From: Halichondria panicea | Taxonomy: Eukaryota; Porifera; Demospongiae; Suberitida; Halichondriidae | NCBI RefSeq assembly: GCF_963675165.1 | Contig: NC_087382.1 | Coordinates: 5,247,963-5,311,962 of the forward strand | Length of the DNA stretch: 64,000 bases | Direction: 5' to 3' | Part shown: in pieces, positions 1-64,000 of the stretch | Numbering within the stretch: position 1 is the first letter of the stretch | Layout: every line of letters starts with the position of its first letter | The notes under the pieces: model-generated | What the model was told of the DNA's origin: nothing | The model's database searches: none | Seen by the model: the letters and a program-made list of their open reading frames with translations, nothing else | Program-made: the position numbers and the translations under genes

Positions 1-157
1 TACCAACCCTCCGGCCCACGAGGCAGTTGTCCATTACCAACCAATACAATGCCGTACAAGTTGACGCCGTGGATACTCTCAACGGCTGGGACAACACTGT
101 TCATCCAGGTGGACGCTTCTTCATCGGTACAGTTGGGCTTCTGTTCCACCACTCTCT
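1..157 (-). pseudogene. DIP2 exon fragment (duplicate of exon 16), truncated
   Basis: This stretch matches, in the same orientation, the part of DIP2 exon 16 at about 28589-28755, with only scattered substitutions. It has lost one base in a GGGGCC run (about position 15) and about a dozen bases near position 147, and the first loss alone breaks the reading frame. Similarity stops at about 157, in the middle of the exon, directly where a hairpin MITE begins. It therefore cannot code for a DIP2 product as it stands. Because the window begins inside it, more of this copy may lie to the left. The retained sequence is exonic, so the choice between DNA-level duplication and retrocopy rests on the second fragment at 5143-5800, which retains intron sequence. 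Confidence 0.85.
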
Positions 158-158
158 C

Positions 159-280
159 AAAAAATAATGCTGATTCAGCAATAATTATGCACATAATCTT
201 CAGTGCGGCCTGGAATCGAGGCTAATCCCTTTAATTATTGCTGACTGTGCATAATTGTTGCTGAATCAGCATTAATTTTT
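159..280. mobile_element. Hairpin MITE with ~34-bp inverted arms
   Basis: The left arm (about 159-192) and right arm (about 247-280) are imperfect reverse complements sharing the core GCTGATTCAGCA / TGCTGAATCAGC. The loop is short and non-coding. The element abuts the broken end of the DIP2 exon fragment, so its insertion or a rearrangement at it may define that breakpoint. No clear target-site duplication can be read. Confidence 0.55.
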
Positions 281-1429
281 GCAAAATATTTGTCCAAGTG
301 GTTTTTTGCAATTTACTATTATAGTATTTGCCCTAAACTTCCTAGTGAGCTGCAAAGGGCAGTATGTAAACAATACAAAGAGCATAGTTAAAACATTATC
401 TATGGTTAAATGTTCAGTCATGTTTGCATATCTATCAATTCGTCTTTTACTCCAGGCCAGTCATGACTTTTGTCTCTATATTCTCCTTGTCACTGTCACT
501 GGTCTTCGCTGTCCGAGTTCAATTCAATTTCTGGCTCTTTCGTTTCAGCAATCTCTCTGCAAATGGACCAGAAGTACACCCTGGTCCACAGCCACAGTAA
601 TAATGGCTGTATCCCACTGCTGCTAACGTTTAGAAATGCTTAAAAACTCGCTATTACGTGGCAAATAACGGTGAGATTAATTAACCTGTTGCTCGTTAAT
701 GTTGCTCGTTAATGTTGGATGTTCAGAAATAATTTATGAGTAATATTACAGGTTTATTCCACTTGCTAGGTATACTAAATAAGCTGGGTAGGTTAGCTGA
801 GCTTCTCTACAGTGGGGTAAGCATATACAGTGGTCTGTTCAGGCAATTCCTGATAAAAAAAAATTATTTGACCTGTAATAATAGCGTATTTTTCGTACCA
901 CACAGAATACAAGTACGACTGATTTGGACGATGCTTGGAATGTATTGAGGAGGACGTCTGTTAGATGTAATACACAAATGTGGCTTATTGTGTGCTCACA
1001 TCTCTCCGACTAGTACTATTTTGTGGTTTTTTATACAGCATTTTCAACGATGCATTTCTAGACTCTCAATGGATCGACACGAAAAACAATTACATACAGA
1101 TGTTCATCAATCCTATAAGATAGCACTGAACATGTTCAAATTCATCTCATACCTTTGCAACAATTTGTCAGTTCAGTTTGCTGTGGCATGTAAATTTGTC
1201 TAAATATGTTTGTGTTGAAGTTTCTAAGCAAAGCCACATGGCGGCTTTGTGGCTATATTTAGTTCCTGCCATGTGTAATAGATTGGTGCAGGAAGCAGGA
1301 AACAAACTGCAAAGGGAAGAGAGTTATAAAAAAATGCTACTTTTGCGCAAGCAATTGTGAATAGCTCATTATATATTCATAAAACTTCACGTAGGAGCAT
1401 GCGCTGGAACCATTGCGGTTCGACTGTTC
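281..1429. other. AT-rich stretch with no recognisable gene
   Basis: Only short ORFs of 60-115 codons occur here, without splice-site support or any family resemblance I can recognise. I see no RNA gene. It appears to be intergenic or decayed repeat sequence. Confidence 0.6.
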
Positions 1430-2477
1430 AGAAGAGAGAACACAATGTTAATATCTTCTATTGCTGCTTATCTGATCCATGAAAGGACAGTAATTGATTC
1501 TCTATACACGTACACAGGTAGGTCATGACTACGAGCATATAGTACTGACAGTTCTATCTATGGTACGAGTGACTATAGATCGGTAGATCCACATCCACAC
1601 TGACCAATCATGATCGAACCAGTGCATGCAGTATCAAAATTATGACATGAACATAGTCTATTCTGATATAATTATTAATCAGCTCACCTTATTAACAGAG
1701 AACCCTTCTTTAGTCGCCATTGTCTCAACCATAGTGTCTCAACTGAAAGTAGATTCTTAGGGGGGCGGGGCTAGTGGTCAGAAGGTTCCCCTCTTTGGCT
1801 CCAGAGGAGGTCCGACAACAGTGCGCCTGAGCTTTCTGAAGCAACGCTCTTTAGTAAAAAAAGGATCATTATGCCGATTCAGCAAAAAGCTAAAGAAGAT
1901 AAATGTCACACAAAGTTAATTTTGGCAGGCTGCTGAATAAAATGCAATGTGCGCTACAAGTTCTATACCAGACACTTCAGTTGACATTGCCATTAATAAT
2001 GAGGTAAACGTCTCTGTGCTGAACATAGGTGTACAATTCACATACAGAATTCCAAGCTTTTCAGTAATTGAAGTTGAACTGCACTGAGGCAAGGAACATT
2101 TCAGTTTGAACATTTAGATGGATCTGTACGTGTGTATGATGGATTCTTGAGATCAGACCAGAGCTTTCCAGACCCTTCTAGACCGTCTACCACCCCTTTT
2201 GCTATCACTATTAAAGACCATTGTTTTGTTGATGTAAGTTGCTTCCCAATTTTGTTGTACTGGCGCATACTCAAATACTATGTACTTCTCTTACAGGTTG
2301 AAGAGTTTTGTAAAGTTGTGTATGTATACGACACCTAAAGGCTTTTGACAAGCTTGGTTTTCTAATCGTATGAGATTGGCTACTTAATGATGGAAACTGT
2401 GACGATGATACTGATAGTAGTGTGTGTGACAGAATATCTAGTGAAGAGTTTGCATCCCAAGAAGAAGACACTTAAGA

Positions 2478-2859
2478 GAGCTATGTTCCATTTAAATGCA
2501 TAGGTGTCACTCGTGATACGGAGTATCAGAACATTCTCCATGAAGTTAAGGATATAATTAAAAGTGGTGACATTGTTCCAGTGAAGATGAAACCTGAGCC
2601 AGAGAATATTGTTGATCCTGAGGCAATTTCTTTTCAGTGCCTTCATAATGGGGTTTGGCGGACAATTGGTTATGTTGTTTCTGAAATTTGTGAGGAAGTA
2701 CACACAGCTATCAAACAAGGGGACATATTAGTAGTCGAGTTCGTGTGGGTAAAGTTCAAGCTTTGGAAGAAACAGCCTGGCTATTATGCTTGTATTGGAG
2801 TCACTCGGAGAGGAGAATGGTCGATAAAGGTTAAAAGATGTTGTAGCACCTTTACTTGA
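2478..2859 (+). pseudogene. HIRAN-like domain coding region inside the Mutator-like element
   Basis: An uninterrupted frame of about 126 codons follows a stop near 2475 and ends at the TGA before 2860. It reads '...IGVTRDTEYQ', then 'GDIVPVKMKPEPEN', 'DPEAISFQ' and 'WRTIGYVVSEI', ending with a WVKFK segment and an ITRRG-like strand. The order 'GVTR ... PEPEN..DP.AI ... IGYV' matches the HIRAN domain as found in many uncharacterised cnidarian and sponge proteins; HIRAN is known as a DNA-binding domain of helicases such as HLTF. An upstream piece at about 2120-2334, with a plausible intron (GTAAGT near 2235 to CTTACAG near 2296), may be an earlier exon but hits a stop. No start codon context is convincing, so I treat it as captured or decaying cargo. 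The family call is from motif memory only. Confidence 0.5.
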
Positions 2860-3000
2860 ACTGCAACTTGCAATAATTGTATGGTCATCATCTGTCACAG
2901 TTGTTAATTTTGAACGTATGACATTGGATAATTAACGCATGCAAATGACGTATGAATACAAGGTAAAGAATACATAATAGCAATAATACGTCCTCGAAAG

Positions 3001-3862
3001 TTAGACATACGAGTGTTCGGAGATGTAATTGGGAATATTAGGTGGTGGCGGCAGCTCTTCTGGTGGATTGTGAAAAATTGCTGTTTTGTGTGATGGAAGG
3101 GAGGACTTCCCACTTGAAAACGTAGAAGTGGCCATCGATTCAGCTCTCGGGACTCTAGGCATTTTTCTAGGTGATTGTGTGGATGGAATGTCAAAATCAG
3201 GTCTGTCACCCTCATAGAAGCGGTCGTGGTTGGAGGTATAATAAAAATACGGCAGATCGGGGTCATTCCGTTTCTCATACTGTTATAGGTCTCTTCGTGC
3301 CTATTGCTTTCGCCAAGTTGTACATCACATTGGTTCCACCACCACGATCCAATTGCACCATAGCCTCAAGAGAGAGAATTAGATAATCGGAAGGATAAAC
3401 TCTTTCATAATAAAGAAGAGCATATTTCTGGAACAGCTTAGTCACCACACCGATCTGTTCTTCTCGACAGAGCTCTGATATTGTCTGACCAGTGCCTGAT
3501 AAAACACAATTGTTCATCATTGGGCAAGAAGAGTTTGTTTTATTGGTCAAATTGTATTCAGCCTTGGCATTGTCAGGAGAGGAGAAACGGTTTTGCAGCT
3601 CCCTCTGAACAGTGTTTCGACAGGCATCAGCTAGCTACAGTAGATGAGATAGAAAATTCACCATTATTTTTATGATACTAACATCTAGTAGCAGTTTACC
3701 TGTGCGTACTGTTTCCATGTTTACAAAAAGAAATTCAGAGGCATATTTCCAAAACTGATGTTTTCTTCCAAATGCTTGCATGCACTGCACTGCTTTTGCT
3801 GAATCAGCATAATGATCTTTTTTTTTTACTAAAGAGCGTTGCTTCAGAAAGCTCAGGCGCAC
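3001..3862 (-). pseudogene. Unrecognised two-exon gene inside the Mutator-like element, frameshifted
   Basis: Exon a (3862-3700) opens inside the right TIR. It ends at a GTAAAC donor in phase 1, and exon b (3630-3001) follows a CTAG acceptor in the matching phase. The joined frame reads through an 'ADACRNTVQRELQNRF' stretch and a hydrophobic, tyrosine-rich segment ('LLYYERVYPSDYLILS'). A single-base frameshift near 3265-3275 then moves it to a frame rich in proline and aromatics ('DPDLPYFYYTSNHDRF', 'PPEELPPPPNIPNY'), which ends at TAA 3001-3003. I recognise no family. The retained splice structure suggests a captured host gene or an element-specific gene, now broken by one indel. Confidence 0.45.
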
Positions 3863-3912
3863 TGTTGTCGGACCTCCTCTGCTTTGGCTCTATGAGCTCA
3901 GCTCAGCAAATG

Positions 3913-3995
3913 TAGTCTCGCACCAGCCCCGATTAAAAAATGTTTTCTACCTAGCGTTCAAATAGAAAACATCCGGGGCTGGCTGTGCGAGACTA
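3913..3995. mobile_element. 83-bp Mutator-like MITE with 9-bp TSD
   Basis: The ends form an inverted repeat beginning TAGTCTCGCACCAGCCCCG. The flanks are identical 9-bp repeats, CAGCAAATG, at 3904-3912 and 3996-4004. The homologous sequence at about 20490 has a single CAGCAAAGG and no insert, so the empty site is present in this same window. The element is almost all inverted repeat and codes for nothing. Confidence 0.85.
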
Positions 3996-5142
3996 CAGCA
4001 AATGTTGGTGTAGAAGTGAATAAGTGTAGATCTAGAACAAAGAAATGTAGATCTAGATCATATAAATAGTATGGCCAAGAGGGTCAGTGACTAATCCTAT
4101 CAGTATGGAGTATGGAAAATGTTGTTTGTAAGAGGCTCACAGTACTAGCTGTGGCCCAACACGTTGGGAGCTTCTCACGACGTGTTCTGAGTTGCAGTGC
4201 AGCGAGAACACAAGTGTTCTCGCTTGATGTGTACCTATAGCCATGCATGTGACGTGGCTGCAATGTTTGAGGTGGATACTACTCAGTTAGTTTCTTAGAC
4301 CATTCCGCAAAATAATAAGTACTACGAATAAAATTCTCGTAACAATTTTGCTACCTCGCCCGATTCATGCATGTGCAGATTTCTGCAACACTGATCTCAA
4401 CTTTGCCGAGCCCTTTTTTTCCTCATTGATAACTCACACCCAGTACCCCAGTGAAACCCCTCCCCTTTTTCACATAATTGCCGGAATAAACAGGTGATTC
4501 TTGATGTTTTCAGTGACCTGAAACTACTCTTGGAACTGCAGGACGACACCTGTGTCAGGACATGATGACGTTGGTACCAAACTGTACCATACACCCTGAC
4601 GTCTCGGGGATGCTGGAACCTTAACAAAGGCAAACCTCGCTTACACGGTATCAATTTTAGCAACTTGGTGCGCTCTTCATAACATTTCTGATGCAGTGCA
4701 CGCATGCATGCAGTGCAGTGCAGGGCATACAGTATGAGTCAATAGTAGGTAAAAGGTTAATGACAATCATTACAAACGTTTCCCACCCGCATGGAACCGA
4801 TCTGCTACGCTGTATTGGTTTGTCTAGCATGCAGACACAATTGTAGCCTGCCATTCTAAGTAAATGTACTCTTGCTCAGCGATAAAGTTAGATACGGATT
4901 AAAACATGTGAGGGAAAAGTACAAGCTAATAGTGAGAGGTTCAGGTTTCAGAATGCATCAAGAGTGTAACCACGGTAAGAATTAATGGTTTATGTCCACA
5001 ATGTATTTTGGGTGAAAAAGGCAACTATTGAATACAAATGGGTTGTTTACAGTACACTCCATCTCAATTTTAATGCTGTTTTGAGTAAAATCTGCCCTAA
5101 CCTACCTGAGTATGCACTTATAAGAAAATCTCCTCTCCCCCC

Positions 5143-5800
5143 TCCGTTCATATGCTTTCAAAGTATACACAATAATTATATTAAATAATAAAGCAGTAAA
5201 GCAGACAGTGCATACAACTATTGTGAGCATGTACAACAGTGTAGGCAATACTCTAAATACAAACTACTGAGCTGCACACATAAAGAAAATATATTTTGGT
5301 GGATGAAACATAAAGTGCCTGTAACTACAATTAACTGACAAGTTTTGGTTACAAATTGTAGGCTACATAAATGGGGTCGACTTCGTCAGCAAGGAAAGAG
5401 TCTCTGAGGTGAATGCGTTACTTCTCTCCTCTGGAGTTGATGGGAATGGTTCCGGGGTCCACGACTACCACGATGCCAGTGACCAGCTGTTGCTCTTCCA
5501 ATAGTGCCGTGGTGATGACAGGCACAATGTCCAGTGCTTCTCTCTCCTCTCCCGACAGATCAGCATGCATGCATGTGAGTGCATGTGTATTCATTTGGTA
5601 TACAGTTAACGTCTGTATAATTAAACTTGTGTTCACATTTCCCAGAAGTTTAAGTTTATATTTTTACCCACATTCACCATACACTACAAATAATGTTATG
5701 TCATGACTGTACGTTTCGTTGATGTGTGAGTTATATTAGCTCACCTAGGCCTTCCAACAACATTCTTGTGACTGCAGACAGAAGCTTCAATATCACTCAG
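5143..5800 (-). pseudogene. DIP2 3'-end fragment (partial exons 28 and 27), dead copy
   Basis: Sequence from about 5143 to 5569 matches the last DIP2 exon and its 3' flank at 23711-24117. The piece at about 5710-5800 matches part of exon 27 and the adjoining intron (24336-24440). The coding frame has a premature TAA where DIP2 has CAA (in the GEKQR segment, about 5420), the exon's 5' portion is missing after 5569, and exon 27 has lost several bases. Intron sequence is retained, so this is a DNA-level duplicate rather than a retrocopy. Confidence 0.85.
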
Positions 5801-6227
5801 TTTGTAGCAGCCGCCATAATCCTTACTGCTCTTCTTTGGACAATGGTTTCCTCGCTGTTTCAAGGTTATGAAGTTGACTAAGAACAAAATTAAATTTTAT
5901 ATTATCATAATTATAATAATTATTCTAGCATGGCTATATATCATTTACCTACAACACTCCGCTACAGTTTTTACCAATAATATTCGTACTCAAGAATTAC
6001 TCATCAAGAAGAACAATACATGGCTAAAATTAGAGGAAGAAAATACAGTGCTAATAAATTATGGGATATTAATTGCACTGTGGTTAATTCCTGGGCATAT
6101 AGAAAGTTGACCTCTATTTATAAAGGCTAGTCCTGGCCCAGTAGTGGCTAGTTTTGTGGGTTCAGCTGACCCAATTAAATGATATTCTACCGAGATTACG
6201 CCCCCATCTGAAATTACGCCCACCATA

Positions 6228-6396
6228 CACTATATAGATATATAGTATAAGTAAACAACAATTGAACGAGACAAAAGTGCAAACAACAATTATAATTATA
6301 GTGCAGCACAATAAAGTTACACTATATATAGATCTATAGTATAAGTAAACAATTAAGTGCAAACAACAATTATAATTATAGTGCAGCACAATAGTT
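6228..6396. repeat. Two-copy tandem repeat, ~80-bp period
   Basis: The unit contains CAACAATTATAATTATAGTG. It occurs at about 6283 and again at about 6363, with matching flanks such as TATAGTATAAGTAAACAA before it. It lies directly after the stop codon of the death-domain gene, so it is probably in that gene's 3' UTR or just beyond. Confidence 0.7.
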
Positions 6397-6397
6397 A

Positions 6398-8995
6398 CTA
6401 AACAGGCTGTTTTTTAATGAGTCTACAAATGTCCCTGACAACTTCTAAGTCACTGTGAATCTTAATGCACCCTCTCAGCAGGTATCGATAAGTGTCTTTG
6501 CGACTGGGCTCCCCACGGCCACAGTTGATCTCCTGCCATTTCAGTAGCATCTGATATCCTTTTGTGTGAGCGACGGTGAATCGAATGTCGGTCTCAATGT
6601 TATCCAAGTGTACTCTTGTCAGTCCAAGATAGTGGGCATATGTGGACCAGCTGTGCAGGTGCTGGGAGATGGGCAGTAGATGATCGTGGGAGCACGGCCT
6701 GTCCAGTTCTTGAATAGAGATTCCAACTTTTCTTGCTATGTCATCGATTTGGGCATCTGCAGCTGCACAAAAACAAAAAAATTAAAGTGTCACAAAAAGA
6801 ACTGAGTACTATAACATTGCTAATTCCTACATACAGCAATTACGAAACACTAGCTGTTACCAGTAATTTTATTCTGGTAAGGTGATACAAGAAATAATTG
6901 TGCTCACCATCAGCAGTAGAAATTTCTGTAGAGCTGGTTGTACTTAACCAAATAGCATCACTCGGCTTGAGATCCCCACCAAGGTCGATATTTTTGGAGC
7001 AACACCATAGCATGGAGTCAATGTAGACCACAGCATAGTGGCGTTCAGACGCCAGCGTTTCTCCTTCGTGTGGGCAGAAGATGCTAATCACTGGTTTGTC
7101 GTTGTCGTAGTGAAGAGCATTGGAAGCAGCATCGATACCATCGAGTATACTCTGCCTTACTACAGAGCACATCTTTTGACAAACTTTTGGTAAGGCTTTG
7201 ATGTGGGCCTCAACATATGAGAAAGAATCGATCAGTGTAACGCTACCAGGAGAATTGGGTAACCCAAACTTGACACAGTTCCTAGCAAGAAAAATCGGCT
7301 CTCCAGAAGGAAGACACACTTTCCACCCACACTTCTTCATTAGGAACACCACCAAACAACAGAAGACCCCACATCGAATACAGCCACTGACAAATCGGAT
7401 GAGAAGAGGATCAGCTGAGGAAGTGAATACACGATGGTGCTCTAACTCTGAAGGTGGAACAGATCTGAGGAGACTGGGCATGAGAAACTCCACTTGAGAG
7501 AAGGAGCAATCAATTTGACCAAGTAGTGGAATGGTGATAGGGGCTATTATCAGAAGCTCCATCATGATTGCTATCATATCAGCAGGTGTGAAGAGGCCGT
7601 CTTCGTAATGCTTCTGGAACTCTTTCGATTTGAGCATATCAATAGTGACAATGCCTTGATCTCTGAACTTGAGCCATTTCGCAGCCTTGGCAGAAGCAGA
7701 ATGAGGACGTTTCCTTTGATGTAAAACATCCCTCAGGGAGACAGCATGTTGTGTTAACTCACTAACCTTGTCTAGTGGGACTTGAGGATCCACAAACACA
7801 GTGTCGGGCAGGATGTGTGGGTAGTAGTGGACAATGCACATGCCATTGAAGTAGTCGAGAGCAGCATCCAATGCAGATGGATCGAATCCAAGCTGTTGAG
7901 CCAAAGCGATGCACTCGCTCTTACTAAGTATACCTCTTTTCATGATATTGCAGAGCTTTTGTAGAGCTAATTCCAAGATAAACCACCACAGGGGAACTTT
8001 GAGGTCGAAAGTAGGTGAGTTTTCCACAGCTTTTCGAATTTCTTTGGCAACCTCTTGTGTATTTTTATCACGACTGCAAGCATTGACGGTGAATATCACA
8101 TGTTTCAATGGCAGATTGCTGTAGATGACTTCTTGTTTCAGTTCAGGAGGCAAAGCATCAAGCAAAACTTGGTTTTTCTCGTCAATAACCTTCTGATCTT
8201 TGATTTCATCCAAGAAAGTGCCCACAAAGATTGGGCGTGGTGTGTACCCATCCCTCTTGCAGGAGAGAAAGGATCGCAGTAAACTCATATCGGTTTCCAG
8301 ATACGAGAGGTGAGATTGAGATGAGGGACCGACTGACTTTCCATCTTTGTACAAGTCGTCGTGGGGATAATCTGCAAAATTATCAGTGAGCCTGGAAACA
8401 AACAGCCCTGCTGAAGCATGTCGAATGAAGAGAGGGGCCACATCGTGAAACTGAGGCTGTCCACCATTGTCGGTCACACGCATCGTTTTTGTACCAAACA
8501 GTTCTTTGCTTTCAGTTGAGGAGATTGAGACTTCTTGTTGTGAAGGTGTTGACACCACAGCTTCAACGACTAAAGTGACGACATCTTTGATTGCTTGCTG
8601 CACAGGAGATACACTCTCTTGAGAAAGTGGGGTTGAATTAGCTGCACTGGTACTGGTCAATTCCTTGAGCCTGGTCTGAAGGTCAATAGGCAACTTGTCA
8701 CGAGAGCTCTGGGGTAGATGCTGAATGGCCTTAGCCAGCATTTTGATCAAATAATTTTCGCTCACTTCCTCCCATTTGCTTTCGGAACTCTTGAAATGGA
8801 GATTGGTGACTGGTCGAACGTGGGCTATTCTATCTCGACAAGGAGTACTGTTCCGTACTTTTGAGGGTGGATTGCCAAGCAAGAGATCTTTTGTCGCTGA
8901 TTTACCGCTACCAGCTGCACCCATGAGTAGGAGATTGATGTTGCGAAGAATAACGTGTCCATCCTTCATGGCCTCATCAAAGAGCTGCTGTGATT
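6398..8995 (-). CDS. Roc-COR family protein with C-terminal death domain (5' end unresolved)
   Basis: Two exons join in phase: 8995-6908 (acceptor TCTCATAG, donor GTGAGC) and 6762-6398 (acceptor TTTGTGCAG, stop TAG). The first exon opens with a P-loop, GAAGSGKS, about 30 residues in. It carries the G3-like motif DNGGQPQF near residue 190, then a COR-like region beginning about 'VPLWWFILELALQ' (roughly residues 330-520). The second exon is a death domain of about 120 residues, with the helices around 'HYLGLTRVHLDNIETD' and 'YQMLLKWQEI'. Roc-COR proteins are GTPase-type switches; a death domain implies homotypic signalling contacts in apoptosis or innate-immune type pathways. That role is inferred from family. 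The acceptor at 8996 means at least one upstream exon exists; a phase-compatible candidate lies at 12734-12881. No LRR or ankyrin exon is visible. Confidence 0.8.
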
Positions 8996-9002
8996 CTATG
9001 AG

Positions 9003-9561
9003 AGAAATGATTAAATATTGCACAACTATATAATTATTATAGCATGATAATTAGGCCAGACAAAATTTGATCATGGGTATATATCAATCTAGCAATGACA
9101 ATGAGTTTAATTATAAGAAACAATTGCTCAAAATAGCTATTCATGCAGTTTCATTAATGAGTTGAGGGTCTGTAGCAGCATACCGGGTAGGTGTAGAGAA
9201 TGCAAACGTGCTGCTATAATTTCAATTGTATGTGTGACGTCATAACATTATTTTAGAAGCTATAGTTGTGCTTGTTGAGCTTGGATTACAGTGCTGGAAA
9301 CTCGCCCATGCACTGTCTGTTGATCGTTTTATGGAAAATTTCAGCTATGTATTGGGTAGTCAACACCCACGGGGCTATGCTGAGCCATAGCAAACTACCT
9401 ACGGACTCCCAGCTACTGAGTTACAAGGAATTTTGTCTGGATTTCTGAAAGTTTTTTTCTAGTAGTGCCTATGGTGTATGGAAAGAGCTATGTAAATTTT
9501 CTTAGGATATTGTACAAACAGACTATATAACACGAATGTACAGCATGTTTCCGTTCCTCTT
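9003..9561. other. Non-coding stretch, probable intron of the Roc-COR gene
   Basis: No ORF, RNA gene or repeat is recognisable. If the candidate 5' exon at 12734-12881 is real, this belongs to a 3.7-kb intron of the minus-strand gene. Confidence 0.4.
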
Positions 9562-9570
9562 ACTTCATCC

Positions 9571-10010
9571 TAGTCTCATGAATCAGCCGGCCTTGGAGCA
9601 CTTTAGTCTGAACTTTTTGGCCACGTCGGAATTCCGATCTGATCAATCAGATCAAGGATTGAGGAAATAAAGAATAAGAAGCGTATGCGTTGTCTACAGT
9701 AGGACGCATTTATAGCTAGCGCTAGTCAGTCTAACTGTAGCTATTGTTAGCCAGTCAAGGATCTATAGTAAGTTGAGTTGACTGCACTAGTGCTGTGCAA
9801 CCTTTTTCTTGTTCTTTTAGCAACGTTCTTGGAGCAAGCCAAACAAAAATTCATAGCTGCTAGTCAAGCGTTCGCGGTTGACCTTTTGTATGCGTTGGAA
9901 GTAACTGGTTTTGACACTTGACGTAATGACAATTAACATTCCATTGTGGAATGACCTCTAGACTAAAGTGCTCAGACTGTCTCTCCAAGGCAGGCTGATT
10001 CATGAGACTA
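9571..10010. mobile_element. 440-bp Mutator-like MITE with 9-bp TSD
   Basis: The inverted ends start TAGTCTCATGAATCAGCC and extend about 28 bp. Flanking 9-mers are ACTTCATCC (9562-9570) and ACCTCATCC (10011-10019), differing by one base. The TAGTCTC start is shared with the 83-bp MITE at 3913, and the TAGNCTC form with the element at 59102. No coding content is seen. Confidence 0.8.
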
Positions 10011-10019
10011 ACCTCATCC

Positions 10020-12043
10020 AGTGATGAACAAAAGCACTGTATATTCTACAGCAGCATGTGTTATTAATAGTATCAAGAGTTCATTACAACATTGGTCTGT
10101 TATGAACTCTTGTCAATGATAGTATAGAATGGGAATAGCACAGTATAGATTTATATCACATTTACACACACGCATTGATTGTTATAATTATGCCTGCAAG
10201 ATCATAGTACTTACTAATAGTTATACAGTAAATTGTTAGTGAATAATTTATTATCAGCAATTCAAACACAGGACATAGGGAACATGAAGAGAAAGTATGG
10301 AATGCTATAGAGATAAAAGATGGAATGCTACAGAGATAGAAGAGCTAGTCCTTTAAAGTCAAGACCAAGGAGAGGATCGAGTTAGATCTATAGATACATG
10401 AATATGAACCAACATGCATACACGTATTAATCAATGTCATTGTTGTATAATTATGTCTTCCATCCATGGTGTGTTTATCGTAGAAGTTAAATCTCCAAAA
10501 GACTCCCAAAAGCTTTCAAGGGAGTCTGGACCATATTACTCTGGCAGACAACTTCTTCTTCAATGAAATAAACTTGACAGACCACCCATAATTGCCACTT
10601 CTTGTAAAGTATTGTTTGTTTATTGTCAGAGGGTACCATGCATGAACCAGGTTAAAATTATGGTGCTTTAGGTTAAGTATTGCATTTCCTGTCACATGCC
10701 GCAACTAGCCTATAATAAAATTATACAGAATAGGATTTCTATTGCGTTCCCAATCCCTTTCCTTCTTTCTTTCTTTCTTATAATCTATGGTAGCAGTTAT
10801 GAGTCCTCTAAAGTCTAACATTATTCCAGCACAACAACACTATTCTTCTGTTCTCCCTTCGATATAGTTCTACATTACTGTGCTCATGCTCAGAACAAAC
10901 CCCTTGATCAGATGCGCTGCTGCCCCACCCACTAATTATTTTTAGAGGCAATCAATTTGAGTAAAATATCGTAGCAGGTAATTTTGGGAGGGGGGAATGT
11001 TCGTAGTTTTGTGGTTGAACCCCTGAGGACGAGTATTTACCGACGAATGAAACAATCATTACATGGCCGCCTTTACCTCCAGTGAAAGCAGCAAATACAA
11101 AACTACTGATTAAACATAGCTCAACCAAAATGTTTTGAACCAGGAAATCAACTGCAACAATATGGAATCAATGGTATACATGTATGGGCCTTATAAAATA
11201 AACACACCCAAATTACGAAATGTTTCCTAGTGCAATTCTCTGCTTCCATAGCCTGACTGACATCATAAGACTTCTCACTAAAGAGTACCTAGCCTCGTTT
11301 CCATGCAGTTGCTCGGAACTGGTACGTACATTGCATGCGCATGCATGCAAACGCATTGCCCCAAAAGAGAGTCTATTAATTCGTGCACACGGTATACTGG
11401 TTTAGAATAGCGCTAAGCAACCTATAGCCCGGACCAGTCTGATAATTATTATCAGCGAGCTAAAGACAAACGAACAGAATGGACGACGCTATATATACTA
11501 CAGTGCATGGAAGCTCCCAATAAAAGTTTGGGAGCAGAACTTTTGTCCTTATTTCAGAGGTTGTCCTCCGGTGGTCAAATCGCTATTTTATAGCCATAAT
11601 TATATCAATGGCATGGTCTGTATGCACCCTACTATAGTTAAAAAGCTAAGTAACTCAGATATAAAATAATTGCAGTATGCCAGTATGAGTAGCAATAACA
11701 TAATAACGATATCTACTATATTTTGTGATTTCCTGTTTATTCATTATAAGAGGCAGAGTTGGTCAGTTGGGAGCACAAAACTTATCTGCTGTCCAGAATT
11801 AAGAAGGTCCGCTTGTAGGAGATTGCTTTTATGTATACTTATACTAGCTATATATAGTGTCCTTAATAGAGAGGTATCCTCTAGTATCCTGGGAGGGTCT
11901 GTTATGCGAGGTTGCACTGCATGTATATAGTTATATAGACATCTAAGAAACTACCGGGTAGCCTGATTTAGAAGCAACAACCAACGCAAAGAGAATGGTT
12001 GATGGGTGTGGGCTGTGAACTTAAAGCCAAATAGTGTTGAAAG
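10020..12043. other. Non-coding stretch without recognisable features
   Basis: It holds only short unsupported ORFs, a small TTCT microsatellite near 10758-10780, and a small stem around 11515-11536. I see no gene or transposon end that I can define. Confidence 0.5.
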
Positions 12044-12535
12044 TAGTCTTGTCCCCAAGTCGAGCTGTCTCTACAATAACGCTAGGTCGCCAACTATATA
12101 GGCCTGCATATGGGCGTGTCTAGTAAATTAACGTCTCTATGTTTTAATGATAGAGAAATTACAAAGAAATATGATCATAGATGTCGAATAGTATGCTATC
12201 TATGTCTAGGTAGATCGAGCTAAATGGCTTCAAAGTTCATTGTCTGCAGCAACTGGTATAGGACCCTATATATAGGGAGGGAACCCTTCTTTCACCATGC
12301 ACTGGAGTTGACAACTTGGACTTATGCTCATTCAGGGAGGCCTTCTTGTTTGACACAGCTTGATAGCTACCACCTAGATCTATACCTATATAGCTAGCTT
12401 ACTTAGCTTTATTCAAGAGTAACACAGAGCTATTTTTGTGATTATGGCAGCTCATTGGAATTTGTCGAATCTGAAACTACACCCATATGCAATCTTTACC
12501 AGGCCTAGTTGGTGACCTAGCGTTATTTTAGAGAC
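12044..12535. mobile_element. Mutator-like MITE related to the 59102 element, right end decayed
   Basis: The left end aligns base for base over about 45 bp with the TIR at 59102, sharing GTCTC and AACGCTAGGTCGCC. The matching inverted arm runs back from about 12535. The outermost ~20 bp of the right end is missing or mutated, so no TSD can be read. Confidence 0.6.
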
Positions 12536-12733
12536 AACCCAGCATTATAACTATGAGTATGAAGTATTTGAGCAGTTATTGATGCTTAATCAGTGACCCA
12601 AACACTGGAATTTTTCTCATGACGCTAAGTGTTGACATCACCACGGCTACGGCATACATAATCCTATACGTCATTTGTAGTTCAAAATAATGAATACTGA
12701 ATGGACAAATTGACAAAAATTTTTCCTCATCAC

Positions 12734-12881
12734 CTTGTTTTCTACGCGACTGCTTAGATTCATCAGATTTGCTTTTCAGCTCTTGTATCTCACTATTGAT
12801 GTGTGCAAGTTCTGTCTCCAGATGATGTCTTCGTTCATCAGAGGGCGAGCTCTGTAGCTCCCGTAGCAACTTAGCCCTTCT
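12734..12881 (-). CDS. Candidate coiled-coil exon, possibly the 5' exon of the Roc-COR gene
   Basis: The 148-bp open segment has a plausible acceptor (CATTGTAG) and donor (CAAG|GTGATG). Its 49 codons are highly charged and heptad-like ('LRELQSSPSDERRHHLE', 'EIQELKSKSDESKQSRRK'). It ends in phase 1, which is exactly what the acceptor at 8996 requires; the junction would read KQ-ESQQLFDEA. Phase agreement alone has a one-in-three chance. It could equally belong to another, decayed gene. Upstream exons were not found. Confidence 0.35.
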
Positions 12882-13439
12882 CTACAATGAGGTATCATTG
12901 AGACGAGGATAAGAGTTATAATGTAAAAGGTGAATGAGGTCAGAGTTCAAGTGGTTGCCAGCTTCGGAGGAGTGAGGACACAAATAACCTTATAATTATA
13001 GGCATTAATTATAACCTTTTAATGCCATTCTTGGATACGCCCACTCATGTGACCAAAGCTGATTGCCACATGAGTGGGTGTGACCAATATGCAGAGTTAT
13101 AAGTGCGGAAGGTTAATTTTCCCACTCCTGGTAAACCTTTATACATGCAGCTCTTTTCTGGCTCAGCCTATTAAATACGAATGCCCCCAACTGTCCCTCT
13201 TAATCATTACTTCGGCCCTAGAAACCAACAAAATAGGACCGAGGTCCTCTTCCATTATTCCATGCTAATGTATTCAGGCGATAGCCTGCCTTGAACACTC
13301 TAATTTTTTCAAAGTAAACGTCCCGAACTACCCGACCACTGCAGTAAAGAGCAGTCGGGGCTTTCGAGAGGAAGGGCGGCTGACCAGTTATCCTAGCGCT
13401 TTAGTGCAAGATTTGTGCAAACAGATGATGCTACATGTA

Positions 13440-13593
13440 CCGTATAGCGGGTATATTTCGAGGGTATAAATTCTCGCGGAAATGCCTTTCATTTTTGTGG
13501 AATTAGCAGCCTTTTTGCAGTGGTTATAAATGTTCGCCATACATGCTTATAATCCACGAAAACCACGAACATTTATACCCTCGAAATATACGG
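13440..13593. mobile_element. Palindromic MITE, CCGTATAGCGGGTA family, TA TSD
   Basis: The left end CCGTATAGCGGGTATATTTC and the right end GAAATATACGG form an inverted pair, with further pairing at GAGGGTATAAA / TTTATACCCTC. TA dinucleotides flank both sides (13438-13439 and 13594-13595), typical of Tc1/mariner-type insertion. Confidence 0.7.
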
Positions 13594-14854
13594 TATATAC
13601 GCGCGACTCTGAAGATACGTATGCAACATGCAGCCTTCACTGTGATAACTTCAGAAAGAAGCATTAGGTTGCAAATCCACGAATATAAAGAGAATGGCTA
13701 AAAGCCTATAATATTATAGAAGAGCTGTTAGTTTTCATCGTTGAGCAGTTACAGCTGGTAACATCAATTATGCAAACAGATGGTATCAATTAAAGTGAGG
13801 AATGTAATTTCTTATGCAGACATGTAAATAGATGCTACAATGAATAACGTATCAAGTGAACACATGTAACGTCATTATACGGCTGTTTACAACTTACCGA
13901 TAGCTGATCAGTCAGTGGAAGAAAATACACGAAACAACCAAGTAAAGCGGAACCTCTCAAAATGTACATCATTGATGAAATTTATTGATGCTATCAACTA
14001 AATTGAGGTATTTTCTGGTATGTACAGTTACAGATGCCACAATGAAGTACACGTCAACTTCAGACGAGAACAATAAATCATAGATGCATAGTTTCACAAT
14101 AATAAATGTAGCCCTATATGTGGATGCTACAATGAATAACGTATCAAGTGAACGTCATGTAACGTCATTTTCTACAGCTGTTTACAACTTACCGCAATGT
14201 TACTCTAATCAGTTAGTGGCACATATGAGGGAAGAGAATAGAACACATGAAACAACTAAAATTCATCAAAGTACAGCGGAACCAATATGTATAGATGTAT
14301 TAAATCAATTTGCAGCTATACATCGAGGAATTTATTTTCTCAGACATGTAAAGACGCTACATTAAAAAATCCCACAAACACGAGTTCGTTATGCTACAAG
14401 GTATGCTTTGCTTCAGTCAAAAGTGCTAGATTGTTACTTCAATCCAATCTTGATTATCTTCCATGTTAGATGGAAAAATAAGGCCTCCTCCATGCACAGG
14501 CCTAGAAATTAACAAGGAGAGGAAGTTGGTGTGGAGACGAGGATAAGAGCTAAACATTTTATTGTAAAAGGTGGATGAGGTCAGAGTTCAAGTGGTTGCC
14601 AGCTTCGGAGGAGTGAGGACAAAAATAACCTTATAATTATAGGCATTAATCATGACCTTTTCTTGGATACGCCAACTCATGTGACTAAAGCTGATTGCCA
14701 CATGAGTGGGTGTGTCCAATATACAGAGTTATAAGGTTAATTTTGTCCACTCCTGGTAAAGCTTTCTTTATACATGCAGCTCTTTTCTGGCTCAGGATAT
14801 CAAAATATAGCTAACGCTTTAGTGCAAGGTTTGTGTGAACAGATGATACATGTA

Positions 14855-15008
14855 CCGTATATAGCAGGTATATTTCGAGGGTATAAATTCTCACGGAAAT
14901 GCCTTTCGTAATTTCGTGGAATAGCAACAGGGGTTATAAATGTTCGCGGTACATGCTTAATCCGCGAAAACCACGAACATTTATACCCTCGAAATATACC
15001 CACTATAC
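14855..15008. mobile_element. Palindromic MITE, CCGTATAGCGGGTA family (tandem-array copy 2)
   Basis: It has the same inverted ends and internal GAGGGTATAAA / TTTATACCCTC pairing as the copy at 13440. It occupies the same place within the tandem unit, so it was amplified with the array rather than inserted independently. Confidence 0.65.
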
Positions 15009-16735
15009 GTATACACACGATTCTGAAGATACGTATACGTACTGCAACATGCAGCTTTCACTGTGATAACTCCAGAAAGAAGAGTTAGTTTGTAAATCCA
15101 CAAAAATTATAGAGAATGGCTAAAACCTATATAGAAGAGCTGTTAGTTTTCATCGTTGACAGTTACAGCAGAGCTGGTAAATTAAGTTTTATCAGTTATG
15201 CAGACAATTATTAGCGATTAAACTGAGAAGTCTAATTTCTCATGCAGACATGTAATTAGACGCTACAATGAATAACGTATCAAGTAAACACATGTAACGT
15301 CATTTTCTACAGCTGCTTACAACTTACCAATAGCTCATTCTAATCAGTCAGTGGCACATGTGAGGGAGGAAAATACATGAAACAACCGGAACATCTCAAA
15401 ATGTTCATCATTGATATTTTTTGTAGCCATTACATGGTATCAACTAAATTGAGGTATTATCTGGTATGTACAGTTAAAGATGCCACAATGAAGTACACGT
15501 CAACTTCAGACGAGAACAATAAATCATAGATGCATAGTTCCAACAATAAATAGCCCTATAATTATGTGGTATCATTAGTGTAGATAGATGCTACAATGAA
15601 TAATGTATCTAGTGAACACATGTAACGTCATTTTCTACAGCTGTTTACAACTTACATGTCCTCTCTAATCAGTCAGTGGCATATGTGAGGGAAGAGAATA
15701 GAACACATGAAACAACTAAAACTCATCAAAGTATACAGCGGAACCTCTCAATTATTAATGTAATCAATGTAATCGATGTACGTCTAATTTAACGGACAGC
15801 AAAAAATAAGGAAATTGTCCGGGTATAAATTAGAACAGATTTTATAGATCGAGCATGCAAAGTGTCCGGAATAATTAGAACAAGCAAGCAGCTGCATGCG
15901 AGCTAGCTAAGTTTAATAGAACAGGGTAGGACTGCACTATAGCTATCTAAAACTAGCTATACTCAAAGCTATAACTGCAGCACTCTAAGTCTTTCTTGCC
16001 GTCTATGAATGTATAACTCAACTTTTCAAGGTATTGTCCGGATATTTAATATTAAAGCACAGGATGTCCGTTGTATTAGAACAATGAAAATTTCCCAAAA
16101 GAGTGTCCGATAAATTAGAAGATATACGATAATCAATTAACAAATTTCAGCTATACATCGAGGAATATATTTTCTAAGACATGTAGCAAGATGCTATGCT
16201 TCAATCTAACATTGAAGATAATCAAGATTGAATATACACTGACAAATCCCACAAGCACACGAGTTCGTTATGCTACAAGGTATGCTTTGCTTCGGTCAAA
16301 AGTGCTAGATTGTTACATATCATTCAATCTCAATATTAGATCGAAGAATAGAGATTATTTGGCCTCCTCCACAGGCCTAGAAATTAACAAAGAGAGGAAA
16401 TGGGTGTGGAAACAACGATCAGTTTAAGAGGAAAAGGTATGAGGTCAGAGTTCAAGTGGTTGCCAGCTTCGGAGGAGTGAGGACACAAATAACCTTATAA
16501 TTATAGGCACTAATTCCGACTTTTTAGTGCCAGATACGCCCACTCATGTGACCAAAGCTGATTGCCACATAAGTGGGTGTGTCCAATATGCAGAGTTATA
16601 AGTGCGAAAGGTTAATTTTGCCCACTCCTGGTAAAGCTTTATACATGCAGCTCTTTTCTGGCTCAAGCTTGTAGCTATCAAAATATAGATAGCGCTTTAG
16701 TGGAAGGATTGTGCGAATAGATGATGCTACATGTA

Positions 16736-16913
16736 CCGTATAGCGTGTATATTTCGAGGGTATAAATTCTCGCGGAAATGCCTTTTGAATGATTTCGCGG
16801 ATTTAATTTTCGTGGAATAGCAGCCTTTTTGCAGCGGTTATAAATGTTGGCGGTACATGCTTAGTTCGCGAAAACCACGAATATTATACTCTCGAAATAT
16901 ACTCGCTATACGG
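16736..16913. mobile_element. Palindromic MITE, CCGTATAGCGGGTA family (tandem-array copy 3)
   Basis: It begins CCGTATAGCGTGTATATTTC and ends CTCGAAATATACTCGCTATACGG, with TA on both sides. It is in the same position of the repeat unit as the copies at 13440 and 14855. A further diverged copy is visible at about 18895-19030. Confidence 0.65.
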
Positions 16914-19518
16914 TATACGCGCGATCTGAAGTACGGTAACATGCAGCCTTCACTGTGATTAACTCCAGAAAGAAGCAAATCCACGAATATAAAGAGAATG
17001 AAGAGCTGTTAGTTTTCATCGTTGAGCAGTTACAGCAAAGCTGGTAAAACTAACAGTTATGCAGATAATTACATAGATGGTATCGATTAAAGTGAGAAGT
17101 CTAATTTCTCATGCAGACATGTACTACAATGAATAACGTATCAAGTGAACACATGTAACGTCATGCATTTTCTACAGCTGTTTACAACTTACCGGTTGAT
17201 AATTCTAATCAGTCAGTGGCACATGTGAGGGAAGAAAATACATGAAACAACCAAGTAAAGCGGAACCTCTCAAAATGTTCATCATTGATGATATAGCCAT
17301 TACCAAGAGTTCATTAGGAACTCTTACCATTACATGGTATCAAGGTATTTTCTGGTATGTACAGTTACAGGTGCCACAATGAAGTATACGTCAACTTCAG
17401 ACGAGAACAATAAATCATAGATGCATAGTTCCACAACAATAAATGTAGCCCTATATGTGGTATCATTAGTGTAGATAGATGCTACAATGAATAACGTATC
17501 AGTGGCACATGTAACATCAGCTGCTTACAACTTACCACTCGCTCCTAATCAGTCAGTGGCACATGTGAGGGAAGAGAATAGAACACATGAAACAACTAAA
17601 ACTCATCAAAATACAACGAACCTCTCAATTAATTAATCAATGTAATCAATGTACCGTAATTTATCGGAAAGCAAAAATTGGAAATTGTCCGGGTATAATT
17701 GAAACAGATTTTTATAGAGCATGCAAAGTGTCCGAAATAATTAGAACAAGCAAGCAGCTGCATGCGAGCTAGCTAAGTTTAATAGAACAGTGTGCGACTG
17801 AATAGTTGCACTATAGCTATAAAACTAGCTATCTATAACTGCAGCACTCTAGGTCTTTCTTGCCGTCTATGAAGAATGTAACTCAACTTTTCAAGGTATT
17901 GTCAGGATATTTAATTAAAGCACAGAATGTCTGTTGTATTAGAACAAATGATAAAAATTGCCCAAAAGAGTGTCCGATAATTTAGAAGATATACGGTAAT
18001 TAATTAACAAATAGCAGCTATACATCGAGAAATCTATTTTAATTCTCAGACATGTAGCAGGATGCTATATACACTGAAAAATCCCACAAGCACACGAGTT
18101 CGTTATGCTACAAGGTATGCTTTGCTTTGGTCAAAAGTACTAGATTGTTACTTCAATCCAATCTTGATTATCTTCAATGTTAGAATGAAGCATAGAGATG
18201 ATTTTGCCTCATTAACAAGAAGAAGAAGTGGGCATGGGGACGAGGCTTTAAAAAAAGGGTGGATGAGGTCAAAGTTAAAGTTGCCGCTGCTTCTGGCTGT
18301 TTAGCTTTGGAGGAGTGAGGACACATAATTATATGCGCACTAATTAATGATACGCCCACTCATGTGACCACAGCTGATTGCCACATGAGTGGGTGTGTCC
18401 AGTATAATTATAGAGAATTATAAAAAGTGCGTAAGGTTTAATTTTGCCCACTCCTGGTATAAAGCTTTACATGCAGATCTACTCTGGCTCTTGTAGCTAT
18501 CAAATAGCTAGTGCTTTAGTGGGAAGCTAACACGAATAGAAAGTTTGTGCGAACATATGAAGATACGTACTGCCATGTACGTGACATGATTGATGCTCTA
18601 AACCACACCCAATTCAGTAAAGTCCAGGAACAAGCTATAGTCCGTCTAGCTGGGCTACAGCCCCCAAAGCCCCACCCTGACTGTATCTGCCCCTGAAAAA
18701 ACCTCCGAAAAGAGGACAAATGCTCTGCTCCTAAACTGTCCTTCATTTCAAGGCTGCACTCTTAATAGTTTCTCAGATTTTTACGCAGTTTATAGATCCT
18801 ACAAATAAGTACACCTCAACTTCAGACGAGAGAACACAATGTTAATATCTTCTATTGCTGCTTACAACTTACCCGATGAAGCTTAACTACCGTGTATAGC
18901 GCATATATTTCGAGATTACAATTATAATCGCGGTTTTCGTTGATTAAGCATGCATACTGCAAAGACTGCTGTTCCGAGAAACTTCTTTATTTAACGGTCT
19001 TTCCGCGAAAGTTTATACCCTCGAAATAATTATATCTACAAAAAGTACACAACACCTCAACTTCAGACGTAAGAACACAATGATCTTCATATTGCTGCTA
19101 ATACGACTTACCAAAAACTGCTGAAGCTTTGACTATATTCAGTCAGTTGGCACATGTGAGGTAAGAGAATAGAACACATGAACGAACTCTGATCCATGAA
19201 AGGACAGTAATTGATTCTCTATGCACGTACACAGGTAGGCCATGACTACGAGCATAGATTACTGACAGTTCTATCTATGGTACGAGTGACTATAGATCTA
19301 TCAAAACAGTAGATCCATATAGATCTACTGACCAATCATGTCAAACCAGTGCAGTTTAATAGTACATGCGATATGCAGTATCAATGAACACATCAACAGT
19401 ATCATAATGACCTTCTGAATAGTCTATTCTGATATAATTATTAATCAGCTCACTTTATCATCCTTAGGAACAGAGAACCCTTCTTCAGTCGCCATTGTCT
19501 CAATTGATAGACTCTAGT

Positions 19519-20413
19519 CAGTCTGCCCTAAGACCCCCAAGTTTTCAGTATTTGCAAGACAAGACAGGAAATACATACCACAAGTATTTTAATGGTATTC
19601 ATAAGGATGACATCACAAAACATTGTTTTAATGAAATTCATAATTATATAATGAGATTCATAATGATGCACCCTACAACTCTGTCAGATTGTAGTGAAGG
19701 GTGATTTTTTTCTGAATTTCCAAAGCTCATAACACAGACCATTTACTGAACTAGAACTTGTTACTAGGAGATAAATTAGTTCAATATGGAATGTATTGAC
19801 TCAGCAAGTTTGGACTGGATTGAGATAGTGTGAACAGCTTGCACAAACTCTCAAAGTTAGCTCATTCTGAATAATCTCTGTGGTTGGTGGAACTCATGGC
19901 TGCATATCTCCAGATGTGAATGGAACCAGAGACTGCCTAAAGGATCAACTAGTGCATCTGATGCATGTGCATGCTTAGCAGCAAGCTAGAAGGCTTGAAG
20001 TCATTCATGAAGTGTTCTATGCTATTGCCAAGTTGTGTATTTATTTCAAAGTTTGTGTAACTGCTTTGCAAACACCATTCATTTGTATGGCATTTACCTT
20101 GAATATGTTGTAATTTAGATCCTTTTGATTTGATCAACCAATTTTTAGCTTGCTACGTTGATGGTGAACAGCTTGCTCAAACTCTCGAACTTTCCGCAAT
20201 CGTTTTCACAACTTAATGCCAGTTTGACCCAAATTCATATTTTAAAGTGTTTATCGTATGTTAAACTGTCTTCTTATTACATATTTCAACTTAGATAGCT
20301 CTAAAAACCTTTACTTTTATCAGAAACAAAGAAAAACTGTTCTCATTAATATATTCATGAGGCAACTTGTAGCACTTCCTGTCTTACAACATTTGGGGTC
20401 TTAGGGCAGACTG
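19519..20413. mobile_element. 895-bp DNA transposon copy 1, CAGTCTGCC termini, 3-bp TSD
   Basis: The element has perfect terminal inverted repeats of at least 19 bp (CAGTCTGCCCTAAGACCCC). It is flanked by AGT on both sides. It is almost identical to the copy at 22525-23420; I can see only a one-base indel and one substitution. The only shared ORF is 62 codons on the minus strand, which is not convincing as a gene, so the element is probably non-autonomous. A 3-bp duplication would suit CACTA/EnSpm- or PIF/Harbinger-like families; the terminal bases do not settle which. An internal direct repeat (GTGAACAGCTTGC...CAAACTCTC) occurs near 19829 and 20165. Confidence 0.85.
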
Positions 20414-21359
20414 AGTCTATTGTTTTTCTAGATTCTTAGGGGGGCGGGGCTGGTGGTCAGAACGGTTCCTGGCCCTTGAGCTGAGCTCAGCTCAGCAAAG
20501 GTGGGTGTATGAAGAATGTGTAGATCTAATGTAGATCATATGACCAAGAAGGTCAGTGACTCACCCTATCAGTATGGAGTATGGAAAATGTTGTTTGTAA
20601 GAGGCTCACAGTACGTGTATGGCCAACACTTTGGGAGCTTCTCACGACGTGTTCTGTATTGCAACCTCGCGATGTGTTCTCACTACATGCAGCAAGAACA
20701 CTTGATGTGTACCTATAGCCATGCATGTGACGTGGCTGCAATGTTCGGGGTGGATACTATAGATACTCTTAGACCATTCCAACTGATCTCAAGTTTCTGG
20801 TCCACTGCCCGCATCATTGCTATATACTATATACTACACATGCACACAATGGTGTGTTAACTATAATAAATTTGCAAAATAATGAATGATTCTCGTAGCA
20901 ATTTCACTATAATTATACCTCGCCTGATTCACGTGCAGATTTCTGCAACACTGACCTCAACTTTGGCCTTTTTTCCCCATTGGTGACCCAATCCAATACC
21001 CCATCATGCATGGCAGTGAAACCCCTCCCCTTTTTCACATAATGGTGAACCCCGGTTACATGGCATCAATTTTAGCAACTTGGCAACTCCATAATTATTT
21101 AGTCAATAGCAGGTAAAGGGGCAATGAACGTGTCCCACCCGCATGGAACTGATTCTGCTATAAAATTATATGCTGTATTGGTTTGCCTATAAAAGACAGA
21201 ATCAGAATTTATTTGTAGCCTGCCATTCTAGGTACATGTACTCCTGCTCAGCACCACCGTACTCAGCATTAAAGTAAGAGACGGATTACAACATGTGAGG
21301 TGAAAAGCAAAGAATGCATGACATTGTAATAGTGAGAAGTTTAGGTTTTAGAATGCAAC

Positions 21360-22367
21360 TCTGAATTTGCTCTGGCTAATTTTCTCCTTTTCATATAATA
21401 TACTGGCATTCAGACAGAGAGCTGCATGCCATTCTAGCACAAGTACCTGCTCAACCCCACCGTACTCAGTATAATTATACAGGATCGAAAAATCAGACTG
21501 ATCGAGAATCAGTATCCGCCATTGTTTTGCTCATGTGATTTTGTTCTTGCTACGCGGTGTGTGGATTTGGGAACCCATCGCATGACTCAGTTCAGGAAAC
21601 GTCGTGAGCAGCTCAGAACGTGTGTTGTGAGCCTCCTCATTCAGCAATCCATACGCGCGTGGTAGGAAAGACGCAACACACGTAAGACAAAGACTGCCAT
21701 CAATTTTTCAAGTCAGTGTATGAAGCCGCTCAGTCTGCACAGAGTCAAAGGTCAATGAGTGCTTTTGTTGAATTACGAATGCAAACAAGAATTCATTGAC
21801 TTTTTACTTTGTGCAGACTGAACACATGAAAAATTGCTTTGCCCTCGATTTGTTTTTCCTCTACTGCGTGCATTGAACTTGCTTGCTGCAAACAGTTAAT
21901 TGTGCCAGTGTATATATATAGCTAGCTATAGTTTGTTATTGTGTGCTACATGTAATTCGCTTGAAAAAAGATCGATGCTCATGGAGCACTGATTCACCTC
22001 GTGCATTGAGCAGCGGAAAATGGTACCGTAATGACAATTATGAGGAATATGATCGTGAATCTTTAAAGCAACGACTATATATTAATTAATTTTGTCGCCT
22101 TCGAAGATCGCCTATACAAGCTTAAGTCTATATAGCTATAGCTTCAACTATACTGTCTCATTATATAGCAGTCCTTGAAACGTTCACTCAAACAGCTCAT
22201 TTTTGTGTCCACACACAAACGGATAATCACTCTACCCTATATAGGCCTGCTGCGCACGCACGGGGTAATTTTATGATAATTATCTTGTCATACAATCAAA
22301 GTAAATAACTCCATGCAGGTCCATAAATTATGGCATGCATGCAAATACTTTATTTATAGCGTGTGTA
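21360..22367. other. Non-coding stretch with one inverted repeat
   Basis: An inverted pair around 21697-21730 and 21805-21845 (CAATTTTTCA ... TGAAAAATTG, with CAGTCTGCACA / TGTGCAGACTG inside) looks like a small MITE. Nothing else is recognisable; ORFs are short. Confidence 0.5.
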
Positions 22368-23648
22368 CAGGAGCGTAGCCAGGATTTTTTGGAAGAAGGG
22401 GAAAAACTTATCAGCCGCGCAGCGCCGAAATTTTGCCCGGAAGCCACGCCTCTTAATTATGACGTCATAATTGACTTCTCTATTTAGTTGGGTGTGGCCT
22501 GATGTTTTATTTGCATAGAAGAAGCAGTCTGCCCTAAGACCCCCAAGTTTTCAGTATTTGCAAGACAAGACAGGAAATACATACCACAAGTATTTTAATG
22601 GTATTCATAAGGATGACATCACAAAAACATTGTTTTAATGAAATTCATAATTATATAATGAGATTCATAATGATGCACCCTACAACTCTGTCAGATTGTA
22701 GTGAAGGGTGATTTTTTTCTGAATTTCCAAAGCTCATAACACAGACCATTTACTGAACTAGAACTTGTTACTAGGAGATAAATTAGTTCAATATGGAATG
22801 TATTGACTCAGCAAGTTTGGACTGGATTGAGATAGTGTGAACAGCTTGCACAAACTCTCAAAGTTAGCTCATTCTGAATAATCTCTGTGGTTGGTGGAAC
22901 TCATGGCTGCATATCTCCAGATGTGAATGGAACCAGAGACTGCCTAAAGGATCAACTAGTGCATCTGATGCATGTGCATGCTTAGCAGCAAGCTAGAAGG
23001 CTTGAAGTCATTCATGAAGTGTTCTATGCTATTGCCAAGTTGTGTATTTATTTCAAAGTTTGTGTAACTGCTTTGCAAACACCATTCATTTGTATGGCAT
23101 TTACCTTGAATATGTTGTAATTTAGATCCTTTTGATTTGATCAACCAATTTTTAGCTTGCTACGTTGATGGTGAACAGCTTGCTCAAACTCTCGAACTTT
23201 CCGCAATCGTTTTCACAACTTAATGCCAGTTTGACCCAAATTCATATTTTAAAGTGTTTATCGTATGTTAAACTGTCTTCTTATTACATATTTCAACTTA
23301 GATAGCTCTAAAAACCTTTGCTTTTATCAGAAACAAAGAAAAACTGTTCTCATTAATATATTCATGAGGCAACTTGTAGCACTTCCTGTCTTACAACATT
23401 TGGGGTCTTAGGGCAGACTGAAGCTAGTTTAGCAAAGAACAAGAACTGTCTATAGATTTAGACCAGAATAGCTCACAGTTTAGAGACTAAATCGTTTTGC
23501 TTGCCTACTAGCTAGCTAACTGCAGCAAGATTCCGAAGAAAGGGAGTGCTCAGCAAGATAATCAGATACAAAAACTTGAGCAGAGTAGTAGAGATCCAGA
23601 AAAAGGGGGGGCAGTTGCCCCCTTTGCCACCCCCTGGCTACGCCACTG
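22368..23648. mobile_element. Composite: GCGTAGCCAGG-type MITE (5-bp TSD) interrupted by the 896-bp element
   Basis: The outer ends CAGGAGCGTAGCCAGG and CCTGGCTACGCCACTG are inverted, and both flanks are GTGTA (22363-22367 and 23649-23653). Removing the nested 896-bp insertion leaves an outer element of about 382 bp. The order of events is clear: the outer element inserted first, the 896-bp element second. Confidence 0.75.
22525..23420. mobile_element. 896-bp DNA transposon copy 2, 3-bp TSD, nested
   Basis: Near-identical partner of 19519-20413, with the same CAGTCTGCCCTAAGACCCC termini and AAG on both flanks. It is inserted inside the GCGTAGCCAGG-type element. The high identity over about 895 bp indicates recent transposition or recent sequence exchange between the two copies. 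Confidence 0.85.
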
Positions 23649-23909
23649 GTGTACATAAGTATAATTGATATGCATTATAATCACACCATTTCATTTGATA
23701 CACACCCCCCCTCTGTTCACATGTTTCAAAGTATACACAATAATAAAGCAGTAAAGCAGACAGTGCATACAACTATTGTGAGCATGTACAACAGTGTAGG
23801 CGATACTCTAAATACAAACTACTGAGCTGCACACATAAAGAAAATATATTGTGTCAGTGGTGGATGAAACATAAAGTGCCTGTAACTACAATTAACAGAC
23901 GAGTTTTGG

Positions 23910-25335
23910 TTACAAATTGTAGGCTACATAAATGGGGTCGACTTCGTCAGCAAGGAAAGAGTCTCTGAGGTGAATGCGTTGCTTCTCTCCTCTGGAGTTG
24001 ATGGGGATGGTTCCGGGGTCCACGACTACCACGATGCCAGTGACCAGCTGTTGCTCTTCCAATAGTGCCGTGGTGATGACAGGAACAATGTCCAGTGCTT
24101 CTCTCTCCTCTCCCGATAGCTCAGCCACCACCACCAGCAGGCGATTGGACGAGAACACAGCACTGTATGCGAGTGGGTGTATAAGTGAGGGGATGTATGT
24201 GAGCATGTCTATATTAATCATGTCTATATTAATTTGATACAGTCATGTTATGAAGTATCTCTTTTTAATTTTTGTAGACAAAAAAGTGTTTGTTTACATA
24301 ATTATTTTAGCACACATTCATAACTACACATGTACTGTACGTTTTGTTTATGTGTGGCTACATACATGTACTACTTGTATAGGAGTTAGCTCACCTTCCA
24401 ACAACATTCTTGTGACTGCGGACCACAGAAGCTTCAATATCAGCAGGGTGGTATCGGAACCCTCTAATGTTCAGAGCCTCATCCAACGCCCCCACCACAT
24501 ACACACTGTCGTAGTTAGCTGGAGGGGGGGTGATGCAATAGTATACTGTCCATATAGCACAGATACACGGCTATAGTAGCCACGCCGTACACTCAAACTG
24601 ATTGCCTATTTCTACAGTACCAAAAGCAATGAAAGCAGCAATCAATCATATGCTCTATTAACATAAAAAATACATACAATCTATTTTTATGTGAGCTTGA
24701 CAGCTGATAATTTGCGGAGAATCTCACCTCCCTGCCTGTCAGTCTTCTCTGACTTCATCATGAAGCCGAGGTAGCCAGTACGGGCGTAGTGGACACTGGT
24801 GTCCCCTCCACCCTGTACTACTGTCTTGAAGTGCTCCCGAGACAGGGCATCATTGATCTCATCCTTGAGCCCGTAATAACCACTGCCATTGTGAGGACTG
24901 CTCACCCAAATCTATAATTGATTATATCACACTTCATTAAAATACACATAATTATACGTACATGCAAGTACTTTCATCACACACAATTAGTACACATAAT
25001 TAACATACTGTTATATACATGACTGTATGTACACTTCTAACTGCCTATAGAAATCTGCTACTGCATTCGATCACACCCACATAAAGAAACACCCACCTCT
25101 CCCAGGTCCGTGTGGGCACAAGGAATTTTCGTATCTGGGTGGACAATGGTCAACTTCACATCGGGGAGAATCTGGGGATCAGTCAGCATAATTATTTCGT
25201 GATATTTATACAACGCAAATCTAATATTGTACGTGTACATGCACATGTGTTTACAGGGATATACATGTACATGTATTATTGACCTTTTCTATTAAAGGTA
25301 CATGTACATGATGATGCATGTAAATGTGTATGTCT

Positions 25336-25392
<57 letters not shown>

Positions 25393-28300
25393 GGTGTGTG
25401 CATGATGACTGACCTTCCCACACTCCATTAGACAGACGCTGTGAGGAGCCCCCCTCTCTAGCACAGTCACCCTGTCCACTCTCAGAGCACGCTGGTCCAC
25501 ATACACACTGGACGGCTCGGGGTGCTGGGGACCTACAGGGTGGGGGGGAGTGCATCGTATAATCTGAAAAATAGTTGTGAACGTACATGTACCTACATGT
25601 ATACCATAATAGCAAGACTCAGTCTGACTGCAATGAAATATGAGTACTAATGCTGATTGATATTGCTATCCCTGTTATATATGATAATGAATCAAAGCTA
25701 GTTGCTTTAAATAGCAATATTAATTTTAAGTAGAGACCTGCAAACAGCAGATAATTACACACGGAATTGCCACCGCAGCTCCACCAACATAAAAGTCACT
25801 ATAATTACACATACACACATGCACACCCCACCTTGTAGACAGATGACAGAGTTGACTCGACAGCCAAACGAAGCACTGACTGTATGTGACGCTAGTCCGA
25901 GGGGGCTGAACAAGGCAGCAAAGGATGAGAGGAGGGAGGTCCTGGGTCGCTCCTCACTCACCACCACACACGTACGAACCACCGATAGGTCAATGCCCCG
26001 AGTCTGGAGAGAGAGAGAGAGAGAAGAGTCAATGCGTTAATTCTGTACAACCACGTCGTGAATATCTCTAGCATACTGCATGCATGCAGTTAACATGAAC
26101 TCTTTCTACCTTTAATGACTCTGTGCTGCTGCCCAACTCTCTACAGCAGATGTCAATGGTGGCATAGGAAACGTATGTGTCTCGAACTGTGTGTGTGTGT
26201 GTGCGCACAGGGTACAAATAAAGCAATACATGTATAGAGCATACAATATGATTGTCATCACACAAAGCAGTGTGCTGTGTTTAGTCAGCAGAGGTCATCA
26301 TAACTCTCTCACCTTTGTTGTTGCTGACCACGGACAACCAGAGGATAGGGTTCAGCTCGAGGTCGTACGGGCTGATCAAGAAGGTGTGGTGACCAGCATA
26401 CACTCTGAAGGGGAAAATGATCAGAGAGTAAAATGTAACATGATCTACCAAATTTTTAGCCATACCATTAGGCTTTAAAAATAATTCGTTGCATAAATGG
26501 TGTAATGCATGTACATGTAACACAGACTATACATGCTCAGTTCATAAATAACTCCGCGATATCTGAGAAGTACGTGTACTGCAACAGGTGCAAGATTAGG
26601 TACGTGTAGCTCACCCGGACATAGCCCAGAGCAGTAGCCCCAGGCCAGAGTAAGGGTCCAGACACAGGGTCACCTCTCTTGAGGGGTACAGCTCACAGAT
26701 GTGCTTGTGGGCCCGACACATGCCCATGATCGCAGCATGGGATACCTGTAATAGCAACATTCAAGGTAACAACATGTAGTGTGTATATTCAATATTAGTA
26801 AATGTAACACATACACGTGTGCATGTACATACAGTCTGTATTGTACAACAAATTTAGCTTGAACACACATCAATACTTTTCCCAACCTGTACTTTATTTT
26901 ATGTATATACACAGAAGGTGAAAACATGCATATGAGCAATTCGACCACAAATAGACTACAGCTAATGATGCATGTAGCTACATGTACAACCAAAAGCTCA
27001 ACAAGTAAATTTCCAGCATTTACGGAGAGTCGGCACATATGTAGTAGTGATACATGTATGCACGTACACGTGTACAATAATTAGCGTACCTTGACCCCTG
27101 ACAGGACTCCAGTGGTGGAGACACTGAAATCGAGGTAGGCTATCAGTTCAGGGGTGGGTGGTTTGTAGTACTTCTCTATCTTCTTCTTGGGTAGGTCATC
27201 AGTGACCATCAGGGGAGGGATGGTCTTAAAGTCAAGCATCGGAGCAGCCTCCTTCGACTTGAGGATTCTGTAGTACACAAAACACAAATACGTAATTAGT
27301 TTGCAGCTTAACATTACTTTCATACTCTATACTGCAAAAGAAAATGTAGCATAAGACTCTGTAAGTCCTGAGGAATGTATTTCACTAAACTTAATTTATG
27401 GGTCCAGCCCAGTCAGTATAACTGTTGTATTTAAGGGAAGCTATACGGTTAGACAAAAACTTTACTACGTGAAAGTATTATCGAGTTATATCAGTTTACA
27501 AAGCTTACACCGTTCACTATAGTGCATGAACACAAGCTTGTAAGACATGCAGACTCACTTGAGGACAATGTTGGACGAGAGTATGGCTCGAGAGTTACTG
27601 ATCTGCAGAGTCAGCTTAATGGTGGGCAGACTACCAGGGAGGTTGGTCATGAGGGGGGGTCGGATAATGACAGGGACCATCCCCACGTACAGACAGCCAT
27701 AGAATGCAGCGATGAGCTCAATACCGGGTGGGTAGAGGAGGGCAATGTGGTCCCCAGAGTTGAGCCGTAGCTTGTCCAAGATGAAGGCCCCGATACGTTC
27801 AGCACGCTTGTGGAGATTGATGCAGTTCATGGCTCGCAAAGAGTGGCCCTGAAAAGAAACAAGGAGGACGATTAAAACAAAGACTATACAGTGCCATTAA
27901 AACAGACCGCTATACGTAAAGATATATAAACAACGTAGAACAGCAGTAGAAATTGTAGTATAAGTACTGTACTAGTATTGATCATGGGAGATTTGGGGCT
28001 GTGCAGAAGTTAATATTGAAATTATGTTGTAATACTACATGCACTTCTCACCCTACTGTCTAGTAGACTGTAGAGGAGGTTGTCTGGCTGAGTCTGTGCC
28101 CTCCAGCGGAGGACCTCCCCAAGATTCTGGAACTTGCCAGCTCCGTCACCGTCGTCATAAGGGAGGTTGAACGCCTGGCCGGTTATGTCAGCCACTCGAC
28201 CAGTCACCAGATCTCCTATCAACTGGGCGGCTCCGGTCACAGCTACATGTACAAGGGGGTGTGGTCATACGAGTGCTTCATCTAGTGCGCTAATCTGAGA

Positions 28301-31300
28301 TGCTCGCAAAACATTTGTTAAAGCAAAACAAAGCATAAAATTATACACATCTCAAAAAAATTGAAAACATGTACAGTACATGAATATGCATTCGTAAAGA
28401 TCAGCTAAAACCATGTACATGTGCACACACACAACCAATAATCTAGTTACAGCCAAGTACTGTAAAACCTACTCACATGAGTGTGGCTTGGGTACTGGGA
28501 GGTTGGTGACACACTGGTAGGGACACATCAACAAGTTGACCGGATGCAGCGATCCCTCTATAAACCTCTGTCTTGCCTCGTGGACTTGTACCATCCCTCC
28601 GGCCCCACGAGGCAGCTGTCCATTACCAACCAATACAATGCCGTACAAGTTGACACCGTGGATACTCTCTACAGCTGGGACGACACTGTTCATCCAGGTG
28701 AATGCTTCTTCATCGGTACAGTTGGGCTTTTGTTCCCCCACAACCACCACTCTCTCGTCACGCAGCACTGGCACAGAGAACACAGCAATCCTGTATGCAA
28801 TGGGGAGATAATTATATAATTCAGTAACAAACAAGTTATAGTACGAAAAAAGTATGCACTCCTGGCACTTGTAGAAGTTTTTGCCCCAACCTACATGAAA
28901 CTCTAAGAAATTTCGGCCTGTAGCTAAACAGAATCATACCTTTAGAGGTCGCAATTTACGTAACATTATGCTCTGAATAATGTTTACATGTATGCTTGTG
29001 CAATGCTCTGGTCACTAACTCACCTGCCCTTGTAGACAAAAGAGTGTGGTTCAACGGCCATCACCGTAGCAATAAGGTCCTCAGTGTTGTGCCGACGAGG
29101 ACCGATCTGTATGAGTCCATCCAGAGTCCCACAGACGAACGCCAGTCCCCCTGTCCCCACGAACCCTAGTAGCCCGGTGCGAACATACACCCCAGTAGTA
29201 GCAGGTTTCTCCTGTTCATCGAGGGGCTGTACTCTGTGCGGGGAGGGGTCACGAACAATGTTAAAAAACTCACTTGAAGAGAGATTTAGTACCTCTCACA
29301 GTGATATTGTTGACTAATGAAGTACACGTATAATATAATGAGGAAATAATAAATCACATAAGGCACACTGGCTCATGCACGAAACCCTAAACAGTGCATG
29401 TGGTGCAGTATAATACATGTACATGTACCTGAAGGCGTGTGCAGTCTTCCCCTGCAGGCCCCAGTAGGCAGCCCCAGTGGCCGCACTCTGCACACAGATC
29501 TCACCAATTTCATCAGTCTTGCAGAGTGTGGGCAGGTGGCCAGTCCTCACGACCGAAATACGAGCTGGGGGGAGGAGGTGCATGCAGTATTAGAACTTAT
29601 TGCAGCATAACGATACCAGTTCATAGATGTGTACAGACCTACACACATACATGTACACGTAGTAGAATTCAAGCATATAGCACATGAGTTGAATGATTGG
29701 GTTTCGCTAGCTACACGTAAAACTGAAGTCATTGAATGCCTACTTACAACCAAACCAACAACACACATACAATGTGCATAAATTATATACGTGTAGTTAC
29801 AGTGTACCATGTCATTGTCATTGTTACCCGAGGTGCGTGGGCAGCCACGGGTATCTAGGTATCACGGTGCTCTAGTTACTATATGTAGGTGGCCCACCTC
29901 CTGGCATGACAATGCCGACATCCTGCAGAGTGAGAGAAGTGATGCTGCCTGGTTCCTCCACCCTCACAACACCGTAGCTCAGACCAGAGATGGACATCAC
30001 ACCACGGCCAGTAGACGTTGTCGCAGTGGGTCTGTATGAGGGGGAGGGGCACACAATATATGGAGGGAGAATGAGAAAACAGAAATTTTAACTCAGCACT
30101 TAACAGTGTTATTTATCCAATGTACATGTATGTACATCTATCTGCTTGCACTCCGAGGCTAGAGCTGTATACTGCTAACTCTTGAGTAATTTCATCCATC
30201 TTACCACCCTCACAAAGGACTGTCCACGGCTACAAGCTAGGTAAGCTAATGAATGTGCTGTGTTGGTCTATTGGCCCTAATTACCCTCTGCTGACTATTT
30301 ATGGGTCTATTAGCGCTCGACTGGCTCACCTTCTGACAGAGACAGTGAGTGTTTCTGGTGAGCCTGCACACGGACACAGCGCCTCTCTCCGGAGACCCTT
30401 AGGGGCGTACGCATCATAGAACAGGTCGGAAGAGGCCAGTGACCCTGTGAGGGGGGGGGGCAGTGGGTAGAACAAGAATGAAGTACATGTATCAAGCAAA
30501 ACCTACATGTATGTACATATACGTGTGTAACACAAGCACTGGAAGTACAGCCAACAAATTCATGGAGATAAAAACCAAGAAAAAAGTATTTTGGAGAGAC
30601 TAACAATATAATAGTAGTGTAGAGGTGGCCTGCTAACACAAGTTGAAACATGTGCTATGGAAACTTTGGGGCCCATTAACCTAGCTGGGTGACCACATCA
30701 ATAGATATTCCATTGTACATTGTAATACACATGCTATTCAGTCTAACACTTTGGCCCCCTCCCACTCACAAGGGTTGGCCCCGTCCTCCAGTAGCATCAT
30801 CCTCACAGTGTCCAGTTTGAGGTCCCTCAGTTCCTTGTGGTTGGACAGCTGGATACACCCACCCAGAGCACGGGATGAAGATACCACACACACCGCTGTA
30901 TGGGGGTGGGGCATATGTGACTCTTATTACCAGAATAATTATAAGACACTACTTGTACGGTATAAGGTCAGTTCATTTGAAAATACAAGACTCAAGTTAG
31001 AGGATCACTTAACTGAAACTAAGCCTCTAGAGCTCAATACTCCTAAACTTAACAAGTTAAATTGACTATCATTACCTAATTTGAGAGAGTTGAACTGACT
31101 ACAGTAAATTACGGATCTATGGTAATGAAATTACATATTTAATTGTTACCCACTTACCCTTGTGTTTGTGAATCATGTGTAGCCAGGCAGTGGGCAGGGT
31201 TGCCATGACGCTGGGTGCGACGTACACGACATGGATCCCGTTATAGGCTGCCGCCATCACTCCATGCCACAGACCAATGGAGAGCTTCGGGTCCTCAGTG

Positions 31301-34300
31301 CATATCATACACTCACCTGATAGGGGGGCGGGGTTACATGTAGCAGTGAAGTTGACTTTTTCATACAATACACTAGTATATGTGTACAGTACATTTCACA
31401 ATGGGTGATGATGTTCTCCCACTTGTATAGCTTACAATCTCATGTCGACATGGGCACAGCACAGAGCTAATATACTCAGTACAGCCTATGCTGTACTTTA
31501 ATGTAGGTCTAGGTGATCTTATATCCATGTACAAGTACCTTCTCTGTACACGCAAGCAGTGGTGAGTGATCGACAGTGTGTGAGCATGGCATTCCTAGTC
31601 ACAGCCACTCCCAGAGCAGAGCCATCCTTGGCTGACGAATACTGGACAGTGGAAGCAACACACAGGGTTAAGGGCCACTCACAATAAAGACTTCACGATA
31701 CACGTGTATAACTGTTAAGCCTGTCTACTGTGGCCACCTTCTATAGTAGTACAATAGTTGGACTCTGTTTAGGAAGTTTCTACATGATTTAGAAGCTCAA
31801 AGGGATAGTTTTAGTATAATTATATCCAGGACGTAGTGAGGGTTCTAATAAGCCCTGAGAGCTTCTATTAGACGGCTTCTGTTTTAAAGAGACCCCCAAG
31901 TCTCATTTAGAGTGTGTTTTACCTCAACTACAGTCACTGTTAGGCTGCTCAAAACTACAAATAGGTGTCACTGCAGAGATTGCCTCACCTCGATGTAAGC
32001 TGGGGTATCAGGCTGAGGCCTCTGTGGAGGAGACCAATCTTTGGGAGGCTTGGGCAGGTGCTCAGTCACAAACCATGTGAGACGAGGCCAGCTCTTGAAG
32101 TGAACAATGTGGTCCTTTCCCTCCTCTTTAGGCAGACCCCTCGCCGTGATCTCACTGGTCAGGGCCACAGAGATGTTGAGAGAGCCGAGAAGGAACCCGA
32201 CCTGTTGGCCTCCTGGGTCCTGTGTGTGTATGTGTGTGTGTGTGGGGGGGGCAGTCAAAGGGCGGAGACTTAGAATACATGTACACAAATATATAGAGAA
32301 GTGCTACGTACATGTACAACACGAACGAACGTGATGAACAAAGGTATAGCACTGACCAGGAGTGCATAGCTGAAACAATACAATCATGCATTCACTGTAC
32401 AAGCACTACTTTCCGACAGTACAGCAAAGTATTTACAATTGTACACACAAACGTATACCATAATCATTAGGGTACAAGTCAGATGCAGTACATTTATGAG
32501 AAGGGCAAGCACTCACCTCTCTAGTGAGTGGTGGCTCAATGGCCACTGGGATGACAGCTGCAAAGATACAGCCGTAGAAGGCACACACAAACTGAGCGGC
32601 TTCATCGGGCCGGAACACGAGGGCCACTCTGTCTCCGGGCTGGACCAGCTTACCACCGCCCAGCTTGTTGAGCATGTAGTGGGCTATCTTCTGGGAACGA
32701 TCAGCCAACTTGCCTGCAGGGCACAGGAAGAGTGATATTATTATCCTATAGCACTGCCAAACTATTGGCCTCTGCATGTCAGTGTACACTAGCTCTCATT
32801 GCAGCTCCTGCTACTATAGTGCTCCCATGCACCACAAGAGAAAACACCACACATCGTATTTATACTAGACGTACAGTGCATGCAAGACCTGTTCTTGTAA
32901 TGTACGTTACACACGTACATGTATAGTGGCCCTACAGTACAAGCTATACATCGTACAGGTACAGTACACGTACTGTAGATATTATAATTATGCATTGATC
33001 GACCCACCCCATATTTAATGTATACACAACAAACCACCCCCTCACCGTATGTGACGGCCACTGAGACCTTCCCGTGTAGATCCACAGTAGAGATGGCCGG
33101 AGACTTGGTGAGGGTAGAGCTGTGGTGTTGTATGGCGGCCTCCAAGTTCCTGTGCCAGTCCTGTCTGCTCTCTAGAGGCACACCCACTGCCGGCTGCATC
33201 GTGGGGCCGACTGGACACGGAGCAGTCGGGTCCTCGACACTAGCACCTGGTGGGGGGTGGGAACTCATGATCACAGGGGGAGGGAAGGAGCTGATTGCAA
33301 TGTCAGGGTCCAATAATCATATAGTCACTGTTTACTGACTAAAACTGACAGTCTTGAAGAGGCTGAGCTATCAAATTGAAGCTCTAATTTCTACCAGAGA
33401 GGAGGTATAACTGAATAGCTGCCAGCTTCTAGCTAACTGAGCATAGACACAGAGAAGACACTCAATAGATAAAATCATGTGATTCAATGTATATTGTTGA
33501 ATACAGCAAAGGCCATTTAAAGCTTGCCAATTAGTTCTAGTATAAAGTGTTATGACTACATTACTGAGCATATTTGGCACACTAATAGTGTACAATGCAG
33601 CACTGGTCATGTATACAACTAACACAGTTAGCTACAATGTAATGACTAGCACTCCTACGATGAGGGTCATGTTGTTGGGTTGTACCTTGTCACTACACCC
33701 CCTCTAATTAATAACTTCTAAAGCATTTAACTATCGCTATCGAGACTAGTAAGGACTTTAGAGGACTATTGTGACATGGCTGTAGTATAGAGGTACAAGT
33801 ACATGTGCATGTCGTATATTCATGCATGACTGCAATACTCATGCTTCAGAGTATATACGGCATTTACATGTACGCTGAAAAATCCACGCTGTTATTATTT
33901 TCTTAAGCTGTTCAATTGATTTGCTTTGTACAAATACGCCCACCCACCCCTGTACATGGTACAAAAGCCAAGCAACAGGAAACTTTCATTTCTTAAGCTG
34001 TTCGAAATTAATTTTCGGGCACCCAATGAATTGAAGTACATTTAGTTACAGATACGCCCACTCTTTGTACACGGTACTCACTGCTCTCCTCCTCCTGGTA
34101 GTACTGTTCCATTGGTCGCTTGTTCTTCTTGGGCCTCTTCAAAGTGTTGAGCAGTTGCTGGATCTTGTGAGACACGCCCCCACCACCGCCCGCTGTAGAG
34201 GGGAATTCCCCACCCACTACTATCTCGGGAGGAGGGGGAGAGGTGGTCTGAGTCAGGGGGGAGCTGGCCGGGTGACGGGGCTTGGTCTTGGGGGCTGTTG

Positions 34301-37300
34301 GAGGAGGGGACCCTCGTGGTGAGGGGGGGTGGGCACTCTGTACACAGGGGGGGTAGGTCAGTACGGTGTACATGTAGTATGATCTCGTATATACAGTGCC
34401 TTCAGCTTTGAGAGTAAATTTAACCACAGAGTGAGTAGTTGTACTTAAATGTATCTCAAGATTGGAACATTTCTAAGAAATTGTGCTGATACCATTGTGT
34501 AGGTGAATAAATAAGCTACAACCCTATTTGAAAATATTTCCCCAAAAGTTGTTGTAGTGGGAAATCATTTTAGGTAAAAATGGGGGTGATCATAAAATAT
34601 ATGTGTAACATGAAATATCTTCGGAACTAAAGTATTTCTGGACAACTTTTTTGTATCAAAAGATAGAAAATGTATTAACAATTAATGTGCAAAAACAATT
34701 AGACCTTAGCCGACAAATTTGCTTGAGTTCCATCGCTAAGCGAAAAGGCACCTAAAATATCCCATAATTGAGTATTAATCAGTACGTGTACTTATGTAAA
34801 CTATAACCATGCATATGTTAGCTAAACTATTCAGGAATGTTGTGCCAAAGTTCCATACCTTAGCCGAAAACAATTAGTCTTTTCCATCGCTAAGCGATTG
34901 TCCACTATAGAAAAATGTTGGTGTTTTATAAACCACCACATACCCACCACCTTTGGTTGCCATGGAAATATTTTTGGATATGTTTTAGATAATTTGTTCA
35001 CCAACACAATGGTACAGTAGAACCTCGATTATCTGGACACCTTGGTTCCAGAAGCAGGCCGGATAAGTGAATACGCCGGATAATCGAATAGATAAACCAC
35101 GCCTTGATCCACCTACTTTATTGATAAACAGCAGTGCCACATGGTTGTCTGCGCATGCGCAGAAGATAAGTAGGCATGTCTCCATGGTAACAGCTGCAAC
35201 GCGCATGCGCGTTTGAGGGACACGCCCATTTTTTGATCTGATAACAAGAAAACTGCCAAGCCGGATAATCGAGGTTCCGGATAATGGAGGGCCGGATAAT
35301 CGAGGTTCTACTGTATCATCATATTTTCTTAGAAATGTTCCAATCTCAAAATATTTACATTTATGTACTAACACGTACCAAATTGCGTTTATTTACTCTA
35401 TAGACTGAAGGCACTGTATACATACATGTGTGACATCACTAATAATAGCTACAGACGTATACCAGTACATCTAATACGTTGTCTTCCGGACCCATTGCCT
35501 TATCATCTTTTTAACAAGTGCTACTATATGAAGATTTTGGGGCCGCCGTAAACATACATTGTACTACACGTAGACATGTAGAGAATGATCATAGGGTGAC
35601 CACAATACACAGTATACATGTAATAGACACAATCGATATTTCGGTCGTACAGACGAGTATCATATCAATTAGTAGTGCTAATGCCATACAGCATCCATAT
35701 TCCCAAGTGGGCGGACAATTAAAACAGATTTCAATATTCATGGGCCTCTAACAGTAACCATAACTGTTGACCTTTGCCCCCACACCTGGTGACACAAAAG
35801 GTAAACCATTGTCATAACCATATGCACTAGGACCACATGCAGAAGCGATTTAACAATGTTGTTCTTGCAACACATGTACAGCCTCGAATAGACAAACATA
35901 ATATGACCAACTACACACACTTGTACAGTTGTACTACGAATATTGAAATCGAAAAAATACACAAACGAAGAACTTACAATGTTCTGTACCTGACCTTTTA
36001 TGGAGAAAAACTCAGGCTGAAGAAAAGTTTAGTACATGACTGCACATTGTATGCTACTCTTGATGCTATTTTAATATTAGGGCAATATTACCCGACCCTG
36101 CATGTCTTCCCTTGTATAGACCTGTACCCACCTGAACCCATACAGGAGCCCATACGACATACCCTAAACACACACCCACTCACAACAAACCCAATAGAAA
36201 TATGACATCAGTTTTTTTAATTGAGTAGACCATAAATACTGTATGCATTCACAAGCCATCTATGTAGTACGGTGTAAGTGTCACCCCAATCTCCGCCCTC
36301 CCACTTACGGCAGATCTGGGTGTTCTGTTCATCTCATGATCGCTGGCGGAGGGAGACAGGACCTGGGGGATGGGTCCGGTGAACCTCCTCTCGGACATGG
36401 GCAGGGCCTCTCCCAGTGTGGATGCCAGCGCTTGTTGCACGGCAGCCTGACGGGCTCCTGTATCAAGCAAAGGCAGGGAGTAGTACAAGGAGCAGATAAA
36501 AATATTTTTAGGGGGGAATTTTGTGGCTGTACCATAATACACTATACTGTTATAGAGATTAATAAACACGTAGAATACTCAATTTCAGTATGATCACGGT
36601 GGATAGCATTTTGTTCCTGTCTTTGCGTGTCACTATAGTAACTGTAAACGTACTGCATGCACGTCTGTATATACTAGGGGTGAGTTAGTTAGTTTACTGC
36701 AGTGAAGACCAGTCTAGACAGTGGTGCAGCCACCCCTGGGTAGATCAACAGTTGGTATAATAAACAGGTGGCCTATTGAAACACGACAGCTATGGAGACT
36801 TAGGGCTCCATTAACCTGGCTGTATTATAGACATGGCCTGCTAACACAGGTCCAAACACATGCTATGAAGACTCAATTAGGGGTCCATTAACCTGGCTGT
36901 ATTATAGACATGGCTTGCTAACATAGGTCCAAACACATGCTATGAAGACTCAATTAGGGGTCCATTAACCTGGCTGTATTATAGACATGGCCTGCTAACA
37001 TAGGTCCAAACACATGCTATGGATACTCAATTAGGGGTCCATTAACCTGGCTGTATTATTTGGACGACCTGCTTATGGGTGACCACAATAGAACACATCA
37101 GTCACCATGACTGCATACCCTCCTCACTAAGTGAGTTTCCATTGTAAACATGTGGTCTAATTAGCTACGCTTTACGCTTTTCAAATTTTAGACTAAAGTA
37201 GTAGGAGGATGACTACTAAGACAGCCAACAGTTAATTACCACATCAACACAACACACGTTGCACAGCATCCCATCGACTCAGAGCTATACCATATATGGT

Positions 37301-40236
37301 AAAAATTGTATGGATTGGGTGACATTTGCATGTACAGTGCGTGTATAAAGCAGATGGATACGTGTAGGTTTGAGGATAACTATATAGCAAGGTGTGCAGG
37401 ACAGAGTAGAGGTAATGCAGCTGTAACACTTACATTGTAGGCTTTTAAACTCTTATATACATATTATTGTAAGTGTATCAAATATGCAAAAGCCACATGT
37501 ACACTGTACAATTAATGAGGTAGTTACATTGCCAGCACAAGTCACAATCACATGGGCAATTTGGAACCAGAAGTATAATAGCACATGAGGACATAATAGA
37601 CCTGCTTAGTCACATGTGAGAGCATCTGCCCACACACGCACATACGCACTTCCCATACATGTGGTTGACACAAACTAATGGCCATGCGTGTACATGTACA
37701 CACTGCAATAGGGTCACAACACACAGGTCACACTTGTAAGGAAATACACTGAAAGAACACACAGCCAAGGAACAGGACGCATAATCACATACATGTATAC
37801 ACTGGATGTAGTCCTATACCCGGCCCTTTCTACAGTGAAACCAGCGAGCACCTTGGGCATGCAGACTAACAGTGGCTGAGTTAAAGAGGTGACCTGCTAA
37901 CAAAGGTCAAGGTACATGCTACTGTATGGAGAATTTGGGCCCATATAATTATAGCCTGGCTATAGAGAGTGACCTGCTTTAGAGAAGACCTCAATAAATG
38001 TACCCATAGCATCAATAGAGTGGGAGTTCTGCTCTAAACAAAAACACTACAGGTAGAGGAGTTGTGTACTGTGTACAGAACTGACTGCAGTTGACTACTC
38101 AAGCATGAACACTAAAATTATGGATTATGGCAACAATAAAAAGAGGTGGTGTACAGTAACAGCAGCTGTTCAACAATTCAACTGTACCACAATACACACG
38201 TATAATTATTACACGTGTATGTAATTATTTAGTGACTGCCGAACCTTATTGGTTCATTGGCAGAAGGGAAATCTGTACGGTAGTTTTGAGTGCTAGAATG
38301 GCCAAACAGTAATTAATGCAATGTGTTATGCTTGGGTAGTACTAAAACCACAACAAATAGACCACAGTGTACATGTAAAGTGATCATGTGACTTACTGGA
38401 CTCGGCAGTGGGTATGTAGCCAGAGTTGGTGGGAGTGCCCGTGTTCCGTATGTACTCTACACTAGGAGAGGCAGCGCGAGGAGTGTGACGTCCACTTCCA
38501 TTCTCTGCAGGGACAGAAATACAACTCGTCAATCACATGTATTATATTAGCCATAAACAGCTACAGTGATGCATTAAATAGACAACACTCCCAAAAAAGG
38601 TGAACTAGTTATAAACACATGTACATCAGTCAGTTGCATGTACTTGTAGTGTGTCGGACATGTCTCACGTAAAATGTACAACAATTAAACAATTTACTGC
38701 TAGACAAAGCTGGTATCAATATCTAAAGTACATGTATGTATCCAATAAATACTTGTGCACCTATCTATACTCAAACTAAACCAATTCCCACAAGGGACAT
38801 CTGAAGTTTACTCAGTACTCCAAAGATAAGTGCAGTTCCTTAAGTACTTGCATACCACACACACTAATGACGCAGTAATGACAACAGCTCCAGTATATAC
38901 ATGTACATGTACATGTACTGTAGGAGGCTTTTGTCTGCTCATGTACTGTAGGAGGCTTTTGTCTGCTCGTGCAATATCTAGCCTACAAACATAAAATAAC
39001 CGCAAATACCGTATCTACCAAATAACTAGATTTATACTCAGCCCAGTCGCGTCAGCTACGTTTTATGTAAGTGAAAACGTAAGTGCACGCTTTTGAGAAG
39101 AAGCTAACACACACACATGTACACGTACACCAAAGACTTTCTCACCTGCACCAAAATACGGAGAAAGGAGTTTCGACTTCTTTTTTTCGTAGCCTTGTTG
39201 AGTGATGTCACCTGAGGGGATAGAAGGTAACAATTAAATCACATGGTCATTCCCGCACACACATTCTGCAATAGCCAATAAATAACACGCTGTCCCAATT
39301 TGCCAAACTATCAACTAGAGAATGAAGAGCTTGTGTTTACACTGAATATGAACAATGAATGGCTGTCACTTCCTGACACTTATAATACATCAAAGGTCAG
39401 CTTGTTTCCTGTCTACAGTGAGCCTTTTAAAAGTGGATACTGTCGGGACTTTTAGACAGTGTCCTGTTTATTGAGGTGTGTTCCTATTAATTTTAGCAGT
39501 TAATTCACTAGCCCTAATATAAGAGGTATACAGTACCCTCAAGGAACTATTAACGTGCTAACACACGAGGTGCATTGTTCCAACAATAACCACCCCTCTA
39601 CTACAATGCTCCCCATGGAAACTGCTGATAGGAAACCAGAAAACCATACAATCCACACACCCTGGAGCACTTTAGGGTAATTATGCACAGATAGGTGTTC
39701 ACCATGTGCTGGGGAGAGTTTAGGGTACTAATGCTGAACAACCATACACTTATCATAATGAATTCGTTAGCCACACATTTTATTAACAAGTTGTGCTTTG
39801 CTAATTAAAAGGACAGGTGGAGCACACTGGGAAGCAACTAGAGCAATTATTATAGATGCATTCTGACACTACAGTCTATCACTTCCACAACACTTTCACA
39901 TTCTACGTAGTTACCTAGTTAATATTATTATGGGGGTTTTCCAGGTTCCATAGGTTACTAGAAAACATACAAAACCCCCCCACACACACACAACTCCAAG
40001 CTGCTGTTAAATACCTTCAGGTAGGTACCAAAACCCTTACAAAGGTACAACCATTGAGCAGCTAAAGAGTCTTTTGCAGAAGCTACCTACATATCAGTAT
40101 TTACCCACAAGACATGGATGTATTTTGTGTGCTTCAATAGCTAGCTAGCTCTAGGTGGCTTACCCTCTCTCAGTTCCTCGTCCAGCTCATGAAGCTTGGA
40201 CAGTATATCTGAAGGCAGACCAGGGGGTAGGGACAT
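23910..40236 (-). CDS. DIP2: DIP2 (disco-interacting protein 2) homologue, complete, 28 exons, 1,487 aa
   Basis: Exons, 5' to 3': 40236-40164, 39211-39146, 38504-38397, 36457-36309, 34337-34082, 33246-33046, 32713-32517, 32219-31989, 31641-31539, 31316-31158, 30895-30770, 30444-30330, 30031-29898, 29564-29429, 29233-29024, 28790-28477, 28242-28052, 27848-27559, 27267-27090, 26745-26615, 26404-26313, 26186-26110, 26003-25832, 25532-25414, 25171-25097, 24911-24728, 24518-24395, 24162-23910. All introns are GT-AG and exon lengths sum to 4,464 bp, an exact multiple of three. Residues 1-45 match the DMAP1-binding region ('SKLHELDEELREGDIT'), then a low-complexity Pro/Ser linker. Two FAAL-type adenylate-forming domains follow (about 220-860 and 870-1487). 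Landmarks are PGDRVALVFRP, RTGLLGFVG, YPPGIELIAAFYGCLY, YLDFSVSTTG, RTCVVVSEERPR, ARTGYLGF, PINSRGEKQR and the end DPIYVAYNL. Vertebrate DIP2 proteins are about 1,570 aa; they are linked to lipid metabolism and neuronal development. Intron 3 and the intron before exon 5 are the largest and carry repeats. Confidence 0.96.
25338..25388. repeat. (GT)n microsatellite in a DIP2 intron
   Basis: About 25 uninterrupted GT dinucleotides, beside the donor side of the intron between DIP2 exons 24 and 25. Length is likely polymorphic. Confidence 0.9.
30615..30712. repeat. Dispersed intronic repeat (CCTGCTAACACAAG unit)
   Basis: It contains GGCCTGCTAACACAAG, then a CATGTGCTATGG core, then CCCATTAACCT. 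The same order recurs at about 36765-37100 (tandem), 37885-38010, 42285-42385, 43640-43775 and 63376-63512, always inside introns of DIP2 or DNAJC13. No inverted ends or TSD can be defined. Confidence 0.6.
34394..35416. mobile_element. Foldback/mariner-like element (CAGTGCCTTCAGC ends, TA TSD) with nested pogo-like MITE
   Basis: The ends CAGTGCCTTCAGC and its complement are flanked by TA (34392-34393, 35417-35418). The outer ~150 bp resembles the larger foldback element at 53530-55272, including GTACTTAAATG and CATTTCTAAGAAAT. The interior contains two direct copies of a CCATCGCTAAGCGA segment. It lies in the DIP2 intron between exons 4 and 5 and is itself split by the 299-bp element at 35015. 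Confidence 0.75.
35015..35313. mobile_element. Pogo/Tigger-like MITE, 299 bp, TA TSD
   Basis: The ends CAGTAGAACCTCGATTATC and GGATAATCGAGGTTCTACTG are inverted, with TA on each side (35013-35014, 35314-35315). CCGGATAATCG motifs are repeated within. CAGTAGAACCTC...ATCCGGA ends are typical of pogo/Tigger-derived MITEs. It is nested in the foldback element and therefore younger than it. Confidence 0.8.
36767..37078. repeat. 77-bp tandem repeat, about four copies
   Basis: CCATTAACCTGGCTGTATTA recurs starting at 36808, 36885, 36962 and 37039, an exact 77-bp spacing. Units differ at only a few positions. The unit is the same sequence found dispersed at single copy elsewhere in these introns. It sits in the DIP2 intron between exons 3 and 4. 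Confidence 0.9.
37885..38010. repeat. Dispersed intronic repeat (single-copy form of the 77-bp unit)
   Basis: It reads GGTGACCTGCTAACAAAGG, a CATGCTA core, and GCCTGGCTATAGAGAGTGACC, matching the 36767 array and the copies in DNAJC13 introns. Confidence 0.6.
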
Positions 40237-40525
40237 TTTAGAGCTAGCTGCTATGGAAACTTTCTCTCGGCAAATAGGTTGCTGTCGAGGGTTGTTGTGA
40301 CCTTGAGTGGAAGTGCAGGCGAGTTAGATTGGGTCTGCAGGCAGGGCTAAAAAGTTGTGAATTTGAGTGTATTCAACGACTATGATGCAGATTTGCGTCA
40401 CAAAAGCTCACATGAAGATAGCTTTATCTGAGAGCCATCACATGATTTCATTGCTAGCCTATAGCTTCTAAACAAGCAAGGGTCTTGACTGTACTGATCT
40501 ATAGCATGTAGAAGGGGTTGCAACG
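40237..40525. promoter_or_regulatory. Divergent promoter region between DIP2 and DNAJC13
   Basis: Only 289 bp separate the start codons of two oppositely oriented conserved genes, so both 5' UTRs and core promoters must lie within it or overlap into first exons and introns. I see no TATA box in a useful position for either gene. A TCACATGA E-box-like palindrome lies near 40439-40446. The start choice is supported by homology: MSLPPG..SKLHELDEEL for DIP2 and [17 protein letters not shown] for DNAJC13. Confidence 0.65.
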
Positions 40526-43500
40526 ATGGCTGGAAATGAAGACAGAGCTAAATTTTATTGCACAAAGCACTCCTGGAGAGGAAAGTATGTTGCATGCAAC
40601 CACTAGCACTCAACATTATTTATATCTCACCCCTATAAAATTCAGAATAATACATTGACTAGCTGCATCATTGTCTAAAACATTAACAGCACATGCATCA
40701 AGCTTAGATGTAACTGATCTCCTTTGTACCAGTCAACATGCCTTTATAAAGCTTCCGTGTGAATTATATCTTGGTAGCTAGCTAGCTGGGTGCTGCAATG
40801 CGTGTATATTTGCTTGTATATTGCTTGTATTTATTTTATTTTTACGCAGGTACAAACGTGTGTTCTCCATAGGAACCACAGCTGTAACCACGTACAATCC
40901 CAACACTCATGAAATCACTAACCAGGTATGACGAGATAGCTACAAGAGTAACATGAATTTGGGGGCGGGGCTAATCTCAACAGAAATGTTGACAACATGT
41001 ATCCTGTATGTATTCTAGAGGCTATGCAAGAGTCACAAAACAACGTGAAGCTTCCACCTACCCTGTGTGTTGTGTCAGAGGAGGTCCGACATGCGTGCAT
41101 GAATCACTACGAGTACAGTGCATTGATGTCATTGCGGTCACGTGATAATGTCCTGGTCAATACACTGAACTTGTAGTGATTCGTGCATGCATGTCGGACC
41201 TCCTCTGGTGTTGTGTGTGCCCTTCTGTAAGTAGGCGTGTCCAGGGGATGTCCAGTAATGTTGAGATTTGTGAAAAGCATGTGGGCCGGAGTTGGTCTCA
41301 AGAATTGTATATACAGTGTAGAAGGTATAGGGCTTCTTTTTCGAGTTCATTACTGAGCAGGTCATAATCTCATGGCAGGTGTCATGTACAAACCTTGCCT
41401 GAGTGCAGATCTTGCATGGTTTCAGCCTTGTCTTTGTAACACTGGAGAATCACCCTTTATAATCAATAAGAGAATTAACTCGGTATAGTAACGTTATTAT
41501 GTATGAACATATCGTGAGATGTGGTTTACTCCACCATAGTATTTATTACCAGATCATTCTTTGTTAATCCTAAGAGACCTCGCGTTGGTCACAGGTAGCA
41601 GAATATGATATTGTATTTATTTACCAATGTCTGTCTCGCTCCAGTGGGCATACAATGAGTTTGTGGCGATTGCCCCTAGTCCAAAGGCCACTAACGAGTT
41701 TCTTATAACTGTGAGGAAGAAGAAGGGAGCCAGTAGCAACACTCAGATGACCTTCTCCAGTGACTATCGTGCTGACATCATCACCGAGACACTCGTGAGT
41801 GTGTGTGTGTGTGTGGTGAGGGTGTGTGTGAGGGGTGGTGGGCGGTGAAGCTCAAGAGGCGTCAGTGTAGAGTGGTGGCAGTTACTTTTGACATACTATA
41901 ATCGTTACTGCAGTAAACCCTTCTCACTTTTGGGGTAAGGGTTCAAAGACATTACTACAGTGTACCTCTGCGAAAGCTGTACCTCTGAGAAAGCCTTTGT
42001 TGCACAAACTATATTTAGGGTTAACGTCACTGTAATTACTTTCTTATTTCTAGCCCACACAGCATTTGTGGGTGTGTGGGCGTTATCATTACCCCCTTCA
42101 TTGACCCAAACATTTGTCTGTCTGTCTCCTGTAGTACTAATAACAGAAACCACATAACTGCTAGCACTGCATTAAGTATTGCACCCCAGGTATTATGAAC
42201 ACACACACACACACTCATTCTCACAGAGGTTCAGTCCATTGTTTTGTGATGCCGGACGATTCAAAGAAAAGGTGAGAGCTAGTTAAGTGTCTATTGTGGT
42301 CACCCTCCGTAATACAGCCAGGCTAATGGGGCTACATAACGTGCATTGCACCGTTGTAAGCAGATCACCCTCTATAATACATTGTACAACCATGGTTAAT
42401 ATAAGAAGGAGTTAATTGTTGTATGTATGGGGAAGGCAATTAGTATCAAGGTGACGTGTCGGGCAGAGGTAAAGGAGCGAACAGGAGAGCCAAGATCGAT
42501 GTGTTCCTGTTAGTAGCTAGACCACCTCTTTATTACAGCTTCTGTTGGTATGCCCCAAGGGTGACCGCTTTATAAGCTTAATAATTATACTGTCTGTACT
42601 ACAATGCTTATATATACATACATTCGTTTGTGCACATGCAGAAATTTGATGCTTCGAAGTACCACTGGAGTGAATCCAAAGTCAAAATTCAGCTCTTGGT
42701 AAGGTTACAAACTATTTGCAGCTACAAAGTTAATTTCTTTGCTTATACTCTAGTGATAAACTACATGTGACACAATAATTATCTGCTTGAGTAATTATTC
42801 CGCCCCCTCACAGGTGCGTCGGCACTGTGTGTCACAGGTCAACTTGGCGGGTCACAACCTGGCCGACTATGACTACAAGGACATCGAGTTCATCTCCAAG
42901 GTAATGTCGTATATTCTGTACTGATAGTACATGTACCTTGTGGGAACACCATTTATAGAGAGTCAGGCTATTCTGTATTTGGGAGGTCAAACAACTCATA
43001 ATTATGACAGTATATTCATTGTAGGTGTATATGGGTATGAAAGCTATTTGAGCACCATTAAATTTTGACATTTTGGAGCCATGTACATCATAAATTAATG
43101 TATTATGTATTCTCTCCTGGAACTGGCTACAGGTGTCAGATCACCCTGGAGGTGTTATACTCGCCACTGGAAACTTCTCTAGACTGGTAAGAGAAAGCAC
43201 TCATCTGTACATTGTCTGTAGGTACATGTACGCACGTATACAATGACATGTACGCACGTAGGTAGGGGTAATCAATCCACATGTACAGTACTTAGGTTCC
43301 TGCTGATACATGTGCCGTACGTACATGTAGTTAATAGTGTGTTGCCTGAGCAGGCAAGCACATGCATATACATGTACAAGCTGGTATTTTGAGACACTAA
43401 ATTGTTACTCGATCTGTTCCTACATAATCCCTCATCCCTCGTGCAGCACATGTTCTTCGTAGAGAACAGGGAGGAGTTGTTGAGGGCTATTCAGGTGGCA

Positions 43501-46500
43501 GGCACGGAGAACGTGGGATACCACATCGCGTGAGTAATATATAGAGTCCATTAAAATTGCACAAACACTAACAAGGGGAAAGCACTTAGTCTATTAGTAT
43601 ACATGTAAGTGCTTGTATGCACAGTCAGCGGTTACCTTTGGCTATAATAAGGTGGCCTGCAAACACAAGCTGAAACACGTGTTACACAGAGCTAGAGTAT
43701 TATTATTGTAACCAGCCCTGTGTTTATATACGAGGGGATGTCCTGCTTATAGGGAGGCCACAATAGACGGAGTGATTCAATTGTATGGTTATGTATGGAC
43801 TAGCTACCTGTTTATGTATGGACTGCCTGTTTATGCATAGACGTTGTTTTGTGTTGCAGTGTACACAGAGACACTATGTCACTCATGGACTTCCTGGAGA
43901 AGAGGCTCGGTCGCTATAGCGATGACGACTCCATCACTTCCCTCACAGAGTTCACAGTTCAGAAGCACTGCATTAGACACCACGTGAGTGAATGTCAACC
44001 AGTTCATTGTACATAGCTGATGTTTTTTGGCTCCCTCTCCCTCGTAAACTATCCCTCTTGTTGATGAGCAGTAGGTTAATTATATGCCAATCTCAGTTCC
44101 CTGGAGTGTCGATCTGAGATATTAGAGGTCATTAATTTATGTGTGTTCTAGTTAGTTTGGCTAAAATAGCACTTGGCTGCGTCCATTCTACGTTTCTTTA
44201 CACTTTTGTTCTTGGGAACACAGTGGAACCGCTGAATTTGAGGCCTATATAAAGTATTCTGTTTTGAGGTGTCCCTATTTTAGTGGTTGGACGTACAGTA
44301 TACATGTAATATTCAAGTGCTTGCATGGAGTGTTGTATTAGTTTAATATTTTACCTTTCGTGATTTCACTGTACGTGCTGTATAGAGGTGAATGCATGAG
44401 AACAGAGCTAGCGTCACTAACCACTCCCCCCCCCAGGATCCAGTTCAGCGAACACTGGCCCTGTCCGAGACGTGTGTGATTGAGAGGGACCCTGCCACTT
44501 ACCAAATAGCCACCATCAAGCCTCTTTGTGATGTACGTCAACACACATACTATGCATGTACTTACAGTTAACTATGCTTCAACTTTAGGTGGTGTACGTA
44601 CGTATAATTAGACTATGATACAAGTATTTCAAAAGAGAGCCCATTGTTAATTCTATTAAGGCTCATTCGATCAGTACATGCAGGGTGTCATACAGGGGGA
44701 GGGAAAGGGGGGATATCCCCCCCTATCTCCAATTTCCCCCCCCTTTTTTGCTGACTGAGCTGGCAATTTTACATACTATACTAATAGCTGGCAATTTTAC
44801 ATACTATAAGGGTATTGAAATAACAGTTGACCTTTTTTTTAGCAAAATACTTTTTTATTTCCCCCCTCTACTTCAAAATCCTATATGACACCCTGACATG
44901 TATATTTAATAATTGCTATAATCAATCGCTTATTGTACATGTATTTATATTTGCAGGTGTTTGCTCTGGTCCGGTATGCCGACGACCCACAGCGGTTCAG
45001 CATAGAGTACAACACAGGTGCCGTGAGACGCTACTCTTCCACTGACAGGTGAGGGTAGGGACTACAGTCGGTGTGTACACGTACATGCATGTATAGTCTT
45101 ACCATGCATGTACATGTACTCTTCCACTGAGAGGTGATGGGAGCTAAGGGTTACATATAGCTGGTTTATTTTAGGGGGATTAGACGGGCATTTGCCCCGG
45201 CCCTCTTAGAATTACTATGAACCATGGTATGGCCCACACATTATACATGTACACGAGCCCCCTACATGTAAATTTGTGGTTTCAGCATCTTGCGCCTTCT
45301 TGGAAAAATTCTGAAATAAGCGCTGGTTGGTGTTTACAGGTATAATCTTACCATGCATGTACGACTGTTCTCAATGTTTGCATGCATGGTTGCCTTCCAT
45401 GCAAGGATACTAGTCAGTGCTGTATTGATGTCTTACAGTTTATCATTGAATTTCAGTATTTGGTCAACTTGGTTACTGAACATACATTGTCTACATACAT
45501 GTATTTTCAGAAAACATTTGCAGCGAGTGTCATATTGAACGTATCGTATCACCTTCCATGGAGATTGATTTCAGAACTATGCATTTCTTTTCTGTCACAG
45601 AGATGCTCTCCTGTGCTCTATCCTGGACGGTGTGCGTGCCAGTGGTAACCGTGACATTTGTGTCAAGATGGAGCGCACTGATCGAGGCCAGCGACTCGGG
45701 CCACTCCACTTGCCCATAGACGAGGAGGTGGAGAGCCAGTATCTCAAGTACATCTACAACACGCCTCAGGGCATCAAGTTCTCGGAGGCCGTGTGCAAGT
45801 TCAATGCCAACGTGGGATACAGCGGACTCAACCATGCAGTCACTCAGGATGTGTGTTTTATACATACATGTAGTTAGCGTGCAATTACCGTGCATGCATG
45901 TTCCTACAGTTTAACTCTAACGTAACTCGAGTGTGTGTACACTGGTTTTACAAGGGGAGGGGGTTAAATAACCAGATGGTCACTCGGGCTTGTTGCCAGG
46001 TGTCATGCATGACCTTTGAGGGCTACTGTACCCTGCAATTATTATTGATGGATAATGGGGGGACATGCAGTGTTTGAGTAGCGTACATACCTATCCTATT
46101 TATGGTCATGCATATTATGTGCTCCCTAATTTGTTCTATCGCAATTAATGTTTTTGCCATCATCGCCCCACCAGCCTTCTTGTGGTCAGATATTGCTTAT
46201 CAAATATGTTGTTGCTAAGAAACCATTACCGAACTTCGTCCATGTACGTACATGTAACCTTTCACCTTATCATACCCACCTGTACCACCCTCCCCCCAAT
46301 ACACACACGCAGGGTCTGTTTGCCGAGAACAAGGAGAAGCTCATCAATGGCGCTCTCACAGCACTGCTGCTCAGGGAGGATGGCAGAGGGAGTGTCTCCA
46401 TATCTGAGCTAGAGGGGCAGTTTCACGCCCTCAGGCGATTGGTCGCCTCTAAGGCCGGCTTTGAGGCTTTCACTACACTACCAAAGTAAGTTATAGTTCG

Positions 46501-49500
46501 TTAGTCGATATTGTGCACAATTTCCTTAGGATTTAGCATTCAGACAATAATTATGATTGTACTGTACTCTATCTATTATGGATCAAAACCATGAGCTGGT
46601 TTTTTGCTAGCTTACTTTTGGGCTTGTTCAATGTTATAAAGAAACTTGCCTTTCGTACAGTCGTATTGGTCATAGAGAGCTCTAATTACATGTACACATG
46701 TATACCACACCCCCACCCACACACTACAGCTTCAGGGAGATAGTGGGTAAGAAAGTGGTGAGGGCGCTCAAGCTCAAGGACGACGGGATCAGTCACGCTT
46801 GTGTGGACTTCCTGTGTGCACTCATGCAACCCATGCACGACAACTTTGACATTCGTCAGGAACAAATGAACAAACGTTCCCTCCTCTCTTCAACCGGCTT
46901 CTTGGAGCTGCTGCTGGAACCTCTCAAACTCCACGTGGTATGTTGTGGTATCTACATACTGATAGCATGGAGGATACTTACATGTAGCTGCGTGCACATA
47001 CATTTGTACATGTAGCTGCTTTTCTGAGAATATTAATTGGTGCATGTACACTATGATAGCTGGAGAAAGTAAAAGTGTGTTTCACCAATCTCTCCACTCA
47101 CAGACTGGTTGTCACTATTGAAGCATTACATCATGCATGGCTTGTACCTATGTAACTGTACTGTCTATATTCCAGACAATAGCTCTAGTCGATAATCGAT
47201 CATCGTTGATGTTTGTTGTGTGTTATTATACACGTAGAGACTGGGAACTGGAGCTCTGATCATCAGCGCTGTACTGGACTTCTTCACATTTGCCATCTGT
47301 CCTCCATACAGGTACAGTATATACAGTGTGCATGTGCATGCAGTAAAAGAGAGTACATAGATTGCATATAATAAAAAATGGCAATGTGTGCAGTAGTAAT
47401 TGAAGTGAAAAGTAAAAGTATACCTAATTTGTACATTTAGTACGTACTACACACTAGAGTAAGATCTGTTGATCAAATTTAACTTGTCTGCATAGCGTAC
47501 GTACACATGTACACAAGTACACATGTATATCTGGTTTCAATGTTTGCGAATGACAATTTACAAGCCCTATTGCGTTTCTAACTACTGCAAATTGCCTGCA
47601 CATGCTCACTTTCTATTGCGATCTATGTGAAAGCTCGCAATTCACAATCAAAAGTTTACGGTCTACATGTTTTGTGCAGTGAGACAACGGATGGAGACAA
47701 ATTTGACCTCGTGTTGGAGTTGATCGCTGGGATGGGACGCGTCATCTTCAAGTTGTTCCAGCACCCGTCACTTGCCATTGTGAAGGCTGCAGGTCTCATC
47801 ATGAAGTCCATCATTGAGGTGAGGGGGTGGCTGTGTTGAGTGGGTAAAGAGTGTTAACTGAAGAAGTGAATTATTGGTGTACTTCTGATTTTACCGAGCA
47901 CTGAAATGATGTCTGTACTTTAACATGTAATAATGGAGTATGAATGAATGTATGAATCATAATTTGACAATCACCATTGAAGTACATGTACATGCATTTG
48001 TAGCTACCTAATGATGAGTTATGCTACAGTACATGTAGGTCGCAATGCATATATCACACCCACCATTACCCTCTGATAGGAAGGAGATGAGGAGACGGCC
48101 ACCAAGATGCAGGAGCTGGCTTTAGCGGAGGGTGCTCTCCCCCGCCACCTCCACACCTCCCTATTCACCTCTAGTGCCGACAACCGCCTACTCACTCATC
48201 GCCAGCTCAGCAGACATCTCGTCTCCCTGTGGATCACCGGCAACAAAACTTCCACTGAACTCATGCGAAGGATACTGGTCAGTAATATTACTCAGGGTTC
48301 TACATGTAGCTCAGGATACTGGATGGTTTGCTTAGGACACAGTCAATGATAATGCCTAAATGGTTATTTCAATGGTGCTGTACACAATTATGTTCAATGT
48401 ACTGTAGTCTTGTTTTTAACAGTAGAATAATTTGTTTTTACTGTCTAACTTTTGCGTCAGGTAAGCAAGGATTGTGGTGTCATACAAGTACCAGTATAGG
48501 TTTTTGCTATGATCTTACAAGTGCTATGTCGTAAGCATTCGCAGTAATACAGCTAGTACTCAACATGGTAGTGTACATAGTTCAGTGATCTAATACATGT
48601 GTGTGTGTGTACTGTATCTTATTGGCCTCGTCCTCGCAGCCACTGGGTCTGATGCAGTTCCTGGAGTCGGACGAGACCGTGTCAGACGATGAGATTGACC
48701 GTATGCACATCAGAGATAACCTCAAGGCTGTCACAGTGAGCTACAGCTTAGTTAGCTATTTATGTATTTATACAGGTAATAATAATATTCTCTGTGCATT
48801 AATTCAACTGCCATTTCATGTTAGTTATACATGTACACTGGCAAAGCACCATCAACAACCTACAGCTGTAACTAGTACTGAATTAGTACTTGCGGATTAT
48901 TAATTTTCGCATAAGGAAGGATTATAGTTCATTATGATCTGTTAATGGTATCATTAACTCGTGAATTTGTGCGGTTTTGTTATGAGGAGCTTTCATGAGT
49001 ACACACTTCCCATGATCACACACTACCACCCCAGACCATCTCCCGGCGTCGTATCGGTGTGTTGGAGGGTGCTCTGATCCACTGGCGGTCCAGGCTTCGC
49101 CCTAAACCACAGAAGGACCTGGCCAATCAGCGACCTGTCACACTGCGGAAGAGGCGAGAGAACGTCAAGAGTGAGGCTAACTGGAAATTATTCTACCACA
49201 AGTTTGCCTGCGACCACGCCACTTCCGCTCTCATCTGGAACTACAAGGTTAGGGGAGGGGCCTGCAATCCTGGGTTTCTGTACAATGAAGATAAAATAAT
49301 AGCTGTAATTATCCAGAACAATAATATTTGAAAGTTGTAGGATTGGAAACAAGAAAGCGGGAGAGCATAGCCTTTTTAACGTTGTGGTTCTCTCAGTGTT
49401 TCTGCAACTGAAACATTTGATGCACTCATTGCTTGTTGAGCATAATGAAACCTGTCTGTGTATTTGCAGGTCACCAAACTCTATACATGTGTTTCAACCT

Positions 49501-52500
49501 GTATTAGCAAGTCACCTAGTATTTATTACAGCCATTGTTAAATAGCCCTAGGGTTATCGCTAGAGCAGGGGTTTTTACATGTATGTGTATAGCAATCAAG
49601 ATACCAATCAAAATCATTTATACTTTAATTTGCCTCTTCTACCTGCAGACGAGAGAAGAGCTCAGGGAGGCACTCGAGAATGAGATACGATCTTTCACCG
49701 TTGATAAGGTTAGTTATATGTGACTCATATGTGATCGTTCAATGGTAATCACATGACTCAAACTGCAGGACCTGAGTGGGAAGTTAGAGATCTCCTGGAA
49801 TCACACCGAGTTCGAGGTCCGCTATGAGTGCCTCTCGGAGGAGATCAAAATAGGTACAGCTCACGTACACTTTGAATACCATAGTGCTAAAAAAGCACTG
49901 TCATGCATATGACTCGCCGAAGAATTAAACCTGCACCTGCTTGTGAAAACTGAGAGCAGTCCCATAATCTATGTGACCATCTGTTTTAGAGATTATAATT
50001 TTTTTGCATTATTTGCCCCCTCACACCTGATACACTAATTGGTTCTGACATGCATAAGCTGCCAATATGTCTATTGCAGGTAACTACTACCTCCGACTGC
50101 TACTGGACGAGGGAGGGGACACCAAGTTTGTGGACCCTCACGTGTTCTTTAATGACCTCTACCATCGGTTCCTCCTCTCACCCAAGCCAGCAATGAAGGC
50201 CATGTGTCTGCAGGCCATGGCCATTGTCTACGGACAATGCTACGAAGAGATTGGGCCATTCAACGACACTGAGTTTGTAGCGCGGAAACTGGAACAGGTG
50301 AGTGGGTGTGTATAATTGATGAAATAAGAGGTTAAACTGTATAATATAATATGACAATGAATCACATTTTGGGAGTGAATGTAGGTTTTACTATACTGGC
50401 CTTAACTCTTTAAAAACTTGGCGGATAGCTGCTCCTTATATTGCATGCAATACTTTCCTTTGGCGCCAGCTTTCGATTTTTGTCGATCGCTCATTAATTT
50501 AGCTAAAAGTTAAGTAAAATTGTGTGTGTTATATTAACATGCACGTGACTCAAATCACTTTCTCTAAACAAATGTTTGGGTAAGATTGTTAACATTCCCT
50601 GTGTGTATAGTCAGTCAGTTCATCTGAATGTAATCATACTGTTGGCTTTCAGTTACTTCCATCCCTTCATTCTCAACCTGGCTAGTCTGTTCATCATTGA
50701 ATACTTCGTACACCACATCGGACTGTACCTGTGTAGCATCATCACTCTGTGTAGTAGTAGCATAAACCGGGTTCTGCTTCATTTTAATAAGTGTCTCCAC
50801 TATCTCATAACCAGGAGTGGTACGCACACCATACAGTGGGTTAGGCTGTAGTGGTATTGCTTCATTTTCAAGGGTAGAGGCTTGTGATCTCACTTCCGAT
50901 ATTCTGGTATCTATAAGAGCGTTGTATATTCATTATGAGCCAATTTTTCATGAGTGTAGTTACATGGTACTAATTTTGGGCCAATATGCTTCATTGCAAT
51001 GATACAATGTTCACTTCATATACCTTATACCGGGTTTTGAATGCGAGAATCTGTCGATTACAAACGAAAGACTCACAAAAAAACAGTGTACGTTAGTTGA
51101 TTGGTTTACCTATAACGACGTTGTTGTCCTTGTTACCTCTTCTTTTGGTACGAACAGTGAGTGCAATGACCACAATAGTAACCAAGACGACAATCAACAA
51201 AGCTCCAACCACTCCCCCAACAATGCCACGGACTAGATCCGAGCTTACATCAAAGTCAGTATCTATGCATGGGACACAAATTGACACAAATTAAATTTCA
51301 AATTTGGTTATATACATGTATCACTCACCAGGCTCACAATTGGTGCCTGAGAATCCTGACAGACATGTAGTGCACCTGGTTGATATTTTTCGGCCCAGGA
51401 GACACACTGTACACCCACTGAGTCTATCGTAACCAGGGAGACAAGATGAGCATGTGGTGTTTAGATCGTAGTTAGCCACACACTCAGTGCAATTTGGATT
51501 AAAATTATCCAAGCAAGTTTGACAGAGTCTGGTTGGGTCCCCTCCTGGTAGAGCACACACACTGCAGTCTGTGTCAGTGAACCTGTCTGGTTGTAGGCAG
51601 ATGGAGCAGTTGGTGACTGGGTCTCTGTTGGGTAGGCAACTAGTACAGTCTGAGGTGATGTCCCAGCCTGGTAGACACTGGGTGCAGTCAGTAGAGGGAT
51701 CTCTGTTGGGTAGACACTGGGTGCAGTTGGTAGAGGGATCTCTGTTGGGTAGGCACTGGGTGCAGTTGGTAGAGGGATCTCTGTTGGGTAGACACTGGGT
51801 GCAGTTGGTAGAGGGATCTCTGTTGGGTAGGCACTGGGTGCAGTCGGTAGAGGGATCTCTGTTGGGTAGACACTGGGTGCAGTCGGTAGAGGGATCTCTG
51901 TTGGGTAGACACTGGGTGCAGTTGGTAGAGGGATCTCTGTTGGGTAGGCAACTAGTACAGTCCGAGATGATGTCCCAGCCTGGTAGACACTGGGTGCAGT
52001 CGGTAGAGGGATCTCTGTTGGGTAGACACTGGGTGCAGTTGGTAGAGGGATCTCTGTTGAGTAGGCAACTAGTACAGTCCGAGATGATGTCCCAGCCTGG
52101 TAGACACTGGGTGCAGTCGGTAGAGGGATCTCTGTTGGGTAGACACTGAATGCAGTCAGTAGAGGGATCTCTGTTGGGTAGACACTGGGTGCAGTTGGTA
52201 GAGGGATCTCTGTTGGGTAGGCAACTAGTACAGTCCGAGATGATGTCCCAGCCTGGTAGACACTGGGTGCAGTCGGTAGAGGGATCTCTGTTGGGTAGAC
52301 ACTGGGTGCAGTTGGTAGAGGGATCTCTGTTGAGTAGGCAACTAGTACAGTCCGAGATGATGTCCCAGCCTGGTAGACACTGGGTGCAGTCGGTAGAGGG
52401 ATCTCTGTTGGGTAGACACTGGGTGCAGTTGGTAGAAGGATCTCTGTTGGGTAGGCACTGGGTGCAGTTGGTAGAGGGATCTCTGTTGGGTAGGCACTGG

Positions 52501-55500
52501 GTGCAGTCGGTAGAGGGATCTCTGTTGGGTAGGCACTGGGTGCAGTCGGTAGAGGGGTCTCTGTTGGGTAGGCACTGGGTGCAGTTGGTAGAGGGATCTC
52601 TGTTGGGTAGGCACTGGATGCAGTCGGTAGAGGGATCTCTGTTGGGTAGGCACTGGGTGCAGTCGGTAGAGGGGTCTCTGTTGGGTAGACACTGAATGCA
52701 GTCAGTAGAGGGATCTCTGTTGGGTAGACACTGAGTGCAGTCGGTAGAGGGATCTCTGTTGGGTAGACACTGAGTGCAGGCGGTAGAGGGATCTCTGTTG
52801 GGTAGGCACTGTGTGCAGTCGGTAGAGGGATCTCTGTTGGGTAGGCACTGTGTGCAGTTGGTAGAGGGATCTCTGTTGGGTAGGCACTGGTTGCAGTCGG
52901 TAGAGGGATCTCTGTTGGGTAGGCATTGGGTGCAGTCGGTAGAGGGATCTCTGTTGGGTAAACACTGAGTGCAGTCGGTAGAGGGATCTCTGTTGGGTAG
53001 ACACTGAGTGCAGTTTGTTTGTGAGTCATAGAATTCCAACAAACATGATGTGCAGCCATCGAGAGGACTGAATGTAGAGTCCACGCATGATTCACAGTTA
53101 TCGGTTGTGTCATATTTGGTGTTAGTACAGGATGTACAGTTGGTGTTTGGGTCAAATGCATCTAATAAGCATGTAGAACATCCTGTAGCAATATTCAGGT
53201 TGTAGAGGCAGTCGTTACAGGCTACAAGAGATGAAGGGTCAAGCCGGTTGTCAATACACGTTATAGTACCATCAGCTTGACATATCGCCACTCGTGGATT
53301 GTTATAAAGTGTGGTCGAACAGCCATGCCCACAGAAACCAGGAGAGCACTCTACTCTGAAACTCATGGTCATGTGAGATATGTTGTGGAATCCAGTGAAC
53401 GTCATCTCCTCTGTGAAGTCTGCTCCAAGTTGGAGGTTATCCAGGTTAATCAACATACTGTCTATTATGTTCGGGAGTCCACTGTCCACGGCTTCTATGA
53501 AGAACTGTATTCTTCCCTACAATAATGTACAGTGCATCCAGCTTAGAGAGTAGATTACCACAAATTTGTGAGTAGCTGTACTTAAATGTAAATATCTTTC
53601 GATTGGAATATTTCTAAGAAATGATGTTAATACCAATGTGTAGGTGAATGACCAAACTACAACATACTCAAAAATGTTTCCATGGAAACATAAGATGGTG
53701 GGTTTGTGGTGATTAATAGAACAACAGCAAATTGTTATAGTGAGTACCCCCCTAGCTTGCATGTGGACTTACTGGCACAAACTCTAATCGGTTAGAGTAA
53801 TAAAACAGTAACCTTGTACAGCTAAGGTCCTAGACTTCATCACATAGTTGTTCAATGGTTTAGGTATCCTGACCATCTCTTTATGGGTCTTACATATGTT
53901 CACAGTGTCTATAATTCATGATTTACTGGTTTTCAGGTACACTTTTGGTTAGAGTAATAACTTTTAAAAAATTAATAGTTTAGCTTTCAAATTTCTGTAG
54001 TAAGTTTACAGATAAATGGGCTACATTTTGATACCAAGAATATCCTATATGCTTATTCCATTGCTGAGATAACACTGAAAAGCTACATAATTTACTATTT
54101 TCTACTGTTTTGATGACATCAAAACCACAAAAACCAATGACACTTTAAGGTTACGATGCAGTGTTCGCCCATGCAGTAATTATCAATAGTAAATCAAGCT
54201 TGTCTTGACTGTATACACTAGTCGTCATTTTATATGCTATATATTGCATGCTCTCTGCCAGTAAGGCAATTATCTATTTAAAGGAGGAAAGGGGCAGGGC
54301 GGCTCGAAACAATTTCTTCGAAACAATGAACAGTCATCGAGTTAGCTCGTATAGAAGTAGAAAAATATGGAAAAATAGCTGACTAGCTAGTAAACTATGG
54401 CATTTTTCTTCAGTTTGTAGATAGATAGGAGCAAGAACTCTTCGAGCCACCCTCAGGAATATCATAAACTGCTAGTAGGTCACTGTTTAGTTCTTGTTAG
54501 AGTCTTTCTTTGTCTAATATTTGACGACTAAAATCGGCAGTGACCACACGATCTTTGTGGTAAATTTTTGCCTTCTAGTTAGCGTACTGATAGCTAGCAA
54601 GCGCTGTAATAGTTACTTATGAGTAGTGCAACAGTATAGACACATAAAATAATAGAAACAATATCTTCCTTTCTCACAAAAACAAAAAATAAAAACTCAT
54701 GAATAATTCATGAGCAAACACGTCATCAAAAAGGTAGAATATGTAGGTTTTCAGTGTTATCTCAACAATGGAATAAGAGTAGAGGATGTTCTTGGTATCA
54801 AAATTTAGCCCATTTATTTGTAAACTTACCAGAGAAGTTTTAAAGCTAAGCTATAAAATTTTCAGAAGATATTACTCTAACCAAAAGTGTACCTAAAAAC
54901 CAGTAAATCATGAATTATAAACACTCTGAACATAATTATGCAAGACCCATAAAGGGATGGTCAGGATACTTAAACCATTGAACAATTATTTGATGAAGTC
55001 TAGGACCTTAGCTGTACAAGATTACTGTTTTATTATATATATATACTCTAACCGATTACCTACTATAACAATTTGTTGTTGTTCTATTAATCACCACAAA
55101 CTCACCATCTTATGTTTCCATGGAAACTTTTTGAGTATGATGTAGCTTATTCATTCACCTACACATTGGTATTAACACCATTTCTTAGAAATGTTTCAAT
55201 CGAAAGATATTTACATTTAAGTACAGCTACTCACAAATTTGTGGTAATCTACTCTCTAAGCTGGATGCACTGTACATGCGTGGATAGTGGGTAAGCAGTA
55301 CCATTTTAAAAACTTACGGTCCATATGGATATACCCCTTGTAACTGTTAGAGGATTAGCATATACCCCGAGGAGACCCATTGGACCTTGACCAAATGTTG
55401 TACTAATTTCACTGAGTGGGCAAGTATTGGGGGACACTTGACAATCAGTGAAGTCGTAATTTGAGTTAGGTCTAGTATTCAATGATGCACCGAATGGTCT

Positions 55501-58500
55501 GATAGTCCAACGGAACCTGGTGTCACATCTCTCCTCTCCTGTGTTGTTACAGTTGCTAGATTTGTAAGGAAGGTCATCACAGCACACTGGTACAGTTCCT
55601 TCAGGGTTACTTGTATTGAGTGGTCTATCACATTCTGCACACAGTCCAGTTGGGTTGGTATAGTTGACTAGGTTTACACTCAGCATGTACTCACATCTTA
55701 TCTGTATCTGTACACATTTTAATTTTAATGGCTTTCATTCTTTCACATTGGAAAACTCACTGTGAGGATGCTTGCACAAATTAAGACTGCCAGACTTTTC
55801 TGTTTGTTCTCCATTCTGAATTTCTTGTTTAAAATCTGCGTGCTAGTTTAGTTTACATGACATGTATGTGTGTGTTCTCTCTATAGCTGTGATTTCAGTA
55901 TCCCACTTAGCAGTGTGTTTATTCTATAAGTGAGGGTGTGTTAATTGGTTGTGTAAATTTTCATTGTGGGATATTTACTCTATACGTTCACAATGGTGGC
56001 TACAAAATAAGATTACAAAGACCTGCGTATGCTAGTATTTATATGACATCATGATCATTGCCAGATTGCAAAAGTTACATGTAGATATACAATATAGCAA
56101 CAGTTAAATTTTCTGCTCATTTAGCTCATTCGCATGCAAATATACCTTAAGGTTACTATGTAGTAATTTTAGCATTTTCAGGTTTTCTCTGTGTTTATAG
56201 GGTTCCTAATTTTGGCCGATTTGCAGTAAATTCAATATTTGTATGTAGTTCTTGCTAAAAATTTACGATCTTTCATAATAATTATAGCTAAATCTAAGCT
56301 TGCGATCAGCATCTCCATGTCCTATAGAAAATCCAAAACATATGCGTTGGCTGCAAAAACCCTTAAACATGGATATAACTCAAATCATTGCTGTACAAAC
56401 GTTTGGTAACATTGTTAACATTCCCTATGTGTAGTCAGCAGTTCATATCTGAATGTAATCATACTGTTGACTCTCAGTTACTTCCATCCCTTCATTCTCA
56501 ACCTGGCTAGTCTGTTCATCATTGAATACTTCGTACACCACATCGGACTGTGTAGCATCACTCTGTGTAGTAGCATCATCACTCTGTGTAGTAGCATCAC
56601 TCTGTATAGTAGCATCATAAACCGGGTTCTGTTTCATTTTAATAGGTTTCTCCACTATCTCATATTCAGCAGTGTTGTCAACATTAGTACTGACACAATG
56701 CAGTGGGTTGGGCTGTAGTGGTATAGCTTCACTTTCAAGGGTTGGGGCTTGTGATCTCTCTCCTAGTGCCAATGTGACAGATTCTGTAATTGTGTATATA
56801 GTTGTTATTGTGGTAGTAAAAACTGCTTATCTAGAATTATGTGTGTTCACCTTCCTTACTGATGCATGGCATGTGTGAATTTGAAACTCAATTTTAGATA
56901 CGCGTGTATATATTGATGAGCCATGCACAAGTTAAAATGAACTTTACCTGAGACTTTACTATCGTTGTTGCCTCTTCTCCGGAGTAGAATCACCACAATC
57001 GTTGCCAGGACAACAGTAAACACAGCTCCGACCACTCCGCCAATGATACCAGGCAGACACGATGAGCATGTAGTGCTTAGATCATAGTTAGCCACACACT
57101 CAGTGGCATTAGGGTTAAAACTATCCATGCAAGTTTGACAGAGTCTTGCTGTGTCCCCTCCAGGTAGACAACTAGTGCAGTCAGAGGTGATGTCCCAGCC
57201 TGGTAGACAATGGGTGCAGTTGGTTGCTGGGTCGTAGAATTTCAATAAGCATGTCGAACAGCTTTTTGTTGTGTCCACGTTGTAGAGGCAGTCGTTAGAG
57301 GCTACTAGAGGTGAAGGGTTAAATCGTTTATCGTTACACGTTATAGTGCCATCAGCTTGGCATGTCGCCACTAGGGGATTGTTCTGAAGTGTAGTCGAAC
57401 AGCCATGCCCACAGAAACCAGGAGAGCACTCGACTCTGAAACTCATGGTCATGTGAGATATGTTGTGGAATCCAGTGAACGTCATCTCCTCTGTGAAGTT
57501 TGCTCCAAGTTGGAGGTTGTCCAGGTTAATCAACAGACTGTCTATTATGTTCGGGAGTCCACTGTCCACAGCTTCTATGAAGAACTGTATTCGGCCCTAT
57601 TCAAAGCATTTATAAATGTTAGGTGCTGTATAACAAAAACGAACTTACTACCCAAAAAAATTGTTGGTTTGAGACAAGTAGAGGATTGGGTGTTACCCCG
57701 AGGATTGCTGCTGGACCTTGACTGAAGGTTGTACTAATTTCACTGAGTGGGCAAGTGCTGGGGGACAGGGCACAATCAGTGAAGTAGTAATTTGAGTTAG
57801 GTCTAGTCTCCAATGATGTACCGAATGGTCTGATGGTCCAACGGAACCTGGTGTCACATCTCTCCTCTCCTGTGTTGTCACAGTTTCCAGATTTGTAAGG
57901 AAATTCATCACAACACACTGGTACAGTTTCTTCAGGGTTACTTGTATTGAGTGATCTATCACATTCTGCACACAGTCCAGTTGGGTTGGTATAGTCGACT
58001 AGGTTTACACTCAGCATGTATTCACATCTTATCTGCACACGTGCATATAATTTTTGTAAAGGTAGTCTACATATGCTTTGAATCTCACTGAAATGACACT
58101 TGTGCAGATGAAGACCACTAAACTTTGCAGTGTATATCTCATTTTTCTCTGTGTAGAAAGTGTCACACTCTAACTCTAGTTTTATATGCTAAAGTCTATT
58201 TGTGTTGAGTTCGACCCAGGAAGTTATGTGGTCAATTATGGCTTCATTTATGCTTTATTTGGTGGACATGTATGCCTGGGACTTCTACATGTAAATGCTA
58301 ACTTTTAGCTGGTTGGAGCTTACCAGCTCTACAGCATATAGATAGAAGCGCTTTTTAACAAGGAATCCAATGGTATATGAAACTTTGAATAATTTCAGTA
58401 AAGTATGACAAAGTTATGACAACTTTATGAAGGTCAAACTCAACACAATAGACTTTAGTCTATGCATGTGCTTGTGACTTTAGTCTATGCATGTGCTTGT

Positions 58501-61500
58501 GACTTCAGCATTGGCTTTTCTATGGTACTCAATATCCATAATTGCATTAGCAGGCCTTTCATTTAAGAGCATGAGGAGGGTCTGTGACATCATAATTAGG
58601 CTTTTAATTCTATGGTACTCTATAAGTTATATTTGTTGTTACAGCTTTCAATTATGTATACATTGTGAATCTCACATGACACTCACATGACAGTGTGTGG
58701 ACAAGACGGAGAGGGACCGCCTCCTGATGTTCATTGACAAGCTCCTCCATCACAAGACCAACGTCAAGTTGTTCCTGGATGCCAACGGTATCCGAGTGTT
58801 GGTGGACCTGGTCACTCTGGCTCACCTGCACACCTCACGGGCACACGTACCATTACAGAGTCTGGCCATAGAAGCATCACCTGATCTGGACAGGTAGGCG
58901 TGCCATTGGTTTTGAACTATACAGTGCACATGCATGTATACGGTGTATACATGTATGCAGTGTGTATATGTCTGTGTACATGTCTATATACATTTATTTG
59001 GAGTCCTTAAAATAAGAGTGCTTTAGAGTGTATTTTAGCATTGCTTGAGGCAATGTGTGTGACCTTTCAATCACATCCCTTCGTCTAGGCATGCATACAT
59101 GTAGCCTCGATCCCAGGCCGATCCGTCTCCAATTGAACGCTAGGTCGCCTACTAGGCCTGGTATTGATTGTATTTGGGCGTGATCTGGGCGTGGTTTTTT
59201 AATAATTGACTCTGTGGTACAACAAAAAATGAATCCTCCAACAGTGGTCTTCAACAACAGCCTCTGGGGCAGTATACAGCAGGAAATACTTCCCAGAAGA
59301 CACTTCTTTGGCAGTGGCAACCAAATCTTTGTCGATTCCTTTATTGCTACTGAGGATGGCAGCAGAAACACCTCTATTGTTTAGACTCCTGCCTGGTCAA
59401 TCATGAGTCTCATGATGAGAGATACAAGGGGAGAGACAATTAACAAGAACAATACTTTTGTCAACAGGAGGAGCCTTGGTCCTACCTAGCTTGTAGTCCA
59501 TTAAAAAGGGTAGCAACTGATATAGCAGAGAGACTTGCCATATCCCGTTGGGAACCAGATAAACACGTCCCTTCCCTCAAACAGGAGCTTGAGAGCCTGG
59601 GCCTGTTCTGCCATGAGAGTGAGGCCATCTTGCTTCAAACAAGACAACGCGTTGCATGCCATAGCTAGCTAGCTATAAATTGAGAACATGACACGGAGCT
59701 ACATTACTGTAAGTTTTACGGGAGTAAAATGCCTCTACGTACACCTTTAGTATTACAGAAAAAAAGCAGGAAACAAAATGTGAAGAATCTCTGCTTTAGT
59801 TTCCGGTTCCTGCCACGCCCAGATACAATCAATACCAGGCCGTATTTTTCAACTTCGTTCTATTAAAAAAAAATCGGCCTGGGACCGAGGCTAGCATACA
59901 TGCAGAATTCCCTGAACTAGTTTTGGCACTACCGTATAGAGGGAAATTTTTGCGGACCACGACCCTGTACAAATGTTCGCTATTGCTTCAGAGCCCTCAG
60001 CAGAAATGTTTGTGGGTTCTAATACTCGCGTTTCATTTCTAGGAAACCACACCCACCAATAGTTTTGCATGTGAAATACCAGTGTGTGGGAGTTTATCAT
60101 TTTCGCATCTTCTGTCTGCCCTCGAAAAACACCCAATTTTGCACCTCACGAAAATGTCCCGCTGTACGGTATTCCAAACTGAAAATCCATTCATTGTGTA
60201 TTCGTTTGTTTATGAAAGTAGTACTCAATGAGTGGGTTTGAACATACTTGTATATGATTAGCGAGGATAACCGATCTGTGTCCATTTTTAAGTTGCTTTT
60301 CTCCGCGTTCCCCTTGTGCAGGGACTCAGAGAAGGAGTGGTACTACACTGGCAAGGACAAGGAGAGACAAGGGCCCTACTCATTCAAGGAGATGAGGGAC
60401 CTCTGGACTGAGCAAGAGATACACCAACGATCCAGGTATGTACATGTAGGAGGATATTTTTACACACAGGCATCACTATTTCTACCAATTGTTCTAGCAT
60501 GTACCACAAAAATTTATACCCACGAATTTAATATCGCATGCATGCATGCCTGCTGCAGAAAGGCTGCTACTCCGCAAAAACCTTTCTAACGGTCCATCCG
60601 CGAAAGTTTATACCCTCGAAATATACCCGCTATACGGTACATGTACATATAGGAGGGCATTCAACAATTTTTACACACAGGCAGAGTTTAATTTGTAACT
60701 ATTCTACTAATTGTTATCCTTATAACCTCTCCTGGGTGGGTGGCTTTATTACATGTAGTAAATTTCAGTCAAGTACAGTACCGTATAGTGGGTATGTTTT
60801 GACAGCTAAAATTTTCACGGTTTTCACCAAGCATGCTCAAAATAATTATTATACACAAAAATTAATGGCCAATCTGCAAAAAAATTAGACCCTCGAAAAG
60901 TACCTGCTATACTGACAATGTGTGTACATGTATGGATGTTAGTGCAGTGTTTCCTTCCCTGGGTGCACCCTGTTTGATTAGCTAATTGAATTTGGGAATC
61001 TGTACAAGTCTTTCATGTTGTGTATACAGTGATAAAAGGGGCTGTGCAGATTCTCTATATAAAGATAATTAGTGGTCATGTATTAACCTGTTCCCAGCTG
61101 GCCATATCCTGTATGGTCTATATAGCTGTAGCTATCGTGTAGCGGGTAATTTTTGTTGGTACAAATTTTGTACGAACTACCCAAATATTCGTACAGCTCA
61201 GGATAAGGACGTTGAACCTATTGTGCCAGAAAATGTAATTTCTTACTGATACGAAAAATACAAAAATTTCCACCATACAAAAATAACCCACTATCTCTAT
61301 AGAAGGCAGCAAAAACGAAAAGATGATGTGAGGCAATATAGTAAAAAAAGAAATGGTCGTATAGTTAAGAAAAAGAAAGGCCTGGTTGGGAGAGTCACCT
61401 GATCCACATAATATAAACATGTGCGATATGTACATGTACATGTAGCTCACAATCGTGACGTAGAATATTCTCCCACGCATTAAGACACTGCCAAGAGTCC

Positions 61501-61636
61501 AAGCTCAGTGCAGTATTGCCAGAAACCAGTGTGGCCATGCAGCTTGGTGCCAGGGTAGCTTAGTTTCTAAAATTACATCTTTATGAGTATAATATTGCCA
61601 CCGCTTTCCACTCCCCCCCACCACACACTGTTATGG

Positions 61637-61686
<50 letters not shown>

Positions 61687-63726
61687 GCACGCACTTCTCC
61701 AGATGCTGGGCTCAAGGTATGGACGGTTGGAAGCCGGTGGAGCAAATAGCACAGCTCAAGTGGAGCACGCTGGCCACGGGGTCGCCTCTGCTTAACGAGT
61801 CCGAGATGTCCTCCCTCATTCTGAGTATGTTCACTAGGATGTGCAAGTTCTACCCCTCCAGGTAATTAAGAGTGTGTACACTGTGTACAGTTATATTGTA
61901 TTTGTATGATTGTGTATGTTTGGTTGGCTCCCTACATGTACAAGTGTATGTTCAAACTACATGTACATGCATGTATACAACGTACTATCACTATGCGGTG
62001 TATGGTTATCAGTCGGCTAGTAGTCGGAACCTTGATGCTTCATTTAGGAACAAAATTAATGTGCATACCTTGAGTTGTGAAAAAATGTGTTTGAATTCTG
62101 TACAATACATGTACGTGTGCAATTAATGTATGAGGGCTTAGTCATCTGCACATTCAGAGCACATGATTACATACTATCATTGTTGTTAAACTATCCCCCC
62201 AGGGACGGGGATGGTGCTGTGGTGAGACCACTCCCTCGTGCCAAACGCTTCCTCTCGGAGGCTAACACTCTCCCACACATCGTACAGCTCTTGTTGACCT
62301 TTGACCCCATTCTAGTCGAGCGGGTAGTCATTCTCATCAACATCATACTCGAGGACAACCCCAACCTCTCGCGTGGTTTCTCCACTGGTGTGTTCTTCTT
62401 CATCATGATGTACACCGGCTCCAACATTCTCCCCATTGCCAAGTTCTTGAAGTGCTCCCACACCAAGCAGTCCTTCCGGCCGGATGAGGTGTGTGGTGGG
62501 TGGGTGTGTGTGTGGGTGTATGTTTAGGGGAATTCCCATATAGAAATGACAACCTTGTTATGTGGCTATTGCATGCAAGGTTGTTACAACCATGTGTAAC
62601 CATGGGTTTAGATGACAACCTTGTAACAAGCTTGATAAACTAATATTATGATCTAATATGAGCTTAATACATACATACATGTGCGTGTACGTTAGAAATT
62701 GAGTGGATCATGGTTGTGTGTGTATAACAAACTTCTTATAATCATTGTAAACTGTACTGTAGAATACATTATAGCTGGTAATTTTCGTGGGGCAAAAGTC
62801 ACTAAATATTGCTCAACCACGAATGTTTTGCCCCCCGAAAATTACTTGCTATACGGTATATACAGTACTATACACATTGAGTCGTACTAACACTCACTCT
62901 CCCCCCCCCCCCCCTCTTCGTAGTCTGCCACCTCTGACATCATGCTGCGTAGCATCCTGGGACAGCTGATGCCTGAGGCCATGGTCTGCTTCCTGGAGAA
63001 TTATGGTGAGTGTGTGTTTTTCTGTACACTAGCACAGCAACTATTAATTTCTTTTTATACTTATATGCCATCAAAAAATGATTGGGAATGTTGATTTGTG
63101 CTCCATTGATACTGTGACTAACCACACCCCTACCCTCCATATCACTACAGCCCCCGAGAAGTTCAGTGAGATATTCCTAGGGGAGTTTGACACCCCTGAG
63201 GCCATCTGGAGCAGTGAGATGCGACAACTGATGATCCAGAAGATAGCTGCTCACATTGCCGACTTCACTCCTCGCCTGCTTAGCAACACCAGAGCTACTT
63301 ACCAGGTGGGTGGTTACACAAAAATATCTATATCTATATAGCGAACACCCTTGTGCAGATCAAAATGGCCGTATAAATAAAAAGGTGGCTAGCTAGTACA
63401 GTGAGTGTACATGTACATGTTGAAACACATGCTATGGAGACTTTAAGACCCATTAACCTGGCTGTATTATATAGAGAGTTACCTGCTTACAGGGTGACCA
63501 CAATAAGCAGTCTCACTAATTAAGTTGGATATACGTATGTACATTTCGTACTACCTTGTCATTCATGTGTCTGTACTAATAAACCACACCCCCTCGACAC
63601 ATGCAGTACTGTGCAATGCCAGTAGTCCAGTATCCTCAACTGGAGAACGAGTTGTTCTGCAACATCTACTACCTTCGCCACTTGTGTGACACTGTCAAGT
63701 TCCCCGACTGGCCCATCAAAGAACCA
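40526..63726 (+). CDS. DNAJC13: DNAJC13 / RME-8 homologue, 5' complete, 3' truncated by window (29 exons seen)
   Basis: Exons: 40526-40584, 40850-40925, 41645-41794, 42227-42271, 42642-42698, 42814-42900, 43133-43186, 43447-43529, 43860-43983, 44437-44532, 44957-45048, 45601-45850, 46313-46485, 46730-46937, 47238-47311, 47680-47818, 48080-48277, 48640-48735, 49035-49247, 49649-49708, 49769-49853, 50080-50297, 58694-58893, 60322-60435, 61703-61861, 62203-62488, 62924-63005, 63151-63305, 63607-63726. All are GT-AG and in frame, giving about 1,251 residues of a protein that is roughly 2,240 aa in vertebrates. Landmarks are [48 protein letters not shown], a GYF-like patch ([14 protein letters not shown], about residue 960), [32 protein letters not shown] and [14 protein letters not shown]. 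The J domain normally follows just downstream of the last motif. RME-8 is a peripheral endosomal co-chaperone acting with Hsc70 and the WASH/retromer machinery. The 8.4-kb intron after exon 22 holds two antisense genes. Confidence 0.96.
41076..41207. mobile_element. 132-bp Mutator-like MITE with 9-bp TSD
   Basis: The ends are CAGAGGAGGTCCGACATG and its complement, and nearly the whole element folds back on itself. The flanks are identical 9-mers, GTGTTGTGT (41067-41075 and 41208-41216). The first 15 bases match the TIR of the 2.08-kb element at 1802, so the two belong to one family. It lies in DNAJC13 intron 2. Confidence 0.88.
43640..43775. repeat. Dispersed intronic repeat in DNAJC13
   Basis: Same family as the 77-bp unit: GGTGGCCTGCAAACACAAGC, then ACACGTGTTAC, then a region ending GGGAGGCCACAATAGACGG. 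A shorter copy is at about 42285-42385. Confidence 0.55.
44681..44895. mobile_element. 215-bp MITE, CAGGGTGTCATA ends, 5-bp TSD
   Basis: The ends CAGGGTGTCATAC and TATATGACACCCTG are inverted. ACATG flanks both sides (44676-44680 and 44896-44900). The interior has G-rich and C-rich arms and two copies of a ~26-bp TAGCTGGCAATTTTACATAC unit. It lies in a DNAJC13 intron between exons 10 and 11. Confidence 0.7.
50615..55814 (-). CDS. Delta-like (MNNL/DSL) membrane protein with 36 tandem 13-residue cysteine repeats, 1,026 aa
   Basis: Exons: 55814-55761 (start; signal peptide [18 protein letters not shown]), 55707-55318, 53516-51329, 51262-51110, 50910-50615. They total 3,081 bp, in frame. Exon 2 resembles the Notch-ligand N-terminal MNNL domain: '[12 protein letters not shown]', 'VPVCCD', '[14 protein letters not shown]'. 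Exon 3 starts with the '[10 protein letters not shown] ... [10 protein letters not shown]' strand and a DSL-like '[19 protein letters not shown] ... CQADGTITC'. Where known Delta/Jagged proteins carry EGF repeats, this one has 36 units of the type [13 protein letters not shown] (51605-53015), 31 with NRDP and 5 with GWDI. Less regular CxxC units lie on both sides. Exon 4 holds one transmembrane helix followed by TKRRG. The tail has two NPxY motifs (NPLY, NPVY) and ends YDYIQMN, which includes a YxxM motif. The gene is nested antisense in a DNAJC13 intron. Role as a Notch ligand is inferred; no canonical DSL or EGF is complete. Confidence 0.8.
51605..53015. repeat. 39-bp tandem coding repeat, 36 units with higher-order structure
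   Basis: Each 39-bp unit encodes 13 residues. Units alternate between NRDPSTD and NRDPSTN forms, and between GWDI and NRDP. In the 3' half, a block of GWDI-NRDP-NRDP(-NRDP) recurs four times, a higher-order repeat of 117-156 bp. Units are nearly identical at DNA level, which signals recent unequal exchange or gene conversion. Because 39 is divisible by three, several other frames also stay open on both strands; those ORFs are artefacts. Confidence 0.93.
53530..55272. mobile_element. Long foldback element, 1,743 bp, ~600-bp arms, TA TSD
   Basis: The ends CAGTGCATCCAGCTTAGAGA and its complement are flanked by TA (53528-53529, 55273-55274). Inverted pairing can be followed inward to about 54150 on the left and 54700 on the right, for example GTACAGCTAAGGTCCTAGAC versus GTCTAGGACCTTAGCTGTAC. 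The central ~550 bp is unpaired and shows no transposase. It fills intron 2 of the 1,026-aa Delta-like gene; the matching intron of the paralogue is 52 bp and lacks it, so insertion followed the duplication. Related to the element at 34394. Confidence 0.88.
56443..58142 (-). CDS. Delta-like (MNNL/DSL) membrane protein, short-stalk paralogue, 475 aa
   Basis: Exons: 58142-58089 (start; signal peptide [18 protein letters not shown]), 58032-57649, 57596-56948, 56783-56443. They total 1,428 bp, in frame. The MNNL-like exon ('[15 protein letters not shown]', '[14 protein letters not shown]') and DSL-like segment ('[19 protein letters not shown]') are nearly the same as in the neighbour. The stalk is reduced to a handful of CxxC units, including a single GWDITSD unit. 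It runs straight into the transmembrane helix within exon 3, so the separate TM exon of the neighbour is absent. The tail has NPLH in place of NPLY, keeps NPVY, has additional TTQSD-type repeats, and ends YDYIQI, so the YxxM motif is lost. Non-coding flanks after the stop codon are also similar, supporting tandem duplication. Confidence 0.82.
59102..59893. mobile_element. 792-bp Mutator-like element with 9-bp TSD carrying a RecQ-helicase fragment
   Basis: The inverted ends start TAGCCTCG(A/G)TCCCAGGCC and extend about 85 bp. GCATACATG is repeated exactly on both sides (59093-59101 and 59894-59902). It sits in DNAJC13 intron 23. The interior has helicase-like sequence on the minus strand and no transposase. 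Confidence 0.87.
59225..59650 (-). pseudogene. RecQ-like helicase fragment, frame-broken
   Basis: Read on the minus strand, the sequence gives '[19 protein letters not shown]', then the Walker A region [11 protein letters not shown]. After frame changes come 'VDKSIVLV', 'VSPLVSL', 'GVSAAILSS' and '[13 protein letters not shown]'. This is the order of the N-terminal SF2 helicase motifs (I, Ia) of RecQ proteins. Frameshifts and an internal stop show it is not functional as read. Motif II (DEXH) onward is missing. Confidence 0.7.
59932..60169. mobile_element. Palindromic MITE, CCGTATAG family, TA TSD
   Basis: The ends CCGTATAGAGGGAAATTTT and AAAATGTCCCGCTGTACGG are inverted, and TA flanks both sides. 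It belongs to the same broad family as the copy at 13440, but with a different interior. Confidence 0.7.
60500..60915. mobile_element. Two adjacent CCGTATAG-family MITEs in DNAJC13 intron 24
   Basis: One ends GTTTATACCCTCGAAATATA-CCCGCTATACGG at about 60637. The next starts CCGTATAGTGGGTATG at 60781 and ends near 60913. Further diverged members follow at about 61133-61310 and 62772-62856 (GGTAATTTTCGTGGGGCAAA ... GAAAATTACTTGCTATACGG). Confidence 0.55.
61638..61682. repeat. (AC)n microsatellite next to a DNAJC13 acceptor
   Basis: About 22 AC dinucleotides followed by a short ACGC run, ending about 20 bp before the acceptor of exon 25 (61703). It falls in the place of the polypyrimidine tract and branch region. 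Confidence 0.9.
63376..63512. repeat. Dispersed intronic repeat in DNAJC13 (last intron seen)
   Basis: It has the same order as the 77-bp unit: CATGTTGAAACACATGCTATGG, CCCATTAACCTGGCTGTATTA, then GAGAGTTACCTGCTTACAGGG. Confidence 0.6.
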
Positions 63727-64000
63727 GTGAGTCCGGTCTCCATGACCGGGGGTGTGGCTGGGGGATTTGGTTTAGTACAGCAAGCGCACCTTTCTTTCAT
63801 GTAAATGTACATTAGATCAGTTATTTAGGCTCGCTAGAGTAGATTCTCTTTTTCACGGCTGTATATGCTACTGTATGGATACTGGGTAAAAAAAAAAGAT
63901 TATACAATGTACTGTGTAATGTGAACAGCACAACACTACAAAATGATGTGTAGTGGTACAGTGTTTGCATGTACACATGTAATAATAATTGATCAGCTTG

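What the first reader, a model, noticed from the sequence alone, without database searches (positions are those of the whole stretch)
50615..55814. Notch-ligand-like ectodomain with EGF repeats replaced by 36 copies of a 13-residue CxxC repeat
Seen: signal peptide, MNNL-like exon, DSL-like segment, a 36-unit [13 protein letters not shown] array, one TM helix and a tyrosine-rich tail in a single in-frame five-exon model. Known: Delta/Jagged proteins have MNNL-DSL-EGF(n)-TM. Inference: this is a divergent sponge DSL-ligand family in which the stalk is a rapidly evolving cysteine repeat, possibly for self/non-self or adhesion rather than classic Notch signalling. I know of no described ligand with this stalk.
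Basis: partly seen in the sequence, partly recalled or inferred. Interest (0 to 1): 0.88.

Follow-up and report, generated by a model that had tools for sequence, protein, structure and literature searches.

The report
Sponge receptors with Notch-ligand heads
A breadcrumb-sponge chromosome carries a pair from a family of about forty cell-surface proteins that descend from Notch ligands, have lost features that known ligands use to grip Notch, stand on a stalk of a short cysteine repeat, and vary in exposed loops in a way that suggests they recognise something, perhaps microbes or other sponges.

Summary
On the minus strand a five-exon GT-AG model (55814-50615) encodes 1,024 aa: signal peptide, MNNL-like exon, DSL-like segment, exactly 36 in-register 13-residue units (48 CxxC in the stalk), one TM helix and a tail with two NPxY. 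A tandem paralogue (58142-56443) has the same head and tail but five stalk CxxC. Pfam MNNL/DSL do not hit the family directly, but descent from Notch ligands is well supported: profile-profile score 56.1 (null maximum 28.0), matches to this sponge's own Delta exons, a shared intron position (7 of 7 loci checked), Foldseek ranks 1-19 all Notch ligands. There are 43 loci, 14 of them starting beside Delta genes; the stalk repeat is nearly private to them. Every member examined has lost two cysteines that shape the Notch-binding sites. The beta1-2 loop is hypervariable (omega 1.26, region chosen after the fact), and its type is uncorrelated with the rest of the head, as if exchanged like a cassette. 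Most likely these are Delta-derived diversified recognition receptors, not Notch ligands. Function is inferred; expression, polymorphism and binding were not testable.

The parts
55761..55814 (-). gene A exon 1: start codon and signal peptide-like stretch ([18 protein letters not shown])
   Evidence: GTGAGT donor; gene B has the same exon 1 layout
55318..55701 (-). gene A exon 2: first part of the MNNL/C2-like head
   Evidence: 78.9% identical to gene B
55588..55629 (-). hypervariable loop 1 (beta1-2 loop) between CAEC and VCC
   Evidence: highest pooled omega of exon 2 windows over all pairs, uncorrelated with six other segments
53361..53516 (-). gene A exon 3, first part: rest of the MNNL/C2-like head
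   Evidence: matches Delta exons from residue 1 of exon 3
53217..53360 (-). degenerate DSL-like segment ([14 protein letters not shown]...ITC...VAC)
51336..53219 (-). whole CxxC stalk (48 CxxC; spacing 13 forty times, 14 six times, 11 once)
51609..53012 (-). 36-unit in-register 13-residue array ([13 protein letters not shown] type)
51329..53516 (-). gene A exon 3 (rest of head, DSL-like segment, stalk)
51110..51262 (-). gene A exon 4; transmembrane helix at 51153-51227
   Evidence: hydrophobic run
50615..50910 (-). gene A exon 5: cytoplasmic tail with NPLY, NPVY and YDYIQMN, stop codon
53525..55277 (.). long near-palindrome filling most of gene A intron 2
   Evidence: gene B's same intron is only 52 nt
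58089..58142 (-). gene B exon 1 (signal peptide-like)
57649..58032 (-). gene B exon 2 (head)
56948..57596 (-). gene B exon 3: rest of head, short stalk (5 CxxC), TM in the same exon
56443..56783 (-). gene B last exon: tail
   Evidence: aligned with gene A tail

Best explanation
Gene A and gene B belong to a family of about 43 loci for single-pass surface proteins of the demosponge Halichondria panicea that arose from Delta-type Notch ligands. The N-terminal head keeps the C2 (MNNL) fold and a shrunken DSL domain. It has lost the strand-2 cysteine that steadies the C2 Notch-contact loop, and the third DSL cysteine with the RPRDDxFGH-type loop, so it probably no longer binds Notch in the known way. 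In place of an EGF stalk it has an iterated CxxC module that looks like the C-terminal segment of the sponge's own DSL domains. The stalk holds the head away from the membrane at a distance set by copy number (3 to 48 CxxC in 15 members). The apical beta1-2 loop of the C2 head varies as a cassette among paralogues while most of the scaffold is under purifying selection, the pattern expected of a recognition surface. I propose that the head recognises a variable partner (microbial surface, allogeneic or dying cell, or a partner head on a neighbouring cell) and that the tail passes this on through NPxY and other tyrosine motifs by PTB/SH2 adaptors and endocytosis. Shown: gene model, homology, family size and location, loss of cysteines, loop variability. 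Inferred: no Notch binding, origin of the stalk from the DSL end, cassette exchange, recognition role, tail signalling.
For: Gene model and paralogue. Host: contig C15 of the window's assembly is 5,981,790 bp, the length of the H. panicea contig of the named relatives, and 9 of 13 such proteins match a C15 locus 90 of 90 residues over the stretch tested. Homology: hhalign score 56.1, E 5.3e-8 over 137 collinear columns, against a maximum of 28.0 in 60 column shuffles and 22.9 in 60 cysteine-fixed shuffles. Gene B's head matches Delta-type exons of this genome on C16 (E 4.1e-5 twice, 4.6e-4) and C14 (1.6e-4, 4.2e-4); all five of these loci hold an MNNL exon over the Pfam cut-off and four of the five also a DSL exon. 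Exon 3 of gene A aligns to Delta DSL exons from its first residue, and in 7 of 7 Delta-type loci checked an AG acceptor stands directly before that residue. Foldseek rows 1-19 of 210 are all Notch ligands, best E 1.0e-5. Family: 43 loci, 41 on C15. The cluster at 2.19-2.31 Mb begins about 5 kb from the Delta gene at 2.185 Mb, with another at 2.178 Mb. One clade, 100/100, with 12 members used. The stalk is found, among printed rows, only in these clusters except two stop-filled places on C12. Lost cysteines: 28 of 28 and 27 of 27 exons. Loop 1: pooled omega 1.26 against 0.35 for the rest of exon 2; Mantel r -0.08 to 0.12, p 0.10 to 0.80, with six other segments, while 13 of the 15 pairs among those six correlate at p < 0.05 (27 sequences). 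DSL-end origin of the unit: the C14 Delta DSL end is the best of 98 distinct segments against a stalk matrix, the C15 2.185 Mb one fourth, the C17 one eleventh.
Against: Function is not shown by any experiment. Pfam MNNL and DSL match neither genes A and B nor any of 25 relatives. The AF2 model is poor (mean pLDDT 45.7), and in the structural second look general C2 domains rank level with the Notch ligands. Omega was computed by a simple counting method and the loop was named after its variability was seen; another short segment at the exon end gives 1.19 and the length-variable loop 2 only 0.31. With the 35 closest pairs (dS < 0.15) whole exon 2 is at 0.86, loop 1 at 1.67, and other windows are higher (2.38). 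Zero correlation could come partly from fast change or misalignment instead of exchange. Whole-exon dN/dS medians are below 1 (0.51 and 0.33). At least one locus (L005) has a broken exon 3 frame, so not all 43 need be intact. The sister relation to other sponge MNNL proteins is weak (80/85, not starred). Genes A and B themselves were not found among predicted proteins, so their expression is unknown.
Confidence: 0.6

Rival explanations
1. They are still Notch-pathway ligands, or decoys and cis-inhibitors of Notch, with an unusual stalk and relaxed binding-site chemistry.
For: Clear descent from Delta; one cluster lies beside canonical Deltas. The Amphimedon paper says that binding sites of bilaterian DSL domains are not conserved in that sponge's Deltas either (PMC3482393, passages).
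Against: The strand-2 Cys and the third DSL Cys are kept in 6 of 6 sponge Deltas and 6 of 6 bilaterian ligands aligned and lost in the family members examined. 43 loci face three LNR matches at two places. No EGF repeats above cut-off were found, though the first ones are part of the usual binding region.
Confidence: 0.13
2. They are mainly adhesion molecules: heads pair with each other or with extracellular matrix, and copy number of the stalk sets the gap between cells.
For: Stalk length runs from 3 to 48 CxxC among 15 members; one TM and a tail with adaptor-type motifs. A review argues for an old adhesive role of Notch family members (PMC4810162, passages).
Against: Does not by itself predict a hypervariable, independently distributed loop or a second class of tail of 235-383 residues with 14-24 tyrosines.
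Confidence: 0.2
3. They are engulfment or scavenger receptors working like CED-1/Draper/MEGF10 or SCARF1.
For: Cysteine-rich stalk, one TM, at least one NPxY in the tail of 13 of 14 members with a TM found, of 15 looked at; source names 'multiple epidermal growth factor-like domains protein 10' and 'scavenger receptor class F' on P0005 and P0008, probably automatic labels.
Against: No EMI or EGF domain above cut-off in the members scanned; the head is of Notch-ligand type instead.
Confidence: 0.2
4. Gene A is a decaying copy whose array is neutral satellite expansion inside a dead gene.
For: 36 near-identical units; a long intron palindrome that gene B lacks; not found as a predicted protein.
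Against: 1,024 codons open across five exons; 72 of 72 array Cys kept with excess synonymous change; dN/dS between A and B 0.69 in exon 2, 0.22 in exon 3N and 0.57 in the tail.
Confidence: 0.07
5. No relation to Notch ligands: a cysteine-rich surface family that only looks similar.
For: No direct Pfam match and no significant PDB sequence match (best E 0.68).
Against: Profile-profile score far above shuffled controls, shared intron position, bridging sequences with Pfam hits, fold match.
Confidence: 0.02

Closest known systems
Delta/Jagged/Serrate Notch ligands (DSL proteins), including the five Amphimedon queenslandica Deltas
   Same: Signal peptide, C2 (MNNL) head followed by DSL, one TM helix; shared intron position with Deltas of the same genome
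   Different: No EGF repeats found; CxxC stalk; strand-2 and third DSL cysteines lost; YYG replaced by FCG; RPRDDxFGH-type loop lost; 43 loci with a hypervariable loop
MNNL-degenerate DSL-EGF proteins of the same genome (C7:3.78 Mb, C12:1.82 Mb, C14:3.64 Mb)
   Same: Shortened DSL (third DSL Cys also missing), MNNL head; weakly supported as sisters (80/85)
   Different: They keep EGF repeats and the strand-2 Cys; the CxxC family has neither
CED-1/Draper/MEGF10 and SCARF1
   Same: Cysteine-rich ectodomain, one TM, NPxY tail; two database names point there
   Different: No EMI or EGF domain above cut-off; Notch-ligand type head
CxxC-repeat surface proteins of protists (VSP-like names; P0027)
   Same: CxxC units of about 13 residues
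   Different: P0027 matched residues 1-330 of gene A at E 9.8e-7, 41% over 26% of the query; read by eye it has CxxC runs but no such head. Likely convergent (inference)
Pattern-recognition repertoires (SRCR, NLR, CTLD, GPCR) of H. panicea (PMC8242945)
   Same: Large receptor sets in the same species
   Different: That survey picked receptors by Pfam domains; MNNL and DSL are not among those named in the passages I saw

Membership tests
Canonical Notch ligands (Delta/Jagged) | MNNL domain by Pfam PF07657 | tested here: not met
   No match in genes A, B or 25 relatives; by coordinates none of the 58 PF07657 places in the genome is a family locus
Canonical Notch ligands (Delta/Jagged) | N-terminal C2/MNNL homology by profile-profile, bridging sequence and fold | tested here: met
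   (fold model itself poor; general C2 domains rank level)
Canonical Notch ligands (Delta/Jagged) | DSL domain with six conserved cysteines and YYG motif (definition as in PMC2770060, passages) | tested here: not met
   Third Cys absent and FCG in place of YYG in 27 of 27 exons; no PF01414 hit; still homologous
Canonical Notch ligands (Delta/Jagged) | EGF repeats after DSL | tested here: not met
   No EGF above cut-off; but AmqDelta4 is also reported without EGF (PMC3482393, passages)
Canonical Notch ligands (Delta/Jagged) | Strand-2 cysteine that ties the Notch-contact loop (site 1) | tested here: not met
   Lost in 28 of 28 exons, kept in 6 of 6 sponge Deltas and 6 of 6 ligands aligned
Canonical Notch ligands (Delta/Jagged) | Type I membrane protein | tested here: met
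   Signal peptide-like exon 1 and one hydrophobic run, by sequence only
Canonical Notch ligands (Delta/Jagged) | Binds and activates Notch | not testable with these tools
   needs binding assay
CED-1/Draper/MEGF10 engulfment receptors | EMI domain and EGF-type repeats | tested here: not met
   No EMI or EGF match above cut-off; feature list recalled
CED-1/Draper/MEGF10 engulfment receptors | NPxY tail motif | tested here: met
   13 of 14 members with a TM found, of 15 looked at; feature recalled
Giardia VSP proteins | Very short conserved cytoplasmic end after the TM (recalled) | tested here: not met
   Tails of 100-383 aa in 14 members
Allorecognition or immune receptors | High polymorphism between individuals at a locus controlling recognition | not testable with these tools
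   One reference genome only; paralogue diversity seen

The most novel reading that the evidence does not exclude
The C15 clusters and the C6 pair are a sponge self/non-self (or microbe) recognition complex built from Notch-ligand heads: a C2 scaffold whose apical loop is exchanged between tandem genes as a cassette, held on a glycosylated CxxC rod of variable length, with two kinds of tyrosine tails for signalling. It would be a recognition system that recruited the Notch-ligand fold.
Probability: 0.3. Interest if true: 0.92.

Novelty: new variant of a known kind. Interest (0 to 1): 0.72.

Why it matters
Sponges distinguish self from non-self with high specificity, and a paper held here says an underlying polymorphic genetic system is implied (PMC5450542, abstract, passages); to my knowledge the genes remain open. 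This family is not matched by the Pfam MNNL and DSL models, so domain-based surveys can miss it. It shows a Notch-ligand scaffold turned into a large tandem family with features of a recognition repertoire, and suggests how a new stalk module can be born from the end of a DSL domain. The 43 loci give a short list of genes for polymorphism and grafting tests.

Tried and rejected
Direct Pfam and PDB sequence searches found nothing significant for the head; the PAS_4 (E 5.2e-6) and IS66 matches in the array exon I take for repeat artefacts. The AF2 model of P0013 was poor; its Foldseek result is used only as support, because VIA-align ranks other C2 domains level with Notch ligands. A second AF2 job on the stalk failed and the tool was then off, so the stalk fold is unknown. 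A first hhalign control script timed out without output; the repeat used 60 shuffles per test. Positive selection over the whole head was considered and rejected: dN/dS medians are below 1; in the loop it is suggestive only. A mis-joined gene was rejected because gene B and other loci repeat the head-stalk order. The alternative frame of 566 aa is a by-product of the 39-nt unit. One search compared a relative with an alignment that contains it and says nothing new. For the locus count 85 of the 97 rows were used; the 12 dropped are seven outside C15 and the window and five short pieces on C15. The script printed 44 loci, 42 with both halves; the two single ones are the two halves of gene A, parted by its long intron, hence 43. 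The codon work used 27 fetched family loci plus gene A from the window (gene B enters as L001), not all 43; one exon 3 with a stop (L005) was dropped.

No paper on this family was seen in the library searches. That covers open-licence PMC papers only, so it is not proof of absence.


Full report
What is there. On the minus strand of the window, 55814 to 50615, five exons with GT-AG introns join into a 3,075-nt CDS, 1,024 codons and a stop. The protein has an 18-residue hydrophobic start, a head of about 230 residues, 36 in-register 13-residue CxxC units flanked by degenerate ones (48 CxxC in the stalk), one TM helix and a 112-residue tail with NPLY and NPVY. The array behaves as coding sequence: all 72 cysteines are kept while their codons vary, and synonymous change is denser than nonsynonymous. 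A second gene, B, 58142 to 56443, has the same head, TM and tail but five stalk CxxC; its TM lies in the same exon as the stalk.

Setting. On the plus strand an RME-8_N exon lies at 48999-49328 (Pfam E 4.4e-20), and the two halves of a GYF_2 domain lie at 60242-60586 and 61593-61862 (E 1.9e-6 and 6.2e-6). RME-8/DNAJC13 proteins carry a GYF_2 domain after this N-terminal part (recalled). So genes A and B seem to lie, antisense, inside an intron of RME-8. The other 41 family loci are on C15, so the pair probably came from there (inference).

Where it comes from. The window lies in a 131-Mb, 39-contig assembly. Its contig C15 has the same length, 5,981,790 bp, as the Halichondria panicea contig that carries the nearest named relatives. 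Nine of 13 of those proteins match a C15 locus in 90 of 90 residues tested. Thirteen other database relatives (P0012, P0014-P0025) are 59-81% identical to their nearest member over 84-241 columns and come from unnamed contigs, so the family probably exists in other sponges; their hosts are not known.

Is the head a Notch-ligand head? Single-sequence profile searches say no: neither Pfam MNNL nor DSL matches genes A, B or 25 relatives. Four other lines say yes. First, a profile of 16 family heads against seven ligand heads gives an hhalign score of 56.1 (E 5.3e-8, 137 collinear columns). Sixty column shuffles reach at most 28.0, sixty with cysteines held in place at most 22.9, the reversed profile 16.9. 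The MNNL part alone scores 39.0 (null maximum 28.5) and the DSL part 28.3 (null maximum 24.6). Second, gene B's head matches, with E-values for the whole genome, exons of this sponge's own Delta-like genes: E 1.5e-7 on C7, 2.3e-5 on C12, 4.1e-5 twice and 4.6e-4 on C16, 1.6e-4 and 4.2e-4 on C14. The two C14 and three C16 loci hold an MNNL exon over the Pfam cut-off, and four of the five a DSL exon too. The C7 and C12 places themselves are not in the MNNL list, though a tandem neighbour 4 kb away on C12 is. Third, exon 3 of gene A aligns with Delta DSL exons on C14, C15 and C16 from its first residue, and in 7 of 7 Delta-type loci checked an AG acceptor stands directly before that residue, so the intron sits at the same place. 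Fourth, with a poor AF2 model (mean pLDDT 45.7) of a full-length paralogue, Foldseek still puts Notch ligands in rows 1-19 of 210 (best E 1.0e-5); a second aligner ranks them level with other C2 domains.

What has changed. In 28 of 28 second exons the strand-2 cysteine (CLKEYQ in JAG1) is replaced, and in 27 of 27 third exons the third DSL cysteine is absent and YYG reads FCG. Both cysteines are present in the six sponge Deltas and six bilaterian ligands aligned. A structural paper describes the strand 2-3 loop, tied to strand 2 by a disulphide, as Notch-binding site 1 and the DSL domain as site 2 (PMC5538765, passages). The loss of both supports, but does not prove, that canonical Notch binding is gone. 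The genome search found three LNR matches at two places against 43 family loci.

The family. Forty-three loci were counted: 14, 10, 2, 14 and 1 in five places on C15 and two in the window (85 of 97 rows used). At least one, L005, has a broken exon 3 frame. The 2.19-2.31 Mb cluster starts about 5 kb from a Delta gene at 2.185 Mb, with another at 2.178 Mb. Another DSL gene lies at 1.34 Mb, past the 1.26-1.32 Mb cluster. Twelve members tested form one clade (100/100), with MNNL proteins that keep EGF repeats as weakly supported sisters (80/85). A genome search with the stalk gave 153 matches, of which the last few were not printed; the rows printed lie in these clusters except two places on C12 broken by six stops each. 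Among 14 members with a TM found, two tail types exist: 100-124 residues ending in YDY[IV]Q plus one or two residues, and 235-383 residues with 14-24 tyrosines.

Origin of the stalk. Three canonical Deltas of this genome end their DSL domain with a stretch like the stalk unit (...[12 protein letters not shown]...GFNNTSTNCTQC...GYTDESTNCVQC); the other three aligned do not. Against a matrix built from 127 distinct stalk units these three rank 1, 4 and 11 of 98 distinct segments in 27 fetched loci, all six frames. I infer that the stalk grew by iteration of the DSL end. Rank 11 is not impressive by itself.

Variation. Pairwise dN/dS medians are 0.51 (exon 2, 378 pairs) and 0.33 (exon 3 head part, 351 pairs). 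The 16-column loop between CAEC and VCC, which aligns with the strand 1-2 loop of the C2 domain, has pooled omega 1.26 against 0.35 for the rest of exon 2; a segment at the exon end has 1.19 and the length-variable loop 2 has 0.31. The loop is the top window of 126 over all pairs. With the 35 closest pairs it stands at 1.67, whole exon 2 at 0.86, and other windows score higher (2.38). The loop falls into a few types (xxPLNTSxPxxT, xxPLSxVASADQL, QTRLINxTSADQ, very short). Its type does not follow the rest of the gene: Mantel r from -0.08 to 0.12, p from 0.10 to 0.80, with six other segments, whereas 13 of the 15 pairs among those six correlate at p < 0.05 (r up to 0.68, 27 sequences). This fits exchange between paralogues or repeated selection for the same types; fast change and misalignment could add to it. 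In bilaterian ligands the corresponding loop is among the variable ones at the putative lipid-binding apex (PMC5538765, passages).

How it most likely works. A C2 head with an exchangeable apical loop, on a cysteine-rich stalk of variable length with 1-13 NC[ST] sites in 14 members and 15 in gene A, reads a partner on another surface. The tail's NPxY and, by eye, YxxM/V-like motifs could recruit PTB/SH2 adaptors. The partner is unknown: microbe, allogeneic sponge cell, dying cell or another head. I give the general reading 0.6 and the allorecognition or immune complex 0.3.

Known or new. The domain types are known; a Notch-ligand head without EGF on a CxxC stalk, in a large tandem family with a shuffled loop, was not seen in the papers searched. 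The Amphimedon paper reports five Deltas, one without EGF, and an MNLL domain detectable by software in only one (PMC3482393, passages), so divergence of sponge heads is known. The immune survey of H. panicea picked receptors by Pfam domains that, in the passages seen, do not include MNNL or DSL (PMC8242945). I rate it a new variant of a known kind.

Noticed in passing
window 53525-55277: Intron 2 of gene A is 1,801 nt and mostly filled by a near-palindrome (four main arm pairs of 76-207 nt, 88-95% complementary, 626 nt between the innermost arms); the same intron of gene B is 52 nt. Looks like a fold-back element.
   Followed up: partly
window about 48999-61862, + strand: RME-8_N (48999-49328) and a split GYF_2 domain (60242-60586, 61593-61862) on the opposite strand suggest that genes A and B lie inside an intron of RME-8/DNAJC13.
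   Followed up: partly
G000 C12:1.81-1.87, C14:5.64-5.73, C6:3.97-4.03, C2:1.44-1.54 and 2.04-2.08 Mb: The genome has 58 MNNL-type places (39 over cut-off) and 33 DSL places (29 over cut-off) besides the CxxC family: a broad expansion with EGF stalks, no-EGF MNNL-DSL-TM genes and tandem DSL exons.
   Followed up: partly
G000 C4:5.457 and 5.594 Mb (L050): Four DSL matches in a row in one open frame, in two copies about 137 kb apart.
   Followed up: no
P0027 (1,536 aa, unnamed source): A protein with long runs of similar 13-residue CxxC units (CLPNYDIDKDCSEC) and, by eye, a protease-like C-terminal part; the stalk type may have arisen more than once.
   Followed up: partly
window 6843-9050, - strand: An open frame of 736 codons without a Pfam match at E 0.001.
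   Followed up: no
G000 C12:5748427 and C12:5814720: Two stop-filled stretches resembling the stalk (six TAG each), possibly chance or decayed copies.
   Followed up: no
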